Source of the DNA: Dokdonella sp.
GTDB taxonomy: Bacteria; Pseudomonadota; Gammaproteobacteria; Xanthomonadales; Rhodanobacteraceae
Direction: 5' to 3'
DNA length: 64,000 bases
Assembly (NCBI GenBank): GCA_024707225.1
Contig: JANQAE010000001.1
Span: forward strand, 1,488,001 to 1,552,000
Shown here: in pieces, positions 1 to 64,000 of the stretch
Position numbering within the stretch: position 1 is the stretch's first letter
Layout of the letters: each line of letters begins with the position of its first letter
Notes under the pieces: generated by a model
Told to the model about the DNA's origin: nothing
What the model saw: only the letters and a program-made list of their open reading frames with translations
The model's database searches: none
Translations under genes and position numbers: made by a program

Positions 1-588
1 GGCCCGCATCACCCGGCCACGCTGACGACCGAGCGCAACCTGGCCGTGAGCCTGGTCCAGAACGGCCGCCCGGGCGAAGCCGAGCCGATCCTGCGCGAGG
101 TCGCCGCGCAGTGGACCGCGCAGCGCGGCGAGACCGATCCGCGCACGCTCGAGACACGCACGATGCTGGCCTACGCGTTGACCGACCTGGGCCGCCGCGA
201 CGAGGCCGAGCGCCTGCTGCGCGAGGTGATCGCGCGCCAGGATGCCAGTGGCCGCCCGGCCACGCCGGAGACGCTGACGCCGCGCAACGATCTGGCGATG
301 CTGCTGATGGACGCCGGCCGCCTCGACGAGGCACTGGCCGAGTTCGACCGCCTCGACCCGGTCATGCGCGCCACGCTCGGCGACGATCATCTCTACGTGG
401 CGATCCTGACCGGCAATCGCGGCCAGTGCCTGGCGCGGCTCGGCCGGCTCGAGGCCGCGCGCGAGGCGCTCGACGCGAGCCATGCGCGCCTGCTCGCAGC
501 GCTCGGCGCCGGGCATCCACGCACGCGCAAGGTCGCCGGCCAACGCGACGAAGTCCATCGCCGACTCGGCACCGAGGCGGCGCCGTGA
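1..588 (+). CDS. Tetratricopeptide-repeat protein, C-terminal part (5' end outside window)
   Basis: The frame is open from the first base, so the true start lies upstream; only about 195 residues are visible. The sequence has kinesin-light-chain-like TPR repeats of about 42 residues, with recurring HP-x-T-L-x-x-x-x-N-L-A and G-R-x-x-E-A-x-x-L motifs. Such arrays are protein-interaction scaffolds and in this order are often the C-terminal half of a Ser/Thr kinase or transcription regulator, but the catalytic part is not in the window. The stop overlaps the GTG start of the next gene (GTGA), so the gene is probably translationally coupled to the sensor kinase. Confidence 0.75.
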   Translation, partial: GPHHPATLTTERNLAVSLVQNGRPGEAEPILREVAAQWTAQRGETDPRTLETRTMLAYALTDLGRRDEAERLLREVIARQDASGRPATPETLTPRNDLAMLLMDAGRLDEALAEFDRLDPVMRATLGDDHLYVAILTGNRGQCLARLGRLEAAREALDASHARLLAALGAGHPRTRKVAGQRDEVHRRLGTEAAP

Positions 589-1330
589 CCGCGACATTGC
601 CGGCTGTCCTCGTCGCGATCGCCGCGGCCGCACTGATCGGATGCGCGGTGCTCGCCGCGCGTCTGCGGCAGCAGGCCGGCCGGCACCGGCGTGCGATCCG
701 GGCGCTGGCCGCGCGATTGCAGACGGCCGCGGACGAAGCGGCCCGCCTCGCCGCCGCGGCCGAGCGCGAGCGCATCTACGCCGACCTGCACGACGACCTC
801 GGCGCGCGTCTGCTCGACCTGGTCTATCGCGCACCGACGCCGGCCGAGGCCGACCGCGTGCGCGCGATCCTGCAGGATCTGCGCGACGTCGTGACACGCT
901 CGCGCGGCACGCCCGGCACGCTCGGCGACGTGCTCGCCGACATCCGCGCCGAGGCCGTGCAACGGCTGGCGCGGCCGGCATCGAACTGGTCTGGGACGCC
1001 CCGCCCGACCTGCCCGAGCCGGTGCTGGACCCGGCGCGCGCGCTGCACCTGTACCGGATCGTGCGCGAGGCGATCAGCAACGTAATCCAGCACGCGCGCG
1101 CGAAGCGCCTGCGCGTGCGCCTGCGCGTCGCCGATGCGCACCTGCGGCTGGAGCTGACCGACGACGGCGACGGCCGGGCCGGCACCAGCGGCCACGCCGG
1201 CCGCGGCATGCACGGCATGCGCGAGCGCGCGAACGAGCTCGACGGCGCGATCCGCTGGGCGCCCGGTACCGAAGGCGGCACCAAGGTGCTGCTCGAACTG
1301 CCCTTGCCTGCCGCCGAGGACGCGCGATGA
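585..1330 (+). CDS. NarL-type sensor histidine kinase (single-nucleotide frame break)
   Basis: GTG start inside the stop of the preceding TPR gene. An N-terminal hydrophobic segment (about residues 5-20) is followed by a coiled linker and a HisKA_3 phosphoacceptor motif, E-R-x-x-I-Y-A-D-L-H-D-D-L-G, then a HATPase domain with the N-box (REAISNVIQHA) and the G-box region (DDGDG, GRGMHGMRER). The dimerisation and ATPase halves lie in different frames: the frame changes near 965-985, consistent with one missing base. All family motifs are present on both sides, so a sequencing error is more likely than decay. Reconstructed length is about 248 residues. The ATGA overlap with the response regulator marks the pair as a two-component system of unknown signal. 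Confidence 0.75.
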
Positions 1331-1968
1331 GCCGCTACGCGCAGGCACTCGTCGTCGACGATCTGCCGGCCAGCCGCGCCTGGCTCGGCGACGCGCTGAC
1401 GCGCGCGTTCCCGGGCATCGCGCTCGCCATGGCCGGCAGCCTCGCCGAAGCCGCACCGCATCTGGCGACGCCGCCGCCGCTGGCGTTGATCGATCTCGGC
1501 CTGCCGGACGGTTCCGGCGTCACGCTGATCGGCCCGCTGCAGGCCGCCGGGTCGCTGGCCGTGGTCGCGACCGTGTTCGACGACGATGCGCACCTGTTTC
1601 CGGCGCTGGCCGCCGGCGCGGCCGGTTACGTGCTCAAGGATCAGCCGCCCGACGCGCTGGCGACGATGCTGCGTGGGATCGCCGATGGCCAGCCGCCGCT
1701 GTCACCGTCGATCGCACGACGCCTGCTCGGTCATTTCCGCCCGGCGCCGGCCGCCGCCGACGCCGCGCTGACCGCCCGCGAAACCGACGTGCTGCGGCTG
1801 ATCGCCAAGGGCCTGACCGTGGCCGATGTCGCGGCCGCACTCGCGCTGTCGCGCCACACGGTGACCGGCTACGTCAAGGACGTCTACCGCAAGCTGCGCG
1901 TCTCCACGCGCGCCGAGGCGACGCTCGAAGCGACGCGGCGCGGCCTGGTCGGCGGCGATACGTACTGA
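1327..1968 (+). CDS. NarL/FixJ-family response regulator
   Basis: 213 residues. The N-terminal receiver has the acidic pocket (VVDD), a phosphoacceptor Asp in the LIDLGLPDG motif and the conserved Lys in VLKDQPP. The C-terminal LuxR-type helix-turn-helix (about residues 145-205) begins with LTARETDVLRLIAKG and contains the recognition helix SRHTVTGYVKDVYRKL. It should be phosphorylated by the kinase whose stop codon it overlaps (ATGA) and then act on DNA; targets are not evident here. Length and domain order are standard for the family. Confidence 0.9.
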   Translation: MSRYAQALVVDDLPASRAWLGDALTRAFPGIALAMAGSLAEAAPHLATPPPLALIDLGLPDGSGVTLIGPLQAAGSLAVVATVFDDDAHLFPALAAGAAGYVLKDQPPDALATMLRGIADGQPPLSPSIARRLLGHFRPAPAAADAALTARETDVLRLIAKGLTVADVAAALALSRHTVTGYVKDVYRKLRVSTRAEATLEATRRGLVGGDTY

Positions 1969-2479
1969 TCGAAACAGCGTCGCGTCTGTCCCGCGCGCGG
2001 TGCACAGGCGCCTTGCCCCAGCCGCGCCCGTTCAGCGGATGGCGTCGACCGTGCGCGAACCGGCCTTGCGACCGACACGCGCATCCTCGCCGGAGAGACG
2101 CGCAGGGCCATCCTCGGCAGGCCGTCTACATCGACGCTGCACGAGGCGGTGCGCCTGAACGGTCATGCGCACACGACACGTCCCGAATCCGAGCCGGTCG
2201 CCAGGACGATCGCCAGCTGCGCGCCGGAGCCGCGCGGTCAAGGCGCGCCTCCGGCTCGATCGATCGCCGCCACGAAGCCGGCGAGCGGCGCGCGTGCGGC
2301 CGACCGGCCGACTGCGCGCATGCGCCGCGGACACGACGCCATCGTCGCGGCACGGACACGGCGGCGCATCCTCACGAGCCATGCCGGTGAGCAGCGCCGG
2401 TCGAGGAATCCGAAGAAGAGGCCATCCTTGGCCGGGCGCACTCCGTCAGCACACGTGGAGCGGGATCGATCGTGCGGCC
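1969..2479. other. Intergenic region without a supported gene
   Basis: 511 bp between two convergent genes. Open frames exist on both strands, but they are arginine-rich frames of the kind produced by GC-rich non-coding DNA and show no recognisable motif. No tRNA, clear terminator or repeat was found by eye. Confidence 0.5.
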
Positions 2480-3540
2480 TCACGGCCAGGCGATCGGGCC
2501 CTCGAACGCGTCGCAGTAGATGCCTTCGCTGCCGTGCTGCAGCGCGCACGGATACGAGGTGTCGATCGTGTGGAGCAGGCAATGCGACTGGCCAGGATCG
2601 GACGCGCAGCCTTCGAGCAGCGCCGGATCGGGCGTCGCCGAGTCGTCGATCGCGAACAGCAGCTCGACCGGACCCGGCGCCGTCGTCAGCAGGCCCGGAT
2701 CGAAGCCCAGCCGCAGCTCGCCGTGCGCCGCGGCCTGGAAGCTGCCGGTGTAGCGGCAGGTCAGGACCAAGCCGGTGTCGACGCCGCCCTGCGAGGCGCA
2801 GACGATCGCCGGCGGCGCGCTGGAGGTCGACGCGATGCGCCAGTAGAAGCCGCGCGGCAGCTTGACCAGGATGCCGATCTCGCCGGCCGCCGCCGTGCCT
2901 GCGTTGTGAAAGCCGGCGGTGACGAGGCCGTCGTGGCTGCCGAGCGCGAACACCGTCGGCACGTGGAAGGCCGTCGTCATCTCGAGCGCGGCAGCGGCGC
3001 CTCGGTGATCGTGGCGGCCATGCGATCGCACCAGGCCGGCGTCATGTCGGCCTGGCACTGCGCGAGCGTCGTCGAGCTGCCCGGCACGGCCATGTCGACC
3101 GCCGCGTCCAGCCGCATCGCGCCGAGCGGCGCCGTCGGCGAAACCGCGACGTGGACGGTGGTCTGCGTGACCTGCAGGATCGAGTTGGGATTGCCCGACA
3201 GCCCCTCGCCGGTGCAGGTGACGAGCTGACCGGCCGCGTCCGGCGTCGCGCCGGTGCAGGTCATCCACGAGGGCCGCGTGCCGACCGCGCGATCGTAGAT
3301 GAGTCCCGGCGGCAGCTGCAGGTAAAGGTTCGCGCGCGGCGTGGCGTCACACCATTGGCCGGGACAATTGCCGATGTCGATCAGGATCCGGGCTTCGGTG
3401 CCGCGCCAGAATACGCCGCTGCCCGATCCCCAGATCGAGCCGGCGGCGTTGCGCGCGATGTCGACCGACATCGTCGATTGCGCCGCCGCCGCGCCCGCGA
3501 CCGTGCCGGCGACCGCCAGCATCGCTATCCGGTACCTCAT
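2480..3540 (-). CDS. Secreted surface protein of unknown function (single-nucleotide frame break)
   Basis: ATG start at 3540 with an N-terminal signal peptide (MRYRIAMLAVAGTVAGAAAAQ). The mature part is rich in beta-type segments and paired Cys residues (CPGQWC, CTGA, CRYTG), and it ends GIYCDAFEGP, a variant of the (D/A)GFE signature found near the ends of secreted proteins in this lineage. The frame changes near 2985-2995; both sides read as one continuous protein of about 353 residues after a one-base correction. Function is not recognised; it may be an exported repeat or adhesin-like protein. Confidence 0.55.
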
Positions 3541-3938
3541 GCGCTCACCCCCTATGTCCGGAGCGCAGCCTAGGCGTACCGGCGAACGAACGGCACCCCG
3601 CGAATGCGGGGGTCGCACGGTTCGTACGCGATGCGGTACGGCCCCGCACGCCTGGCGCGATCGGCGCACCTCGCACACGTCGAACGTGCGGCGTCCGATG
3701 AAGGCCGCTGCGGCCGACGCGGCGACCGCAAGCGCGGGCCGTCCAGCGGGTGCAATGGCCGCGGACGCGACGGCGCATCGTCGCGGGCATGCACACGTCG
3801 CCGAGCGACGCTCGCCCGCATGCACAAGTGGAAACGTGAACCCCGGCTGGCGGCGTGTGGCCGATGCCGGCCCGCTTCATCATCGAGCGAGCGAGCGGCT
3901 GCTAGCGTCGATCCATCGACCTCTTCGGAGCTTCCGCC
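3541..3938. other. Divergent intergenic region
   Basis: 398 bp between the leftward surface-protein gene and the rightward dehydrogenase gene, so it should hold both promoters. A Shine-Dalgarno-like GGAGC lies 6-7 nt before the ATG at 3939. No convincing -35/-10 pair or coding frame was identified. Confidence 0.4.
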
Positions 3939-5723
3939 ATGGCACGACTGCTTCATGCCGCCCTCGCCGGCGCCCTGGGCCTGGCCGGCACCGCCGGCGC
4001 ACAGCAGAACGACGGCACCGACGTACGCATCGCCGCGCACGTCTACAAGCCGGCCAGGGTCGCCGCCACCCCGGCGCGCATCTCCGGACTGCAGGTAGCG
4101 AAGGGATTCTCGGTCTCGGTCTTCGCCGAGGGACTGCAGAATCCGCGAATGCTGGCGGTCGCGCCCGACGGCACGGTCTACGTGAGCCGGCGCGAACAGG
4201 GCGACGTGCTGATGTTCAAGGATGCCGATCGCGACGGTCGCGCCGACGGCGCACCGATGGCCGTACTGCATCGTCCCGGCGCACACGGCCTGGCGATCCG
4301 CGACGGCCGCCTGTACGTGGCGACCTCGCGCGAGGTGTTCGTCGCGCCGATCCAGGCCGACGGCACGCTCGGCACCGCCGAGATGATCATCGGCGATCTG
4401 CCCGATACCGGCCAGCATCCGAATCGCACGCTCGCGTTCGGTCCCGACGGCATGCTGTACATCAGCGCCGGATCGACCTGCAATGCGTGCAACGAGGCCA
4501 ACCCGGAATCGGCCGCGCTACTGCGTGCGTCGCCCGACGGCCGCTCGCGCACGATCTTCGCGACCGGACTGCGCAATACGATCGGCTTCGACTGGCATCC
4601 GCAGACCGGCGAGCTGTGGGGCCTGGATCACGGCATCGACTATCTCGGCGACGACGAGCAGCCCGAGGAGCTCAACCGCATCGAACTCGGCAAGCGCTAC
4701 GGCTGGCCGCACGTCTGGGGCGAGGGCGGACTCAATCCGCAGTCGACGCCGCCGGGCGGGCTGACCAAGGCGCAGTGGAAGGCGATCAGCACGCCGATGG
4801 CGCTCGGCTACACCGCGCATGCCGCGCCGATGCAGATGCTGTTCTACACCGGCCAGGCGTTTCCGGCCGACTACAGCGGCGATGCGTTCGCGGCGATGCG
4901 CGGCTCGTGGAACCGCAAGCCGGCGTCGGGCTACGAGGTGGTGCGCATCGTGTTCCGCGACGGCCAGCCGCAGCGCATCGAGCCGTTCGTCAGCGGCTTT
5001 CTCAGCCGCGACGGTCGCACGCATTTCGCCCGGCCGGTCGGCCTGGCGATCGCGCAGGACGGCGCCCTGCTGATGTCCGACGACGGCAACGGCGTGATCT
5101 ACCGGATCGCCTACGCCGGCCGCGAGCGCAGCGCCGTCGAGCGTGCCGCGCCACCGGCCGGCGCGATGCAGGCGCAGGCCGCGCGCGGCGTCGGCGTGCC
5201 GCTCGCGCTGGCGCGGCCCGAGACCCGGACCGACGGCACGCTGCAGGTGACCTCGCCCGCGTTCGGCAATGGCTCGCCGATCCCGCCGCGCCACAGCGAG
5301 TATGCCGACGGCGTCTCGTTCCCGCTGGCGTGGACCGCGGTGCCGCAGGCACGCTCGTACGTGATCGTCATGGAGGATCCGGACGCGCGGCCGATCACGC
5401 CGTTCGTGCACTGGGTGGCCTGGAACATTCCGGCCGGCACGACCTCGCTGCCGGAAGGTCTGCACGAGATCGAACGGCTGACCGCGCCGGACGGGCTGAT
5501 GCAGGGCTGGACCTCGCGCGGCTCGCCCGGCTACTTCGGCCCGCGACCGCCGGTCGGCGATCCGCCGCATCACTATCACGTACAGGTGCTCGCACTCGAT
5601 CGCGAACTCGACCTGCCGGCCGGCTCGGACCGCGACGCGGTGCTGGCTGCCGCGCGCGGTCACGTCCTTGCGAAGGGCGAGCTGGTCGGCACCTACGCGC
5701 AATCGATCGATCCGCCGCGCTGA
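3939..5723 (+). CDS. Secreted PQQ-type sugar dehydrogenase propeller fused to a PEBP (YbhB/YbcL) domain
   Basis: 594 residues. Signal peptide at residues 1-22 (ending AGTAGAQQ). Residues about 50-400 form a soluble glucose/sorbosone-dehydrogenase-like beta-propeller: G-F-S-V-S-V-F-A-E-G-L-Q-N-P-R-M, LAFGPDGMLYISAGSTCN, TGLRNTIGFDWHP, G-L-D-H-G-I-D-Y-L-G-D-D and RPVGLAIAQDGALLMSDD. Residues about 430-590 are a phosphatidylethanolamine-binding-protein domain (VIVMEDPDA, FVHWVAWNIP, GYFGPRPP, HHYHVQVLALD). The propeller probably oxidises an aldose or similar substrate in the periplasm with PQQ; the role of the fused PEBP domain is unknown. One continuous frame with no sign of a join error. Confidence 0.82.
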   Translation: MARLLHAALAGALGLAGTAGAQQNDGTDVRIAAHVYKPARVAATPARISGLQVAKGFSVSVFAEGLQNPRMLAVAPDGTVYVSRREQGDVLMFKDADRDGRADGAPMAVLHRPGAHGLAIRDGRLYVATSREVFVAPIQADGTLGTAEMIIGDLPDTGQHPNRTLAFGPDGMLYISAGSTCNACNEANPESAALLRASPDGRSRTIFATGLRNTIGFDWHPQTGELWGLDHGIDYLGDDEQPEELNRIELGKRYGWPHVWGEGGLNPQSTPPGGLTKAQWKAISTPMALGYTAHAAPMQMLFYTGQAFPADYSGDAFAAMRGSWNRKPASGYEVVRIVFRDGQPQRIEPFVSGFLSRDGRTHFARPVGLAIAQDGALLMSDDGNGVIYRIAYAGRERSAVERAAPPAGAMQAQAARGVGVPLALARPETRTDGTLQVTSPAFGNGSPIPPRHSEYADGVSFPLAWTAVPQARSYVIVMEDPDARPITPFVHWVAWNIPAGTTSLPEGLHEIERLTAPDGLMQGWTSRGSPGYFGPRPPVGDPPHHYHVQVLALDRELDLPAGSDRDAVLAAARGHVLAKGELVGTYAQSIDPPR

Positions 5724-5782
5724 GCGGCACACGACGCGGCCGCACCCGGTTTCGTCCGGGCGCGGTCACATGGGGAACGGCG

Positions 5783-6013
5783 ATGGATCTGGACTGGGTG
5801 CAATGGCCGGCGATGGCGGTCACCGTGCTGGCGGCGTGGAACGTCGGCGCGCGCCAGAAGCAGCAGCGCGGCTGGGGCTTCTGGTGCTTCCTCGCCAGCA
5901 ACGTGCTGTGGATCGTCTGGGGGTTCTACGCGAAGGCCTACGCGCTGGTCGTGCTGCAGGTGTTCCTGGCCGCGACCAATCTGCGCGGCGCGCGCAAGAA
6001 CGATGCGCTCTGA
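5783..6013 (+). CDS. Small membrane protein (SemiSWEET-like size)
   Basis: 76 residues from ATG 5783, with two or three predicted hydrophobic segments (WPAMAVTVLAAWNVG, GFWCFLASNVLWIVWGFY, ALVVLQVFLAATNLRG). The N-W-x-x-W and terminal N-L-R-G-A pattern is reminiscent of small PQ-loop or SemiSWEET half-transporters, but this is not certain. It is followed by a strong bidirectional terminator at 6049-6075. Confidence 0.6.
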   Translation: MDLDWVQWPAMAVTVLAAWNVGARQKQQRGWGFWCFLASNVLWIVWGFYAKAYALVVLQVFLAATNLRGARKNDAL

Positions 6014-6048
6014 GCGCGTGGTGCGAGTCGGCGCGACGATCGGGCAAC

Positions 6049-6075
6049 AAAAAGCCCGCACTGCTGCGGGCTTTT
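6049..6075 (-). terminator. Rho-independent terminator (bidirectional)
   Basis: An 11-bp perfect inverted repeat (6050-6060 with 6065-6075) around a 4-nt loop, with A-runs before and T-runs after the stem on either strand. It ends the leftward tRNA-Gly/tRNA-Cys transcript and can also end the rightward small membrane gene. Confidence 0.85.
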
Positions 6076-6107
6076 GGGACGTCCTGGGACGTCGTCGAAC
6101 CATGTTG

Positions 6108-6181
6108 TGGAGGCCTGAGTCGGAATCGAACCGGCGTACACGGCTTTGCAGGCCGCTGCATGACCACTCTGCCATCAGGCC
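6108..6181 (-). tRNA. tRNA-Cys (GCA)
   Basis: 74 nt with encoded CCA. The acceptor stem GGCCTGA/TCAGGCC pairs 7 of 7, the anticodon loop CTGCAAA gives anticodon GCA, and the T-arm GGTTCGATTCC is present. It lies downstream of tRNA-Gly and pgsA, the same order as uvrC-pgsA-glyW-cysT in Escherichia coli. Confidence 0.95.
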
Positions 6182-6242
6182 GATGACGCTGAACCACACC
6201 TGCGGGACGCACGCCGCGGACGGCGCCGGCCCCTTAAACAAC

Positions 6243-6266
6243 AAAACCTCGGCGGGCCGAGGTTTT
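6243..6266 (-). terminator. Hairpin terminator between tRNA-Gly and tRNA-Cys
   Basis: A 10-bp inverted repeat (6243-6252 with 6257-6266) with a 4-nt loop. Read leftward the stem ends in a T-run (GGTTTTGTTGTT). It may attenuate transcription between the two tRNA genes or serve as a processing signal. Confidence 0.7.
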
Positions 6267-6277
6267 GGTGGAAAGCC

Positions 6278-6353
<76 letters not shown>

Positions 6354-6431
6354 CCGGGACGCGCATATTACGGAATGGCGTGAGAGTGTCAACAAAAACC
6401 TGTGCGATCGCGCGAAATTTTTCGCCGGCGC

Positions 6432-7022
6432 TCAGACGCGGCCGCTGTCGTTGTCGCGCAGCGCCGGCCAGGCCGCACGCACGTAGATCAACGCCGACCA
6501 GATCGTCAGCACCGCGGCCACCACCAGCAGCGCCTCGCCGATGCGGTACAGGCGCAGTTCCGGCACGTCGCGCTGATGCAGGCAGACCACGATCGCGACG
6601 ATCTGCATCGTCGTCTTGAGCTTGCCGATCCAGGCCACGCCGACCTTCGCGCGCTGGCCGATCTCGGCCATCCATTCGCGCAGCGCCGAGATGCTGATCT
6701 CGCGGCCGACGATGATCGCGCTGGCGACCGCCATCAGCGGCGTGGGGTTCTGCTGGACCAGCAGGAACAGGGCGACCGCGACCATCAGCTTGTCGGCGAC
6801 CGGATCGAGGAACGCGCCGAACGCCGAGGTCAGGTCGTAGCGGCGCGCGATCCAGCCGTCGAGCCAGTCGGTCAGCGCGGCCAGCACGAACACGCCGGCC
6901 GCGGCGATGTTCGACCAGTGCGCGGTGTTCGGATAGTACTCGGGCAGATAGAAGACGACGACGATGACCGGCAGCAGCACGATGCGGAACAGCGTGAGGA
7001 TCGTCGGCGCGGTCAAGGTCAT
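6432..7022 (-). CDS. pgsA: CDP-diacylglycerol-glycerol-3-phosphate 3-phosphatidyltransferase
   Basis: 196 residues. An integral inner-membrane enzyme that makes phosphatidylglycerol-phosphate, the committed step to phosphatidylglycerol and cardiolipin. The CDP-alcohol phosphotransferase motif D-G-x2-A-R-x8-G-x3-D-x3-D is complete (DGWIARRYDLTSAFGAFLDPVADK region, about residues 54-77), and there are five or six hydrophobic segments. Start ATG 7022, 13 nt after the uvrC stop. The uvrC-pgsA-tRNA order is conserved in gammaproteobacteria, which supports the call. Confidence 0.95.
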   Translation of the reverse strand: MTLTAPTILTLFRIVLLPVIVVVFYLPEYYPNTAHWSNIAAAGVFVLAALTDWLDGWIARRYDLTSAFGAFLDPVADKLMVAVALFLLVQQNPTPLMAVASAIIVGREISISALREWMAEIGQRAKVGVAWIGKLKTTMQIVAIVVCLHQRDVPELRLYRIGEALLVVAAVLTIWSALIYVRAAWPALRDNDSGRV

Positions 7023-7034
7023 GGAGCGGGTCCC

Positions 7035-8862
7035 TCAGCCGTGGAACACGGCGTAGATGCGTTCGGCCAGGTCGCGGTGGATGCCTTTGACCTGCATGAT
7101 TTCCTCCACGCCGGCGGCGGCCAGTCCGGCCCGGCCGCCGAAGTGCTTGAGCAGCGCCGCGCGGCGCTTGGCCCCGATGCCGGCGATCTCCTCCAGCGTG
7201 CTCGCCTCGCGCGCCTTTTTCGCGGCGGCCGCGGTGACCGGTGATCGCGAAACGATGCGCCTCGTCGCGGACCGCCTGAATGAGATGCGAGGCCGGCGAT
7301 TCGGGTCCGGGCCAGAGCGTGCGGCCTGTGTCGCCCAAGATCAAGGTTTCGTCGCCGGCGCGGCGCGCCTCGCCCTTGGCGACGCCGACCACGTTGAGCC
7401 CCTCGATGCCGAGCTCGGCCAGCACGTCCAGCGCCTGGCGGACCTGGCCCTTGCCGCCGTCGATCAGCAGCACGTCCGGCAGCACGCCCTCGCCGTCGCG
7501 GATCCGCTTGTAGCGCCGCAGCAGGGCCTGCCCCATCGCCGCATAGTCGTCGCCGGGCGTGATGCCGGTGATGTTGAAGCGCCGGTACTGCGACTTCTCG
7601 GCACCCTCGGGGCCGAACACGACGCACGAGGCGACCGTGGCCTCGCCCATCGTGTGGCTGATGTCGAAGCACTCGATGCGGCGCGGCGTCTCGTCGAGGC
7701 CGAGCAGGTCGCGCAGCGCCTCGAACCGCGTCGTCAGCGTCTGCCGGCTGGCCAGGCGCGCGTCGAGGCCGGCCTGCGCGTTCTTGAGCGCGAGTTCGAG
7801 GAAGCGCGCGCGCTCGGCGCGCACGCGCGCCTTGATCTCGACCGCGTGGCCAGCCTGTCCGCCGAGCGCCTCGGCGATCAGCTCGGCCTCCTCGGGCAGA
7901 TGGCTGACGATCAGTTCCTCGGGCAGCGGCCGCTCCAGGTAGTACTGCACGATGAACGAGGCGATCACCGCCGGCGGCTCGGCGTCGCTGCCGAGCCGCG
8001 GAAAGAAGTCGCGCGAGCCCAAGCTGACCCCGTTGCGGAAGAACAGCACGCTGATGCAGGCGATGCCGTTGCGGATCGCGCAGCCGATCACGTCCATGTC
8101 GGCGCTGGCTCCCTGCACGTAATGGCGGGCCTGGATGCGCTGCAGCGCGGTGATCCGGTCGCGCGCGGCGGCGCGCGCTCGAACGCCAGCGCCGCGCTGG
8201 CGCGTTCCATCGTCGCGACCAGCTCGTCCTGGACCAGCTTGGAGCGGCCTTCGAGGAACAGCGTCGCGTGGCGCACGCTCTCCTGGTAGTCGGCCGGCTC
8301 GACCAGACCGACGCACGGCGCCGTGCAGCGGCCGATCTGGTGCTGCAGGCACGGCCGCGAGCGGTTGCGGAAGTAGCTGTCCTCGCAGTTGCGCAGCCGA
8401 AAGAGCTTCTGCAGCAGGCCGATGCTCTCGCGCACCGCGGCGGCGCTCGGGTACGGCCCGAAGTAGCGGCCGCCCTCGTTGCGTGCGCCGCGATGGAACG
8501 CCAGGCGCGGCCACTCGCCGGCGGTCAGGTGGATGTACGGATAGCTCTTGTCGTCGCGCAGCAGGATGTTGTAGCGCGGCTTGAGCGATTTGATCAGCTG
8601 CGATTCGAGCAGCAGCGCCTCGGCCTCGGTGCGCGTCAGCGTGACCTCGATGCGCGCGATCTGCGAGACCATCGAGGCGATGCGCGGCTCCAGCCAGCGG
8701 CTTCAGGAAGTAGCTGCCGACGCGCTTGCGCAGATTGCCGGCCTTGCCGACGTAGAGCAGATCGCCGGCGTCGTCGAACATGCGGTAGACGCCGGGGGCG
8801 CCGCTGAGCGTGCTGACGTATACCTTGCCGTCGAAGCCGGCGCGGTCCTCGGGTGGGGTCAT
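7035..8862 (-). CDS. uvrC: Excinuclease ABC subunit C (three single-nucleotide frame breaks)
   Basis: The nucleotide-excision-repair incision subunit. Starting at ATG 8862, the GIY-YIG domain ([19 protein letters not shown]) is followed by the UvrBC region, the RNase H-like domain ([25 protein letters not shown]) and the C-terminal helix-hairpin-helix ([21 protein letters not shown]) ending at 7035. The reading frame changes near 8691-8696, near 8160-8180 and at the T5 run 7216-7220. Correcting each by one base gives a standard full-length protein of about 609 residues with every motif, so sequencing error is much more likely than a pseudogene. It shares a transcript with pgsA. Confidence 0.9.
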
Positions 8863-8890
8863 CGGACCATTTTAGTCCGCAACGGCGTGT

Positions 8891-10318
8891 TCAGTCCGCC
8901 ACTGCGACGCGACGGGCCGTTCCGTCGGACAGGTCCACGCGCACGATCTCGTGGCTGCCGGTATTGGCGATCCACAGCGCGCCGGCCGCGACCGACAGGC
9001 CCGAGGGTTCGTTCAGCCGATAGCCGATCTCGGGCCGGCTCACCTTGGCCGCGGCGAGATTGATCAGCTTGATCGCATCGTTGTAGCTGTCGGCGGCGAA
9101 TACCGAGCCGCGCGGCCCGGCCGCGACCGCCAGCGGATGCTGCAGCCGCGACGCCGCGCAGGTCCCGACCGCGTCGCCGAATGCGTACAGGCCGCTGCCG
9201 ACCACGGTCGTCACGCGGCCGTCGGCCAGACGCACCAGGCGCACCGCCGAGGCGGCCGCGTCGGCGACGACGAGCTGCGCCTGGGCGACCGCGAGCCCGC
9301 TCGGCTGGGCCAGCACCGCGTCGGCACCGATGCCGTCGACCCGATCGAGCGCACCGCTGCCGGCCAGCACGCGCGCGCGGCGGCCGATCAGATCGACCTG
9401 CCAGATCTGGTTGAGGCCGGCCATCGCGATGTAGAGCTGGTCGCCGACGATCGCCAGATCGGCCGGTGCGCAGGCGGCCAGTCCGTGCACGTCGCTGTCG
9501 TGCGGGCGGCGGTAGCCCGGCACGCCGGTGCCGAGCAGCGTGCGTACGCTGCCGTCGGCCAGATCGACGCTGCGCACGGCGTGATTGCCGCGATCGGCGA
9601 CGTAGAGCTGGTCGCGGTGCACGATCAGGCCCTGCGGATCGCTGAAAGCGGCCTCTTCGCCGGCACCGTCGGCGAAACCGGCATGGCCCGAACCGAAGCG
9701 GCGCAGCACGCGGCCGTGGTGGTCGCACTCGAGCACGCGATCGTGACCGCTGTCGGCGACGTAGAGCAGGCGTTCGGTCGCCAGCAGCTTGCCGGGGAAG
9801 CGCAGGCTCGCGCGCGGCTCCGGGCGGATCGCCGGCACCGCGCTCTCGAAAACGCGCAGGCCCTGCGCGGCCGCCTCGTCGAGCAGGGCGCCGACCAGAT
9901 CGTCGAGCGGCCCGAGATGGCCGGCGCCGGCGACGCGCGCGGCCAGGCGGCCTTCGGCGTCGATGACCGCGACGGTCGGCCAGGCGCCGACGCCGTAATC
10001 GCGCCAGACCGCGAAGGCCGGATCGCTCGCGACCGGATGCTCGATGCGCAGGCGGTTGACCGCGCGCAGCACCGCGGCGGGCGCGCACTGCGCGCCGTAC
10101 TTGGGACAGTGGATGCCGATCACGCAGAGTCCGTCGTGATGGCGCGCCTGCAAGGCCGCCAGGTCCGGCACCATCGCCGCGCACTGCGCGCTGTCGCCGG
10201 TCCAGAACCAGACCAGCACGACGCGGCCGCGCAGCATCGCCAGGCGCGGCGGGTCGTCGGTATTGACCCAGGTCAGGCCGGACGGCAGCTCGGGCGCCTG
10301 CGGGCGGATCGGGCTCAT
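8891..10318 (-). CDS. Thioredoxin-like / NHL-repeat protein (NHLRC2-like)
   Basis: 475 residues from ATG 10318. Residues 20-150 form a thioredoxin fold (VVLVWFWTGDSAQC, WPTVAVIDAEG) in which the usual CxxC is not present. Residues 170-475 are an NHL beta-propeller with repeated DS/DRGN-H-x-V/I motifs (LLYVADSGHDRVLECD, LYVADRGNHAVRSVD, LWIANTGSHEIVRVD). This order matches the NHLRC2/redoxin-NHL family, whose biochemical role is poorly defined. There is no signal peptide. The start overlaps the phosphatase stop (ATGA), so it is the third gene of a kdsB-phosphatase-NHL operon. Confidence 0.8.
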   Translation of the reverse strand: MSPIRPQAPELPSGLTWVNTDDPPRLAMLRGRVVLVWFWTGDSAQCAAMVPDLAALQARHHDGLCVIGIHCPKYGAQCAPAAVLRAVNRLRIEHPVASDPAFAVWRDYGVGAWPTVAVIDAEGRLAARVAGAGHLGPLDDLVGALLDEAAAQGLRVFESAVPAIRPEPRASLRFPGKLLATERLLYVADSGHDRVLECDHHGRVLRRFGSGHAGFADGAGEEAAFSDPQGLIVHRDQLYVADRGNHAVRSVDLADGSVRTLLGTGVPGYRRPHDSDVHGLAACAPADLAIVGDQLYIAMAGLNQIWQVDLIGRRARVLAGSGALDRVDGIGADAVLAQPSGLAVAQAQLVVADAAASAVRLVRLADGRVTTVVGSGLYAFGDAVGTCAASRLQHPLAVAAGPRGSVFAADSYNDAIKLINLAAAKVSRPEIGYRLNEPSGLSVAAGALWIANTGSHEIVRVDLSDGTARRVAVAD

Positions 10319-10791
10319 CGGCGCGATCCGCCGTCGCGCCGCAGCCGCTCGGCCAGCGCCGCGACGCCCTCGCGCGCGAGGCTCAGCACCTGCTCGAAGT
10401 CGCGCTGCGAGCCGTAGTACGGATCGGGTACGTCGCTGCGTGCGGTGAAGCCCGCGAACGGCAGGAACAGCGCGACGCGATCGCGCGACGCGGCCGGGCA
10501 GACGCGCTCGAGCGCGCGCAGGTTGGCCGCGTCCATCGCCAGCACGTGGTCGTACTCGTCGAAGTCGGCCGCGTCGATCTGGCGCGCGCGATGCGCCGCC
10601 ATCGGATAGCCGGCCGCTTCGGCGACCGCGATCGCACGGCGGTCGGCGGACGCGCCGACGTGGTAGTCCTCGGTACCGGCCGAGGCGACCGTCGCGGCGA
10701 GACCGGTACGCGCCAGCTCGACGCGCGCCACCGCCTCGACCGTCGGCGAGCGGCAGATGTTGCCCATGCAGACGAACAGGATCCGCGTCAC
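10315..10791 (-). CDS. Low-molecular-weight protein-tyrosine phosphatase
   Basis: 158 residues from GTG 10791, which overlaps the kdsB stop (GTGA). The catalytic P-loop C-x5-R-S is at the very N-terminus ([14 protein letters not shown]) and the general-acid Asp lies in DVPDPYYG near residue 125, as expected for the family. Possible substrates are bacterial tyrosine kinases that control surface polysaccharide, but no kinase is nearby. A long [15 protein letters not shown] motif precedes the variable region. Confidence 0.92.
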
Positions 10792-11567
10792 CGCGCCGCT
10801 CCGGCGAGCAGCCGCTCGGCGCGCGCCAGATCCTCGGGCGTGTCGACGCCGGGCGGGAACGGCTCGGGCGCGATGCCGACCGCGATCGCATGGCCGTGCT
10901 CGAGCGCACGCAGTTGCTCGAGCGACTCGGCCTGTTCGAGCGGCGTGCGCGCGAGTTGCGCGAACGCGCGCAGGAAGCCGGCGCGATAGGCGTAGATGCC
11001 GATGTGGCGCAGGAACGGCACGCCGTCGGGCAGGCGCGTGCGGTCCGCCGCGAACGCATCGCGCGGCCACGGCAGCGGCGCGCGGCTGAAATACAGCGCG
11101 CGACCGTCGGCGCCGCGCACCAGCTTGACGCAGTTGGGGTCGAACAGCTCCTCGACCGATCCGATCGGCGTCGCCAGCGTCGCCATCGGCGCGGCGCCGG
11201 CGGCCAGCGTGGCGGCGACCGCGCGGATGCCGCTGGCCGGCGCCATCGGCTCGTCGCCCTGCAGGTTGACGACGATCGTCTCGTCCGGCCAGGCACGCCG
11301 CGTCGCGCACTCGGCGAGGCGGTCGCTGCCCGAGGCATGGCCGGCATCGGTCATGACGACCTCGACGCCGCTGCCGGCCAGCGCGGCGGCGATGCGCGGC
11401 TCGTCGGTCGCGACGACGACCTCGCGCGCGCCGGCGGCCAGCGCGCGCCGCGCGACGTGCACGATCATCGGCACGCCGCCGATCGGCAGCAGCGGCTTGC
11501 CCGGCAGACGGGTCGAGGCGTAGCGGGCGGGAATCGCGACGACGAACGGGACGGACTGAGTTTCCAT
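10788..11567 (-). CDS. kdsB: 3-deoxy-manno-octulosonate cytidylyltransferase (CMP-Kdo synthetase)
   Basis: 259 residues. Activates Kdo with CTP for lipopolysaccharide inner-core synthesis in the cytoplasm. The N-terminal nucleotide-binding signature [16 protein letters not shown] is complete, followed by [30 protein letters not shown] and the metal-site segment [16 protein letters not shown] chose ATG 11567 because it places the first strand directly after the start; an in-frame ATG 24 nt upstream adds no homology. First gene of a tightly overlapped three-gene unit. Confidence 0.95.
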
Positions 11568-11855
11568 GTGCGAAGACCGACACTCCGGCAATGAGCGGAA
11601 AACACGATCGGCAGGGGCCGGCGGCGTCCGTCATCGGCTGCCGGCGCGACGGCCGGCCGCGATCGCGCTGCGCCCCGACGCAGCGATACCGCCGTCGCCC
11701 CCTTGCGACCCCCGCAGCGTAATCGACCCGAACCGGGAGCGACAGTCCGTCCGCGTGAACGCCGCCCGACCGCCGTCGTCGTCCGGACCTGACCGCGGCC
11801 GGACCTGCCGCTACCATACCGCGCGCCTCCCGCCCGCTGCCGCACCGATCCTCAC

Positions 11856-12776
11856 GTGAACGCCCCTGCCCCGACCTCGCCGCTGCCGTTGCGCGCGGCG
11901 CTGCTGATGGCCGCCAGCGCCTGCCTGTTCGGTCTGATGGCGGTGTCGATCCGCTATGCGTCCGCCCAGTTGCACCCGTTCGAGATCGCGTTCTTCCGCT
12001 GCCTGTTCGGTGCCCTGTTCGCGCTGCCGCTGCTGCGCGTGCACGGCATCGGCATCCTGCGCACCGACAAGCTCGGCTTCTACGTCGCGCGCTGCCTGAT
12101 CGGCATGCTGTCGATGCTGGCCGGATTCTGGGCGATGGTGCACCTGCCGCTGGCGCAGGCGATCGCGCTGTCGTACTCCACGCCGCTGTTCGTGACGATC
12201 GGCGCCGTGCTGTTCCTCGGCGAGGTCGTGCGGCTGCGCCGCTGGAGCGCGGTCGTCGCCGGCTTCGTCGGCGTGCTGGTCATCATGCGGCCGAACGGCG
12301 AGAGCTTCGCGGTCGACAGCCTGGTCGCGATCCTCGCCGCGGCGATGAGCGGCATGGTCACGATCAGCATCAAGTTCCTGTCGCGCTCGGAGCCGCCGGA
12401 CCGCATCGTGCTGCTGACGACGATGCTCTGGGTGCCGCTCTCGCTCGGTCCGGCGCTGACGGTCTGGCAGTGGCCGCAGGCCGGCATCTGGCCGTGGCTG
12501 GTCGCGGCCGGCGCGCTCGGCACCGGCGGACACTACTGCTGGACGCGCGCGCTCAAGCTGGCCGACGCCTCTCTGCTGGCGCCGCTGAGCTATCTGCAGC
12601 TGCTGGTGGTCGCGGTGCTGGCCTGGGCGCTGTTCGGCGAGCAGGTCGACGGCTATACCGCGCTCGGCGCGGCGATCATCATCGGTGCCAGCCTCTACAT
12701 CGCGCGGCGCGAAGCCTCGCTGGCACGCCAGCGCCGCGAGGAACCGGTCGTCGTGCGCTCCGAACCGCAGGCCTGA
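11856..12776 (+). CDS. EamA/DMT-family transporter
   Basis: 306 residues from GTG 11856. Ten hydrophobic helices in two EamA repeats: the first starts ALLMAASACLFGLMAVSIRYA, and the second carries GHYCWTRALKLADASLLAPLSYLQLL. An inner-membrane permease of the drug/metabolite superfamily; the substrate cannot be predicted. The charged Arg-rich tail (ARREASLARQRREE) is cytoplasmic. Monocistronic, divergent from kdsB. Confidence 0.88.
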   Translation: MNAPAPTSPLPLRAALLMAASACLFGLMAVSIRYASAQLHPFEIAFFRCLFGALFALPLLRVHGIGILRTDKLGFYVARCLIGMLSMLAGFWAMVHLPLAQAIALSYSTPLFVTIGAVLFLGEVVRLRRWSAVVAGFVGVLVIMRPNGESFAVDSLVAILAAAMSGMVTISIKFLSRSEPPDRIVLLTTMLWVPLSLGPALTVWQWPQAGIWPWLVAAGALGTGGHYCWTRALKLADASLLAPLSYLQLLVVAVLAWALFGEQVDGYTALGAAIIIGASLYIARREASLARQRREEPVVVRSEPQA

Positions 12777-12962
12777 GGCGGCGGCCGATCGCGGCGGCGC
12801 TCGCGCGCCGTACCGCCTTGCCCGAGATCGGCTCAGGCCTGCCGCCGGGACCTCCGATCCAGCATCGTTGCGGCTCGTCTACCTGAGGCGGCAGCCGATC
12901 GCAGCGGCGCTTGCGTGGTGCGCCAACCTGATCGAGACCGGCTCTGGCTGCGCCGGTCGGAG
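12773..12962. repeat. Imperfect tandem duplication, period about 110 bp
   Basis: Two imperfect copies start at 12773 and 12883 with CTGAGGCGGC(G/A)GCCGATCGC(G/A)GCGGCGCT and stay alignable for about 80 bp with scattered substitutions. The first copy begins in the last codons of the transporter gene. The rest of 12777-13110, between the convergent transporter and ispG genes, holds no supported gene. Confidence 0.6.
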
Positions 12963-13110
12963 GCCGGATTGCACCCGTCGCGGCGCCGTTCACGCCTGTG
13001 ACGCCATCGGCCACGTCGCGCAGCCGGCCGCCACCAGGCCACCGTCAGGCCAGGCGTGACGCCGCCACGCGTGTACCGGGTCGATCGAACCCGAGGCCCG
13101 GCGGCCGTGC

Positions 13111-14365
<1,255 letters not shown>

Positions 14366-14516
14366 GGGATCGCGTGCGGGCAAGGGCAGCGCCCGGCGGG
14401 GACGGGCCGGCCGGCGGACGCGGGTGCGCAGTCTAACCGGGATGCCCGGCGCTGTCCCCGGCGGCCGCGCCGCCGATGCGGCGTGCGCGGGCGACGCACC
14501 TTCGAAGGCCGCAACG

Positions 14517-14548
14517 AAAAACGGCGCGAACCGGGTGGTTCGCGCCGT
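14517..14548 (-). terminator. Original host terminator of the tRNA-Val gene, now at attL
   Basis: A 12-bp perfect inverted repeat (14521-14532 with 14537-14548), 4-nt loop and a T-run when read leftward. It sits just beyond the tRNA fragment at attL, so it terminated tRNA-Val before the prophage separated the two. Confidence 0.8.
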
Positions 14549-14559
14549 CTTCTTCCGAA

Positions 14560-14608
14560 GTGGTGGGCGGTACAGGGATCGAACCTGTGACCCCTACCAT
14601 GTCAAGGT
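14560..14608. other. attL: 49-bp core, truncated tRNA-Val 3' copy
   Basis: Identical over 49 bp to 52886-52934. It contains the tRNA-Val anticodon loop through CCA but lacks the 5' half, so it cannot be a functional tRNA. Beyond 14608 the sequence diverges into phage DNA. Confidence 0.93.
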
Positions 14609-14693
14609 CGCGCAAGATCAAGGAAAACAAGGACTAAGGCGCTCAGTACATCCTCCCGGCGAACACGAAGAATCAGCAGCTTGGGCAGCTCGT

Positions 14694-14711
14694 GGGGTCA
14701 CTTTGGGGTCA
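14694..14711. promoter_or_regulatory. Candidate integrase arm-type sites, left
   Basis: Two GGGGTCA heptamers at 14694-14700 and 14705-14711, 11 bp apart. The same pair with the same 11-bp spacing occurs inside the other prophage end (52808-52825). No gene is supported between attL and 14873; this is the only structure seen in that stretch. Confidence 0.45.
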
Positions 14712-14873
14712 GTCTGTCTTGAGCGCCCCGCGGTGCCACAACTCGCCCAACGACACGCCTGGCCGCGCTACAGGCGCGGCACGATACTTGCGTGCCTGCC
14801 CACTGCTGGATCCGCTGCCGGATCGGGCGGGGCGAGGCTGCGGGCCGCTGCGGGCCTACGGCGCGGATACGCA

Positions 14874-15308
14874 TCAGGGATGGGGGTTGCTGAGCTCGAC
14901 GCAATCCGCCGGCGCGTCCGGCGCCTCAGCATCAAACGTACCGATTTCCTCGCCGCCGACGGCGACGGATATCCGCAGCGCGCCGCCGAGGTACACGGCA
15001 AGGCACGTGTGGCCGTCGCTGGTCACGCCGTCCGCGCTGACGATGTAATTCCAGGGCTCGAACGCGGTTGCGGTCCACAGCACCTCGTCGTCCGGCGAAA
15101 GCCCGTGCAGGCCGAGGACGAACATGCGGCCATCGGACACACTCACACACCCGTCGACGAACAGCGCGAGGTCGCCAGGTCCGGGGCTCGGACCTGGATC
15201 GCCACCGTCGCCACTCCCACCGCCGCCGCTCGACGGAGGCGGCACCACCACAATGACCGAATTGGCGACCGCGGTCGGGGTGCCGGGCCTGGCCGGAAAT
15301 CGCCTCAT
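14874..15308 (-). CDS. Phage protein with Pro/Gly linker, probable tail-tip component
   Basis: 144 residues from ATG 15308, overlapping the stop of the tail protein upstream (ATGA). A short N-terminal strand (NSVIVVVPPP) is followed by a Gly/Ser/Pro-rich linker and a compact domain of about 95 residues (DLALFVDGCVSVSDG to CVELSNPHP). Last gene of the leftward late operon. Not recognised as a family; position suggests a tail tip or decoration protein. Confidence 0.55.
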   Translation of the reverse strand: MRRFPARPGTPTAVANSVIVVVPPPSSGGGGSGDGGDPGPSPGPGDLALFVDGCVSVSDGRMFVLGLHGLSPDDEVLWTATAFEPWNYIVSADGVTSDGHTCLAVYLGGALRISVAVGGEEIGTFDAEAPDAPADCVELSNPHP

Positions 15309-16582
15309 TGGATGATGATCCCTATTTCGAGCGTGGCGCCGTCTGCCGTCACGATATCGAGTGTCCAGGCGCCGGCAGGCAGTAGGGCCACGGAGACGAT
15401 GAAGCGGCCGGCGCTGTCCGTCTGGCCCGAGATGCCCAACTCGCGCACCGAGACGCGCGCACCGGCGAGCGGACGGCCGTCGGTGTCGAGCAGCGTGATG
15501 AGGCGATCGGTGCCCGCCGTCGCAACCGCAGCGCCTGCGTACTGGAGGGGATCGTAGGCCACGGACTGGCGCACCAAGCGCACCGCCGGCAGCCCTCCGA
15601 CCGGCGCGGTCAGCGTGATCGCCGTGCGGCCGGCCGCCATGTCCCGAGATCGCTCCGTCACTGTGTAGATGCCCGCAGCGGGCAACGCAGGGTGGTCGAG
15701 CTGTATGCCCTGGCCTGGCCGCAGCGGACGACGCACCGTCGCCTGGATCGTCCACTGCGGCCGCGCACTCTGCTGCAGCAGTCGCTCGGCCACCGCGAGC
15801 GCAACGCGCGCGCTGCCGATCCACGGCGCAACGATCACTTCTGGCCGGCGGCCATGGCGCGCGATGGAGTCGGGCGACTCCAGCTGGATCGCGCCGCGCG
15901 GCTGGCCCGCCTCCGGCGCGAACTGGATGGTCAGGTCGTTGACCAGGTCGGCGATCGAGCATGCGGCCGAGACGCTACCGTCGCGGACGATCGTCAGCGC
16001 CGGGCCGGTCCCGCCGCCAGGCCAGAGGCGACATAGCGCCGGATCGTCCGGACAGTAGGTGGCGCCGATCGCGGCGCAGATCGATCGGACGACGCTCAGG
16101 ACCGTGTCTCGCATCTCGATGCTACCGGCGACCTCGAGCCGCGCGGCATCGCAGGCAGCCCGGAAGCTGGCGAGCTGCCCATCGTTGACGTCGCGGCCGG
16201 CGATGGCCGTGAGGACGTCCCACACGACGTCGGCCGGATTGATCAACGGCTGCCCCGTGCGTGGATGCTGCTTGCCGCGACCGCGAGCGACCAGCGAGAC
16301 GCCCTCATCCTGTGATGCCCCGAAAGCGACCGCGGCCATGGCGCGGCCCGTGGCATCCGTGACGGTGCGCGCCTCCCAGTCGCCGACCGGGAGCCCGTTG
16401 AGGAGGACGGCATCGATGCCCTGAACGGGATGGTCGGCCCACACGAAAAGCGTGCGCGCCTCGTCGAACTGGATCAGCTCCCCGCTGCACGCCCCGTAGC
16501 GATGCGGCAGCGGCACCGCCTCGCGGTAGCCTCCCCAGGCCGTCGCATCGCGCAACGGCAGTGCCGCACTCAGTGGCGTCAC
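15305..16582 (-). CDS. Phage tail hub/tip protein
   Basis: 425 residues from GTG 16582, overlapping the upstream stop (GTGA). Residues about 100-330 resemble tail hub-type proteins (DVVWDVLTAIAGRDVNDGQLASF, RPLRPGQGIQLDHPALP, G-I-Y-T-V-T-E-R-S-R-D). The last 80 residues form a Big/carboxypeptidase-regulatory-like beta-sandwich (ITLLDTDGRPLAGARVSV, QTDSAGRFIVSV), a common host-contact module. Probably part of the distal tail that lies between tape measure and receptor-binding parts. Confidence 0.6.
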   Translation of the reverse strand: MTPLSAALPLRDATAWGGYREAVPLPHRYGACSGELIQFDEARTLFVWADHPVQGIDAVLLNGLPVGDWEARTVTDATGRAMAAVAFGASQDEGVSLVARGRGKQHPRTGQPLINPADVVWDVLTAIAGRDVNDGQLASFRAACDAARLEVAGSIEMRDTVLSVVRSICAAIGATYCPDDPALCRLWPGGGTGPALTIVRDGSVSAACSIADLVNDLTIQFAPEAGQPRGAIQLESPDSIARHGRRPEVIVAPWIGSARVALAVAERLLQQSARPQWTIQATVRRPLRPGQGIQLDHPALPAAGIYTVTERSRDMAAGRTAITLTAPVGGLPAVRLVRQSVAYDPLQYAGAAVATAGTDRLITLLDTDGRPLAGARVSVRELGISGQTDSAGRFIVSVALLPAGAWTLDIVTADGATLEIGIIIQ

Positions 16583-16899
16583 GCCTCAAGCCCCAACTGA
16601 CACTCGGTCTCCGTGAGTCGCACGCTCTGAATCGCGCCCGCGAACTCGGTCCCGTCCGGACTGAGGAGCTCGGCCGGCGCGCCGAGGGGCGGCACCGCAA
16701 AGAGGCGCGTGCATTGCCCCGACCGATTATCCAGGGTCACCGTCACCTTGGGCAGCTCGTCGCTAAGGCTACTACTGATCTCTCCCACGCCCAGCAGCAA
16801 CGCGTGGCGCGCCGCGCTGCCGTCGAGGTGCGGGAGCGCGTCGGGTGAACCATAGAATTGACGCACGGGTGCGCCGGCGATGCGTAGCCAGACGATCAT
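16579..16899 (-). CDS. Small phage tail protein
   Basis: 106 residues from ATG 16899, overlapping both neighbours by 4 nt. Beta-rich (MIVWLRIAGAPV, LPKVTVTLDNRSGQCTRLFA, FAGAIQSVRLTETECQLGLEA), resembling the small domain that precedes hub proteins in lambda-like tails. No precise family is recognised; co-translation supports a tail role. Confidence 0.55.
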   Translation of the reverse strand: MIVWLRIAGAPVRQFYGSPDALPHLDGSAARHALLLGVGEISSSLSDELPKVTVTLDNRSGQCTRLFAVPPLGAPAELLSPDGTEFAGAIQSVRLTETECQLGLEA

Positions 16900-19800
16900 G
16901 CGGCCTCCAGCGTGAGATCCAGTGCCTGCAGGTGCTGCTCGACCGCGCGCGGTTGATACGACCGCAGGTCCGTCAGCTCGATCGTGTCGGCGGGGCACCG
17001 CACGAGCCCGACTTCGGCGGCGCCGTCGTTGGGGACGATCGCGAACAGCCCGTCGTCCTGCTCGGCGGCGTGCTCGAGCAGGGCGAACAGCTCGTCGACG
17101 GAGGACTGCGGCAGCCAGGAATGCGAGACCGAGGCGCCGAGGGTGGCGCGCGACACGATCGATGGCAGCCGGCGGCGTTTGGTGAGGCGGCCGAGCTCTG
17201 CCGCGCCCGTGCGCAGTCGCATCTGCGTGGACGTGCCGAGCCAAAGCCAGCGCAGCGCGCCGCCGCGATCGACGAGCAGGCGATAGGCGGCATGGCTGGC
17301 GGTCACGGCCAGCCAGATGTCATGCCGGCGCCACGGCACGAGGAGATCCAGCGACGTCGTGGCAAAGCCGTCGTCGCTACCCTGCAGGCGAATCGTCGCG
17401 TCGTCTGGAATGCGGTGCTCGGCGAGCAGGAGGCCCACGATCGCGCCGTCGCCGTCCGGCTCGATGTCGATGACCGTGGAGCCGATCCACGCGATCTCGC
17501 CGTCGACGGGCTGCCGGCACTGATCGACGCCGTAGACCGCCTCCGCTCGAAACGACCACTGGTCGCCTGGCGCCCAGGAGGGCGCGACACCACCCGTGAA
17601 AACCGCGGACAGGCCGTCGCCGATTGCTGTGCCGGCGATGTCGATCGGGCTCGACCACGCCCCGCCGTCGCGCCGCCAGCGGAACCGGCCGGCCTCGACC
17701 GACAGGTAGTAGCGGTCGCCCAGCGCATATCGGATGCCGCCGGGACGGATCGCGAACGTGAGGGACGCGCCGGCGTCGGCCCAGGCGTAAGGTGCGGGGC
17801 TCGTCGTCACCAGCGCGTAATCCGGCAGCCGCCCCAGACCGTCGGCGACCACGGACCAGGTGAGGGTGTCGTCGCCGGTCTGGCCGCCCGAGAACGGCAG
17901 CGGCTGCGCCTGGTTGGTCCGGACGCGGAAGACGTCGCCCTCCTGATAGCCACGGCCTGCGCCCGATACACCCGTGATCGTGATGCGAATCCGGTCGTTG
18001 ACCGCCAGGGCGTCGGGGCAGCCCCAGCGCAGACCGAAGCCCCATCGCTTCGTCGAGTACACGTAGGGCCTGCCCTGGGCGTCCATGCCCATCGCCGACT
18101 CGTGGTGGTAGTACCCATCTTGCAAGGGCATGAAGGGTTCCGTCCCGTCATAGACCCAGTGATACGGCAGCTCGTGATCCTGCCAGCAACCATCTCCATT
18201 GGCGCCGGCCAACCTAAAATCCCGCTCGATCCCCGCGGCAGCCAGGACGTGCGTGCACGATGTCCGCCATTTTTCAAAGTACGTGTCCATCGTCGTTTCG
18301 GCAGAGACCGGCAGGTCGGACGACGCGATCGTCTCCCACTCCACGGTGCCGTCAATGATCGATGCCGCGCCCCACTCGGGTTCCGTTCCGCCCGTCTCGC
18401 CGGCGGTCGCGGCGCGGTACAGCACGCCGACGCCCGGATCGATCACCTTGCCGAGCGACACACTGCTTTCGGCCTCCCAGTACGCCGGCAGCGTGTACCA
18501 CTGGATGCCGCCACCATCCCAGTTGTCGCCCACACGCGCGCCCGGAATCGTCGGCCAAGTCGGCTCGAGCGGACCGGTAGTCGCGGTGAGTCCGCCGCTC
18601 GCGGAGACGCGATACAGCCGGCCGTTGCGCTCGGTCGGATAGCAGGCGTTGAGCCCGCCGGAGCTCCACAGCGTCGAGTCGGGCGCCCATTGCGAGCAGT
18701 CCCAGGGCCTGCCGATGCCCGACAGCTCCGTCACTTCGTCGAGCCACGCATCGAACGCATCGTCGTACATCTTCCACGGCGCCTCGCCGATGCACTCCCA
18801 CGTGATGTCGCCATCGATCACCGTGTCGCCGACCGCCGTCGGCCACGTCGGCTCGGTGTCGTCGGACTCGCCGCCGGCCTGCGCCGCATACCGATACCCG
18901 TTGGGCACCGTCGGCTCTCGCATTGCATCGGCCTCGTAGGCCGTTTCCGGCTCCCAGCTGGGCAGCGCAAGGGTGCCGCCCACGAGCGCACGCAGGCACT
19001 CCTGGAAAATGGCGGCGGACCCCTGTATCCAGCGCACGTCCAGCACTGCGACCGAGTGCGTCGGGGACGTATTGGAGCCGACGAGCTCGCGCACCGCAGC
19101 GGTCAAGCGCTGCAGGCGGATCAGTCGGGATTCTTCACTCACAGCTGTTGTGCCTCCATTGTCATTGATGCCCAGGCAATCGTTGCGCGGCCCGCCCTGA
19201 AGCTCGCCGGTCGTGCAGTCGCACTCCTCCGGCGGCCGCTTCACGCGCGTGTACTCCCACTCGCCGTTCACGGCGTTGATGCCGAGCCGCGGGCGGTCCA
19301 CGCACAGCGACGGCAGCGGCAAGCCCTCGGGATGGGTGCCACTCGGCAGGTACTCGACAACCATCATTCCCGTGGTGGCGCTCGGGTCGAGCTCGGCCAG
19401 CGGGATCGTCAGCGTGTAGCGTCCATCGGCATACGCGATGCCGGTTGTCGCCGGGGAGAGCAGGCCGGAGACATCGCCGCGCACCTCCCATTTCTCGGCG
19501 CCTGCAGCGCCGGCGTCGATGCACTTGACGGCCAGCGTCTCGGTCGGCGCCCCGGAAAGGGCTGAGACATCCAGGTCCGCGACCTGGACGGCCGCACTGC
19601 CCGCAGCCGCCACCGACAGAACATAGCTGTCGGTCCGCTCGGACAGCTCGGTGATGCCTTGGCCGCCGGGCAGCCGGTCGTTGACGATTGGGCTGACCAC
19701 ATCGACGAGGGCCGATGCGTCACGGATCGCGCTGAGCGCATCGTAGAGCGTGGTGACCCCGGCGAGCTGCTCGGTGGTCACCCCGTTGCTGATCGTGATC

Positions 19801-20489
19801 GAGCGCGTGCCGGTCACGACCCGCACGCGAGCGCCGACAGGGACCGACCGCACTGGAGTCGGTGAGAACCCGTAGACGTACCGGCCCTCGCGATAGCGGC
19901 GATAGGGGCGGTAGACCTGCGGATCGGCGCCGAAGCGGATGCGCGGCGCGTCCACCGGGATCGTGCCGGCCGGTTCGAGCACGGCAGCACCAAAATTCCA
20001 GTGGTCACCAACGTACTCGTTGACGCCCTCGCGCAGCTCCTCCTGCAGGCTCCAGTTGGCGGCGGCCGAGGTGATCGCGGAATGATCGACGCGGATCGTG
20101 ATCGCGTTGCCGCCCGCGCCAGACGCGCGCGCACGCAGGGTCGCGCCCTGGAACGAGGTGCCGGCGGCGAGCGTCTCGGTGCCGAGATCCTCGAGCGTGA
20201 CCACGATCGACTGCGGATCGATGCCGGCGGCAGCGACGTCGATCATGCTGCCGCTGCCAGCGCCGACAAAGGTGGGCTGTGAAACCTGAGCGGTGCCGCC
20301 GTCGTTGTCGACAATCTCGATGTCGACATCCGTGTTGCTGGCGCCGGTGAACGGACCGACCAGCTCGACGCGGCCAGCACCCTCATTCGGGCGCGTGTCC
20401 GTGCGATAGATCGCATCCGACGGGATCAGATTCGTCGCGGTCAGCGCGGCCTCGCGCACGATGTTCGTGTTGTTGCCCAGGTATCTCAC
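16896..20489 (-). CDS. Large tail protein with repeated carbohydrate-binding-like modules
   Basis: 1197 residues. Three related modules around residues 520-720 share the pattern of aromatic-rich strands with EP(T/E)W and DG-x-(I/V)-x-W (TEPTWPTAVGDTVIDGDITW; EPTWPTIPG; TEPEWGAASIIDGTVEW), typical of small CBM-like domains in phage tails. The N-terminal 400 residues are beta-rich and the C-terminal part (QMRLRTGAAELGRLTKRRRL onward) is more compact. It follows the tape measure gene with a 4-nt overlap, which is the place of distal tail or host-recognition proteins. Confidence 0.65.
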   Translation of the reverse strand: MRYLGNNTNIVREAALTATNLIPSDAIYRTDTRPNEGAGRVELVGPFTGASNTDVDIEIVDNDGGTAQVSQPTFVGAGSGSMIDVAAAGIDPQSIVVTLEDLGTETLAAGTSFQGATLRARASGAGGNAITIRVDHSAITSAAANWSLQEELREGVNEYVGDHWNFGAAVLEPAGTIPVDAPRIRFGADPQVYRPYRRYREGRYVYGFSPTPVRSVPVGARVRVVTGTRSITISNGVTTEQLAGVTTLYDALSAIRDASALVDVVSPIVNDRLPGGQGITELSERTDSYVLSVAAAGSAAVQVADLDVSALSGAPTETLAVKCIDAGAAGAEKWEVRGDVSGLLSPATTGIAYADGRYTLTIPLAELDPSATTGMMVVEYLPSGTHPEGLPLPSLCVDRPRLGINAVNGEWEYTRVKRPPEECDCTTGELQGGPRNDCLGINDNGGTTAVSEESRLIRLQRLTAAVRELVGSNTSPTHSVAVLDVRWIQGSAAIFQECLRALVGGTLALPSWEPETAYEADAMREPTVPNGYRYAAQAGGESDDTEPTWPTAVGDTVIDGDITWECIGEAPWKMYDDAFDAWLDEVTELSGIGRPWDCSQWAPDSTLWSSGGLNACYPTERNGRLYRVSASGGLTATTGPLEPTWPTIPGARVGDNWDGGGIQWYTLPAYWEAESSVSLGKVIDPGVGVLYRAATAGETGGTEPEWGAASIIDGTVEWETIASSDLPVSAETTMDTYFEKWRTSCTHVLAAAGIERDFRLAGANGDGCWQDHELPYHWVYDGTEPFMPLQDGYYHHESAMGMDAQGRPYVYSTKRWGFGLRWGCPDALAVNDRIRITITGVSGAGRGYQEGDVFRVRTNQAQPLPFSGGQTGDDTLTWSVVADGLGRLPDYALVTTSPAPYAWADAGASLTFAIRPGGIRYALGDRYYLSVEAGRFRWRRDGGAWSSPIDIAGTAIGDGLSAVFTGGVAPSWAPGDQWSFRAEAVYGVDQCRQPVDGEIAWIGSTVIDIEPDGDGAIVGLLLAEHRIPDDATIRLQGSDDGFATTSLDLLVPWRRHDIWLAVTASHAAYRLLVDRGGALRWLWLGTSTQMRLRTGAAELGRLTKRRRLPSIVSRATLGASVSHSWLPQSSVDELFALLEHAAEQDDGLFAIVPNDGAAEVGLVRCPADTIELTDLRSYQPRAVEQHLQALDLTLEAA

Positions 20490-23400
20490 AGGTTGCCTCC
20501 GCGCCTGCGGTACTCGCGCAGTTCATGGATCATTGCGTTGCGCAGCAAGCCCGCGAGCTGTCTCTTGCCGGCATCAGTCGTGAGGTCGAGCTGACCACCA
20601 TTGATCGTCACGTTGAACACTGGCGCGCGAAGATCGCTGCTTCGCCTGCCCGGCTCGGCGCCGCCACCAGAACTCGATCCGCCGCCAGACGGCGCCTCGG
20701 CGCGCTCCGCGTCGCGCCGGGCCTGCGCCTGCTCCCGTATCTCGGCCAGTCGGCGGCGGTGTTCTTCTTCGGCAAGCCGGCGAGCCTCCATCGCCTCGCG
20801 CCGTGCGGCGGCGCCGCCGGCCTCCTCCAGCTCCTTGATGCGGTCCAGCTGCTCCTGGTACCGCCGGCGCTCAATGTCGGTCTCGTTGCCCGCGGCACGG
20901 TCGGCTTCGTCGCGCAGCTGGTCGGTGATGTCCTGCAGGGCTTCTCGGGCGCGCTCGGCTGCCTCGATCTGACGCTCGATTGCCTCGGTTCCGCCGTCCA
21001 TGACGTCCTGCAGCGTGCGCCCGTAGTCCTCCGCGCTCACCCGTCCGGCATCCCACTCCTGGCCGAGGTAGAGCAGCGCTCGCCGCTGCGCGTCCGTCAG
21101 CTGCGTCTGGATGATGATCTGGTTGTTGGTCGCATTGACCTGCTCGACGACACGCGTCTGTTGCGATGCCATCTCGCCGGCGGCTGCGGTGGTGTCCTCG
21201 ATAGCGTCCCGAGCGCCGCGCATCGCGTTGGCGGTGTCGTCGCCGGCCTGCTTGCCGATCACGCCGGCACGCTCAAGCTCAGCCGACAAGCCGAGCGCGG
21301 CAGCCTTGGACGCCAACAGCGATTCGACGCGCGCCTGCTCCGATGCCGTGCCCTGGGCGACCGCTTGCCGCTGAGCCTCAGCCATGACTGCGAAGGCGCG
21401 CACCACGTCAGCCTGCGCGTACTCACCGCGCTGAGCGCCGGAGACGACCTCGTCGAAGAACGATCGCGCTGCTGCGGCGGCGTTGTTGAGCTCGCGCTGC
21501 GTCTTGATGCCGAACTGCGAGAACTTGTCCGCCAGCGGGTCGAGCGCGGCATCAATCTCAGCCAGGCGCTGGTCAACAGCAGCGAGTGTTCGGCCCAGGG
21601 CATCGAAGCTGAGCTTCCCACTCTCAGCAGCTCGACGTAGTTCCGTCGCAAGAGCCTCAACCTCCTCCCGGGTCGTCAGCTTGGACAGCGCCGCCCTGAA
21701 AGCTGCGGTGATCTGCTCGCCGGTCGCGGCGGCATTCTCCGCGACGACGCGGAACGTCGCGATGATGTCGTCACCGGCCGCGGTGAACTTGACTCCAGCC
21801 TGAGCAGCCGACAACCCGAGACGGGTGAGCGCGGCGCCGAGCACCGCTTCGACGATCACGGCGGCGTCGGTTGCACCGCCCTTCGCCGCAGCAAAGGCGG
21901 CCTCGGCCTGGCGCTGGAACTCACGCAGCTGCTCCCCCGTGAGCTTCTGCAGCGCTGGGATCAGTTCCGTCTCGAGTGCCTTGCGGGCGTCGCGTGCGCG
22001 CGGACCGAGAACCTGGAAGGTCTCGACGACATCGCGGATGCCCTGTGGCGTGCCGAGGTCGACCTTGGCGAAGATGCCATCGAGTGCGGCTACGGTGTCC
22101 TTGCCAGCAGCGCGGGCCGCCTCGAAATCCTTGGCGGCCTTCCGGGCGAATTCTCCAGTCAGGGTGGCGATCGACCGTGATGCCTCGCCCATTTGCTGCG
22201 ACGCTGCGGCGAGCGCGGTGACGAGCTCCTTCAGCCTGGCGGTGATCGACTCCACCTCATCGCCATTGCCCATCGCGCGCTGCTGGATGCGCAATGCGGT
22301 GTAGTACCGGATCGCATCCTCCAGCTGCCGGCGATACGCCTCGGACTGGATTTGACTCTTTCGGGCCAGCTCGTCGGCACCAGCAACCTGTGCGTCTGCG
22401 GCGTCCCGATACTGCTGTGCGATCAGCTCTGCCTTACGTCCGGCCTCGGCTTGCACCCTGGCAAGCTCGGTCTCAGCTGCTTTCAACAGCTTCCGGGTGT
22501 CGAGGTATTCTTGAGTGACCCTGACGAGCTCTTCCAGCTTCCCGACGGTCCAGTCGACACCGGCGGTGACGAGTGCGAACGTGAGTGTGCGGGGAATGGA
22601 TCCGATGACGCCGCGTAGCTTTCCGATAGCGGTTGTCGGCGCCGCGGCCGCCTCCGCCATCGCACGCAACGCTTTCGAGTTAGCGGCCCACGTTGCGACC
22701 ACGTTGGCCGCCTTGAACACCACGAAGGCGCGGACCATTGTCAGGATGGCCGTTCCGTAGTCCTTCACGAAGGTGATGCTGTCGCGGATCGCCGTCGCGA
22801 CCGAGACGACGCCTTCGCCCGTCGACTTCGCCCACTGCGCGAGCTCGCCGCTGCGAGCCATCCGATCCACCGTATCGATCAGTCCGCGCAGCTGCGCCTT
22901 GAAGAACTCCAGAGGACCGGCATCCGAGACATCCTCGAAGAACCCGCGGATCCTGCTGCGCAGCTGATCCACCAGACCAGACAAGGTGTTCACATTCGCC
23001 GCGGCAGCACCGCTGCTGGCACGACCGAGCTCGTCGATCAGTAGCTTGATTTCTCGACGACCTAACTTCCCAGCCTCGGACAGCTTCTGTAGCTCCTGGA
23101 CGTTCTTGCCGGTGACCTTCTCCAGCAGCTCCCACACGGGGACGCCGCGCTCCACCAGCTGCAATATCTCCTCACCCTGAAGCTTCTGCTTTGCCCACGC
23201 CTGGCCGAGCCCGAGCGTGATGCCGGTCAGTGTCTCCTGGCTGCCGCCGAGCTTGGCGCTCTGGTCGATGATTGCCTGCAGGGTTCCATCAAGCGGGTCG
23301 AGGCCAAATGCCTTCAGCTTTACCGCGGCGTCGAGCAGCCCATCGAACTCGCGCCCGTTGTCTCGGGCCAGAGTGCGGATGCTTTTGAACGCCTCGTTCC

Positions 23401-24088
23401 CCGCCGCCGCCGACCCGTACAGGCCCGCGAGCTGCGTTCGTGCGCGCTCTGCGGCGTCTCCGAGCCCAAGAAGATTCTTCACCCCATCGAATGCCGAACG
23501 GAAACTCAGTGCGATACCGAGACCGGCCAACACCCCGCGCAACCCCGATAGCACGCCACCAACGCGACTCGTCGCCTTCTCAGTGGTTGTCGCGTCCGCC
23601 GCGAATTGGCGCAAGCCGTCGGATGCCTCCTGAATCTGCTGCCGGACCTGTTGCTGCGCTTGGCCGAGTTTGTCGGTCGACAGGCCTGCCGCGCGCATGG
23701 CGTTCTGCGTCCGCTGCAGCTCGGCGTTCTGGCGATTCTGCTGGGCCGTCAGATCGGTGACCGCCTTCCTGGACCGCTCCAGCTCGCGCGTCAGGCGACG
23801 TGATGGCTCAGCCGTCTCCTTGAACTCCTTCTCGAGCTCGGCTGTGCGCAGTTTGGCGAGGGCCAGCGCATCGCCGGTGTCATAGATTTCACCCTTGAGC
23901 TTGGTGATGCCGTTGACCTGCGCCGACAGCTGCGTCAGCTTGCGCAGTTCGCCGAGCAGAGCCTGCGCTTCGGGGCCGGCGTCCTTGAGCTCGGTTTCGA
24001 GCTCGTTGAACGCCTTGGACATCTTCTTGACGTCGCCCTCTCCTTCGGCCTCGACATACAGCCGGAAGGTCTCTTCGAATTTCGCCAT
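20486..24088 (-). CDS. Tail tape measure protein
   Basis: 1200 residues, mostly alpha-helical with long coiled-coil heptads at both ends (FNELETELKDAGPEAQALLGELRKL; EEAGGAARREAMEARRLAEEEHRRRL). The region GVLSGLRGVLAGLGIALSFRSAFDGVKNLLG is the hydrophobic segment expected of tape measures, and the segment LGLGQAWAKQKLQGEEILQLVERGVPVWELL is typical of lambda-like ones. Sets tail length and is ejected into the cell. If the usual rule of about 0.15 nm per residue applies, the tail would be around 180 nm; that is inference. Confidence 0.88.
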   Translation of the reverse strand: MAKFEETFRLYVEAEGEGDVKKMSKAFNELETELKDAGPEAQALLGELRKLTQLSAQVNGITKLKGEIYDTGDALALAKLRTAELEKEFKETAEPSRRLTRELERSRKAVTDLTAQQNRQNAELQRTQNAMRAAGLSTDKLGQAQQQVRQQIQEASDGLRQFAADATTTEKATSRVGGVLSGLRGVLAGLGIALSFRSAFDGVKNLLGLGDAAERARTQLAGLYGSAAAGNEAFKSIRTLARDNGREFDGLLDAAVKLKAFGLDPLDGTLQAIIDQSAKLGGSQETLTGITLGLGQAWAKQKLQGEEILQLVERGVPVWELLEKVTGKNVQELQKLSEAGKLGRREIKLLIDELGRASSGAAAANVNTLSGLVDQLRSRIRGFFEDVSDAGPLEFFKAQLRGLIDTVDRMARSGELAQWAKSTGEGVVSVATAIRDSITFVKDYGTAILTMVRAFVVFKAANVVATWAANSKALRAMAEAAAAPTTAIGKLRGVIGSIPRTLTFALVTAGVDWTVGKLEELVRVTQEYLDTRKLLKAAETELARVQAEAGRKAELIAQQYRDAADAQVAGADELARKSQIQSEAYRRQLEDAIRYYTALRIQQRAMGNGDEVESITARLKELVTALAAASQQMGEASRSIATLTGEFARKAAKDFEAARAAGKDTVAALDGIFAKVDLGTPQGIRDVVETFQVLGPRARDARKALETELIPALQKLTGEQLREFQRQAEAAFAAAKGGATDAAVIVEAVLGAALTRLGLSAAQAGVKFTAAGDDIIATFRVVAENAAATGEQITAAFRAALSKLTTREEVEALATELRRAAESGKLSFDALGRTLAAVDQRLAEIDAALDPLADKFSQFGIKTQRELNNAAAAARSFFDEVVSGAQRGEYAQADVVRAFAVMAEAQRQAVAQGTASEQARVESLLASKAAALGLSAELERAGVIGKQAGDDTANAMRGARDAIEDTTAAAGEMASQQTRVVEQVNATNNQIIIQTQLTDAQRRALLYLGQEWDAGRVSAEDYGRTLQDVMDGGTEAIERQIEAAERAREALQDITDQLRDEADRAAGNETDIERRRYQEQLDRIKELEEAGGAAARREAMEARRLAEEEHRRRLAEIREQAQARRDAERAEAPSGGGSSSGGGAEPGRRSSDLRAPVFNVTINGGQLDLTTDAGKRQLAGLLRNAMIHELREYRRRGGNL

Positions 24089-24696
24089 TACTGACCCCTG
24101 GCGATCTGGCGCTTGAGCTCGGCGACGTACCAGTCGGTGAGCTCAGCGATGATCGTGCGTTGAGTGCGGAGCGCGGCGGGGTGGTTGCCCTGCGGCGCCA
24201 TCATGTCGAAGGGTGAGGGGCCGCGCAGCATGATCAGGGGGCCGCGCGGCACGCGCTTGCTCCCCACTCCGAGCCGCCGCTTGCGGATGGACCGCAGCCC
24301 TTCGACGGTCGAGATGAATGCGCCCTCGTACGTCTTGGCGCCGGCGCCCTGCTCGATCGACGCCGTGGCGCCGGGCGTCTTGACGCCGCCCCACTTGCCG
24401 GAGAACGCGATCAGCGGAATGCTGCGGGTGCTGGCCCAAATCGCGAGGTAGTCGCTCTTGCGGCCACGGCCACCGGTCTCGACCCGAATGCCGGCGTTGC
24501 CGCGCGCGTCGCGCAGCGCCAAGGTCTTGACGTTGTAGTTCTCCTGGATCGCGCGGCGCGCGACCGGTAGTGCTCGGCGCTTGAGGCCCGACATCGCGAG
24601 GCGTTGCGCGTTGTCAACGCGCGACATCGTCGCCGCGACCTCGCCGGCCATGCGGCGGATCGGGTCGAGATTCATCTTGATCGCAAACTGGCTCAC
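24088..24696 (-). CDS. Minor tail protein Z-like (GPZ family)
   Basis: 202 residues. I chose GTG 24696 because a GGAGAGA Shine-Dalgarno lies 9 nt upstream; a longer frame would run back into the terminator hairpin at 24735. Features of the GPZ family are visible: an N-terminal amphipathic part, then TLALRDARGNAGIRVETGGRGRKSDYLAIWAS, and a Lys/Arg-rich core with GAKTYEGAFISTV. Probably involved in tail tube maturation or joining. The stop overlaps the tape measure start (TAATG). Confidence 0.72.
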   Translation of the reverse strand: MSQFAIKMNLDPIRRMAGEVAATMSRVDNAQRLAMSGLKRRALPVARRAIQENYNVKTLALRDARGNAGIRVETGGRGRKSDYLAIWASTRSIPLIAFSGKWGGVKTPGATASIEQGAGAKTYEGAFISTVEGLRSIRKRRLGVGSKRVPRGPLIMLRGPSPFDMMAPQGNHPAALRTQRTIIAELTDWYVAELKRQIARGQ

Positions 24697-24734
24697 GCGC
24701 GCACTTCTCTCCACCGCATCGACGCCACCCAAGA

Positions 24735-24760
24735 AGCCCTCCCGCTTGCGCGGGAGGGCT
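24735..24760 (-). terminator. Hairpin after the major tail protein gene
   Basis: An 11-bp perfect inverted repeat (24735-24745 with 24750-24760), 4-nt loop, followed leftward by TTCTT. It lies 11 nt past the major tail gene stop and probably lowers transcription into the less abundant downstream tail proteins. Confidence 0.7.
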
Positions 24761-24770
24761 CACGCACCGA

Positions 24771-25796
24771 TCAGCCGAGCGGTACGCCGTTCTGGTACAT
24801 CGCCGCGCCGACCGGCGGCTTGAGTACGCCGATCTCGAACTCGGCCGCGCCGTAGTCCGTGCCGGACTTCGTGGCGAAGTCGCCCGTCGGCGACAGCGAC
24901 GTGCGCGGGCACTTCCAGCGCGTGTTCGTGCCCTTCGGGTTCTGCTCGATGAAGTAGAACGCGCCTTCCAGATTGGCGTCCTCGCGCGTCACGAGCTGGT
25001 CGAACGATGCCGAGGCGCGCGTGTAGTCCACGCTCAGGCGCAGCGTGCGGCCGGCCGCCCGCAGTGCCGCCGGGATGCGCTCGACGGCGGCAGCGATCCC
25101 GCCCGTCGTCGGGATGCTGATCAGGCCGTACTGCTCGTCGACCTCGAAATCGACGCCGTCAGTGTTGGCGACCACGATCGTGCCCATGTCGATGAACGTC
25201 GCGGTGCCGTCCGCGAAGGTCGTCCCGTTCGTCGTGAACGTCGGCAGCGTATCGGCCGATTCGCCGGCGACCGTGCACAGGTACCAGTGCTGGTTTGCCA
25301 CGGCGGGCACGTAGACGTCGCCGACCTCGTAGGCCGCTTCGGCGACTCGCGCGGGCGCCGTCGCGCCCTCGTGGATCTCGACCGTCACGGCCGAGACGCC
25401 GAACACGCCGGAGCCGCTGTTGGTCGTGCCGCCGAGCGAGATCACGCGGTTCGGGAACACGTACGGCGTGACCTCGGCCGTGACCGTGCCGCTGGCCTGG
25501 TCGACCGGCGTGTTCTGCGCGACGAAGTAGAGCGCCTTGATCTCATTGGACAGATTGTTGCAGGTCAGCGAGATCGTGCGCGGCACGGCCAGGACGGTGC
25601 GGTCGAGCAGCTCATTGAGGCCCGATTCGGCCGAGATGTACTCGGTCGTCTCCGGCTCCTGCGAGAACGTCATTTCGGCGGACGGCGACATCGGGATCTG
25701 CGCCTGCTCGGTGCCGTCGGCATTGAACGGCGCGAAGTAGGCGATGCCGCGCGCGCGCGTCAGGTTGTTCTTGTGGGTACTGGGGAGCAGGGACAT
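24771..25796 (-). CDS. Major tail (tube) protein
   Basis: 341 residues from ATG 25796. The N-terminal part (RARGIAYFAPFN, PSAEMTFSQEPETTEYISAESG) and the end (ATKSGTDYGAAEFEIGVLKPP) match the phage tail-tube fold. A middle insertion of about 60 residues (VYVPAVANQHWYLCTV, TLPTFTTNGTTFADGTATF) resembles the small CBM-like module also seen in the 1197-residue tail protein, so the tube probably carries a surface decoration. A terminator-like hairpin follows directly. Confidence 0.82.
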   Translation of the reverse strand: MSLLPSTHKNNLTRARGIAYFAPFNADGTEQAQIPMSPSAEMTFSQEPETTEYISAESGLNELLDRTVLAVPRTISLTCNNLSNEIKALYFVAQNTPVDQASGTVTAEVTPYVFPNRVISLGGTTNSGSGVFGVSAVTVEIHEGATAPARVAEAAYEVGDVYVPAVANQHWYLCTVAGESADTLPTFTTNGTTFADGTATFIDMGTIVVANTDGVDFEVDEQYGLISIPTTGGIAAAVERIPAALRAAGRTLRLSVDYTRASASFDQLVTREDANLEGAFYFIEQNPKGTNTRWKCPRTSLSPTGDFATKSGTDYGAAEFEIGVLKPPVGAAMYQNGVPLG

Positions 25797-25799
25797 GGA

Positions 25800-25991
25800 T
25801 CAATCCTCGGATTCGGTTTCGATGGCGGGCGCGGGATCGTGCGAGGGCTGCGCCGCCGACGGCAGCTCCCGCTGGAAGATGTGGGGAAAGGCGCTCGCGC
25901 GGCGCTCGGAGAGCGTCACGACGTCACCGACTTTCAGCGGAAGGCCGGCATGCGTATGGCCTGCGGCCACGACGCGGTACTCATTCGACAT
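25800..25991 (-). CDS. Small phage protein between tail terminator and tail tube genes
   Basis: 63 residues from ATG 25991 (MSNEYRVVAAGHTHAG). A compact beta-type N-terminus (LKVGDVVTLSERRASAF) is followed by an acidic tail. The start overlaps the end of the upstream gene. Similar short genes sit here in many siphoviruses, but no function is recognised. Confidence 0.6.
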   Translation of the reverse strand: MSNEYRVVAAGHTHAGLPLKVGDVVTLSERRASAFPHIFQRELPSAAQPSHDPAPAIETESED

Positions 25992-26474
25992 GGTCGGGGT
26001 CTCCGTACTTGTGGGGGTAGGTGCACTGCACGCCCACGCCGACCAGGTCGTACGGGACGTCATCCAGGAAGGGGGCGAGCTCGACGCTCACCAGCTGTAG
26101 TTCCTGCGAGAGGAGGTTTTTCCGCAGTCCCGCAGCCAGACGTCGTCGGGACGCTCGAGCGCGCGCTGCATGTCAGCCAGCAGGTGTTCGGCCTGCAGTC
26201 CGGAATCATCGTCCGCACGGACCAGGCCGATCGCATCGAAGATCACGGTGGTCGTGGAAAGCGTGCTGCTGGCGCCGGGCCTCTGCTCGCGCGTCGTTCC
26301 GGAGCTGGGCCGGCGGACCAGGAACACCGCCGGCAAGCTCTCGGCGTCGACGTCATACGTCGGACGGCGCAGGTACACGCGCCCCTGCAGGTCATGCACC
26401 ATGGCGCCCTGCCCGCGAATGGCGAGCAGGCGCGCTTGTAAGCGCGTGAGGATGCGTGCGGCTACGCTTGGCAT
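25981..26474 (-). CDS. Tail terminator/minor tail protein U-like (single-nucleotide frame break)
   Basis: About 164 residues after correction. The N-terminal part (ILTRLQARLLAIRGQ, VDAESLPAVFLVRR) and the C-terminal part (SVELAPFLDDVPYDLVGVGVQCTYPHKYGDPD) lie in different frames. The change is at an A5 run near 26113-26118, where one more A restores a continuous protein whose YPHKYGDP end is typical of tail-completion proteins. By position, between head-tail connector and tail tube, it corresponds to lambda gpU. Uncorrected it would stop early after NYSW. Confidence 0.65.
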
Positions 26475-26788
26475 ACGAACACCCAGCTCGCTTCATCCGT
26501 ACGCACACGCCGCACGATCGTGAATGACTCGACGCCGACCCGGATCTCATCGCCATTGCGTGGCAGCGACGTGATCGCGGGCTCGATCAGGAGGCGGACC
26601 ATCGCCTGGCCGGCGATCAGCTCAACGCCGGCGAGCGCGGCCGTGGTGATGTCGCGATCGACGAAGACGCGGCAGCTCGGAACGGGACTGCCGCTCTGCG
26701 GCACATACGTGGCGACGTTCGCCATACCCGCGTCGAGGAACGCGGTGTGGAAGTCGGCCATGGAATCCTTGATCCAGTCGTTCGACAT
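26462..26788 (-). CDS. Head-tail joining protein (gpFII-like)
   Basis: 108 residues from ATG 26788. The sequence MADFHTAFLDAGMANVATY followed by short beta strands (CRVFVDRDI, VRLLIEPAITSLPRNGDEIRVG, FTIVRRVRTDEASWVFVC) follows the pattern of lambda gpFII, which joins the filled head to the tail. The longer upstream start adds residues without family likeness. Confidence 0.65.
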   Translation of the reverse strand: MSNDWIKDSMADFHTAFLDAGMANVATYVPQSGSPVPSCRVFVDRDITTAALAGVELIAGQAMVRLLIEPAITSLPRNGDEIRVGVESFTIVRRVRTDEASWVFVCQA

Positions 26789-26795
26789 GGCCGCC

Positions 26796-27359
26796 TCAGC
26801 TGTAAACCAGCCAGACCGATGGCACATTGCCGTACGGCCCAGGCGATCCGGGCCATGTGGGCGCAGGATTCGGCGGCGTCGCGAACGTGAGCGAGCCGTT
26901 GAACATGATCGTCTGGTTGGCGTTGGTGCCGCCCGAGTCGGTCTCCGATCCGGAACCGACGCCGCTGCCGTTGGCCGTGTAGCCGATCCAGATCCAGCCC
27001 GGCGCGATCGTGCCGCTGATCGGCATCTGCAGCGCGAGTGCGCCGGCGCCGATCACGTCGCTCTGATCGCTCACGGCGAGGAGCGTGCCGGGCCGAGCCA
27101 CCCCGCCGATCGGCGCGCCGCCGGCATCTGCCGCGTAGACCACGCCCTTGAACCGGTTGCCACCAGCGCTGGCGCCGCGAGTTCGCATGTTGAACGAAAT
27201 GAGGTGGGCAGTGCGGTCGAGCAAAAACGGGGCGAACAGTCCGCGGTCGCCGGACGCAGGCCAATTGCCCCCGCCGCTAAGACCGGAGTCGCCGACGATG
27301 TAGGTCGGCGGCGGACCGGCGTTGCGTCGACGGCTGGCGACGACCGCGGCGAAGCTCAT
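26796..27359 (-). CDS. Phage structural protein of unknown function
   Basis: 187 residues from ATG 27359, overlapping the preceding gene by 4 nt. Beta-rich and Gly/Ser/Thr-rich (LISFNMRTRGASAGGNRFKGVVYAAD, GWIWIGYTANGSG), resembling a jelly-roll or fibre head domain. It lies in a run of fibre-like genes. It has no variable repeat. Confidence 0.5.
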   Translation of the reverse strand: MSFAAVVASRRRNAGPPPTYIVGDSGLSGGGNWPASGDRGLFAPFLLDRTAHLISFNMRTRGASAGGNRFKGVVYAADAGGAPIGGVARPGTLLAVSDQSDVIGAGALALQMPISGTIAPGWIWIGYTANGSGVGSGSETDSGGTNANQTIMFNGSLTFATPPNPAPTWPGSPGPYGNVPSVWLVYS

Positions 27360-27847
27360 GCGGCCTCCATGTCGCCGAACACGCGCCAGACATCGGTGGC
27401 GGTCTGCACGATCGCGATCGTCGAAAGGGCAGTGCGCGACATCAACGTGTCGGGCGTGAGCAGCGTGACTCCGCCATCAGCAACCAGCGTGACCTGGCCG
27501 CCGTCGCTCGTGAGATAGATCACTGTGCGCAGCGAAAACTCGACGCTCGAGCTCGCGGGCACGAGGATCGATGCCGCCTCGTCGCACACGATCAGTGCGC
27601 CCTCGTCACCCTCCATCAGGGCGCCCGATGATCCGAAGACGGTGCGCACAGCAGCGATGGTCGCGCCGGAGGCCCCCTGGGGTCCTTCCAGGCCGCCATA
27701 GGCGAGCGATCCCCAGGCAGTGACGCCGTCACCCACCTTGAACAGAGAGGTGTCAAGCTCGATGCCGAGTTCGCCTTGCGCGAGCACCGGATTGGACACA
27801 GTCCACTCGGCCGCAGTGCCGCGGCGAAACTGCATGCGTGTCGCCAT
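27356..27847 (-). CDS. Tail-fibre-type protein with an Mtd-like N-terminal domain
   Basis: 163 residues. The start (TRMQFRRGTAAEWTVSNP, VLAQGELGIELDTSLFKVGDG) is the short virion-attachment domain found at the N-termini of many fibre proteins, including Bordetella phage Mtd. The rest is a beta-rich region. The lectin domain that carries the variable region in Mtd is absent, and there is no similarity to the template repeat, so this is not a DGR target. Confidence 0.6.
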   Translation of the reverse strand: MATRMQFRRGTAAEWTVSNPVLAQGELGIELDTSLFKVGDGVTAWGSLAYGGLEGPQGASGATIAAVRTVFGSSGALMEGDEGALIVCDEAASILVPASSSVEFSLRTVIYLTSDGGQVTLVADGGVTLLTPDTLMSRTALSTIAIVQTATDVWRVFGDMEAA

Positions 27848-28086
27848 TACGGTGCGCCTCCATCAATGACCTGCTGTGCGGTGTAGACGCTGTCCGGACG
27901 GCCGCCGTCGATGTTGACGCCGGCCTCCGATTCCATCGCGACGGCGCGATATCCGTGCGTGCCGGTGCCGACAGCGATGCGCTGCTCGTCGGTGACGTAG
28001 TACGGCTCACCTTCCGCTAGACCGCCTCCGATCGCGGCGGTCTCGAGGTCGGAGCGCGTGCCCCGCTTGACGAAGATGCGCGTCAT
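27847..28086 (-). CDS. Short Mtd-N-like fibre protein
   Basis: 79 residues from ATG 28086, joined to its neighbours by TGATG and TAATG overlaps. It starts MTRIFVKRGTRSDLETAAIGG and continues GEPYYVTDEQRIAVGTGTHG, the same attachment-type fold as the two neighbouring genes, then ends after a short tail. Paralogy with its neighbours is visible. Confidence 0.55.
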   Translation of the reverse strand: MTRIFVKRGTRSDLETAAIGGGLAEGEPYYVTDEQRIAVGTGTHGYRAVAMESEAGVNIDGGRPDSVYTAQQVIDGGAP

Positions 28087-28541
28087 CAGAACGTGCCGCC
28101 GTCCACGATCGCGGCGTCGATCGTGACGAAGCCGTTGCCCACGTCCTTCGTCCAGCTCATGGATGCGCCCATGCGCAGGACACCATCGGTGCCGTCCGTG
28201 CCCCACAGATAGCCGGACTCGCCGCCGGCGACGACGGCGACCAACTCGTCGGACGATCCCTCGGGGATGTTCAGCGCGTCTTTGAACGCGGCGAACGTCA
28301 TCTTCTTTTCTTTCGGCGCACCGCTCTCGGATGCGTCGTGAATCAGCACGAGGTCGTCGGCACCGGAGACCGCCGCAAGTGTTTCGAGGTCGTCGATCGC
28401 CGGCACCACGGGGAGCTTCGTGGTTGCGCCGGTCGCGACGTGCAGCGTGCCGCGGTCGAGGGTGACGAGCGGCTCGCCGACGAGCATGCCGGTGGTCGGC
28501 AGGTTGGCCTTGTTGCCGCGCTTGATCTGAATGCGTGCCAT
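28086..28541 (-). CDS. Mtd-N-like fibre protein
   Basis: 151 residues, starting MARIQIKRGNKANLPTTG with GEPLVTLDRGTLHVATG, again the attachment-domain pattern. The middle (DDLVLIHDASESGAPKEKKMTFAAFKDAL) is a linker seen in many fibre proteins, and the end repeats the ID..IVDGGTF pattern also found at the ends of the neighbouring genes. Possibly one of several small interacting fibre subunits. Confidence 0.6.
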   Translation of the reverse strand: MARIQIKRGNKANLPTTGMLVGEPLVTLDRGTLHVATGATTKLPVVPAIDDLETLAAVSGADDLVLIHDASESGAPKEKKMTFAAFKDALNIPEGSSDELVAVVAGGESGYLWGTDGTDGVLRMGASMSWTKDVGNGFVTIDAAIVDGGTF

Positions 28542-28550
28542 GGTTGTCTC

Positions 28551-28739
28551 TCAGTAGGTGCCGCCGTCGATGCCGCCCCATGCGGCGTCGCCAGTAGCGT
28601 TGCTTTGCTTGACCAGCGCCTGCCCCGTCGTGCCCCCGGTGGGTAGGCCTCCGGGCGGGCCTGGCGGTCCGGGCTGGCCGGCGGGCGAAACCTCAACCAG
28701 GTACTCGACCACCTCAACGGTGATGTGCTGATCAGCCAT
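28551..28739 (-). CDS. Small collagen-like phage protein
   Basis: 62 residues from ATG 28739. It contains a short collagen-type run (QPGPPGPPGG) and ends GIDGGTY, like the neighbouring fibre genes. Collagen-like triplets trimerise fibre proteins in many phages. Too short for a more precise call. Confidence 0.55.
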   Translation of the reverse strand: MADQHITVEVVEYLVEVSPAGQPGPPGPPGGLPTGGTTGQALVKQSNATGDAAWGGIDGGTY

Positions 28740-29085
28740 CGGCGATCGCATCCGGCAGCAGTCGGAACGGGATCGGAAAACTGACGCGGTCGTCCGCGTC
28801 GGTCGGGTTGTACAGGCGCAGCTGCGCGGCGACCTCGATGGGCTGACGCAGAATCGGCAGCGCGTCCGTCAGCGTCGCCCCGATCAGAATCGTCACCGCG
28901 CCTGCGCCGTGATCGATCTGCACACCACTGTCCTGATCGACGTGCAGCAGGGCCGGCAGTGACTCGTCCCACGCGGCGCGGGCCTGAAACCGCGCGCGCG
29001 TGTACTGCACGCCGATACCGCCGCGCACCCGCACCGTGAAGCGGCAGGGATCGCCCTTGCGGCACTTGATGACGCCCGCGCTCAT
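28732..29085 (-). CDS. Phage protein of unknown function
   Basis: 117 residues from ATG 29085, overlapping the Rz stop (ATGA). Beta-rich (CRFTVRVRGGIGVQYTRARFQA, VTILIGATLTDALP, VAAQLRLYNP). It joins the lysis genes to the fibre-like genes. The family is not recognised; probably structural. Confidence 0.5.
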   Translation of the reverse strand: MSAGVIKCRKGDPCRFTVRVRGGIGVQYTRARFQARAAWDESLPALLHVDQDSGVQIDHGAGAVTILIGATLTDALPILRQPIEVAAQLRLYNPTDADDRVSFPIPFRLLPDAIADG

Positions 29086-29618
29086 CGTGCTTCACCCGAC
29101 GACACCGCCCGCACGATGTCCTGCAGCGCGACTACTTGCGCGTCGCACTCCGCGGCAGCTCGAACAATTCGAGCCGCACTTTCTGCTCGGTCGTCGGCGG
29201 TCGCATCAGGTGCGCCGGTATCGGGGGCGGCGGCGGACAGATCGCGGGCACGCGCTTCGGCGTCGGTCCAGCGGCGGTGCAGCCGCAAATTGTCAGCACG
29301 CAGATCAGCGAGCACATGCGCGCCCGTTGCTTCGGCATCTCGGACTCCTCGGTCATAGTTGGAGGCGGCCAGGATGTAGGCCGCCGACAGCTCTTCGTTG
29401 CGCTCGCGTGCGTGTCGCTCGGCTGATGCGACGGCATCGGCAGTGGCGGCGGTCGACAGCGCAACCGACGCGCGCAGGTCGGACAGATCGGATTTCGCGT
29501 CACTCAGGCTCAACGTCTGAGCCGACGCGACGACCGCCAGCAGTGCCGCGAGGACGGCGAACAGCGTGGCGCGGACGCCGCCCAGTGCAGCGACGATGCC
29601 GGCGAGCGCGCCCGCCAT
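29082..29618 (-). CDS. Rz-like inner-membrane spanin
   Basis: 178 residues with an N-terminal transmembrane segment (VRATLFAVLAALLAVVASA, about residues 15-33) followed by a helical, Ala/Arg/Glu-rich periplasmic region (ADAVASAERHARERNEELSAAY, LRADNLRLHRRWTDAEARARD). This is the shape of an i-spanin, which disrupts the outer membrane together with an o-spanin. A lipoprotein gene is nested inside it in another frame, the classical Rz/Rz1 arrangement, and the endolysin gene is directly upstream. Confidence 0.8.
   Translation of the reverse strand: MAGALAGIVAALGGVRATLFAVLAALLAVVASAQTLSLSDAKSDLSDLRASVALSTAATADAVASAERHARERNEELSAAYILAASNYDRGVRDAEATGAHVLADLRADNLRLHRRWTDAEARARDLSAAAPDTGAPDATADDRAESAARIVRAAAECDAQVVALQDIVRAVSSGEAR
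29132..29338 (-). CDS. Rz1-like outer-membrane spanin lipoprotein, nested in Rz
   Basis: 68 residues in a second frame within Rz. ATG 29338 is chosen because GAGGAG lies 6 nt upstream. A lipoprotein signal with lipobox L-T-I-C-G-C is followed by a proline-rich mature part (ICPPPPPIPAHLMRPP), typical of o-spanins. Confidence 0.82.
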   Translation of the reverse strand: MPKQRARMCSLICVLTICGCTAAGPTPKRVPAICPPPPPIPAHLMRPPTTEQKVRLELFELPRSATRK

Positions 29619-30292
29619 TACTGGCGCCCCCGGCGAAGCACGCCGTAGACCGTCAGCGCCACGCCGATCACGACCGCCAGCGCCACCAGAATCGTCAGCG
29701 TGATGCTGCCGTCACTGGCGCCACGCATACCGGCGGCACTGCTGAGGAGCGCCTCGCCGGCGGCCGTGAGGCCCGCCGCGCCCGCGACGCCCGAACCGAC
29801 CGCCTCGGGCGAGAGCGCGACCTTGGCGGCGCGCCGCTCCGGCAGCACACCCACACGGTGCAGGCCCTCGTCGATCTGCCACTGCGCGTACCACTTCGAG
29901 CCGCGGCCGTAGACCGCCGGGTCGCCGTTCTCGTGGCGGATGATGGCCTGCACGAGCGGCTCCATGTGCGCATAAGCATGCACATCGATGTGCGAGTCGG
30001 GCGAGACGCCCACGGCGCGGGCGACCTGCTGCACATAGGCCTCGGTGTTGTTCTCCGCCGGCGGTGCCCAGCGGCGGATCATCTGGCGCACCGTGCCCAA
30101 GCCATGCTTGTCCTGGTACGTGATCAGGATTCGAGCGAGCGCCCGGATACCGGACACGGCGTCGCCGAAGATGCAGAACCGTGGGTCGCCGGACTGGTCG
30201 AGCGCCAAGCCCTGCCACGGTGTGCCGTCGCGTTCGATGTTCCCTGGATTGTGGTTCCGGATGCCGCGCGGCAGCCGCTGATCAGAACTCAT
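29618..30292 (-). CDS. Endolysin-like peptidoglycan hydrolase with C-terminal membrane segment
   Basis: 224 residues. The N-terminal domain has the RGIRNHNPGNIE motif of phage lytic transglycosylase/P5-like enzymes, followed by WQGLALDQSGDPRFCIF. The C-terminal 40 residues hold one transmembrane helix (ITLTILVALAVVIGVALTVYGVL) followed by RRGRQ, so the enzyme may be membrane-tethered, unlike a soluble lambda-type endolysin. It lies between the holin candidate and Rz. The catalytic residue was not assigned. Confidence 0.75.
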   Translation of the reverse strand: MSSDQRLPRGIRNHNPGNIERDGTPWQGLALDQSGDPRFCIFGDAVSGIRALARILITYQDKHGLGTVRQMIRRWAPPAENNTEAYVQQVARAVGVSPDSHIDVHAYAHMEPLVQAIIRHENGDPAVYGRGSKWYAQWQIDEGLHRVGVLPERRAAKVALSPEAVGSGVAGAAGLTAAGEALLSSAAGMRGASDGSITLTILVALAVVIGVALTVYGVLRRGRQ

Positions 30293-30573
30293 GGATTAAC
30301 CTTCCTCTCAAGAATCCGAACACGGTCCTCGAGGCTGTTGATGCGCTGAACGAGCGCCCAGTCCACCTTCGTGTTGAGCGACGCGAGGTCGGTCTTCACG
30401 GCGTTGATGTCTTCCTGCTGCCTGTCCTGCTTTGCCACGACGCTCGCCACCGTGGAGGTCAGCAGCCCCAGCAGCACGGTGAGGACCGCGAGCAGCAGCG
30501 GCGTCACGATTCGTGCGGCGAACTTCGCCCAAGCGCTCTCGGCAACCTCAGACACTCGATGCTCCACAGTCAT
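30289..30573 (-). CDS. Holin-like small membrane protein
   Basis: 94 residues from ATG 30573 with GGGAG 7 nt upstream. One long hydrophobic segment (IVTPLLLAVLTVLLGLLTSTVASVV) followed by a coiled coil (INSLEDRVRILERKV). Gene position directly before the endolysin (ATGA overlap) suggests a class-III-like holin or holin accessory. It is unusual that the lysis genes lie between capsid and tail genes. Confidence 0.6.
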   Translation of the reverse strand: MTVEHRVSEVAESAWAKFAARIVTPLLLAVLTVLLGLLTSTVASVVAKQDRQQEDINAVKTDLASLNTKVDWALVQRINSLEDRVRILERKVNP

Positions 30574-30640
30574 CGCGGTACTCCCGGCTGCCGCCACGTC
30601 GGGCGGCAGCCGTATGTGCGCCTAGATAACAGGCCCGCTA

Positions 30641-32527
30641 TCAGGTCAGCGCGTCCTTCATCGCCGCGAAGCTCAGCGCGTGGCGGACCGCGATGTCCAC
30701 GTCCTGCAGCGTGATGATGCGGACGGTGCCCGAGGTGCCGCCCGTGTAGGGGTCGACCAGCAGATCCAGGCCGCCCCACATGCCGATGATCAGATCGGCG
30801 AAGTTGCCGAAGATGATCGCGGAGCAGACGTCCTCGCTCGTGCCCTTGTCCAGGTTGCTCGGCACGGCATTGGTCACGGCTGCGCGATAGCCGTTCAGCG
30901 GCTCGGTACCGCGCTGCCACACGCGCTCACCGGTGCCAGGGCCATCGACGAACGTCTTCTTGAGCTTGCCGCGCACCTTGGCGTTGGTCAGGTAGGCGAG
31001 CGAGCCGATGTCGGCGTTGGCGACGGAGACGAGCGTCTCGAGATCGACGATGTGATCCCAGGTCGGTGCGAGGCCATTCGTGCCGCCGGCCACGTCGCCG
31101 ATGCCGACCGCACTCAGGATGCCGCGCGGCTCGTTGCCGGCACCGGAGCCGCTGATCGCTGCCTGCTGAATCGCCAGGCCGAGCGTCGTGGCGAGATCGT
31201 TCTTGACGAACGATTCGACGTCGATCGACGACTGCAGGAGCAACTTGCGGCTGATGTCGGTGTAGGCGCCGACCGTCTTCGGCGTCATCGTGACCTGATC
31301 GAACGCCTGCTGGCTCTCCGTCGGAGCGCCGGACTCGGCAACCCAGTACGCCGTGGCGCCTCCGGTCTGGCGGGGAATCGCGATGTTGCCGACCAGGCCG
31401 GTCAGATAACGCACGCCCAGGCCACTGATCACCTGGGCGTTGCGCAGGAGGTCGATGAAGTCGCCCGACCGCAGATCAGTCGCGACGGTGTGGCCGCCAG
31501 CCGTGGCCGTGCCGACCGTCAGGTCGCGCTTGAGCATGTCAGCCGGCACCATGAGACCGCGCGAAGCCTTTCCGGACTTGCTGGTGGCGGCCTCCGAACA
31601 CTCGATCTCGAACGCCGCCGCGCGACGGACGGCGGCGTCGCTCGGGTTGGCGAGGTAGTTCAGGGCGCGCAGGAAGCTGTAGCTCCGCTTCTCCTTGTCC
31701 GTCATGCCGATGTCGGCATTCGGCTGAGGGGCGGACACCATTTTTTCCATGGCCTTCGCCCGGAACTCATCCAGCGACATGCCGGTGCGGACCGCCTCGC
31801 TTGCCAGGCCGCCCAGGTCATAGCGCTTGTACTGGTCGGCGATGGCGAGAATGTCGGCAGTGCGCTTGCGTTCGATATCGGCACCGGCCGCGCGCAAGGC
31901 GGCCGTGTCGACGGTGGTCACCGAAGCGGCGGGCGGGGTTGCGGGAGCAGCGACGGCGGGTGCCGGCGCGGGGGTGGCGTCAGACATTCTTGATTCCTCG
32001 GGTTTCGGTTGATCGACGCTCCGGCCAACACCAACAGCGGTGTCCGCCGGAACGCTCACAAGGCTGATTTCGTAGGGTTCCCAATCGGTAATCCGGTACT
32101 TCTCGACGCCGTCCTTGCTCGACTCGAGCACGGCAGCGTGAATGCGGTATCCGACCGACACGTTGCGCCGGATCCCATCCATGACGTCCTGGAAGATTTC
32201 GCTGGCGCGCGCGCTCCTCCCGAAGCGCACCACGGCACGGGCCACCCGGTCCTTGCCGATCTGCACCGACTCGATGACTCCCACCTGGTCACGTGTGTCG
32301 TGATCCATCAACAGCGCGCCGCCACTGGTGAGGCGGTCCGTGCGGATGGCTTTCTTGCCGTGGTCGAGGATCTCGATACCCCACCAGCGCTCCACCTCGC
32401 TCTCGCTCGAGAACGCCAGCTCGACGGTTCTTGCCGCCTCGTCGATCGACGCTCGCTCCACGAGCATGAAGAAGCCGCGCCGGGCGGTGCTTCCGGGGTT
32501 GAGATCCTTGGGTACGCTCTGCGTCAT
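30641..32527 (-). CDS. HK97-type prohead protease fused to major capsid protein
   Basis: 628 residues from ATG 32527. Residues about 20-175 are an S78-type prohead protease (GGALLMDHDTRDQVG with the likely His, NVSVGYRI with the likely Ser, WEPYEISLVSVPAD). An Ala/Pro-rich linker and a delta-type scaffold helix follow, then an HK97-fold capsid domain (IPRQTGGATAYWVAE, DISRKLLLQSSIDVESFV, AISGSGAGNEPRGIL). Such fusions are known among siphoviruses; self-cleavage releases the capsid subunit. One of the repeated hairpins lies just upstream (32550-32580). Confidence 0.9.
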   Translation of the reverse strand: MTQSVPKDLNPGSTARRGFFMLVERASIDEAARTVELAFSSESEVERWWGIEILDHGKKAIRTDRLTSGGALLMDHDTRDQVGVIESVQIGKDRVARAVVRFGRSARASEIFQDVMDGIRRNVSVGYRIHAAVLESSKDGVEKYRITDWEPYEISLVSVPADTAVGVGRSVDQPKPEESRMSDATPAPAPAVAAPATPPAASVTTVDTAALRAAGADIERKRTADILAIADQYKRYDLGGLASEAVRTGMSLDEFRAKAMEKMVSAPQPNADIGMTDKEKRSYSFLRALNYLANPSDAAVRRAAAFEIECSEAATSKSGKASRGLMVPADMLKRDLTVGTATAGGHTVATDLRSGDFIDLLRNAQVISGLGVRYLTGLVGNIAIPRQTGGATAYWVAESGAPTESQQAFDQVTMTPKTVGAYTDISRKLLLQSSIDVESFVKNDLATTLGLAIQQAAISGSGAGNEPRGILSAVGIGDVAGGTNGLAPTWDHIVDLETLVSVANADIGSLAYLTNAKVRGKLKKTFVDGPGTGERVWQRGTEPLNGYRAAVTNAVPSNLDKGTSEDVCSAIIFGNFADLIIGMWGGLDLLVDPYTGGTSGTVRIITLQDVDIAVRHALSFAAMKDALT

Positions 32528-32549
32528 GGGGCTATCGTCTCCACCGCAC

Positions 32550-32580
32550 GCGAAATGAATAAGGCAAACGATTTCGCATC
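32550..32580. repeat. 31-bp hairpin repeat, copy 2
   Basis: Identical to 34622-34652 except for one base (32570). It forms a stem GCGAAAT/ATTTCGC around a loop containing AATAAGGCAAAC. It fills the gap between the portal stop and the protease-capsid start. Confidence 0.8.
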
Positions 32581-34060
32581 ACTCATCTTCTTTCCCTTCC
32601 TCATCGACGCCCGGCCTCGCGACCGATTTGGGCGACTGGGGAGCCGGCATGGGCAGCCCGCGCTTTTTCAGCATGTCCTTGAAGCGCTCGATGTCATCGA
32701 GCACATCGACGATGTCGCGGCCGGTCTGCGCCGCAATCTGCTGCGGACTTGCGAGCATGTGATCGATCGCGATGACGCTCGCCTGGATGTCCTTGAGCGG
32801 ATCCACCCACGCCCAGCGGCGCGCCTGCCAGGTGTGCACGCTGAACTTGCTGAACTTGCTGGCAGGCAATGCCGAGCCTGTCGGCAGCCGAATCAGCTGG
32901 CCGAGCAGCGACCATGCAAGCCAGGCCTCGAACACCGGCACCAGCGCCGCCGAGATGAGCCACGACTGCACGACCATCCATTCCTCGCGCTCCTCCAGCA
33001 CACCCGAGCGAATCGAGCTGAAGTTGACGCCCTCCAGGTCGTTGCCGAGGCTGTGATAGGACACGCCGGCGGCGCTCGCGACGCCGCGCAGCGCGGCTTT
33101 GCAGAAGGCGTCGAACTGCTCGTGCGGATAAGTCGGGTCGTAGGTCTCGAGCGAGTAGCCGGCCGGTGCCACGTCGAAAGTGCCGGGTTCCGCGGTCGCG
33201 ATGAAGTCGCCTTTGTCGGTCACTTCATCGTGCGACGGGGCCGCGCCATCCTTGGAGACGTACATGCCCATCTTCGATGCGCCGACGCGCGCAGCGATCA
33301 CTGCAGCCTCGCGGTATCCGCCCAGGTCGCGCAGCAGCTTCATGGCGGCATGCAGCCAGGGCACCCCGCGGGTCTGCTCCACTTCCAGCGGTATGAAGCA
33401 GTGAATGATGTCCTCGGCCGGCACGCGCTCGCGATCACGCGATTGCGGGCTTCCTGCCGGGAAGCGGATCAGGTGATAGGCGACAGGGCGCCGATAGGTG
33501 TCGACCTCGACGCCCATGATGATGGCGTTGCTATTGCCCGTCGCTGCGCGGTTGAGCGTGGTATCGATGCGCGCGACGTCCAACATCTGCAGCTGGAAGC
33601 CGAACTCGCCGCGGCCAGGCTGCCGCACGATGCGCATCAAGCCCTCACCGTCCCTGGCGACTGCCGCAATGAACGTCCGCCAGAAGTCGTCTCCGCTCAG
33701 CTTGCCCGTGACGTCGAAATTGCCCGGACGGCATTGGCGATACCAGGCCGCCTCGATGGCGGCGTTGGCGAGTACATCCGGCTGACCATCGGGGTCGGTC
33801 ACGGCGCACTGCAGGACGAACCCCTGCGCACCCACGACGTTGTTACGCACCATCCTGAAGAACTTGGCGGCGTACTCGTTGTTCTTGCCGAGGTCTCGTG
33901 ATCGATTCCGCAGCGCATCAAGGTCGCCGCGCAGCTCGTCGTCGATCGCTGCCGAGCCGGCGAGCCATGACGCGGTGAGACGGTTGATCTGCGCGGCCTC
34001 GAAACGGCGCTTCGCGGCCGTCGCCGTCACTCCGAGCTTGCCCCGCAACCACGCCAGCAT
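32579..34060 (-). CDS. Portal protein (lambda gpB family)
   Basis: 493 residues from ATG 34060. Lambda-type portal motifs: DLDALRNRSRDLGKNNEYAAKFFRMVRNNVVG, HCFIPLEVEQTRGVPWLH, GDFIATAEPGTFDVAPAGY and NDLEGVNFSSIRSGVLEEREEW. It forms the ring through which DNA enters the head and to which the tail connector binds. Its start overlaps the preceding gene by one base (TGATG). The C-terminal end is acidic (DEEGKEDE). Confidence 0.93.
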   Translation of the reverse strand: MLAWLRGKLGVTATAAKRRFEAAQINRLTASWLAGSAAIDDELRGDLDALRNRSRDLGKNNEYAAKFFRMVRNNVVGAQGFVLQCAVTDPDGQPDVLANAAIEAAWYRQCRPGNFDVTGKLSGDDFWRTFIAAVARDGEGLMRIVRQPGRGEFGFQLQMLDVARIDTTLNRAATGNSNAIIMGVEVDTYRRPVAYHLIRFPAGSPQSRDRERVPAEDIIHCFIPLEVEQTRGVPWLHAAMKLLRDLGGYREAAVIAARVGASKMGMYVSKDGAAPSHDEVTDKGDFIATAEPGTFDVAPAGYSLETYDPTYPHEQFDAFCKAALRGVASAAGVSYHSLGNDLEGVNFSSIRSGVLEEREEWMVVQSWLISAALVPVFEAWLAWSLLGQLIRLPTGSALPASKFSKFSVHTWQARRWAWVDPLKDIQASVIAIDHMLASPQQIAAQTGRDIVDVLDDIERFKDMLKKRGLPMPAPQSPKSVARPGVDEEGKEDE

Positions 34061-34599
34061 CAGAGGCGCACCATCAGGCGGCGCATGGGGCCGGCGCTAC
34101 CGGCATCCTCCGCAGCGACCATGGCAGCGTAGCGGTCGCGGAATGCGAGCAGCTCCGGAATGGGATGGTTTCGGATACGCCGCTCGCCGAGCTGCATTTC
34201 TCCGGCGGCCGGCGATCGCGACTCAAGCCACGCGTTGATGGCGTCGAGCACCTTGCGCGCGTGCGATCGCGTATCCATTCCGCCTATCGCGGCGGCCAGA
34301 TCGGGTAGCACGCGAAGCTGCGTGACGCTGACCGTGTGGCGATCCCCGCCCCGCGTTACGAACTCCTGGACCGAGTACAGCGCAGGAGCCCATGCGGCCG
34401 ACGTTGCGGCGGGAACCGATACTGCGTACTCGGCCCCATTCGCAGTCGCGGCGAACGAATGGACTGCGGTCGGAGAAACCAGAGTGTAGGAGAGCGTCCA
34501 GCCGTCAGAGGCGGGAAATTCCGGGATCGTCCGGCGCCAGATTAGCGTGTCGCCGGCTCGGACTTCGCGCGGTACGCAGGGCGGTGGGCATGCGGTCAT
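34060..34599 (-). CDS. Probable head-tail connector (gpW position)
   Basis: 179 residues from ATG 34599. The N-terminal 110 residues are beta-type (GDTLIWRRTIPEF, WTLSYTLVSP), and the C-terminal 65 are helical and end ERRIRNHPIPELLAFRDRYAAMVAAEDA. The place between terminase and portal is where lambda gpW lies, but the protein is longer and not clearly homologous. Upstream is the other copy of the 31-bp hairpin repeat. Confidence 0.5.
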   Translation of the reverse strand: MTACPPPCVPREVRAGDTLIWRRTIPEFPASDGWTLSYTLVSPTAVHSFAATANGAEYAVSVPAATSAAWAPALYSVQEFVTRGGDRHTVSVTQLRVLPDLAAAIGGMDTRSHARKVLDAINAWLESRSPAAGEMQLGERRIRNHPIPELLAFRDRYAAMVAAEDAGSAGPMRRLMVRL

Positions 34600-34621
34600 G
34601 CCTCATCGTGTTCCGGGCGAT

Positions 34622-34652
34622 GCGAAATGAATAAGGCAAACCATTTCGCATC
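34622..34652. repeat. 31-bp hairpin repeat, copy 1
   Basis: Forms a perfect 12-bp stem (34618-34629 with 34642-34653) around a 12-nt loop AATAAGGCAAAC. It lies directly after the stop of the Mor-like gene. There is no T-run on either side, so it is probably an RNA-processing or stability element, not a terminator. Confidence 0.8.
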
Positions 34653-34653
34653 G

Positions 34654-35049
34654 TCAGGCCGATTTGACGATCTGCTGGATCCGACGAATCGACAGCCCCC
34701 AGCGCCGAGCGAGAATTCCGACGTGTTCCCCGCGCCGATGTTCAGCGCGGATGCGCTCCTCGCGGGCACTTCGGAGGCGCCGCCCCAGTTCGCCCTGCTT
34801 GGCAATATAGGGCCTGTCGCCGCCCCAGTCGCGGCGCACATCGCGCTCAACGTCGGCCACAAGGTCCGCCGGGAGGGTGAATCGACTCAGTATCCGCTGC
34901 AGCAGATCGGAAACGATGTCAGCCGGCTCCACTTCACCAGTTGGTTGCGAAATTGGCGGCCGGTCTTCGCCGGGCGGAGGGGCGGTGCTCAGCTCCCCCG
35001 TCGACTGGCTGGCGGCCGACAGCTGCAACTGTGATCGATTTGATTTCAT
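34654..35049 (-). CDS. Mor/C-type transcription regulator
   Basis: 131 residues from ATG 35049. After an unstructured N-terminal 45 residues, the rest follows the Mor family: a helical dimerisation part (IVSDLLQRILSRFTLPADLVADVERDVRRDWGG region) and a C-terminal helix-turn-helix (RRGEHVGILARRWGLSIRRIQQIVK). Mor activates middle promoters in Mu-like phages. Here the gene sits between the terminase and head genes and overlaps the terL end by 116 nt, so it could control the late genes downstream. The overlap region may also mean that the true start is internal. Confidence 0.7.
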   Translation of the reverse strand: MKSNRSQLQLSAASQSTGELSTAPPPGEDRPPISQPTGEVEPADIVSDLLQRILSRFTLPADLVADVERDVRRDWGGDRPYIAKQGELGRRLRSAREERIRAEHRRGEHVGILARRWGLSIRRIQQIVKSA

Positions 35050-36985
35050 TGATGGGCGCCTGATGCTGATGGGTTGGCGTGAAGAGGTCGGAGGGCGGCT
35101 GGACGGTCTGCTCGAGCGTCTGCCAAAACTTCGCGCGCGACGGCCGCCAGAGATCAAGTCGCTCTTCGAGCCAGATGGCGTACGTGACGCAGTCACGCAC
35201 CTCGATGCGCTTGCGCGTAGCGGTCCATCGCGTCTCGGTCCCCGACTGCACGCGCCGGACCGCGCGCGCTTCACCGGCGAACTGCTTGAACCATTCGTCC
35301 GAGAGGTCCTTGGAGATGTGGACGTACCCAGGCCCGGGCACCTTCACCTCCATGCGACCCTGCAGGCGGTCCTTCGCGAGATTGGTGCCGACGTGCCACA
35401 GCGTCGGTCCGTGCTTCTCGATGCGGCCGTTCCACCGATAGCTCACCTTCGTGTTGCCGTTCTCGATCGAGCGCTCGCGACCGCTGGCGCCCTTGATCGC
35501 GTGCACGCGCAGCACCTTGAGCCGATGAGCGAACGCGTACACGGCATCCGCATGATGGCCACCGGAATCGATCGCGCTCGCGTAGATGCCCTGCGGCGTG
35601 CCGCAGGCGTGGTCGTATTGCGCGGTCCGAAGGAATTCTTCCACCTCGTCCCACACCGCCTGCAGCGCAGGGTTGCCATGGAATACGCGATGGTCGATCG
35701 TCCACATCTGGCCGCCGATGCCGTAGCCCCACACCGCGACTTCCAGGCGATTGTCCTGGGTGTCGATGCCGGCGAGCAGCAGCAGGCAGTCGCGCGGCAT
35801 GAATCGCAGCGGGAATGGCTCGGCGCGTGCCTTGATGTCGTCGACCTCGGTGCGCTCGATCTCGCCCTCCCAGGTCTCGCCGCGCGTGGTGTTGACGAAG
35901 GCCTTCATTTTCGTGTCGTCGCCTTCGAGCTGCTTTTCGCGCGCGGCTTTGAACTCGCGCACGATCTGCGACCAGGCGACCGCAGGGCTGTAGGCCGTCC
36001 AGACGTGGAACGCGACATGACGCGGCGTCGGCACGGCCTTTCCGGCCGAGTCCGTGAATCGGCCATCGGCATGCAGCCATACCGTGCCGTCCTCATTGAT
36101 CCAGACACCGCCCTCGTCAGCCGCAAGATATTCCGCCTGGGTGATGTCGCAGGCGCAGTGCGGGCAGAGGTGGCGCACGCTCTCCGGATCGTCTCCGAAC
36201 TTGAAGCCGTGCGGCTCGTCCTTGCCGCCCCACGTCAACGCGTGCCGGCCGCTACAGTGCGGGCACGCGATCTGAAACGTGAAGCGCTCATCGGCGCGGG
36301 TGCATCGGTCCTCGATGAGCGAGAAGCCGCGCAGCTTCGGCGTGCTGCCGCACACCAGCTTCGGGAAGGTCGCGCCCTCTAGCCGCTTCGCTGCCAGGGT
36401 GACGGGGTCGCCCTCCTTTTCGACGTCGCGATCGAACGCCTCGAGCTCGTCGAGGTAAGCGCAGTCGATCGAGATGCGGCGGTAGTTCTTGGCCGCCTTG
36501 CCGCCGAGCACGCGCAGGACCGAGCCGAGGAAGCGCTTTTGCTGCAGCGTGTTGTCCTTGTGCCGCGCCATGAACGACGGGAACACGGCCTGCATGACCT
36601 CGACGTCGCGCAGCATCGTGTCCAACTCGGACTTGACGAAGTCGGCGGCATCGTCGTCTGTCGGCTGCCACAGTGCCTGATTGCGCCGCTTGTGCTCGGC
36701 GTTGTACCCGATGCTGGCGAGCAGGATCTTGCTGTAGCCGACCCGCGCCGATTTCTTGACGTCGACCTCGACGATGTCGTCGTTGCTGATGCACGCCATG
36801 ATGCCGCGCTGAAACGGCCACGGCGTCCAGCGCTGCTCGACGTACGACGATTCGGCGGACAGGTAAAAGTGATCGCGTGCCCACTGGTCGAGCGTCTTCG
36901 GCTCGGGCACGCCCCACGCGGAGAGGCCCCGTCGAAATCGGCGATCGACCTCGATCCGGCAATCCGCGTCGCGCAGCAGCGTCAC
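34934..36985 (-). CDS. terL: Terminase large subunit (lambda gpA family)
   Basis: 683 residues from GTG 36985, which overlaps the terS stop (GTGA). The ATPase half has the P-loop region VDVKKSARVGYSK and the Walker B segment ISIDCAYLDELEAFD; the nuclease half has LLAGIDTQDNRLEVAVWGYG and ASAIDSGGHHADAVYAF. A zinc-like CPHCSGRH...CPHCAC pair lies between them, as in lambda gpA. It cuts concatemeric DNA and packages it. Lambda-type terminases usually make cos ends; a cos site was not located. The last 38 codons overlap the Mor-like gene. Confidence 0.93.
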   Translation of the reverse strand: MTLLRDADCRIEVDRRFRRGLSAWGVPEPKTLDQWARDHFYLSAESSYVEQRWTPWPFQRGIMACISNDDIVEVDVKKSARVGYSKILLASIGYNAEHKRRNQALWQPTDDDAADFVKSELDTMLRDVEVMQAVFPSFMARHKDNTLQQKRFLGSVLRVLGGKAAKNYRRISIDCAYLDELEAFDRDVEKEGDPVTLAAKRLEGATFPKLVCGSTPKLRGFSLIEDRCTRADERFTFQIACPHCSGRHALTWGGKDEPHGFKFGDDPESVRHLCPHCACDITQAEYLAADEGGVWINEDGTVWLHADGRFTDSAGKAVPTPRHVAFHVWTAYSPAVAWSQIVREFKAAREKQLEGDDTKMKAFVNTTRGETWEGEIERTEVDDIKARAEPFPLRFMPRDCLLLLAGIDTQDNRLEVAVWGYGIGGQMWTIDHRVFHGNPALQAVWDEVEEFLRTAQYDHACGTPQGIYASAIDSGGHHADAVYAFAHRLKVLRVHAIKGASGRERSIENGNTKVSYRWNGRIEKHGPTLWHVGTNLAKDRLQGRMEVKVPGPGYVHISKDLSDEWFKQFAGEARAVRRVQSGTETRWTATRKRIEVRDCVTYAIWLEERLDLWRPSRAKFWQTLEQTVQPPSDLFTPTHQHQAPINEIKSITVAAVGRQPVDGGAEHRPSARRRPAANFATNW

Positions 36986-37504
36986 GCGGCGTCCCCGAGA
37001 ATCGCTTCGGTCGTCGCGTCGCCGGCGTCCTCGTCGTCGATGTCGAGATCGCCCAGGCTCATGCCGGCGGCGATGTTGCGCGCCTTGGCGACGATGGTCG
37101 CGATCAGCGTGACGTCGTCGGCACCGAGCTGCGGCATGCGCCGCTTCACCTCGCCTGGGATCGTGTCGAGAATCTTCGCCGCGCGCGCCGGCGCGCGACA
37201 GCACTTGCTCGAGCAGGTGCGCGGGCGCGAGCTCCTTCCGGCGCTCCGCGTTCTGCATCGCAACGCGCGCGCGCTGCTCGCGCGCAAGCAGCGCGCGCTC
37301 GGTCGCTAGGTTGATGCCCTCATCGCCGGTCGCGCGGCCGGCCGCCATTTCGCGCAGGTGGTCGCAGTACGCCAGCAGCCACTGCGCGAGCGCGTCGCCG
37401 TCGAGCAGCACACCGCGCTGGACCAGGCCGCTCACGGCCTGCTGCGAGATGCCGACCAGCAGGCCGAACTCCGCTTGCGTGCTGCTGGCATGCAGATCAA
37501 CCAC
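36982..37504 (-). CDS. Terminase small subunit, Nu1-like (single-nucleotide frame break)
   Basis: About 174 residues after correction, from GTG 37504 with an AAGGGGG Shine-Dalgarno. The N-terminal winged helix-turn-helix (STQAEFGLLVGISQQAVSGLVQRGVL) is in one frame. The C-terminal part (AKILDTIPGEVKRRMPQLGADDVTLIATIVAKARNIAAGM) is in another, with the change in the GC-rich alternation near 37185-37200. A one-base correction gives a Nu1-type protein, which recognises the cos site and recruits the large subunit. Confidence 0.75.
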
Positions 37505-37590
37505 ACAACCCCCTTGGAAAACCCCTGTGACTAGCGGGCGATTGCGGTCCCTCTTTCCCGTGATCGCACCCCCTGGGAAGGACCCGAGAC

Positions 37591-37636
37591 TGTCCGTATT
37601 CGGACACAGGGCGGGATGGCTGTCCGGATTCGGACA
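37591..37636. promoter_or_regulatory. Two 16-bp palindromic operators
   Basis: TGTCCG-N4-CGGACA occurs at 37591-37606 and 37621-37636, exactly 30 bp (about three helical turns) apart, between the P-like gene and terS. This fits cooperative binding of a dimeric regulator that controls the packaging/late transcript. The same half-sites recur at 41223-41265. Confidence 0.65.
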
Positions 37637-37651
37637 GACGATCGAGGTGCG

Positions 37652-38215
37652 TCATGCGTCGCCCCCACTGGCTGCGTCGAGGCCGAGTGATCGCGCGATG
37701 TGATCCATCGACTCAGCCACGGTCGACGCTGATGCCGGCGTGCGAGGCGCGGGCTGCGGCGCCTCGATGGCTCCCTGCGGCTCATCGGGCAGCGTGCCGC
37801 CGCGCATGACGTGCTCGCATGCCAGGTCGTAGGCATCCTCAACGATTCGCTCGGCACGCTGCTGATCGGCCTTGGCGAGCGCGTACGAGTCGATCAGCGA
37901 CCAGACCAACCGCGTGAACGCCGTGGGCTTGATGAGCCGCGCATCGCGCAGTGCGAGCCGGACGAAGGCGAGCGGCGGGATGCCGAGGCAGCGAGCACGG
38001 AACAGCATCGGCGTCGGCACGTAATCGTCGCTGCTCGCCATGCAGGCTCGCAGACCCTCGCCGATCTGCGCGTCGGTGATGCCCGTCAGCGCCTGAGCCC
38101 AGGTATCGGCGGCCAGGGTCAAGCGGCCCTGATCGTCGCAGGCGAGCGTGCTGGTAGCGCTCGCCCACCGCGCGCCGCCGTACATCGCCGCCATGCGCCC
38201 CCACAGACGACGCAT
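37652..38215 (-). CDS. Replication protein P-like
   Basis: 187 residues from ATG 38215 (MRRLWGRMAAMYGGARWAS). The segment LTLAADTWAQALTGITDAQIGEGLRACMAS and MLFRARCLGIPPL is typical of phage replication protein P, which loads the host helicase onto the origin complex made by the O-like protein. It follows the O-like gene by 19 nt. The C-terminal 60 residues are Ala/Pro-rich. Confidence 0.75.
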   Translation of the reverse strand: MRRLWGRMAAMYGGARWASATSTLACDDQGRLTLAADTWAQALTGITDAQIGEGLRACMASSDDYVPTPMLFRARCLGIPPLAFVRLALRDARLIKPTAFTRLVWSLIDSYALAKADQQRAERIVEDAYDLACEHVMRGGTLPDEPQGAIEAPQPAPRTPASASTVAESMDHIARSLGLDAASGGDA

Positions 38216-38234
38216 GACCGCAGGCGACGGGCGG

Positions 38235-39146
38235 TCACCTGACGATGGTGAGGTGGGGGTGCTCGCGCTGCTCGCGCTCGGAGAGCGCCTTGTGCTGCTC
38301 CTCGTTGAGCTCGACGACCGACGCGCGACGTCCGATGCCAACTGCATGGTGAACCTCGGTGGATTGCGAATCGCGGATGCGTCCGCGCACGGTGCCGAGC
38401 AGGTAGCCCAGCGAGGGGACGCCGCGGGTATCGCGCAGCTCGAGCGCTGTGGCGATCAGGACGTCGGGTGAAATGCCATCGGCGATTGCCGCGATGAGCT
38501 CAGGCCTGTGCGGGTGGGCATCGCGCATACCGGCGTCCTGGCGCAGCTGTCGGCAGAGCTGCCCGATCACCGTCGCCCCTGCGCGCGATGTAGGACTATC
38601 AGCGCTCTGTGTACTACCTAGTGGTAAGTCTTCTAGAGGTGGTGCGCTCATCGGGCTGCTCATCGGGCTGCTCATGGGTGCGCTCATCGGGTCGCTCATC
38701 GACAGGAAACCCGCGTCATCACTCGCTTTCGCGGGTGCGCTCATGGGTGCGCTCATCGGGCTGCTCATCGGTGCGCTCATCGGGCTGCTCATCCCTGAGA
38801 CGGATTGACCCTGTGCCATCAGTGGTAGGAAAAAAATGAACTCATCGATCGCGATGCGCCGGACCAAGCCGGCGTCGACCAGGATGCCGAGCAGGTGGCG
38901 CACAGTGCTCAGTGTGGGCGCGCACTCCTCGCGCGAGTGCCGGCCGCGCCGCGACGGGACCGTCAGGGTCTCGATCAGCATGCGTCGGCTGATGCGTCGC
39001 TTCGGCCCGCCCACGATGCCGCTCTTGTCCGCGTAGCGGCGCAGACCGCGCAGGTAGAGCACCTGGGCGGCATGCGGCAGCTCGTGCAACGCCTCGTCTT
39101 CCGCAGCCGTCCAGCGGCCCACAACGCCCCCTGACGCCGACGTCAT
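38235..39146 (-). CDS. Replication protein O-like with Ser-Pro-Met repeat region
   Basis: 303 residues from ATG 39146. The N-terminal winged-helix part (ALHELPHAAQVLYLRGLRRYADKSGIVGGPKRRISRRML) resembles phage replication initiators. Residues about 113-169 are two blocks of a M-S-(S/A/D)-P repeat, encoded by a tandem DNA repeat at 38639-38806. The C-terminal part (GDARGVPSLGYLLGTVRGRI-like) is DnaT-like. In lambda, O binds repeats inside its own gene; here the internal repeat could be the origin, but that is inference. Confidence 0.65.
   Translation of the reverse strand: MTSASGGVVGRWTAAEDEALHELPHAAQVLYLRGLRRYADKSGIVGGPKRRISRRMLIETLTVPSRRGRHSREECAPTLSTVRHLLGILVDAGLVRRIAIDEFIFFLPLMAQGQSVSGMSSPMSAPMSSPMSAPMSAPAKASDDAGFLSMSDPMSAPMSSPMSSPMSAPPLEDLPLGSTQSADSPTSRAGATVIGQLCRQLRQDAGMRDAHPHRPELIAAIADGISPDVLIATALELRDTRGVPSLGYLLGTVRGRIRDSQSTEVHHAVGIGRRASVVELNEEQHKALSEREQREHPHLTIVR
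38639..38806. repeat. Tandem repeat inside the O-like gene
   Basis: Two blocks of a short repeat built from GCGCTCATCGG(G/T) and GCTGCTCATCGG units of 12 nt, often paired as 24 nt, separated by about 60 nt of unique DNA. It encodes the MS(S/A)P tetrapeptide array. Possible iteron-like origin or a hypervariable spacer. Confidence 0.7.
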
Positions 39147-39334
39147 CGATCGTCCTCGAGCATCGCCAGGCAATCGGACAGGCGCTGTAGCGTGCGCGCG
39201 TGCTTCACCGGGTCGGTGCCGGCGCAGGCCCGGCGCTCGGCTTCGCGCGCCTTGCGGTCGAGCGCGGCGCGCACGTATGGCGCGCGGCGCGGATCGGCGA
39301 GAGGCCTGATCGCTTTGCGCTTTGTCCTATTCAC
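39143..39334 (-). CDS. Small basic phage protein
   Basis: 63 residues from GTG 39334, overlapping the methyltransferase stop (GTGA) and the O-like start (ATGA). Lys/Arg-rich (NRTKRKAIRPLADPRRAPYVRAALDRKAREAERR) with a helical end (ARTLQRLSDCLAMLEDD). No family is recognised; coupling on both sides supports that it is real. Confidence 0.6.
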   Translation of the reverse strand: MNRTKRKAIRPLADPRRAPYVRAALDRKAREAERRACAGTDPVKHARTLQRLSDCLAMLEDDR

Positions 39335-40327
39335 CGGCGCGCACCTCGCTCGATGTCGAGGAACGCGCCGACGAACTCTGCGGCGACTTGCGGAACGATT
39401 GCATTGCCGTAACCGCGAGGCGCACCACGCGCGCCGGTAGCCCATGAGCCAGCGGGAATGCGCTGGGCTCAACTGGCCGCCACTTGCCGTCTCGGCAAGC
39501 GATCCAGTCGGCTCCTCGCCAGAATCCGCGTAGAGGCTCTGCCGCGCTAGCGGCTGTCCCCTCGATCCGTACAACTCGGCCGCCGTCATCCGACAGCGAT
39601 CCGACTTCCAGTCGCGCGTCGTGGGGGTTGCCCAGCTCGCTGCATCGACCAGCGTCACGCCATCGTGATGTTTGCTCGTCGGATTCGCCCGAACCGCCGT
39701 TCGGTTTCGGCCGCCGCGCGAGTCGTTCACCGTGCACGTCGGCCACGAGGCCAGCGATGCAGCGCCTGGCAAACGATCGTCGCCCTGCGACGGACCGCCC
39801 TTCGGTCCATCCTGCTGACACGGCGTAGGCCACGAAGTACAGCCGTTGCCGGATGTGCGGCGCGCCGACGCCCGCAGCGCACAGATCCGATGCCCCGACG
39901 GCGTATCCCTGCGCTTCCAAGTCAGCGCATACAAGGTCGAGCCAGCCGAGCCCAGCCTTGCTCGCAACCTGCTCTCCAAAGATCGTTGGAGGTCTGCACT
40001 GCGCGATGAGGTGCTGCCAGGCCGGCCACAGATGCCGCTCGTCCGCAAACCCAGCTCCCGCACCTGCCGCGGAGAAAGGTTGGCAAGGGCAGCTGCCAGT
40101 CCACACGGGTCTATCAGACGGCCATCCGGCAAGAGCCAGCGCGAGGGCCAGCCTCCAATCCCGGCGAAGAAGTGACATTGCGTGTACGCGCGCAGGTCGG
40201 CCGGGACGACGTCCTCGATGCTTCGCTCGTCGACGTGTCCGGCGGGAAGAAGTCCGTCGGCGATGAGCTGGCGGAGCCATGCAGCGGCGCGAGGGTCGAA
40301 CTCGTTGTAGTAGGCGAGTCCATTCAC
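39331..40327 (-). CDS. DNA (cytosine-5) methyltransferase (two single-nucleotide frame breaks)
   Basis: About 332 residues from GTG 40327. N-terminal NGLAYYNEFDPRAAAWLRQLI and the SAM-binding FAGIGGW lie in one frame. The catalytic VWTGSCPCQPFSAAG (motif IV, catalytic Cys), the FGEQVA (motif VI), and GVGAPHIRQRLYFVA (motif VIII) lie in a second. The final GYGNAIVPQVAAEFVGAFLDIERG (motif X) lies in a third. The frame changes near 40152-40158 (a CCC run) and near 39415-39420. All motifs survive, so errors are likelier than decay. Probably protects phage DNA from host restriction; no cognate nuclease is nearby. Confidence 0.82.
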
Positions 40328-40584
40328 CACCTCGCGGCCTTGATCGAGCCGCCGCCCGGCAGCGCGAACACGTACAGTCCGCCGTGCCGCACGGGATGTG
40401 GATGGCCGTCTGAATCGACGATCAATGCCTTGGCGCTGCCTGTATCGAGCACGGCCAGCATCACCGGACACCGGAGCGATCCGAGGTGCAGATGCGGGAT
40501 CCAGCCCTGCGCGGTCAGGGTGCCGCCGTGCGCGCCGTCGGTGCGGCCGGCAACGGCGCGGTATCGTCCTCGCTCTCGCTTCAT
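40324..40584 (-). CDS. Small phage protein of unknown function
   Basis: 86 residues from ATG 40584, overlapped by 4 nt on both sides. A basic N-terminus (KRERGRYRAVAG) is followed by beta segments (MLAVLDTGSAKALIVDSDGHPHPVRHGGLYVFAL). Not recognised. Part of the leftward early operon between the regulator and the methyltransferase. Confidence 0.55.
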   Translation of the reverse strand: MKRERGRYRAVAGRTDGAHGGTLTAQGWIPHLHLGSLRCPVMLAVLDTGSAKALIVDSDGHPHPVRHGGLYVFALPGGGSIKAARW

Positions 40585-40973
40585 CGGGCGCCCACCTTCG
40601 CGGCGAGCTGCTCCATGCGCGCGACCAGGCCGGCCTGTGCGGCGACCGATTCGTTGAACACGCGCTGCAGCTTCGCGAATTCGTCTTCGGGCTCGACCGG
40701 CACCGGCGCGGCGTAGCCGGCATCGCGCATTTCGTAGGCGGCCAGGATATGGATGCCGCGCTCGCGCGCCGCGCGGCGGATGTAGGCGAGCTGCGTCGGC
40801 TGCAGCGTCTCGCGCTCGTTCGGATTGCAGCAGTCGGACAGCCAGCGGCCGGCGGCCTGGGCGTCTTTGTCGGGCCGGAGCGCGACGCCGACGGTCTTGT
40901 AGCCGCCGAGCGCTTTGACGGTCTGCACGATCGCGTCGAAGTAGTCCTCGACCGCCAATTCGTACTCAGGCAT
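40581..40973 (-). CDS. Phage regulatory protein, possibly CII/CP76-like
   Basis: 130 residues from ATG 40973. The core GGYKTVGVALRPDKDAQAAGRWLSDCCNPNERETLQPTQLAYIRRAARERG has the length and layout of phage CII-type regulators (CP76 family): a helix-turn-helix, an N-P motif, then a second helical pair. The C-terminus is a coiled coil (FNESVAAQAGLVARMEQLAAKV) that could multimerise it. It lies two genes after Cro, as expected for cII. DNA-binding role is inferred. Confidence 0.55.
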   Translation of the reverse strand: MPEYELAVEDYFDAIVQTVKALGGYKTVGVALRPDKDAQAAGRWLSDCCNPNERETLQPTQLAYIRRAARERGIHILAAYEMRDAGYAAPVPVEPEDEFAKLQRVFNESVAAQAGLVARMEQLAAKVGAR

Positions 40974-41187
40974 TGCGCTTCTCCCAGTGCCAGAACCGCT
41001 CGACGAAGCTCTCCACCGTCGCGGGATTCGCCGGGCCGGTCGCCAGCAACTGCCCGGTTCTGGACTCAATACGCAGTCGCCGCGACTTCTCCGTGATGCG
41101 CACGCCCAGCGCCTTGCCTGCTCGGACGATGAATCCGTCCGTGTCCAGCTCGGCGCCATAGGCGCTCAATGCCGTGACCCAGGTCAT
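40966..41187 (-). CDS. Small phage protein in the Cro operon
   Basis: 73 residues from ATG 41187, overlapping the next gene by 8 nt. A compact alpha/beta protein (DTDGFIVRAGKALGVRITEKSRRLRIES, PATVESFVERFWHWEK). Function is not recognised. Confidence 0.55.
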   Translation of the reverse strand: MTWVTALSAYGAELDTDGFIVRAGKALGVRITEKSRRLRIESRTGQLLATGPANPATVESFVERFWHWEKRNA

Positions 41188-41222
41188 GCCGATACCTCGG
41201 CGCCGCGCCGGGCTTCAGGCCG

Positions 41223-41265
41223 CTTGTCCGACACGCTCCGACGCTGTCGGACAGCGTCGGACAAG
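41223..41265. promoter_or_regulatory. Nested inverted repeats with TGTCCG half-sites
   Basis: An outer perfect 10-bp inverted repeat (41223-41232 with 41256-41265) encloses an inner palindrome with 11-bp arms and a 1-nt centre (41238-41260). The sequence contains TGTCCG at 41225-41230 and CGGACA at 41248-41253 and 41258-41263, the half-sites of the palindromes at 37591-37636. It lies in the 263-bp gap between cro and the next leftward gene. A regulator site or an RNA structure are both possible. Confidence 0.55.
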
Positions 41266-41450
41266 CTCACGAGGGCAAAATTTTTTGCCATGGACACCTC
41301 GCGATGGATCGAAGAAAAGACCGCCCGCCAATCACATGGCGGGCGGCAAATGCGCGCCTGTGGTCAGTAAGCGCGGAGAGGGAGGCGTGGCTCAGTCGGG
41401 CGAGGCTCGGCGGCGCGGCCATAGCGTCGAAGTGCACGAGGGTCATGCCG

Positions 41451-41684
41451 TCAGGCAACCTGCTTCTGCGCCTGCGGCGGATCGCCGAAGACATCAGGGC
41501 GGAGGTCGTAGCGAGTGACAAGGCCAGATGTCGCGCGCTCGATGGCCGCACACCTTTCTGCCGGCACTTTGCCGCGAACAATCCAGCCAGAAATGGATGG
41601 CGAGCGGATGCCGATCATCCTCGCAAGGCCGGCTTGACTCCCCACCACGTCGATGGCCCTCGCAAGGGCTGAACTTGGTTCCAT
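41451..41684 (-). CDS. Cro/YdaS-type repressor
   Basis: 77 residues from ATG 41684. It contains a Cro/YdaS helix-turn-helix (LARAIDVVGSQAGLARMIGIRSPSISGWIVRGKVPAERCAAIERATSG). Divergent from the CI-like gene, with 80 bp between them that carry TTAGC-N5-GCTAA-type sites. No Shine-Dalgarno is visible and one operator ends 7 nt from the ATG, so the message may be nearly leaderless. It presumably turns down the lysogenic promoter after induction. Confidence 0.85.
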   Translation of the reverse strand: MEPSSALARAIDVVGSQAGLARMIGIRSPSISGWIVRGKVPAERCAAIERATSGLVTRYDLRPDVFGDPPQAQKQVA

Positions 41685-41690
41685 GACTTA

Positions 41691-41755
41691 TTAGCCCACA
41701 GCTAACCGATGTTTGCAAGTCCCCAGCTAACCGGCTCGCATTAGTGTTTGGCTAA
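41691..41755. promoter_or_regulatory. cI/cro operator region
   Basis: A perfect TTAGC-N5-GCTAA at 41691-41705 and a one-mismatch copy at 41741-41755 (left half TTAGT), with a GCTAA half-site at 41726-41730 between them. Read leftward, TTGCAA (41713-41718) with GCTAAT 17 nt later gives a plausible cro promoter overlapped by the first operator. The second ends 9 nt before the cI start. Confidence 0.72.
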
Positions 41756-41764
41756 CATCCGCCT

Positions 41765-42310
41765 ATGAACGTCGTGCAGATTCGCAATCGAAACCTGCTC
41801 TTGGTCCTGGATCGTTTAAGGAACAGGGGCATCAGCCGCCGCAAAGACCAGGAGAAGGTTCTTGGCGGGATCGGACAGTCGTTTTTGTCCCAGCTCAAGG
41901 GTGGGAAGCCGATGGGCGATGAGGTCGCGAGAAAAATTTCGCTAGCGCTCGGCTACGACGAGGGATGGATGGACCGCCCGCAGTGGGATGCGCCGCAGGC
42001 CGCTCCTGGTCCGGACATTCAGTTGGCTGGCGATGGCGCGGAGGAGGTCGACATCGCAGGAATGGTTCGACGGTTCGAATGGGACATCCTGTCCCTGCGA
42101 ACAGTCCTTAGCGCCGTGCTTGCCTCGCTGGCGCGCTCCACACCAGGCGCAGCTGCGGAAATTCACGACGCTTTGCGGCAGATTCCAGAGCACACGCACG
42201 GCTATCTCGCGGACGTGCTCCACACAATCCGTGAAGCGCAACGTGCGACGGCAGAGGAGCAGCTAGACGTTCTGCGTCGCGAAGCTTCTTCAGGCGGCAG
42301 AAAGCCCTGA
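41765..42310 (+). CDS. CI-like phage repressor without peptidase domain
   Basis: 181 residues from ATG 41765. The N-terminal 70 residues form a lambda-repressor-like helix-turn-helix (QEKVLGGIGQSFLSQLKGGKPMGDEVARKISLALGYDEGWMD). The rest is helical (WDILSLRTVLSAVLASLARS, ATAEEQLDVLRREAS) and lacks the S24 peptidase Ser/Lys dyad. RecA-triggered self-cleavage is thus not expected and induction must use another route. No clear Shine-Dalgarno; the transcript may start at or near the ATG as for lambda PRM. Confidence 0.82.
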   Translation: MNVVQIRNRNLLLVLDRLRNRGISRRKDQEKVLGGIGQSFLSQLKGGKPMGDEVARKISLALGYDEGWMDRPQWDAPQAAPGPDIQLAGDGAEEVDIAGMVRRFEWDILSLRTVLSAVLASLARSTPGAAAEIHDALRQIPEHTHGYLADVLHTIREAQRATAEEQLDVLRREASSGGRKP

Positions 42311-42459
42311 GAACGATGTCTTGCGTGGTGTCGGCCATGACCCCTCCTGTTTGTTTTTGGGATTAAAGTTCAGGATCATCGCAAGATACGAGAAGCGTTG
42401 ACGCCTATCGCGGCGCCACCGTCTTGCTTGACTGAGGAAGGAATCGATAAGGGAGGGGG

Positions 42460-43245
42460 ATGGAGACTATTCTGTTTATTTTGGTTGCGGCCGCGATAGC
42501 TGGCGTCCTTGTTGCGCGGGCGCATACCCGCGAGATGAAACGCTATGAAGATGCCGCCTCACATTTGACCGGTGGTGGCAGCGAAATGCTCTGGTGTGTG
42601 GGCAGCGACCAGAAGACTGGGCTGGCTCTTTCGCCAGATGCGAGCACGATCCACCTCCTCTCAGGCGCCAGCGAGGCAATCGAGGCAAGATCGGTGCCGT
42701 ACACAAGCCTGGTTGCTGTCGAGGTATTCGAGGACGGCGACACGATTACGAGCTCAGCTCGCGGTCGAACAGTTGGCGGGGCATTGATTGGAGGAATGCT
42801 GTTCGGCGGGGCTGGCGCCGTAGTCGGCGGACTATCAGGAAAGAAACGCTCCACGGAAACGGTCAGCACAATCGAACTGCGGGTCACCATCAACGATATC
42901 CGGTCACCGACATTTGACGTTCGATTTCTGAGCTCCGAGGTGAAGCGATCCGGAGCAGCTTACTCCAGCGCATCCAAAGCGGCGCGAGATTGGCAAGGAC
43001 GATTGGCAGTCCTGCTAAAGCGGGCGGAGACAGCCGACCCCAACCTTGCCGTGCGCGAAATCGTGACACGGCGTATCGCTCCCGTCATCGAGCCAAGGGC
43101 GTCGCGCCCTCAGAGATCGACGAAGCGGGTCTACTCTTCATCGCCGCAGAAGAGCCCCGCGGAACGCGAAGCGCTGATGGTCAAGGCGCGTCAGCTCGCG
43201 GCAGAGCGTGAATCGCGTGGAGCCGGCCACCTAGACGTCGATTAA
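42460..43245 (+). CDS. Membrane-anchored glycine-zipper protein, lysogenic cargo candidate
   Basis: 261 residues from ATG 42460 with GGGAGGGGG upstream. N-terminal hydrophobic anchor (ILFILVAAAIAGVLVA), a beta-rich soluble part (LLSGASEAIEARSVPYTSLVAVEVFEDG), and a glycine-zipper hairpin (GGALIGGMLFGGAGAVVGGLSG, about residues 105-127). The C-terminus is basic. It lies downstream of cI and upstream of the repressed early promoter, so it is probably expressed in lysogens. Composition is visibly less GC-rich than its neighbours, suggesting recent acquisition. A superinfection or host-fitness role is possible but not shown. Confidence 0.6.
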   Translation: METILFILVAAAIAGVLVARAHTREMKRYEDAASHLTGGGSEMLWCVGSDQKTGLALSPDASTIHLLSGASEAIEARSVPYTSLVAVEVFEDGDTITSSARGRTVGGALIGGMLFGGAGAVVGGLSGKKRSTETVSTIELRVTINDIRSPTFDVRFLSSEVKRSGAAYSSASKAARDWQGRLAVLLKRAETADPNLAVREIVTRRIAPVIEPRASRPQRSTKRVYSSSPQKSPAEREALMVKARQLAAERESRGAGHLDVD

Positions 43246-43291
43246 TCAGCGGGCGTGACGCCGCAAGCCCTATGGGCTCCCGCTAACTTTA

Positions 43292-43333
43292 TTAGCTTAT
43301 AGCTATTGACATTCGTTAGCTGCGTGCTAATCT
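43292..43333 (+). promoter_or_regulatory. Rightward early promoter with CI-type operators
   Basis: TTGACA at 43306-43311 and TAATCT at 43328-43333 with a 16-bp spacer. A perfect TTAGC-N5-GCTAA lies between and over them (43316-43330), and a one-mismatch copy lies just upstream (43292-43306). The arrangement predicts direct repression, in lysogens, of everything from 43371 through the DGR to the integrase. Confidence 0.78.
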
Positions 43334-43370
43334 TCCTTCGCGCCCACCCCGGGCAAGGAGGAACAGCACC

Positions 43371-43688
43371 GTGTCAGCCGCCACCGCACCGCTTGCTGCG
43401 CCCAATGCCAGCCTTTCGATCGACGTCGCCGATGGCCTGACGCTGCTCGTCCGCACCATGGGTGGCGGCGAAGTCGCCGCGTCGCTGTTCGTCAAGTCTG
43501 AGCTTCGCCCCTCCCTGAGCTACGCAGTCGGCCCGGCCGACCGCGCGCGCGTGGACGAAGACGAGGATGAAGAAGATGGCCGCGGCGTGCTGTGGATCGG
43601 CCGCGCCGCTTTCGACGTGCCGCCCGGAGCCGTGTCCGCGCTGCGCGCCCTCCTTGATGCGGCCCGCTGCACCGGTGGTGCGGCATGA
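43371..43688 (+). CDS. First gene of the rightward early operon, unknown function
   Basis: 105 residues from GTG 43371 with AAGGAGG 9-10 nt upstream. Beta-rich N-terminal half (LSIDVADGLTLLVRTM), an acidic stretch (VDEDEDEEDG) and a helical end (GAVSALRALLDAARC). Not recognised. Confidence 0.65.
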   Translation: MSAATAPLAAPNASLSIDVADGLTLLVRTMGGGEVAASLFVKSELRPSLSYAVGPADRARVDEDEDEEDGRGVLWIGRAAFDVPPGAVSALRALLDAARCTGGAA

Positions 43689-43990
43689 GCGCGCAGAAGC
43701 CGGGGCATCCTCAGACAGACCTTTGGGGGCTCACGGAGCAGGACCACACCGACGCAATCGCGGAAGACGCGGCGCGCGCACTGGTCGGCGAAGTCGAACC
43801 GATCCCGCTGTACCTGATCGAGCAGTACTACGGAACCAGGGAAAACTTCATCGCGCGTTACTTGGCACAGGCCGAAGAGGACGAGGCTGCTGCGCTTGAC
43901 GAACGCGCACCTGAGGAGTGGCGCGCCGGGCGCAAGGCGAACGCCCTTCGCTGCCGAGGCGTCGTCCAGGCAATCGGCGGAGCGGCATGA
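43685..43990 (+). CDS. Early phage protein, unknown function
   Basis: 101 residues, ATGA overlap with the gene before. Mostly helical and acidic (LTEQDHTDAIAEDAARALVGEVEPIPLYLIEQYYGTRENF, YLAQAEEDEAAALDE). No family is recognised. Confidence 0.6.
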   Translation: MSAQKPGHPQTDLWGLTEQDHTDAIAEDAARALVGEVEPIPLYLIEQYYGTRENFIARYLAQAEEDEAAALDERAPEEWRAGRKANALRCRGVVQAIGGAA

Positions 43991-44472
43991 GCACCATGGC
44001 GCGCTTCCTCGCGAACCCGCCCGGCTGGCTCCTGCTGCTCGGCGCGGCGATCGCGCTCATCGGCTCGGTGCGCGTCTCACTCCATACCGGTGAGCCGCCG
44101 AAAGACTGCGGGCCGCAGGCGGAACAGACGCGCGACGGCATCGTAGCCGCCGGCGCTGCCGACGTCCTCAATGATGCCGTCTCGGATCAGCATGATCACC
44201 GTCGAGTCGGTCGGGTTGAGTACGCGCCGCTCGTTGCCGGGCTGCAGGAAGCCGAAGACGAGTCCGCGCGCCTCCTCGTCCAGCTGCAGGACGTAGGCGT
44301 CCCAGCGTCTGCGCTCCAGACGCCGCAGGCGTCGCCGATGGCGCCAGCGCCGAAAGCCGTCCCACCCGAACTTCACCAGCAACACCACGGCGGTCGCGAT
44401 GCCGCCGACATCCAAGCTGATTTCCATGTTCGCCCCTCGTCCTCGTGCGGCCCCTCGCCGCGCGCCGGCTGA
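43987..44472 (+). CDS. Small membrane protein, 3' part uncertain
   Basis: ATG 43987 overlaps the upstream stop (ATGA). The first 35 residues give a clear membrane segment (GWLLLLGAAIALIGSV). From about 44077 the frame reads antisense to the SieB-like gene and loses protein-like character, so the real product may be shorter, or a frame break may hide the stop. The coordinates describe the open frame; only the N-terminal part is well supported. Confidence 0.4.
   Translation: MSTMARFLANPPGWLLLLGAAIALIGSVRVSLHTGEPPKDCGPQAEQTRDGIVAAGAADVLNDAVSDQHDHRRVGRVEYAPLVAGLQEAEDESARLLVQLQDVGVPASALQTPQASPMAPAPKAVPPELHQQHHGGRDAADIQADFHVRPSSSCGPSPRAG
44077..44427 (-). CDS. SieB-like superinfection exclusion protein
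   Basis: 116 residues from ATG 44427, the only leftward gene inside the rightward operon. It begins with a hydrophobic segment (VGGIATAVVLLVKFGW) and a very basic stretch (RRWRHRRRLRRLERRRW). Then follows LDEEARGLVFGFL and RRVLNPTDSTVIMLIRDGIIEDVG, the layout of SieB-type exclusion proteins. Opposite orientation under its own promoter, as for sieB in lambdoid phages, fits expression in lysogens to block other phages. Confidence 0.55.
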   Translation of the reverse strand: MEISLDVGGIATAVVLLVKFGWDGFRRWRHRRRLRRLERRRWDAYVLQLDEEARGLVFGFLQPGNERRVLNPTDSTVIMLIRDGIIEDVGSAGGYDAVARLFRLRPAVFRRLTGME

Positions 44473-44498
44473 TTGTGCCACCAACCCAGGAGATCCCC

Positions 44499-45002
44499 AT
44501 GCAAGTCGCCGCACCCGCCGCACCCGCCGCACCCGCAATCCCCACCGCCTCGCCGGTCGCGCTTGACCAGCCGCCGCAGCGCGCACGCTTCACCAAGCTC
44601 GACGCCGACGGCCAGGCGCTGCCGGCAACCGCAACCGATTGGCGCTACGTTCGCGTCGACACCGGCGCCGTCCGCTTCGACATGCTCGCCGGCAACCTCG
44701 ACGATCAGCGCAAGACGCACAGTGAGGCCGCCCAGGCCTGCGCAGCGCTCGGCGAAGGTTGGCGCATGGCGACGCTCGACGAGCTCGAGGCGATCCGCGA
44801 CATCACACGCTTTTCGCCCGCGGTCGATCCGACGTTTTTCCCGGACATCCACCCGAATTTCTACTGGACGTCGTCGCCGGATGCCGAGGATCCGGACGAC
44901 TACGCGTGGGTCGTCCACTTCCGCAGCGGCAGCGTGGGCCTCCACCACCGCGACCACCGCGCGTTCGTCCGGGCGGTCCGTTCCGTCCCCGCCAGTCAGT
45001 GA
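44499..45002 (+). CDS. DGR target protein 1 (DUF1566/Lcl-like)
   Basis: 167 residues from ATG 44499 with AGGAG 8 nt upstream. An Ala/Pro-rich N-terminus is followed by a DUF1566-type domain (GEGWRMATLDELEAIRDITRFSPAVD, FFPDIHPNFYWTSSP), a C-type-lectin-like fold used by DGR targets. The last 43 residues are encoded by variable repeat VR1. Relative to the template it has 11 base changes, all at template adenines. No signal peptide or membrane segment is seen, so the mature protein is either cytoplasmic or carried on the virion. Its ligand is unknown. Confidence 0.85.
   Translation: MQVAAPAAPAAPAIPTASPVALDQPPQRARFTKLDADGQALPATATDWRYVRVDTGAVRFDMLAGNLDDQRKTHSEAAQACAALGEGWRMATLDELEAIRDITRFSPAVDPTFFPDIHPNFYWTSSPDAEDPDDYAWVVHFRSGSVGLHHRDHRAFVRAVRSVPASQ
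44869..45001 (+). repeat. DGR variable repeat VR1
   Basis: 133 nt aligning without gaps to the template at 49558-49690. Eleven differences, each at an adenine of the template, plus the C at the 3' end that all three VRs share against G in the template. The 3' 35 nt before that point are invariant. Confidence 0.95.
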
Positions 45003-45034
45003 TCGTCCCTCGCCCTTTTCCTTCGGAGCACACC

Positions 45035-45511
45035 ATGTCCGCTGCCGTTGCGCAGGCCGAGTCGTCGGCCGCCTCCACCCGCGTCATCCTCAAGCTCGAT
45101 TCCGCCGGCGAAATCCTGCCAGCCGACGCGACCTCCTGGTCCGCCGTTCGCGTCCTCGACGGATCGCTTCGCATCGACATCCTCACCGGCAACATCGGCG
45201 GCCGCTCGATGAGCCACCGCAAGGCGGTCGAGGCCTGCGCCAACATCGACGCCATCGGCTCGACCGATTGGCGCCTCTGGACGCCCGCCGAAGCGTTCGC
45301 GCTGGTCGACCACGCCCGCTTCAACCCGGCCGTCGACACCGCGCTGTTCCCCGACATCAAGCCGGACTGGTACTGGACGTCGTCGCCGGGTGCCGAGGAT
45401 CCGGACGGCTACGCGTGGATCGTCCACTTCCACTACGGCGACGTGTACCTCTACCACCGCGGCTACAACGCGTTCGTCCGGGCGGTCCGTTCCGTCCCCG
45501 CCAGTCAGTGA
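45035..45511 (+). CDS. DGR target protein 2 (DUF1566/Lcl-like)
   Basis: 158 residues from ATG 45035, 33 nt after target 1. The same architecture: an N-terminal strand region (VILKLDSAGEILPADATSW), the DUF1566 core (TDWRLWTPAEAFALVDHARFNPAVD, LFPDIKPDWYWTSSP) and a C-terminal variable segment. VR2 has nine changes from the template, all at adenines, and is rich in Tyr (HYGDVYLYHRGY), as often seen in ligand-binding DGR surfaces. No signal peptide. Confidence 0.85.
   Translation: MSAAVAQAESSAASTRVILKLDSAGEILPADATSWSAVRVLDGSLRIDILTGNIGGRSMSHRKAVEACANIDAIGSTDWRLWTPAEAFALVDHARFNPAVDTALFPDIKPDWYWTSSPGAEDPDGYAWIVHFHYGDVYLYHRGYNAFVRAVRSVPASQ
45378..45510 (+). repeat. DGR variable repeat VR2
   Basis: 133 nt, gap-free alignment to the template, with nine differences, all at template adenines (two Asp/Gly-type changes in the 5' part, seven in the core). 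Confidence 0.95.
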
Positions 45512-45539
45512 TTGCCCCTTTGCGCTCCTAGGAGATCCC

Positions 45540-45800
45540 ATGTCGGCACAGACCACACCCGCGCGGGCGACGCCGGACGCCACAACGGCGCAGATCAACC
45601 TCATCGTCGCGGACGCCTTCGCGAATGCGACTCCGCCGCGCAGCGCGGCCTATATCGAGGGCTTCCGCTGCGCGATTCGGCGCCGCCTGGTCGGCACGCG
45701 ACTGCCGGTGCCGTATCGGCTCGGCAGCGCCGAGGCTGATGCGTACTTCGCTGGCCGCGACGATGGGGACGAGCACCCGCTTGAGGTGCCCGCACTATGA
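45540..45800 (+). CDS. Early phage protein, unknown function
   Basis: 86 residues from ATG 45540 with AGGAG 7-8 nt upstream. The sequence INLIVADAFANATPPRSAAYIEGFRCAIRRRL resembles small phage proteins that are counted with restriction-alleviation or replication accessory genes, but no firm family can be named. It ends with an acidic tail. Confidence 0.6.
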   Translation: MSAQTTPARATPDATTAQINLIVADAFANATPPRSAAYIEGFRCAIRRRLVGTRLPVPYRLGSAEADAYFAGRDDGDEHPLEVPAL

Positions 45801-45949
45801 GCGCTCCCGACGGAATCGAGCGCCGCCGTGACTTCGGCGGCCATTTCCAGCACGACGTCAGCGCCAGCATGGCGCGCGCGCTCTCGGCCATCGTGCTGCT
45901 CGCTGGCGTGCTGTTCCTCGTCGCGGGCGGCCTGGAGTGCGCGCGATGA
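45797..45949 (+). CDS. 50-residue membrane protein
   Basis: ATG 45797 overlaps the previous stop (ATGA) and the stop overlaps the next start (ATGA). A charged N-terminus (GIERRRDFGGHF) is followed by one membrane segment (ALSAIVLLAGVLFLVAGGLE). Coupling on both sides supports that it is real. Confidence 0.6.
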   Translation: MSAPDGIERRRDFGGHFQHDVSASMARALSAIVLLAGVLFLVAGGLECAR

Positions 45950-46221
45950 GCGTCCGATCCGAGCTCCGCGCGAACGTCACCGACTGGACGCGCCCGATCG
46001 TCAAGCCTCCGATTACGGAGCTGTCGATCGCCAAGGCGGCCGGCGGGCTTAACCGGCCCTTGATCGACCGCGCGGCAGCGGCTTGCCGGCGCGCGGCCGG
46101 GCGCTGCCACACGGCCTCGCGCGAGGCGCTCATCGACTCGGCGGCCCTGGCATGGCGCGAAGACGCGGCCGAGCTCGAGGCGGCAGCCAAAATCTTGGAG
46201 AAGCTCAATGCACCCGAATGA
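45946..46221 (+). CDS. Early phage protein, unknown function
   Basis: 91 residues from ATG 45946. Helical and charged, with IVKPPITELSIAKAAGGLNRPLID and EDAAELEAAAKILEKLN. Overlaps both neighbours. Not recognised. Confidence 0.55.
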   Translation: MSVRSELRANVTDWTRPIVKPPITELSIAKAAGGLNRPLIDRAAAACRRAAGRCHTASREALIDSAALAWREDAAELEAAAKILEKLNAPE

Positions 46222-46528
46222 CGAACTCCCGCCATGCATCGGCGAGCGTTACCGCGACACGGCGCAGCAAATCACAGGCGTCATCGATCTTGACCGCGTG
46301 CGCGCCGCGCGAAGCCAGCACCGCGACACGATCGCCGCCGCAGTCTGGCCGCATGCCGAGCGCGTCGCGGCTTCGCCTGCGGAGATCGAGCGGGCACACG
46401 CCGCCGGTATCGCCGAACTGAATGCCGGTCGCAGCATCGCTTGGGCGGTGTCCCGCGCTCGGGCGGAGCTTCCGCGTTCCCGGCGCCGGCCGCGGCGATC
46501 GACCACACCTCCGCCGGCGGCGGGCTGA
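46208..46528 (+). CDS. Early phage protein, unknown function
   Basis: 106 residues from ATG 46208, overlapping the previous gene by 14 nt. Helical core (IGERYRDTAQQITGVIDLDRVRAARSQHRDTIAAAVWPHAERV) and a basic Arg/Pro-rich tail. Not recognised. Confidence 0.5.
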   Translation: MHPNDELPPCIGERYRDTAQQITGVIDLDRVRAARSQHRDTIAAAVWPHAERVAASPAEIERAHAAGIAELNAGRSIAWAVSRARAELPRSRRRPRRSTTPPPAAG

Positions 46529-46530
46529 CC

Positions 46531-46893
46531 ATGACGACCGAACTCCAGCGCGCAGCGCTCACCAGGGCGCGAGCCGGCAATTGGGATCTGGCCGATGCCA
46601 TCGAATTGCTGGCGCGCCAGCAGCAGGCGCGCGTGGATGGCGAGCGGCTGCATTACGCACTGCGCTCGCATCGGCTCGCCTGCTTCATCTACTCGACCGC
46701 CAAATGTGACTGCTGCATCGGGGTCGAGCGCGACGGCTGTTCCTACGCGGAAGCGGCGGACTGGTGGGCCATCGACATGCGGGGTGACCGCCTCGACGCC
46801 GATGACCCGACGGTCTCGGGTCAGACGTTCACCGTCGAGCAGGCACGCGCGATCGTGCAGGCCTTTGAGGAGGAACTCGCCGCATGCGCGTAA
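46531..46893 (+). CDS. Early phage protein with Cys-rich segment
   Basis: 120 residues from ATG 46531, directly after the previous stop. Contains IYSTAKCDCCIGVERDGCSY, which could bind a metal ion, then an acidic end (QAFEEELAACA). It overlaps the clamp gene by 10 nt. Not recognised. Confidence 0.55.
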   Translation: MTTELQRAALTRARAGNWDLADAIELLARQQQARVDGERLHYALRSHRLACFIYSTAKCDCCIGVERDGCSYAEAADWWAIDMRGDRLDADDPTVSGQTFTVEQARAIVQAFEEELAACA

Positions 46894-47996
46894 AGATCGA
46901 ATCCGGCGCCCTTGCGACCGCGCTGCGGTCCAGCGTGGCGGTGCGCAAATCACCCACGCCGATCTACAGCCATGTCCTGCTCGAGGCCGCAGGCGAATCA
47001 CTGCGCATCACCACGTCGGACTCCGAAGCGACGGTGACCGCGGTCGTGCCGTGCGTCGTCGAGCGCGAAGGGGCGATCTGTGCACCCGATGACCTACTCA
47101 AGGCCGCGATGATCGGCGGCGGCGCGGTCGCACTGACCGCGGACGAATCGCTAACGGTCCAGCGCGGGCGCAGCCGCGTGCGCATCTCGACGCTGCCAGC
47201 AGGCGACTATCCGCGCAACGAACAGCTCATCTGGACCGACATCGACGTGCCGGCCGAGCGGCTCGCGAAGGCGGTCGATGCGGTCGCGCACGCGGCGAAC
47301 CGGACGGATGCCAGGCTGTGGGCACAGTGCATCCTGTTGCGCAGCGGCTGCGTCGTCGCGACCGACGGCATGCGTATCGGTCGCGCCGAGATTCCGTACG
47401 AGGGGCCGGACCTGCTCGTCCCTGCGCGCAACCTCGGGCCGCTGCAGCGGCTGCTCGGCGAAGGAGCGCGCGTCCAGTTCGGGCGCCCCGCCGAAGGCCA
47501 GCCGCCGGCGGTCATCGCAGTGCAGGATGCCAGCGGCGACCGGGCCGAGGTGCGCCTGTTCGCGGTCGGATTTCCGGACGTGACCGCCGTGTTCCCTATC
47601 GGGGATCCGGCGTGCTCTTTCACGGTCGACCGCGAACGCCTGCAGCACGCGCTCGACCGCATGACGCCGTTCTGCACCATCACCAGCACCGTTGCCGGCA
47701 AGGCCCATTCGTACGCGGCCGGCGTCGTGCGCGCCGGCGCCGGACGCGTGCAGCTCGAGGCGGCGCGCAACGACAGCCTGGAGGATCTGACGCCGCTGAT
47801 CGAGGGCGAACCAACCGGCTCGGCGACGGCCGGCATTCGCGTCGAGCACCTCGGCGACGTCCTCGCCGCCGCCGACACGGCATTCGTACGCATTTCGCTT
47901 CACCCCGGCGTCGCCGGCGCCGCTGCCCGGTGGTACTGCGAGCCGATCGGCGATCAGCGCGGCGCGGACTACGTCCTCGTCCCCGTCCAGATTTGA
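46884..47996 (+). CDS. DNA polymerase sliding clamp (beta/DnaN) homologue
   Basis: 370 residues, the length of a bacterial beta clamp. Three-domain layout with recognisable DnaN signatures: ALATALRSSVAVRKSPTPIYSHVLLEA, the domain I end STLPAGDYP, domain II VPAERLAKAVDAVAHAANRTDARLW, the CVVATDGMRIGRAEI strand, and the terminal DYVLVPVQI that mirrors the YVIMPMRL of DnaN. A ring clamp carried by a phage of this size is uncommon. It may replace the host clamp, recruit a phage polymerase partner, or act as a decoy. No polymerase gene was found in the prophage. Confidence 0.75.
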   Translation: MRVKIESGALATALRSSVAVRKSPTPIYSHVLLEAAGESLRITTSDSEATVTAVVPCVVEREGAICAPDDLLKAAMIGGGAVALTADESLTVQRGRSRVRISTLPAGDYPRNEQLIWTDIDVPAERLAKAVDAVAHAANRTDARLWAQCILLRSGCVVATDGMRIGRAEIPYEGPDLLVPARNLGPLQRLLGEGARVQFGRPAEGQPPAVIAVQDASGDRAEVRLFAVGFPDVTAVFPIGDPACSFTVDRERLQHALDRMTPFCTITSTVAGKAHSYAAGVVRAGAGRVQLEAARNDSLEDLTPLIEGEPTGSATAGIRVEHLGDVLAAADTAFVRISLHPGVAGAAARWYCEPIGDQRGADYVLVPVQI

Positions 47997-48009
47997 CCCA
48001 GGAGACCTC

Positions 48010-48321
48010 GTGTCCAATCCCCCCGCCTCCGCAACAGACCTGCTCGTCGCTGCCTCCGACAGCATCGACCAGCGCGCACAGTCGCGAGACCTGCCCGCCG
48101 GTGAGCGCTCGATGGCCCGCGCTGTCGCCGCATTCAACGCGATCACCGGCCGCCAGCTCACCGAGCACGACGGCTGGCTGTTCATGACGCAGCTCAAGGC
48201 GGCGCGGGCGACGGCCGGCCGCCACAACGCGGACGACTACGTCGACGGCGCTGCTTACTTCGCGCTCGCCGGCGAGTGCGCCGGGCGCACCGCCACCCCG
48301 CCGGGAGCGCCCGATGCGTAA
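48010..48321 (+). CDS. DUF6378-like phage protein
   Basis: 103 residues from GTG 48010 with AGGAG 7 nt upstream. The core MARAVAAFNAITGRQLTEHDGWLFMTQLKAARATAGRHNADDYVDGAAYFALAGE follows a widespread small phage family (I recall DUF6378) often found near replication genes. Function is unknown. Confidence 0.7.
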   Translation: MSNPPASATDLLVAASDSIDQRAQSRDLPAGERSMARAVAAFNAITGRQLTEHDGWLFMTQLKAARATAGRHNADDYVDGAAYFALAGECAGRTATPPGAPDA

Positions 48322-48526
48322 GCACGACATCGTGATCCGCATGCGCGGCGCACGTTTTTCCGAATGTGACCCCGAGCGGGTCGCCGAACTGATCCGCAGC
48401 ACTGCCCGAATGATCGAGCGCCCCGGCGAGACGGTCACCTTCGGCGGCTGCAGCGGCAACGCCCTCCGGCTCCGCGTCCGTCGTAACGGTGGCGCCGCGC
48501 CCCAACCCCAGGAAGACCCCGCATGA
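48314..48526 (+). CDS. Small phage protein upstream of DGR target 3
   Basis: 70 residues from ATG 48314, overlapping its neighbours by 8 and 4 nt. Small alpha/beta protein (HDIVIRMRGARFSECDPERVAELIRSTARMI). Not recognised. Translational coupling to target 3 is likely. Confidence 0.55.
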   Translation: MRKHDIVIRMRGARFSECDPERVAELIRSTARMIERPGETVTFGGCSGNALRLRVRRNGGAAPQPQEDPA

Positions 48527-49035
48527 ACCTGAGCATCAACATCCGCTGCGCCGGCGACGTCATCATTTCGGCGCGACCCGATTCGCAAGTCAGCGATCTG
48601 CCGTCGCTGATCTCGGTGGCCGACGTGCCGATCCACACCACCAAGCCGAAGCCGTTCCGCCTCGCCGATGAGCTGGTCTGCGATCCGGCGCAGCGCCTGA
48701 TCTGGACGCCGCGCCCGATTGACGGCAAGCGCATGACGTGGGCCGAAGCGGACGCGGCCTGCAAGGCGCTGCGTCTCGGCGGCTTCTCCGATTGGCGGTT
48801 GCCGACGCGCGAAGAGCTGCAAGGCCTTGTCGACTACACGCGCTGCAAGCCCGCGATCGACACCGCCCTGTTTCCGGATACGCCGCCCGAAGCGTTCTGG
48901 ACGTCGTCGCCGGATGCCGAGGCTCCGGGCGACTGCGCGTGGTTCGTCGACTTCCACTACGGCAACGTGAACCTCCGCCGCCGCGACTACCACGCGTTCG
49001 TCCGGGCGGTCCGTTCCGTCCCCGCCAGTCAGTGA
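48523..49035 (+). CDS. DGR target protein 3 (DUF1566/Lcl-like), next to Avd and RT
   Basis: 170 residues from ATG 48523 (ATGA overlap). This is the most canonical DUF1566 of the three: KRMTWAEADAACKALRLGGFSDWRLPTREELQGLVDYTRCKPAID, FPDTPPEAFWTSSP, then the C-terminal variable segment. It differs from the template at 11 positions, all adenines. Targets next to avd-TR-RT are the usual DGR arrangement. No signal peptide is seen, and its N-terminal 50 residues differ from those of targets 1 and 2, so each target may attach to a different partner. Confidence 0.88.
   Translation: MNLSINIRCAGDVIISARPDSQVSDLPSLISVADVPIHTTKPKPFRLADELVCDPAQRLIWTPRPIDGKRMTWAEADAACKALRLGGFSDWRLPTREELQGLVDYTRCKPAIDTALFPDTPPEAFWTSSPDAEAPGDCAWFVDFHYGNVNLRRRDYHAFVRAVRSVPASQ
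48902..49034 (+). repeat. DGR variable repeat VR3
   Basis: 133 nt, gap-free to the template; 11 differences, all at template adenines, including three in two adjacent codons that turn N-H into R-R. The 3' invariant GC-rich stretch and the C-for-G difference are shared with VR1 and VR2 and mark the probable initiation-of-mutagenic-homing site. Confidence 0.95.
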
Positions 49036-49059
49036 TCGCCTTTTGACCCTTCGCCGCCC

Positions 49060-49503
49060 ATGAGCTACGCCGTCCCGCCCATCATTCGACTTTCCGAACG
49101 TCTGCTCGTCGACGTCGAGGAGGCCGTGAAAGTCTTCCCTCGCCGGCACAAGTACGTGTTCGGCTCGGACCTGCGGCGGGCGGCGATGAAGGTCGCGTTG
49201 CGCGCGCAACGCGCCTGGCGCAAGCCCAGGGATCCGGCGAAGCGGATCGCGAAGCTCGTGCGAGCGATCGACGATTTCAAGCTGCGTTTGCAGCTGGGGT
49301 CGGCGATCCGGGCCTTTGCAAGCTTCGGTCAGTTCGAGGCGCTCGCGCGCCTCGCCAAGGACATCGGCCGGCAAGCCGGCGGATGGATGCGACGCCACCA
49401 GCAGCACCCCAAGAGCCAGAATCGCGCGGCCGGAGCGCCGCCCGAGCGTGCTCAGACACTGAGTACCTGCGCCGCCTCACGCCACACCGGGGCCAACGCA
49501 TGA
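49060..49503 (+). CDS. avd: DGR accessory variability determinant (Avd)
   Basis: 147 residues from ATG 49060. The first 115 residues form a helical, strongly basic domain (LSERLLVDVEEAVKVFPRRHKYVFGSDLRRAAMKVAL, RIAKLVRAIDDFKLRLQLGSAIRAFASFGQFEAL) matching the four-helix Avd/bAvd family. Avd pentamers bind the RT and template RNA and are needed for cDNA synthesis in the Bordetella phage system. The last 30 residues are low-complexity. Its stop overlaps the RT start (ATGA). The gene order target-avd-TR-RT is the classical one. Confidence 0.88.
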   Translation: MSYAVPPIIRLSERLLVDVEEAVKVFPRRHKYVFGSDLRRAAMKVALRAQRAWRKPRDPAKRIAKLVRAIDDFKLRLQLGSAIRAFASFGQFEALARLAKDIGRQAGGWMRRHQQHPKSQNRAAGAPPERAQTLSTCAASRHTGANA

Positions 49504-50894
49504 CGACGCCACGCTACCCGCAGGGATGTTTGGCAGGGTCTCAAGCGCGCAGGGATGCGTCGTCGCCGGATGCCGAGGATCCGGACGACTACGCGTGGAT
49601 CGTCAACTTCCACAACGGCAACGTGAACCTCAACCACCGCGACAACAACGCGTTCGTCCGGGCGGTCCGTTCCGTCCCCGCCAGTGAGTGTCAGGGTGCC
49701 CAATGCAATGAGCCGGTCTCGTTCCGGAGCCTGCACGCCGCGTGGCGACGCGCGCGGCGGAAGAAGAAGCCGAGCAACGATCAGATGCGTTTCGAGACGC
49801 GCTGGATCGACAACCTGTTCGAGCTGCAAACGCGGCTGCGTGCCGGCACCTGGGCGCCGTCGCCGTCCACCTGCTTCATCGCTGATCGCCCCAAGGCACG
49901 CGAGATACACGCGCCCTCGTTCGCCGATCGTGTCGTGCACCACTGGCTGGTGCCGCACCTGGAAGCGATCTACGAGCGCATCTTCATCGCCGACAGCTAC
50001 AGCAACCGGCGCGGCAAAGGAACACTGGCCGCGGTGAAGCGCGTCCATGCCTTCGCGCGCCAGGTCAGGAGCGGCCAGGGTCGGGGCTGGTATCTGCAGC
50101 TCGACATCCACAACTTCTTCCCTTCGATCCATCGGCCCACGCTGTACGGGCTGCTCAGGAAGCGGATGCGGCGCGCTGGTCTTCCACTGCCGGTGCAGCG
50201 TTGCGTGCATGCGCTGCTGCGCCGGAGCGCGACCGAGACCGGCATCCGCTACGTGTGCACGCCCGCCGAGCGGGCCAAGGTGCCGCGCCACAAGCGGCTG
50301 GAGTCGGCGCGACCTGGCTGCGGCATCCCGATCGGTAATCTGTCGAGCCAATTTTTTGCGAACGTCTACCTCAACGAGCTCGATCAGTTCGTTAAGCACG
50401 AACTGAGGGCGCCGCGATATGCGCGCTACGTCGACGACTTCGTGCTGATCCACGAGAGCCGCGAGCAGCTGATCGAGTGGCTCGAGCGGATCACGACGTT
50501 CCTGGCAGAACGGCTGCACCTCCAGCTCAAACCGGATATCCGTCTTCGCCCACTGGACGACGGCATCGACTTCCTGGGCTACGTCGTGCGGCCGACGCAC
50601 CTACTGCCGCGACGCCGCGTGATTGCTCACGCGAACGCCGCCCTGGCGGCCTGGGAGCGCGAGCACGTCCACGGCGATCACCTGCGCGCGGCGCCGGCGG
50701 ATCTACGCGCGCTGCGCTCGACCTGGCAAAGCTACGCCGGCCACCTGCGGCACGCACGCACCCATCGATTGCAGCGACGCTTCCACCGCCGCTTTCCGTG
50801 GCTATCAGCAGCCGGCATGACCCGCCATTTCCGGCCCAGCTCGGAGCGCCGGATTCGCGCCATTCGCTGGCGTACGAGCGCGAGAAAGCCATGA
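49500..50894 (+). CDS. DGR reverse transcriptase
   Basis: 464 residues from ATG 49500 (ATGA overlap with avd). All RT motifs are present: SFRSLHAAWRRARRKK and NLFELQTRLRAGTW (N-terminal), QLDIHNFFPSIHRP (motif A), GIPIGNLSSQFFANVYLNEL (motif B, with the DGR-specific GxxxSQ), RYVDDFVLIHESREQL (motif C, YVDD), and LKPDIRLRPLDDGIDFLGYVV (motif E region). The first 63 residues after the start read through the template repeat in the same frame. Thus either the RT carries a template-encoded N-terminus or it starts at a non-ATG codon after 49690; the next ATG (49785) would cut into the conserved part. It copies template RNA with adenine errors into cDNA that replaces the VRs. Confidence 0.92.
   Translation: MTTPRYPQGCLAGSQARRDASSPDAEDPDDYAWIVNFHNGNVNLNHRDNNAFVRAVRSVPASECQGAQCNEPVSFRSLHAAWRRARRKKKPSNDQMRFETRWIDNLFELQTRLRAGTWAPSPSTCFIADRPKAREIHAPSFADRVVHHWLVPHLEAIYERIFIADSYSNRRGKGTLAAVKRVHAFARQVRSGQGRGWYLQLDIHNFFPSIHRPTLYGLLRKRMRRAGLPLPVQRCVHALLRRSATETGIRYVCTPAERAKVPRHKRLESARPGCGIPIGNLSSQFFANVYLNELDQFVKHELRAPRYARYVDDFVLIHESREQLIEWLERITTFLAERLHLQLKPDIRLRPLDDGIDFLGYVVRPTHLLPRRRVIAHANAALAAWEREHVHGDHLRAAPADLRALRSTWQSYAGHLRHARTHRLQRRFHRRFPWLSAAGMTRHFRPSSERRIRAIRWRTSARKP
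49558..49690 (+). repeat. DGR template repeat (TR)
   Basis: 133 nt between the Avd stop and the conserved RT part. It has seven AAC codons in phase with the targets (VNFHNGNVNLNHRDNN), the codon that adenine mutagenesis can turn into the widest set of amino acids without creating stops. The 3' end reads GCCAGTGAGTG, whereas all VRs read GCCAGTCAGTG; this single difference before the shared AGTG tract is the expected TR-type versus VR-type homing signal. Confidence 0.95.
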
Positions 50895-50939
50895 CAGCCT
50901 CAATCCAGACCACCAGCAACCAGAGGAGGGCGTTCACCC

Positions 50940-51329
50940 GTGAGCACTGACTTGACTAAGTTCTACAGCACCAACGACGAGGACTTCATCTACCACGACG
51001 TGGGCGACGTTCTCGACGCCCTGGCCGCCGACGGCGAACTTGAGGCCGGCAGGATCTACTTCGAAGGCGACTTCACGAGGATCGCGCACAGCTACGTCTT
51101 GAACGCGGCCGAAATTCTCGAGCGTGCAGATGAAATCCTTTTCGAGGAGGTCGGGGAAACCGCCGATGAGCAGTTCACCAGCGCGACTCAGGCATCCAAG
51201 GATGAGTTGCAGGCTCTGCTGGTCGCGTGGGCCGAAAAATGGATTGGCCCCGTCAACGGATTCATGGTCGTCGGAAAAACGCGTGAGCGCCGCGTGACCG
51301 AGGAAGATGTGAAGGAGTACGCGCAGTGA
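50940..51329 (+). CDS. Acidic phage protein, unknown function
   Basis: 129 residues from GTG 50940 with AGGAGG about 10 nt upstream. Acidic and helical (NDEDFIYHDVGDVLDALAADGELEAG, ADEILFEEVGETADEQF). A 19-residue frame (50891-50950) between RT and this gene, with an ATGA overlap to RT, may be a leader peptide. Not recognised. Confidence 0.6.
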   Translation: MSTDLTKFYSTNDEDFIYHDVGDVLDALAADGELEAGRIYFEGDFTRIAHSYVLNAAEILERADEILFEEVGETADEQFTSATQASKDELQALLVAWAEKWIGPVNGFMVVGKTRERRVTEEDVKEYAQ

Positions 51330-51562
51330 GCACGCTCACCGAACTGGTGCGCAGCGCTGCCGCGCTCGCCCAGGGCGGTGCGATCGCGTGCGCATCCAAC
51401 GGCCACCTTTGGGAATCGGATGGCGGGCGAGCGTGCCCGAAGGGCAGCGCAAACTGCTCGCAGACGGTGTATCTCTGCGAGCGCTGTGGAGCCTACGACT
51501 ACGGCGATCCGGGTGGGCCCGCGCACGAGGAGTGCTCGCTTACCTGTGCATTGAGGAGGTAA
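51326..51562 (+). CDS. Small zinc-ribbon-like phage protein
   Basis: 78 residues from GTG 51326 (4-nt overlap). Six Cys residues in the second half (ACPKGSANCSQTVYLCERCGAYDYG, HEECSLTC) could form a zinc ribbon. Similar small proteins occur near phage excision genes, but no function is assigned. Confidence 0.6.
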   Translation: MSTLTELVRSAAALAQGGAIACASNGHLWESDGGRACPKGSANCSQTVYLCERCGAYDYGDPGGPAHEECSLTCALRR

Positions 51563-51566
51563 CTCG

Positions 51567-51887
51567 ATGGATGCTGCCGAGAACCTTCCCCGCCTGATTT
51601 CTGAGGCCGACGCCGCCGAGTACCTCGGCGTCTCTCGCATCACGATGCGCCGTCTACGGGCGGCGCGGAAGATCGCCTACATCATGGTGGGCGTCGCCGC
51701 GCGCTACACCGAGCGCCAACTGCTGGACTACCTGGATCAACAGACATGCCCACCCGATTCCGACTCGGCCCCTACTGGATTGAAAAGCGGAAAGGATCGA
51801 CGGTCTGGTACCGCGCGTGGCGGGACGGCACAGGATGCAAGCAGCGCGCTACGCTCGGCACAGGAGATTTTGAACAGGCAAAGGTGA
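51567..51887 (+). CDS. AlpA/MerR-like DNA-binding protein, candidate excisionase
   Basis: 106 residues from ATG 51567. The N-terminal 60 residues hold a winged helix-turn-helix of the excisionase/AlpA type (ISEADAAEYLGVSRITMRRLRAARKIAYIMVG). The C-terminal 45 residues overlap the integrase gene by 142 nt and are low-complexity, so the functional protein may be only the N-terminal part. Position directly before int suggests Xis function. Confidence 0.72.
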   Translation: MDAAENLPRLISEADAAEYLGVSRITMRRLRAARKIAYIMVGVAARYTERQLLDYLDQQTCPPDSDSAPTGLKSGKDRRSGTARGGTAQDASSALRSAQEILNRQR

Positions 51888-52936
51888 GGCTCGCGGAATG
51901 GTTCGTGCAGAACGCAACCATCCGCGACCAGCAGCCGAGCGATGTCCTGCTCGACACCATCCTGACGCGATACCTGGGGCAGCACGGTGCGGAGCTCGCC
52001 AGCAAGGACACGGCCAAGCGCGCCGTCGCCCTCTGGCGCGCGTGGTGGAGGCCATCCGACACCGTGGCCGACGTGACGATCGATCGCCAGGAACAATTCC
52101 TGGCTTCGCTGCAGGAGAGCTACAGCGAGAGCTATGCGCGCCGTGTGCTCGGCGTGGGTAAGGCCGCCCTCAACCGTTCATGGAAGCGCGGCGAGATCAC
52201 GCAGGTGCCCTTCGTCGCGCTGCCGCCGGGCGAGGAGTCGTTCCCGCACTACGCCAGCCGGGCGCAGATCGTCGCGCTGCTCAACACGCCGATGGCGGAG
52301 CACGCTTGGGCCTATTGCCTGGTCCGGCTGTGCACGGGTTGCCGTGGAGACGCTGCGCTCGATCTGCAGGCGCCCCAGGTCGACCGGCAATCGAACTACG
52401 TGCGGCTGAACCCGCCGGGTCGCCGGCAGACCAGAAAGTACCGGCCGACGGTGCCGCTCGTACGCCCCCTGGCGGCCTACCTGGACGAGGCGCAGCCGCA
52501 AGGCTACCTGGTCAACTGGCACGGCAAGCAGATCAAGTCCATCAAGACGACGTGGCGCAAGCTCCGCGTCGCGGCAGGGCTGCCCTCCTGGTTCGCGCCC
52601 CGCGTGCTACGCCACACCGTCGCGACGTGGCTCCGGCAACGCGGCGTACCGGCCTGGGATGTCTCCGGCCAGATCGGGCACCGCGCGGCAGGCACGACGG
52701 ACGGCTACGCGAAGTTCGACCCCTCTTACCTCGGCGAGGCCAGAAAGGCGATCGAGGCGTTCCTGCTGGATCTGTCGAAAGACGTCCCGAGGCTCCGGCC
52801 GCTATGTGGGGTCAGTGCGGGGTCACTTGCGACACAAACAGAAACGGCGCGAACCCGTGAGAGCCGCGCCGTTGCTGCGTTTCAGGTGGTGGGCGGTACA
52901 GGGATCGAACCTGTGACCCCTACCATGTCAAGGTAG
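51746..52936 (+). CDS. int: Tyrosine recombinase (phage integrase)
   Basis: 396 residues from ATG 51746. N-terminal arm-binding region, SAM-like core-binding part (about residues 65-150) and catalytic domain with the first Arg (LCTGCRGDAALDL), APRVLRHTVATWL (second Arg, but Arg in place of the usual His three residues before it), QIGHRAAGTTDGYAKF (His and the probable Tyr nucleophile). The last codons run into att[15 protein letters not shown] is encoded by the antisense of tRNA-Val, and the stop TAG is made by host sequence. In the circular phage the frame continues as SRKIKENKD before a stop. It drives site-specific integration at tRNA-Val. Confidence 0.93.
   Translation: MPTRFRLGPYWIEKRKGSTVWYRAWRDGTGCKQRATLGTGDFEQAKVRLAEWFVQNATIRDQQPSDVLLDTILTRYLGQHGAELASKDTAKRAVALWRAWWRPSDTVADVTIDRQEQFLASLQESYSESYARRVLGVGKAALNRSWKRGEITQVPFVALPPGEESFPHYASRAQIVALLNTPMAEHAWAYCLVRLCTGCRGDAALDLQAPQVDRQSNYVRLNPPGRRQTRKYRPTVPLVRPLAAYLDEAQPQGYLVNWHGKQIKSIKTTWRKLRVAAGLPSWFAPRVLRHTVATWLRQRGVPAWDVSGQIGHRAAGTTDGYAKFDPSYLGEARKAIEAFLLDLSKDVPRLRPLCGVSAGSLATQTETARTRESRAVAAFQVVGGTGIEPVTPTMSR
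52808..52825. promoter_or_regulatory. Candidate integrase arm-type sites, right
   Basis: GGGGTCA at 52808-52814 and 52819-52825, 11 bp apart, mirroring the left pair at 14694-14711. They lie inside the 3' end of int. Confidence 0.45.
52840..52873 (-). terminator. Phage-supplied terminator for tRNA-Val
   Basis: A 9-bp core stem AACGGCGCG/CGCGCCGTT (52843-52851 with 52865-52873) followed leftward by a T-rich tail. It resembles the displaced host terminator at 14517-14548 and restores termination of the tRNA after integration. Confidence 0.65.
52886..52934. other. attR: 49-bp core at the intact tRNA-Val
   Basis: Identical to attL. On this side the phage-borne 3' half completes the tRNA, so integration does not destroy the gene. 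Confidence 0.93.
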
Positions 52937-52961
52937 TGCTCTACCGCTGAGCTAACCGCCC
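52887..52961 (-). tRNA. tRNA-Val (GAC), prophage integration target
   Basis: 75 nt including CCA; acceptor stem GGGCGGT/ACCGCCC, anticodon loop with GAC, T-arm GGTTCGATCC. The 3' part from the anticodon onward is phage-derived sequence identical to attL. Only this copy has a 5' half. Confidence 0.95.
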
Positions 52962-53259
52962 CAAAAGGGGCGCGAACTGTAGCGAACTCCGGCCGGCGGT
53001 ACAAGCCTTCATCGGCCACGACCGGAAATCGGAGCATGCCGCCGCATGCAGGCGTGAGGATGGCGCTGCCGATCGGGGTTGCGCGGGGCTTCGCGCGGCG
53101 GTCCTGTCGCACCCGGGCGCGCGGGCGCTCCGGCCGCTCACCGATTGGGAGATCGCAACCGCCGCCGATCCGAAGACCGCGCTGCGCCGCGTGCCGCTGC
53201 GGCGGGTGGCGCGACCGGAGGCGGCCCCTTGCAACGGCTCCGGATTCGGCGCGGCGCAC
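52962..53259. other. Intergenic region right of the prophage
   Basis: 298 bp that should hold the tRNA-Val promoter (transcribed leftward). A short open stretch at about 53097-53190 (PLTDWEIATAADPKTALRRV) has protein-like character on the + strand, but no start or family supports it; it could be a gene remnant. Confidence 0.35.
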
Positions 53260-54960
53260 TCAGGCGGCGGCCGAGGTCTCCTGCTCGACCGCCTCGGCCG
53301 GCGGCAGCGCCAGATGCAGATGCGAGCCGGTGCGGTCGATCACGCCGGGGCCGTGCACCTGCCGCGTGCCGGCTGCGATCCACCAGGCCCAGGGATCGGC
53401 CGGCACCGACAGCTCGAGCCGCTCGGGCGCGCGGTCGAGCAGGACCGGCGTCAGCAGCGAGGTGTAGCCGCTGCCGTGCTCGGGCTGCAGCGACTCGAGC
53501 AGGATGCCGCGCAGCAGCGGCCGGCCCTGGGCGCCGCCGTCGAGGCTGCGCACCGCGACCGGCAGGGCGCGCCGCGCGAGCAGCTCGACGCCGGCCTCGA
53601 CGCGGCCGCCGTCGTCGATGCGCATCCAGCGCACGACGCCGACCATCCAGTCGGCCTGGTCGGGTGACGGCGCCGGCAGGCTGAGTCCGATCGCATCGCC
53701 GACCTTCATGCGCACCAGGTCGCTGTCGGCACCGTGGTCCCAGCACAGGCGGTAGCCGGCCGCGCTCTGGTCGAGCACGCGCGCGGCACCCGGCAGCACG
53801 CGCAGCAGGTCGGCGCCGCCCTGCGCCCAGGCCGCCGGCCGGTCGTGGCTGGCGACGGCGATGCCGAGCGCCTCGTGAAGAAAGCTGTCGAAGTCCTGGC
53901 CGCCGGCCAGCGCGCGGTGCAGGTCGTGCAGGCCGATCACGGCGTCGAGCGGCTGGCCGCCCGGCAAGCGCGCATGGCCGCGCGCGCTGCTGTCGGCGAG
54001 ACTGACGACCATGCGGCGCACGACGTCGATGTCGACCTCGACGCTGGGTCCGGCCGGCGCGCGCAGCGCGACGCGATGCGCGCCCGGCGGCAGCGCGACG
54101 ATGCGGTTCTCGACGTAGGCGAGCAGCCGCGCCGGATCGATCCAGATCCGTTCCTGGCGGCCGCGCTCTTCCTCGTCGCCGGCGTGGCCGGGCTCGCGGT
54201 CGCCGAGCACGTCGATCATGCGCAGGCCCTCGACCTCGCCGTCGCGCAGGTCGCAGTACGCCGCCAGCACGCGCGTCAGCGCGACCACCGCCGGCAGCTC
54301 GCGCCGCGAGTAGCGGTACGGATTGGCCAGCGCGAGCAGCAGCGCATGCTGATAGACCAGGCGCGGACTGCGCAGCGCGGCGGCCGGGCCGTCATCGACG
54401 GCGCGCTCGTCGAGCTTGACCGACGCCAGGAACCGGTGCACGCCGTGCATCAGCTGCCAGGCGCCCGGCGCCGGCACGCGGTAGGCCGCATAGGCGCGCT
54501 GCATGCGCTCGGCACCATGCTGCAACGCGCGCAGTCCGGCCAGCGCGACGCGGCCGCCCTTGAGCATCGGCACCGCGCCTGCCGGCGCGCAGGCATCGTA
54601 GAGCGCTTCCAGATAGCCGAGCGCGAGCGCCTGGTGAAGCTCCTCGACCCGCGCGACCAGCTCGGCCTTCTGCGGCTGCAGCGGCACTGCCGCGGCGGCC
54701 GCCTGCTGCTCGATCATGTCGATCAGTTGCTGCGCGACCGGCCGGATCGCCTCGAGCCCCTCGATCCGCTCGAACGCGGCGATGCGCTGCCGGTTCAGCT
54801 GCTGCAGGCGCTCGACGACCTGGCGCGACGTCGACGCGACGCTCGCCAGCGGCAGTCCGGCCAGCCAGTTGCGCAGCGCGCGCAGATCGAGCGCGGCGCC
54901 GCCGGCCGGCGCAGGCCGCTCCGGGATCGTCCGTACCAGTTGCCGATACACCTCGCTCAC
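53260..54960 (-). CDS. Conserved protein, possible PilZ-type cyclic-di-GMP effector
   Basis: 566 residues from ATG 54960. Mostly helical N-terminal and middle parts (RNWLAGLPLASVASTSRQVVERLQQLNRQR, RMQRAYAAYRVP) with a C-terminal beta domain (SDLVRMKVGDAIGLSLPAP, WMVGVVRWMRIDDGGRVEAGVELLARRA) that resembles PilZ-like folds in proteins from this order. No signal peptide or membrane segment, hence cytoplasmic. The exact family and a c-di-GMP binding motif (RxxxR) are not clear, so the function remains tentative. Confidence 0.5.
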   Translation of the reverse strand: MSEVYRQLVRTIPERPAPAGGAALDLRALRNWLAGLPLASVASTSRQVVERLQQLNRQRIAAFERIEGLEAIRPVAQQLIDMIEQQAAAAAVPLQPQKAELVARVEELHQALALGYLEALYDACAPAGAVPMLKGGRVALAGLRALQHGAERMQRAYAAYRVPAPGAWQLMHGVHRFLASVKLDERAVDDGPAAALRSPRLVYQHALLLALANPYRYSRRELPAVVALTRVLAAYCDLRDGEVEGLRMIDVLGDREPGHAGDEEERGRQERIWIDPARLLAYVENRIVALPPGAHRVALRAPAGPSVEVDIDVVRRMVVSLADSSARGHARLPGGQPLDAVIGLHDLHRALAGGQDFDSFLHEALGIAVASHDRPAAWAQGGADLLRVLPGAARVLDQSAAGYRLCWDHGADSDLVRMKVGDAIGLSLPAPSPDQADWMVGVVRWMRIDDGGRVEAGVELLARRALPVAVRSLDGGAQGRPLLRGILLESLQPEHGSGYTSLLTPVLLDRAPERLELSVPADPWAWWIAAGTRQVHGPGVIDRTGSHLHLALPPAEAVEQETSAAA

Positions 54961-55050
54961 GCGCCGTCGTCCCGATCCGTTTCGTGGCGGCGGCCGCAGG
55001 CCTGCGTACCGCCGATCGGCGCCCGTCCGAGACGGGCCGCCGTCCGCGCC

Positions 55051-56366
55051 TCACCTTAAGGGCAGCGGCTGCGCCGGTGCAACCGGCGAAGGCGACCGGT
55101 CCGGTTTCAGCAGCGGGCGCAGCGGCTGCAGGCTGCCGTCGTGCGGTCCGGGCTCGACGCCGAGCAGGTGGGCCAGCAGCGGATAGATATCGACGTTGTC
55201 GATCGGCGGCACCTGGGCGCCCGGGACGAAGGCCGGGCCGCGTGCGATGAAGATCGCCTGCATGCTCGGCAGTGCCGGATCGTAGCCGTGCTCGCCGCGC
55301 GAGACGTGAGCCATCGCCGCCATCCGCGCCCGCGTCGATACGACCCAGCCCTCGTCGGCCAGGCACAGCAGCGGCGGTACGCGCCGGTGCGTGCCGTAGC
55401 CGAAGCGCGCCGGCAATGTCTGCTTGCGCCAGCACTCCATGTGCGCGTGGCGGCCGAGCAGCGCGCGCTCCACGGCGGCGGCGCGCCCCGGCTGCGGGCG
55501 CAGCCCGGCCAGCACGCCGGTGGTCACGATGTCGCCGTCGGCCTCGTCGATCAGGTCCTCCAGATACGTCACCTGCCCCGCTGCGACGGTCGCCATACCG
55601 TGATCGGAGACGATCAGCAGGTTGAGGCGGTCGTCGAGGCCGCGCGCGGCGATGCCGGCGACCAGGCGCGCGATCGCGGCATCGACGCGGCGCACCGCCG
55701 CGGCGGCCTCCGGCGAGTCCGGACCATCGTGATGCGCGGCCTTGTCGACGTGCTCGAAGTACAGCGACATGAACGCCGGTCGCCGCGCGGCGGGCCGGTC
55801 GAGCCAGCCGAGCACGGTGTCGACGCGCTGCTCGGGCGTCACGTCCGGGTCGAACGCGGCCCAGTCGTCCGGATAGGCCCCGTGCACCGGCGCTTCGGAC
55901 CCCGGCCAGTACATCGTCGCGGCGCGCCGCCCGGACCGCTGCACGCGCGTCCAGATCGGTTCGGCCTGCTCCCACCAGCGCGCATCCTGCACCGCGGCGC
56001 GATTGGCGGTCGCGAAGCGCTGCCCGGGCAGATCCGGATCGGTCATCGTGTTGTGGATGACGCCGTTGCGATCGGGCCGCAGGCCGGTGACCAGCGTGTA
56101 GTGGTTCGGAAACGTCAGCGACGGAAACGAGGGCCGCATCGACGCCGCGTGCGCGCCCTCGATCAGCAGGCGGTCCAGCGTCGGCGTCAGGCCGCGCCCA
56201 GATCGGCCGGACGGAACGCATCGAGCGAGACCAGGATCACCGGAGCGGCCGGCATGGCTTCGCGGCCGCGGGTCGCGGCGCAGCCGCCGAGCAGCGCGGC
56301 CAGCAGCGCCAGCAGCACGCCGCAACGGAGGACTCTCGTGCGGCCGCGGCGCATGCGCAGGCTCAT
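55051..56366 (-). CDS. Ectonucleotide pyrophosphatase/phosphodiesterase lipoprotein (single-nucleotide frame break)
   Basis: About 438 residues from ATG 56366. A lipoprotein signal (LLALLAALLGGC) and the first metal Asp (VILVSLDAFRP) are in one frame. The Thr nucleophile region (PSLTFPNHYTLVTGLRPDRNGV), the PAFMSLYFEHVDKAAHHDGPDS metal site and LNLLIVSDHGM are in another. The change is near 56195-56205, where one more G would join them (GG to GGG). It probably hydrolyses nucleotide or phosphodiester substrates in the periplasm, as for the Xanthomonas NPP. The start overlaps the membrane protein stop (ATGA). Confidence 0.85.
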
Positions 56367-57664
56367 CGCTGCGCGCCCGCAGCGCGCTCGGCCGGCAGGC
56401 CGGTGAACGGCGCGAAACCGAGCGCGCGCAGGGCCGCGAGCCGCTCGGCGGCGACGGCGGCCTCGTCGAAGTAGATCTCGCGCAGCAGCGCCGCGTCGAC
56501 GTCCGGATGCGTCGTGCGGATCGTCTCGGCGATCCGCTGCGTGTGCGCCGCGAGTTGCGCGGCACGCTTGCCCAGGTGCACGGCATTGAGCGCGGCCAGC
56601 ACCGCGACGGCAGCCCAGGCGATCGTACCGAGCCGGCGCGGCACGCCCTCGCGCAGCGGCAGCGCCAGCGCGACCAGGCCGGCCCAGCCGAGCCAGAACA
56701 CCGATGAAAAACTGACGTAGCGGCTCGAGAACGCCTGATCGGCGCCGTAGTCGCCGGCGCGTCCGGCAGCCGCGAGTGCCGCGGCGACCAGGCCGAACAC
56801 GAACAGGCCGCACCACGGCAGGCTGGCGCGGCGGTCGCGCGTGTGCACCGTTGCGACCAGGCCGCTGACCAGACCGGCCGCACCGGCCAGCGGCGCCAGA
56901 TCGGTCGCGAAGCGCGCGATGCCGGCGCCGAGGAAGTTCAGCAGGTAGTGCAGCGCGACGCCGGGCGCGGCGGCGGCGCTGCCGGTCGGTCCGGCCAGCC
57001 GGTACTGCAGCGCGACCGCGGCGGCCGCGACCAGCCACGGTGCTGCATGCGCCAGGCGTTGCCGCCAGGACAGCTCGCCGCGCAGGGCGATCACGGAGAG
57101 CGCCGCCGGAATCAGCGCGATTGCGGTCGCGAAGCTCATATAGGCAAGCGCCGCAACGGCCAGCGCGATCGCCTGGCGCCGCCAGTTCAGACTGCCGGCA
57201 GTTAAGGCACGGATCGCGACCGCGACGCCGAGCAGGCACAGGAACACCGCGACCTGCCAGCCCCATTGCAGATTCGCCAGATGCCCCGGATACAGCGCGA
57301 AGCCGACGACCAGCCACCACGCGCGCGGCGCCGCGGCGCCCAAGCTGTCGCGCGCGATTCTCAGCACGACCGCCGCGTACGCGAACAGCAGCGCCAGGCT
57401 GACCCCGCAGTCCAGCCACGGCTGCCCGCCGGAGAGCGCGGTCGTCACCAGCAGCACCGCATAGGCGGCGCTGTGCAGATGACCGCCGTGGAAACGCCAG
57501 AAGTCCGACTGCGCGAGCGCGCCGTCCTGCCAGGCGCGATAGATCGGCACCAGGTCCAGGTGATCCCACAGCATCAGCGGGATGTGCCAGCGCAAGGTGG
57601 CCAGCGCCAGGCCCACGGCGAGCGCGGCGGCGGCGAATCGCGGGACGATCGGAAGGGCGCGCAT
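56363..57664 (-). CDS. Polytopic membrane protein of unknown function
   Basis: 433 residues with about ten hydrophobic segments (FAAAALAVGLALATLRW, AAYAVLLVTTALSGG, AWWLVVGFALYPGH, AVFLCLLGVAVAIRAL and others) and a soluble C-terminal tail of about 80 residues. The layout resembles GtrB/mannosyltransferase-like or oligosaccharide-related membrane proteins, but no catalytic motif is recognised. Co-translated with the phosphodiesterase. Confidence 0.65.
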   Translation of the reverse strand: MRALPIVPRFAAAALAVGLALATLRWHIPLMLWDHLDLVPIYRAWQDGALAQSDFWRFHGGHLHSAAYAVLLVTTALSGGQPWLDCGVSLALLFAYAAVVLRIARDSLGAAAPRAWWLVVGFALYPGHLANLQWGWQVAVFLCLLGVAVAIRALTAGSLNWRRQAIALAVAALAYMSFATAIALIPAALSVIALRGELSWRQRLAHAAPWLVAAAAVALQYRLAGPTGSAAAAPGVALHYLLNFLGAGIARFATDLAPLAGAAGLVSGLVATVHTRDRRASLPWCGLFVFGLVAAALAAAGRAGDYGADQAFSSRYVSFSSVFWLGWAGLVALALPLREGVPRRLGTIAWAAVAVLAALNAVHLGKRAAQLAAHTQRIAETIRTTHPDVDAALLREIYFDEAAVAAERLAALRALGFAPFTGLPAERAAGAQR

Positions 57665-57880
57665 GCGGGTTCGGCGGCGTCGACGGGCTGCCCCGGCGGC
57701 GGGGCGGCCGCGGATTGTCGCCGATGCGCGTGACGCCGAAAACCTCGGCCCTGCCTGCGCACGCGAAGACCGGACCGCGCACGCCCTCGGCGCGCGCGGC
57801 GCCTCGATCGTGACGGCCGGCGGAGCGCTCGATCTGCAGTCGAATCGGGTAGCCGCAGCCGGGACCGCGCCGGCCCTCGC

Positions 57881-59686
57881 TCAGCCGCGCTTCTTGGGAA
57901 TGTACAGATCGGTGATCGTGCCTTCGTAGACCTCGGCGGCGAGGCCGACCGACTCGCTCAGCGTCGGATGCGGATGCACGGTCAGGCCGATGTCGGCTGC
58001 CTCGCAACCCATCTCGATCGCCAGCGCGAGCTCGGCGATCAGGTCGCCGGCGTTCGGCGCGACGATGCCGGCGCCGATCAGGCGATGCGTGGCCTCCTCG
58101 AAGATCAGCTTCGTGAAGCCTTCGGTGCGACCGATGCCGACCGCGCGCGCCGAGGCGATGTGCGGGAACTTGCCGATGCCGTAGGCGACGCCGGCCTTCT
58201 TGGCCTCGCCCTCGGTCATGCCGACCCAGGCGATCTCCGGATCGGTATAGGCCACGCTCGGGATCACGCGCGCGACGAACTCGCTCTTCTGGCCGGCCGC
58301 GACCTCGGCGGCGACCTTGCCCTCGTGCGTGGCCTTGTGCGCGAGCATCGGCTGGCCGACCAGATCGCCGATCGCGAAGATGTGCGGCACGTTGGTGCGC
58401 ATCTGGCGGTCGACCGGAATGAAGCCGCGATCGGTCACGGTCACGCCGGCCTTGTCGGCGTCAATCCTGCCGCCGTTCGGCGCGCGGCCGACCGCGACCA
58501 GGATGCGGTCGTAGGTGGTCGGCGCCGGTGCGCCCTCGCCTTCGAACGTCGCGGTCAGGCCCTGATCGCTCGCGGCGATGCCGGTCACCTTGACCTTCAG
58601 ATGGATGCCGCCGTAGCGCTTGGACAGGCGCTGCTGCAGCGGCTTGACGAGGTCGGCGTCGGCGCCCGGCATCAGCTGGTCCATCAGCTCGACGACGGTG
58701 ACCTCGCTGCCGAGCGCGTCGTAGACGCAGGCCATCTCCAGGCCGATGATGCCGCCGCCGACGACCAGCAGCTTCTTCGGCACGTCGGCGAGGTCGAGCG
58801 CGTCGGTCGAGTCCATCATGCGCGGGTCGTCCCACGGGAAGCCCGGCAGCTTCACGGCCTGCGAACCGGCCGCGATGATCGCCTTCTCGAAACGCACCAG
58901 CTTCTTGCCGTCGGCACCCTCGACCTCGAGCTCGTTCGGCGAGACGAAGCGGCCGCTGCCCTGCAGCACCATGACCTTGCGCTGCTTGGCCATGCCGGAC
59001 AGGCCCTTGACCATCTGGCCGACCGTCTTGTCCTTGTGGCCGCGCAGCTTGTCCAGATCGATCTTCGGCGCGCCAAAATCCAGGCCGATGTCGGCTGCGT
59101 GCGCGGCCTCCTCGATCACGCGCGCGGCGTGCAGCAGCGCCTTGGACGGAATGCAGCCGACGTTGAGGCAGACGCCGCCGAGCGATGCGTAGCGCTCGAC
59201 CAGGACCGTGTCCTGGCCGAGATCGGCCGCGCGGAACGCGGCCGTGTAGCCGCCCGGGCCCGAGCCGAGCACGAGGACCTGACAGGTCAGGTCGGGTGTG
59301 CGGCCGCTCGCGGCAGCGGCCACCGGTGCCGGCGCCGCGGGCGCTGCCGCGGCGACGACGGGTGCGGCCGCTGCGGGCGCGTTCGCAGCCGCGGCCGGCG
59401 CCGGCTCAGGGGCCTCCGCTGCCGGCTTCGCCGCGGCGTCCGCGCCGGCCTCCTCGACGATCGCGACCACGCTGCCCTCGCTGACCGTGTCGCCGACCTT
59501 CACGCGCAATTCCCTGACGACACCGCCCGCGCTGGCCGGGACCTCCATCGTCGCCTTGTCCGACTCCAGCGTGACCAGACCCTGGTCCTTCCTGACCGTA
59601 TCGCCGACCTGCACCAGCAGTTCGATGACCGGGATGTCGCTGTAGTTGCCGATGTCGGGGACTTTGATTTCGCGGGTCGTGGCCAT
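57881..59686 (-). CDS. lpd: Dihydrolipoyl dehydrogenase with N-terminal lipoyl domain (PDH E3)
   Basis: 601 residues. Residues 1-80 are a lipoyl domain with the modified Lys in LESDKATMEVP, then an Ala/Pro linker to about 130. The E3 part has the FAD motif VLGSGPGGYTAAFRA, redox disulphide GGVCLNVGCIPSKAL, NAD motif LLVVGGGIIGLEMA, second FAD contact NVPHIFAIGDLVG and the active-site HPHPTLSE. It reoxidises lipoamide of the pyruvate dehydrogenase complex. Lipoyl-E3 fusions are usual in this order. The aceF gene with a near-identical lipoyl domain lies 2.8 kb upstream. Confidence 0.95.
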   Translation of the reverse strand: MATTREIKVPDIGNYSDIPVIELLVQVGDTVRKDQGLVTLESDKATMEVPASAGGVVRELRVKVGDTVSEGSVVAIVEEAGADAAAKPAAEAPEPAPAAAANAPAAAAPVVAAAAPAAPAPVAAAASGRTPDLTCQVLVLGSGPGGYTAAFRAADLGQDTVLVERYASLGGVCLNVGCIPSKALLHAARVIEEAAHAADIGLDFGAPKIDLDKLRGHKDKTVGQMVKGLSGMAKQRKVMVLQGSGRFVSPNELEVEGADGKKLVRFEKAIIAAGSQAVKLPGFPWDDPRMMDSTDALDLADVPKKLLVVGGGIIGLEMACVYDALGSEVTVVELMDQLMPGADADLVKPLQQRLSKRYGGIHLKVKVTGIAASDQGLTATFEGEGAPAPTTYDRILVAVGRAPNGGRIDADKAGVTVTDRGFIPVDRQMRTNVPHIFAIGDLVGQPMLAHKATHEGKVAAEVAAGQKSEFVARVIPSVAYTDPEIAWVGMTEGEAKKAGVAYGIGKFPHIASARAVGIGRTEGFTKLIFEEATHRLIGAGIVAPNAGDLIAELALAIEMGCEAADIGLTVHPHPTLSESVGLAAEVYEGTITDLYIPKKRG

Positions 59687-59730
59687 GTCGGGAATCGTCG
59701 GAGAAGGAAGGAAGGGAACGCCGCGCGGGA

Positions 59731-61002
59731 TCAGCGCCGCGGATCGGGCTCGCAGCTCAGCACCGCGAGGCCGGAGGCCGCACCCGTGCCGGCGACGCCG
59801 GCGGCACCGACCTCACTGAAGCTGCCGGCGATCGCGAGCCGGCCGTCCGGCAGCGTCATCGCCTTGTTCGGATTGTCGCCGGTGCCGCCGGCCACTTCGA
59901 CCCAGTCGCCGTCCTGCAGCTTGGCGAAGCGCCGGATCGGCGTGCCCAGCGTATCGGCCGTGAACGTACCGACCGCATACAGCGCCGGACCGCTGCCGTC
60001 GTCGTAGACCTCGAAGTCGCGGACCTCGCTCGGCATCGGGAAGCCGTGGCCGACCGCCGACAGCGTCGTGCCGTCCCAGCGCGCGACCGCGAACATCGGC
60101 ACGTTGTCGGTGGCCGAGGCGTCGAAGCGGCCGCCGATGTAGAGCGCGTCCTCGAACACGGCCAGGGCCTGCACCTGCGAGATGTTGCTGGTCGCGCGCT
60201 TGACGCCGCCGCCGACCGAGAAGAAGCCGCTGCCGTCGAAGCCCATGACGTTCTTGGACTCGACCACGATCTCGCCGCCGCTGCCGTCGGGCAGGCGGAT
60301 GCGGTCGAAGCGACCGCCGACGTAGAGGTCGCCGCGGTACTCGACCATCGTCATGATGATCGGCGCGACCAGGCCCTCGAAGCCCTCGCTGTGCGTCTCC
60401 CAGCTGCTGCCGTCCCACAGCGCGAGCAGCGGAAACTGCGGAATGCCGGTGGTGCCGCCGATGGCCAGACGCCCCTTGTAGACCAGACCGGACCAGCCGA
60501 AGGTCAGGCCCGGGAAACTGGCGCCGGCCAGCGCGCCGGCGGTCGTGCCGTCCCAGCTGAAGACGACATTGGTATTGGGCACCGCGGCGCCGCCGAAGCT
60601 GATGCCGTTCTGACTGCCGACGACGTAGAGCTTCTCGCCGTCGCCCGGATCGAACGAGACGAAATCGGTCACGAAGCCGTCGCTGAGACTGGTCGTGCCG
60701 AGCGCTTGAGTGGTGCCGGCGGCCAGATCGATGCGCGCCACACCGTTGCTGACGCCGTTGAACGACGAGCCGGCCGAGCCGCCGGCATAGGCATCGGCGC
60801 CCCAGCGGCCGATGCCGTTGAGCGAACCGCCCGGCGTGCCGAGCGCGGTATCCCAACCACAGGTCACCGGACGCGGCGGATCGAAGCCGTCGGCGAAGAT
60901 CGGGTCGTTCGGATCGCCGGCCGGCGCGGCCGTGGCCAGCAGCGCGGCCGCGCCGAACAAGGCGACTGAAACGGAAACCGCCATCGGATGTAGCCTCTTC
61001 AT
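59731..61002 (-). CDS. Secreted beta-propeller-like protein with FADGFD signature
   Basis: 423 residues from ATG 61002, signal peptide (MAVSVSVALFGAAALLATAAPA), then directly IFADGFDPP, the lineage signature here near the N-terminus. Repeated blades with a G-x-L-Y-V/I-G-G-R-F-D pattern (YRGDLYVGGRFDRI, FEDALYIGGRFDAS, MFAVARWDG) suggest a propeller of the Kelch/galactose-oxidase-like type. Exported; function not recognised. Lies inside the aceF-lpd interval. Confidence 0.65.
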   Translation of the reverse strand: MKRLHPMAVSVSVALFGAAALLATAAPAGDPNDPIFADGFDPPRPVTCGWDTALGTPGGSLNGIGRWGADAYAGGSAGSSFNGVSNGVARIDLAAGTTQALGTTSLSDGFVTDFVSFDPGDGEKLYVVGSQNGISFGGAAVPNTNVVFSWDGTTAGALAGASFPGLTFGWSGLVYKGRLAIGGTTGIPQFPLLALWDGSSWETHSEGFEGLVAPIIMTMVEYRGDLYVGGRFDRIRLPDGSGGEIVVESKNVMGFDGSGFFSVGGGVKRATSNISQVQALAVFEDALYIGGRFDASATDNVPMFAVARWDGTTLSAVGHGFPMPSEVRDFEVYDDGSGPALYAVGTFTADTLGTPIRRFAKLQDGDWVEVAGGTGDNPNKAMTLPDGRLAIAGSFSEVGAAGVAGTGAASGLAVLSCEPDPRR

Positions 61003-61090
61003 GCCTGCACTCCTCGTCGTCGTATGGGGTCGATCGGGTCAGCGGAACGGCCGTCCTGGCGGTGAAACGGTGGTGATGCCGGCGGACGCG

Positions 61091-62497
61091 TCAGCGCAGG
61101 ACCTCCGGCTCGAACCCGTCGGCGAAGAGGCGATCCTCGACGCTCAGGCGATTGAAGAAGACCACGACCGACGGCTGGCCGGAGTAGCCGATCGCCAGGT
61201 CGAGCCGGCCGTCGCCGTCGAAATCAGCCGCGGCCAGCGCGGTACCCGAGGCGGCGGCGTCGTAGCTCCAGTCCGGCATCGCGGCCGGCAGGCCGGGCCG
61301 GTTCCGATACAGATCGGCACGGCCGGTCGAGAAATCGATCTCGACGATGTCGGGCAGGCCGTCGCCGTCGACATCGACCACCAGCAGATCCTGGTGGCTC
61401 GAATCGCGGCCGGACGTCCAGGCGTCGGTGAAGCCGCCGGCGCCGTCGTTGAGGAACACGTGCAGGCGATCGTCCAGACCGATCACGACGTCCGGATCGC
61501 CGTCGCCGTCCATGTCGGCGAAGGCGATGCCGCGATCGCCCTGCCCGCTGCCGAACGTCAGTGACGGCGCGGGCGCCGGCAGCGTGCCGGCGTTGACGTG
61601 CACGCCGCTGGTGAAGCCGACCCATCGGGCCAGGCCGATCTCGGGCCGGCCGTCGCCGTCGAGGTCGCCGGCGGCGACGCTGTTCTGGATCGAGGCCTGG
61701 GCCGACTGCCAGACCGGCGTCGTCGTCAGCTGGCCGTCGTCGTTGCGGAACAGATAGGCCGGGCGGTGCACGTCGGGCGAGCCGCGGCCCTGGTTGGCGG
61801 TGACCAGGTCCAGATCGCCGTCGCCGTCGATGTCGACCAGCTTCATGCCGACCGCCCAGGCCGGCTGCGCGCTCTGCCAGCCCGGCGTCGTCGCCAGGCC
61901 CGCCGCGCTGCCGAAGTAGATCGAGTTGGGCGAGTACGCGCTGCCGCCGTTGGCGACGACCAGATCGTTGTGGCCGTCGCCGTCGATGTCGGCGATCGCC
62001 GCATCGCCGGAATGGACCTGATCGGCCGAGACCCAGCCGGCCTCGGCGGCGAGGCCGCTGCCGTCGTTGAAATAGACGAAGTTGCGCCAGTCCTCGTACG
62101 GCGGAAAGCTCGAGGACTGGTAGCACACGGCCGCGAGGTCCGGCCGGCCGTCGTCGTTCAGATCGCCGGTCGCTAGCCCGCCGACCTGGAGGCGCAGCGT
62201 GTTCTGCCAGTCCGGTGCGTCGCCGAACGGCAGCCCGGCGTCACCGCGCGGCGCGACGACCGGTCCCGATTCCCCGGCATCGGCGCGCGCGACCGTGCGT
62301 GCGTCCGGACCGATCTCGATTGCCGGCGCGGCGGTCGGACCGCTGTCGATCGCGCGCCCGTCGATCGCCACGGTCGCGAGCGCATTGCGCGGCGGCATGA
62401 GCGAGGCGGCCGAGGCCGGGTCCGGCACGATCGCGCTCAGCAGCGCCGCGACCGTGGCGGCCGCGATGCCGTGCAGCGGAACGGAGCGGGCCGGCAT
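61091..62497 (-). CDS. Secreted FG-GAP/VCBS repeat protein with C-terminal FADGFE signature
   Basis: 468 residues from ATG 62497. A signal peptide (HGIAAATVAALLSAIVPDPASA) and at least six FG-GAP blades with Ca-binding-type loops D-x-(D/N)-x-D-G-x-x-D (DLNDDGRPDLAAV, DIDGDGHNDLVVA, DIDGDGDLDLVTA, DMDGDGDPDVVIG, DVDGDGLPDIVEI, DFDGDGRLDLAIG). It ends RLFADGFEPEVLR. An exported integrin-alpha-like propeller; role unknown. The start is 12 nt from the aceF stop, so it may be cotranscribed with aceF. Confidence 0.75.
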   Translation of the reverse strand: MPARSVPLHGIAAATVAALLSAIVPDPASAASLMPPRNALATVAIDGRAIDSGPTAAPAIEIGPDARTVARADAGESGPVVAPRGDAGLPFGDAPDWQNTLRLQVGGLATGDLNDDGRPDLAAVCYQSSSFPPYEDWRNFVYFNDGSGLAAEAGWVSADQVHSGDAAIADIDGDGHNDLVVANGGSAYSPNSIYFGSAAGLATTPGWQSAQPAWAVGMKLVDIDGDGDLDLVTANQGRGSPDVHRPAYLFRNDDGQLTTTPVWQSAQASIQNSVAAGDLDGDGRPEIGLARWVGFTSGVHVNAGTLPAPAPSLTFGSGQGDRGIAFADMDGDGDPDVVIGLDDRLHVFLNDGAGGFTDAWTSGRDSSHQDLLVVDVDGDGLPDIVEIDFSTGRADLYRNRPGLPAAMPDWSYDAAASGTALAAADFDGDGRLDLAIGYSGQPSVVVFFNRLSVEDRLFADGFEPEVLR

Positions 62498-62508
62498 CGC
62501 GGCGCGCC

Positions 62509-63906
62509 TTAGAGCAGCACCCGCCGCATGTCCGCCAGCACCTGGCCGAGATACGTCGTGAAGCGCGCGGCCGAGGCGCCGTCGATGACGCGGTGGTCGT
62601 AGCTCAGCGACAGCGGCAACAGCAGGCGCGGCTCGAAGTCCTTGCCGTTCCAGACCGGTGCCGTCTGGCTCTTGGAGACGCCGAGGATCGCCACCTCCGG
62701 CGCGTTGATGATCGGCGTGAACGCGGTACCGCCGATGCCGCCGAGGCTCGAGATCGAAAAGCAGCCGCCGGACATGTCGGCCGGCCCGAGCTTACCGTCG
62801 CGCGCCTTCTTGGCCAGCGCGCCGGTTTCGGCCGCGATCTCGAGCACGCCCTTGCGGTCGGCGTCGCGCAGCACCGGCACGACCAGGCCGTTCGGCGTGT
62901 CGGCGGCGAAGCCGATGTGGAAGTACTGCTTGAGGATCAGCGTATCGCCGCCCGGATCGAGCGAGGCGTTGAACTCCGGAAACTTCTTGAGCGCCGCGAC
63001 CACCGCCTTGATCAGGAACGCCAGCATCGTCAGCTTGATGCCGGCCTTCTCGTTCTCCTTGTTGAGCGCGACACGCAGCGCTTCCAGGTCGGTCACATCG
63101 GCATGGTCGTGCTGGGTGACGTGCGGGATCATCGCCCAGTTGCGCGCCAGGTTCGCGCCGGAGATCTTCTTGATCTTCGACAGCGGCCGCTGCTCGACCG
63201 GGCCGAACTTCGAGAAATCGACCTGCGGCCACGGCAGCAGCTGCAGGCCGCCGCCGGCCGCGGGCGCCGCGGCCGCGCCGCCGGCCAGCGCCTTCTTGAC
63301 GTAGGCCTGCACGTCGTCGCGGACGATGCGGCCGCTGCGCGCGCTGCCGCTGACCTTGCGCAGGTCGACGCCGAGCTCGCGCGCGAACAGGCGCACCGCC
63401 GGGCTGGCGTGCGGCACCTTCTCCGGCAGCACGGTATCGGCACCGAACGCGACCGGCGGCGTGCGCGGGCCCGACGCCTCCGGATCGAGATCGGGCGCGA
63501 CCGCGGCGGTCTGCAGTTCGCTGAGCGCGGCCGGCCGGCGCGTGTCGACGGTCGCCTGCCCGGGCTTGTCGGCCGGTTGGGCGGGCGCCGCAGGCGCGGG
63601 TTCAGCGGCCTTGGCAGGCTCGGCCGCCTTCGCGGCCGCTGCGGGCTTGGCCTCGGCGGCCGGCGCGTCGCCGGCCTCGACGATCGCGACGATCGAGCCT
63701 TCGCTGACCGTGTCGCCGATCTTCACGCGCAGTTCCTTGACGATGCCGTCGGCCGAGGACGGCACTTCCATCGTCGCCTTGTCCGATTCGAGCGTGACCA
63801 GGCCCTGGTCCTTGCGCACGCTATCGCCCGGCTTGACCAGCAGCTCGATGACGGGAATGTCGGTGTAGTTGCCGATGTCGGGGACTTTGACTTCTTGGCT
63901 GGCCAT
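62509..63906 (-). CDS. aceF: Dihydrolipoyllysine-residue acetyltransferase (PDH E2)
   Basis: 465 residues from ATG 63906; an in-frame ATG nine codons upstream is less likely because MASQEVKVPDIGNY matches the family start. One lipoyl domain (LESDKATMEVP), an Ala/Pro linker, a peripheral-subunit-binding domain (ASPAVRLFARELGVDLRKVSGSARSGRI), and the catalytic domain with WAMIPHVTQHDHADVT, and the active-site DHRVIDGASAARF. Transfers acetyl groups to CoA in the cytoplasm. The E1 gene aceE would be expected upstream, outside the window. Confidence 0.95.
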   Translation of the reverse strand: MASQEVKVPDIGNYTDIPVIELLVKPGDSVRKDQGLVTLESDKATMEVPSSADGIVKELRVKIGDTVSEGSIVAIVEAGDAPAAEAKPAAAAKAAEPAKAAEPAPAAPAQPADKPGQATVDTRRPAALSELQTAAVAPDLDPEASGPRTPPVAFGADTVLPEKVPHASPAVRLFARELGVDLRKVSGSARSGRIVRDDVQAYVKKALAGGAAAAPAAGGGLQLLPWPQVDFSKFGPVEQRPLSKIKKISGANLARNWAMIPHVTQHDHADVTDLEALRVALNKENEKAGIKLTMLAFLIKAVVAALKKFPEFNASLDPGGDTLILKQYFHIGFAADTPNGLVVPVLRDADRKGVLEIAAETGALAKKARDGKLGPADMSGGCFSISSLGGIGGTAFTPIINAPEVAILGVSKSQTAPVWNGKDFEPRLLLPLSLSYDHRVIDGASAARFTTYLGQVLADMRRVLL

Positions 63907-64000
63907 CAAGCTGCTCCGGATGATCGCCGACACGGGCCCGCTCGGCGTTGCAATCGGGCTATTGTGGCGCCGAAGCGCGATCCCGCCAACCGCGATCGGC

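Follow-up and report, generated by a model that had tools for sequence, protein, structure and literature searches.

The stretch analysed here, called the window, comprises 64,000 nucleotides of contig JANQAE010000001.1 from Dokdonella sp. and contains a 38.4-kb prophage with a diversity-generating retroelement (DGR). The prophage is flanked by 49-bp att repeats recovered by a shared-word search (14560-14608 on the left, 52886-52934 on the right), the right one held by a tRNA-Val gene (52887-52961), and it carries structural genes, in line with the temperate phage named in the initial annotation. Every part of the complete DGR described there is also present (Table 1): an avd gene, a template repeat (TR), a DGR-type reverse transcriptase (RT) and three target genes, each with a variable repeat (VR) at its 3′ end. 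Two targets had been placed about 4.5 kb upstream of the template and one beside it, which agrees with TR-to-VR offsets of -4689, -4180 and -656. The targets, first labelled DUF1566-like, all match Pfam Lcl_C, a domain with a C-type-lectin-like fold. Against Pfam bAvd the Avd protein scores 26.5 of 40 bits, below the curated cut-off. The RT matches phrog_1423 (E 3e-101, query from 49632), and its best solved-structure match is 8ub7 ('Reverse transcriptase', 328 aa, E 1e-52), which we take to be the enzyme of Bordetella phage BPP-1; the next such matches are group II intron RTs (E 2e-19). Together with 116 matching phage records, BPP-1 among them, these matches place the RT closest to DGR RTs, as expected.

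Table 1. Features of the prophage and its DGR in window coordinates
Feature	Position	Strand	Basis or remark
Prophage	14560..52934	.	49-bp direct repeats, tRNA, structural genes
Target T1, Lcl_C domain	44499..45002	+	Pfam PF07603 E 7e-20; VR1 44869-45001 at 3′ end
Target T2, Lcl_C domain	45035..45511	+	Pfam PF07603 E 3e-21; VR2 45378-45510
Target T3, Lcl_C domain	48523..49035	+	Pfam PF07603 E 7e-30; VR3 48902-49034
avd	49060..49503	+	phrog_3206 'Avd protein of DGR' E 5e-16; stop overlaps RT start as ATGA
Structured RNA domain R1	49407..49565	+	cmsearch 140.7 bits; last model positions reach into TR
R1 hairpin P1	49413-49453	+	columns of alignment A1
P0 helix, 5′ strand GACACT	49455..49460	+	comparison, covariation
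R1 closing stem P2	49466-49473/49545-49553	+	columns of alignment A1
R1 stem P3	49474-49478/49489-49493	+	columns of alignment A1
R1 stem P4	49502-49518/49524-49540	+	columns of alignment A1
Reverse transcriptase, 464 aa from ATG 49500	49500..50894	+	leader, TR-encoded segment, RT core from ~49716
Template repeat (TR)	49558..49690	+	133 nt; in frame with VRs, within RT reading frame
IMH*-like GTGAGT	49684..49689	+	GTCAGT in VRs
P0 helix, 3′ strand AGTGTC	49687..49692	+	at TR 3′ boundary
Tyrosine integrase adjoining DGR	51746..52936	+	PF00589 E 2e-10; phrog_1

The three VRs, of 133 nt each, are 91-92% identical to the TR, and the next-best TR-like match anywhere in the genome is a 32-nt stretch (E 0.01). 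Within the compared core (TR 49558-49685, 128 nt with 25 adenines) all 31 mismatches fall at TR adenines, with 11, 9 and 11 per VR (hypergeometric P 2e-9, 1e-7 and 2e-9), and 21 of the 25 adenine sites are used across the VRs, which differ from one another. One non-adenine difference, G49686 to C at the 3′ boundary, is common to all three and corresponds to the IMH*/IMH distinction, GTGAGT in the TR versus GTCAGT in the VRs. A C at this third base is found in 179 of 182 VRs from the 89 close loci, which are those above a 54% cut-off chosen after the data were seen. That the lineage diversifies follows from one informative pair of sister contigs (L022 and L024) with identical TRs, RTs 99.8% identical at the nucleotide level and target flanks 100% and 97.6% identical, whose VRs show changes at 13/22 and 19/22 of the TR-adenine sites but at 0/89 and 0/89 of the other sites; adenine-specific variation among relatives had been anticipated in the initial annotation. 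Searches that may omit near records gave no close sister of the prophage in the window, so activity is seen only in relatives. This would suit a dead prophage with a decayed DGR, its parts in place but its function lost, as would the fact that none of the three VRs has a stem-loop (arm of 5 or more, loop of 3-8) in the 60 nt on its 3′ side. Decay would, however, blur a pattern in which core mismatches lie at adenines alone and the VRs are mutually different, and the RT, Avd and target reading frames are all open, which makes loss of function improbable.

The number of targets, once thought exceptional, is ordinary, because three occur in 12 of the 89 close loci and four in one; relatives usually carry two. 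These counts are merged, an apparent third VR in locus L033 having been an overlap artefact, and they are lower bounds that cover same-strand VRs within the fetched flanks only. Three targets occur in five of the ten DGR genomes of the window's family. DGRs with three and four VRs had been published by 2012 (PMC3521204), and a 2019 paper (PMC6642488) describes many multi-VR DGRs; novelty on this score is thus ruled out. The DGR of Stenotrophomonas sp. SKA14, which in the latter paper has two TRs and six VRs, resembles that of the window in placing VRs in different ORFs but has two templates instead of one. Nor do differing N-termini set the targets apart, as T1 and T2 are each 47% identical to T3 and all three are small, of one kind and with a single domain each.

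The initial annotation missed the architecture of the element because it took the TR as a stretch apart from the RT. The RT frame is in fact open from an ATG that overlaps the avd stop (ATGA, 49500-49503) on through the TR, and the mutation template within the start of the RT gene is the unexpected part of an otherwise known kind of element. All 89 close loci keep the RT frame open across the TR, against 3 and 0 loci for the two remaining frames. The ATGA overlap is found in 88 of the 89 (GTGA in L080), and the distance from the ATG to the RT core is a multiple of three in 88/89 (L090 is out of frame), with 22 of 23 distinct lengths being multiples of three. These counts leave out loci lacking a detected TR (for example the truncated L014, L037, L049, L087, L091 and L109), two whose fetched sequence has the RT on the minus strand (L010, L011), and L079 and L085, which belong to the clade but fall below the 54% cut-off. 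Taken alone the modulo-3 regularity is weak, because the targets hold TR length to multiples of three, and the segment after the TR was therefore tested separately in 85 of the 88 ATGA loci (L074, L038 and L090 were skipped as a core motif was not found). Here nine lengths share one phase in 82/85 loci, and the three out of phase (L026, L032 and L040) each carry the opposite shift upstream, so that the frameshifts are compensated. As these three read the TR in a non-target frame, the TR-encoded peptide itself is probably dispensable. The stretch between P3 and P4 that usually contains the start ATG lacks one in L079, L080 and L085, where the nearest in-frame starts come later but remain ahead of the TR.

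The in-frame embedding of the TR, supported by comparison of sequences, has to be weighed against an ordinary DGR of BPP-1 type, in which the TR would be functionally noncoding, the RT would start from an internal GTG or TTG within or beyond the TR, and the upstream open frame would be incidental. A later start is possible in 47 of the 89 loci, where a GTG, TTG or ATG lies between the TR end and the RT core, and the window itself has an in-frame GTG at 49623 within the TR; yet neither the window nor 41 other loci offer any start after the TR. The near-universal ATGA overlap and the compensated frameshifts are signs that translation from the upstream ATG is under selection. The 18 distinct class A leaders differ chiefly at third codon positions (0.072/0.034/0.192 over the three positions). 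In the 45 class B leaders the third-position excess is weak (0.178/0.228/0.291, pairs at least 70% identical). A BPP-1-type DGR with an incidental upstream frame thus appears quite unlikely.

The structured RNA domain R1 covers the 3′ end of avd, the RT ATG and the RT leader and lies directly 5′ of the TR, its last stem ending 4 nt ahead of the TR by the columns of A1. At E values up to 10 it is the sole match of the 153-position model in the window. Of 2268 cells in the 42 pairs of the fold 91.6% are paired, compared with 77.7% in shuffled alignments, a share lifted in part because the counted structure was derived from the same sequences; 26 pairs show double changes, with 0/500 shuffles as high. 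Sliding the structure along the alignment leaves 33-45% paired, and default RNAalifold recovers only 25 pairs, 21 of them with double changes. The first structure also had a helix 2, which at 81.5% paired and without any double change is likely spurious; it was dropped when P0 was added but remains in the structure given to the R1 model. R1 has no match above chance in Rfam 15; the Rfam search of window positions 44000-51500 at E up to 5 gave four chance-level matches, none of them RF03022 or RF03018. RNAalifold of 51 sequences found no consensus fold 3′ of the TR.

The long-range helix P0 pairs the R1 linker with the 3′ flank of the TR. It is paired in 99.7% of 324 cells (0/500 shuffles as high), and three of its six pairs show double changes, which two of them owe to a single sequence each. 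The held-out locus L202 reads GACTCT/AGAGTC and so differs at a pair that is A-U in 54/54 training rows. For the variable pair, independent tree pairs contrasting C and G changed five times the same way and never the other, with one showing no difference (median p 0.06); only two such pairs were available for A/T, and five for T/C (median p 0.25). Both the R1 fold and P0 are thus supported by comparison, as predictions from aligned sequences.

R1 and RT searches (E up to 1e-4 and 1e-60, respectively) recover the same 10 of 233 family genomes, and among 369 genomes drawn from the class only the window's own gave an R1 match. The lineage occurs in Lysobacteraceae, Rhodanobacteraceae and Steroidobacteraceae genomes and many viral contigs, and embedded-TR relatives are present in Stenotrophomonas (L096, L102). 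The RT tree, computed by a quick method with SH-aLRT support only and no non-DGR outgroup, groups 65 embedded rows together, and eight further rows belong to no group inside it.

The nearest known system is the BPP-1 DGR (AY029185, locus L172), which shares the order target, avd (we take bbp7 to be avd), TR and RT, the RT family, and adenine specificity (17/17 TR/VR differences). In BPP-1, however, the TR immediately follows bbp7 and is over before brt starts (annotated at 3896), and the structured RNA (Rfam RF03022, 3756-3888 of L172) is 3′ of the TR, whereas in the window the RNA is 5′ of a TR that lies within the RT frame, RT coding continues straight after the TR, and the stem-loop 3′ of IMH is absent. 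A structured RNA between avd and TR, as in the window, is found in Rfam RF03018 (RT-15) systems, represented by Burkholderia phage Magia, Pseudomonas phage Cruim01 and Shewanella phage QDWS. The conserved AUCUG of RT-15 has a complement at the TR 3′ end of 7-9 nt in L159, L171 and L174 and, by eye, of 5 nt in L173 and L175, with none in L165. In three RT-15 loci (L173-L175) an ATG within the structured RNA begins an RT frame that stays open across the TR, like that of the window, although their TR falls in a frame other than that of the targets. RT-15 has no match in the window, nor at gathering scores in L029, L042, L020 and L010, R1 has none in L173-L175 (E up to 1), and the RTs of the two form separate clades. 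TR overlap with the RT ORF was known earlier as an annotation class; here, by comparison, reading through the TR was tested from one conserved start, together with an RNA fold and P0.

As R1 holds both the RT start codon and the avd stop, it could instead regulate RT translation in cis, as an attenuator at the start codon that is no part of the template particle. This is unlikely given that the last stem lies so close to the TR, that P0 joins the linker to the TR 3′ flank, that R1 is also near TR starts in more distant loci, and that RT-15 occupies the same place in other DGR phages; the two roles may also exist side by side.

We therefore favour, with a probability of about 0.82, a DGR in which the template RNA is the 5′ end of the RT mRNA, with the R1 scaffold 5′ of the TR, P0 bracketing it and the RT translated through it. 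The single TR of the phage DGR would be copied with mutations at adenines, and these copies would overwrite the 3′ end of each of the three Lcl_C genes. One and the same stretch would serve as template RNA and as the start of the RT message, and R1 (P1-P4), built from the avd 3′ end and the RT leader, stands directly 5′ of the TR. P0 would return the TR 3′ end to R1, so that the TR would form a loop bracketed by P2 and P0. Translation of the RT would start at the AUG inside R1 and then pass through the TR. Knowledge of RT recruitment by DGR RNA and of the start of cDNA comes chiefly from BPP-1, whose structured RNA is on the 3′ side of the TR. R1 and P0 may stand in for that spacer RNA by bringing in RT-Avd and fixing the point next to GTGAGT where cDNA begins, which would give P0 a part in priming. 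We also infer that translation of the RT and template use of the same RNA would exclude each other.

Somewhat less securely, we think it probable that this represents a class of DGRs in which the template lies in the translated sequence of the RT gene and a 5′ scaffold with P0 replaces the 3′ spacer RNA of BPP-1 in a rearranged template particle. Ribosome passage and template use would then compete on one RNA as a built-in feedback, and the scaffold-plus-P0 plan would reach more distant DGRs and RT-15 systems. Comparison strongly supports a lineage with a plan other than that of BPP-1, having a 5′ scaffold, a TR bracketed by a covarying helix and the RT start in the scaffold. Exact base pairs are thereby offered for testing, and the covariance model finds such elements without recourse to protein. 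In this lineage one gene would carry, in its own coding sequence, the template by which other genes are mutated.

The window (GC content 69%) carries a complete diversity-generating retroelement (DGR) on its plus strand, with a template repeat (TR) that lies inside the reading frame of the reverse transcriptase (RT). The TR and the three variable repeats (VRs) at the 3′ ends of the targets are repeats of 133 nt each, and apart from these the best match in the 4.37-Mb genome searched is a 32-nt stretch (E 0.01). Within the 128-nt core, 31 of 31 mismatches in the three VRs fall at TR adenines, and together they hit 21 of the 25 core TR adenines. The targets are Lcl_C proteins of 158-170 aa, and PHROGs matches identify Avd and the RT; these parts bear out the initial annotation of a complete DGR with one template and three targets. 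The best solved-structure match of the RT is 8ub7 (E 1e-52), presumably the BPP-1 enzyme. Among solved sequences, the alignment of the targets matches HbP1 alone (8q4e, E 6e-6) at an E cut-off of 0.01.

Positions of features in the window
Feature	Position	Strand	Remark
R1 (structured RNA domain)	49407-49565	plus	stems P1-P4; model hit, its last positions overlap the TR
RT reading frame	49500-50894	plus	
TR	49558-49690	plus	
P0 (long-range helix)	49455-49460 with 49687-49692	plus	GACACT with AGTGTC
DNA polymerase III beta-clamp-like gene	46884-47996		between targets 2 and 3; PF00712 E 2e-8, phrog_947 E 8e-42
Imperfect 12-nt tandem repeats	38629-38805		encode MSAP/MSSP-type repeat
ORF with the tandem repeats	38235-39173	minus	
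1197-aa protein	16899-20489		matches phrog_20658 (head decoration)
Major tail protein	24774-25796		matches phrog_20658 as well

The prophage around the DGR is bounded by a 49-bp repeat at tRNA-Val and, because terminase, portal, capsid, major tail and tape-measure genes are present, would be siphovirus-like. These genes lie on the strand opposite the DGR, which is distant from the tail genes and flanked by an integrase and a repressor-like gene; the latter is a PHROGs-based call for which a Pfam search gave no match. No homologue of the beta-clamp-like gene was present in the relatives' loci among the rows listed.

Among candidate RT relatives, 80 of 153 viral contigs and 80 of 328 genomes were kept, and a script for adenine-biased repeats detected TR/VR sets in 138 of 171 loci; among them are three pieces of the window's own locus. 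Close loci were defined by an RT core at least 54% identical and a detected TR and avd (n = 89, window included, near-duplicates retained). They carry one (11 loci), two (65), three (12) or four (1) VRs, and three VRs occur in five of the ten Rhodanobacteraceae genomes with this DGR. Three targets, previously thought noteworthy, are thus ordinary in this DGR lineage. Comparison of layouts with related loci found one, L029, that is nearly the same as the window (VR offsets -4686, -4203 and -646 versus -4689, -4180 and -656). In L055 and in more distant loci (for example L105, L106, L108, L110, L111) one target is located 3′ of the TR, at about 1.8-2.7 kb and past the RT core start.

Adenine-specific VR variation among relatives, which had been proposed as a check, was seen in the sister contigs L022 and L024, the sole informative pair under the thresholds set. 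Their TRs are identical, their RTs 99.8% identical and their target flanks 100% and 97.6% identical, and their VRs differ at 13/22 and 19/22 TR-adenine sites and at 0/89 and 0/89 other sites. Fourteen other VR comparisons were identical over the full length, flanks included. Adenine-specific change is therefore shown for this DGR family by one contig pair, not for the window's own copy.

In the window, ATG 49500 and the avd stop overlap as ATGA. From this ATG the RT frame stays open through the TR (read in the same frame as in the targets) to the RT core, and no start codon was found between TR end and core. The ATGA overlap recurs in 88 of the 89 close loci, and the RT frame is open across the TR in all 89, compared with 3 and 0 for the other two frames. 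The distance from ATG to core is divisible by three in 88/89 (22 of 23 distinct lengths), L090 being the sole out-of-frame locus. Since TR length is already constrained by the targets, the TR flanks were tested separately in 85 loci, L090 being left out. The segment after the TR keeps one phase over nine lengths in 82 of these; in the other three (L026, L032, L040) its shift is offset by a matching opposite shift upstream, so that ATG and RT core are in frame in 85/85. These three loci read the TR in a non-target frame, and the TR-encoded peptide is therefore probably dispensable. A leader, MTxPRYPxGCxAGSQV, precedes the TR. All 65 embedded-TR rows cluster together (SH-aLRT 100) in a tree of 140 RTs. 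Roux et al. (PMC8144416) give an intergenic position of the TR in most cases.

The R1 fold extends from the last ninety-odd bases of avd to 4 nt short of the TR; the RT AUG comes after P3, and its G is the first base of P4. The structure was obtained with RNAalifold under RIBOSUM scoring from an alignment of 54 dereplicated sequences. It has 42 supported pairs with 91.6% of 2268 cells paired, a share biased toward the fold because the same sequences were later scored; shuffles reach 77.7% and slid versions 33-45%. Double changes occur at 26 pairs, and the covariation score is 0.385, compared with 0.138 for shuffles (0/500 as high) and 0.05-0.08 for slid versions. With its default settings RNAalifold predicted 25 pairs, of which 21 show double changes. 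The R1 covariance model has a single match in the window, and among more distant loci outside the training set it matches L106, L105, L128, L110 and L139 (E 1e-10 to 3e-8), where the matches end at most 17 nt from the TR start; weaker matches (for example L153, L149) end about 100 nt ahead of the detected TR. Of 233 whole genomes of the host family, ten have R1 RNA (threshold E 1e-4), and the identical ten have the RT (threshold E 1e-60); in 369 genomes drawn from the class R1 RNA was found only in the window's own.

An Rfam search of 44000-51500 (E up to 5) gave four chance-level matches and no RT or DGR family, one of them (mir-306, opposite strand, E 1.8) overlapping the R1 region. No RT/DGR family match was obtained at gathering scores in L029, L042, L020 and L010. 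Rfam likewise gave none in 11 distant R1-matching loci (L105 excluded). No description of R1 RNA or of P0 was met in the literature searched on embedding and DGR-associated RNAs, which included few subscription papers, so that this is weak evidence of absence.

In P0, GNxACU in the unpaired P1-P2 linker is complementary to AGUyNC at the TR 3′ boundary. Over the 54 aligned rows, 99.7% of the 324 cells are paired, and double changes occur at three of six pairs, in two cases through one sequence each. At the variable position 45 of the 89 loci have A-T, 24 C-G, 12 T-A, 7 T-G and 1 T-C; independent pairs on the tree, which are few, changed in the expected direction in 5/6, 2/2 and a mean of 3.5/5, and never in the opposite one. 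Seven family-genome loci served as a held-out set, L196 and L198 being set aside as equal to training rows. The exact complement is found in L197, L199, L200, L203 and L204 (67-81% ungapped identity to the nearest training row). By eye, L202 reads GACTCT/AGAGTC, in which both bases have changed at a pair that does not vary among the training rows, and the L201 helix includes one U-G pair. All 7/7 keep an RT frame open across the TR. Among 12 distant loci with a TR, a 6-7-nt complement including ACT lies near the TR end in seven (a raw count), no more than a 5-nt complement in four and none in one. The TR motif GTGAGT corresponds to GTCAGT in 175 of 182 VRs of the 89 loci (third base C in 179/182) and resembles an IMH*/IMH mark adjoining P0.

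In five of six loci with RT-15 (Rfam RF03018, a structured RNA of other DGR phages), the conserved unpaired AUCUG is complementary to CAGAU at the neighbouring TR 3′ end, with matching extensions in some; the complement is absent in L165. It measures 7, 7 and 9 nt in L159, L171 and L174, and 5 nt by eye in L173 and L175. This search alone is weak because other 6-7-nt complements are found elsewhere. The Rfam RT-15 model may lack a long-range helix.

According to PMC12875486, recruitment of bRT-Avd in BPP-1 depends on a spacer RNA located 3′ of the TR, and cDNA is primed at IMH* by an internal adenine of that RNA. The Rfam Phage_DGR RNA is likewise placed 3′ of the TR in BPP-1. In the window's lineage, by contrast, the RT core begins about 30 nt or less past the TR, a consensus fold 3′ of the TR was looked for and not found, and the fold lies 5′ of the TR, whose 3′ end P0 would bring to it. 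We infer that R1 with P0 could take the role of the BPP-1 spacer RNA, with cDNA starting beside GTGAGT. Ribosomes reading the RT frame would have to open P4, P2, the TR and P0, so that translation and use of the template should compete.
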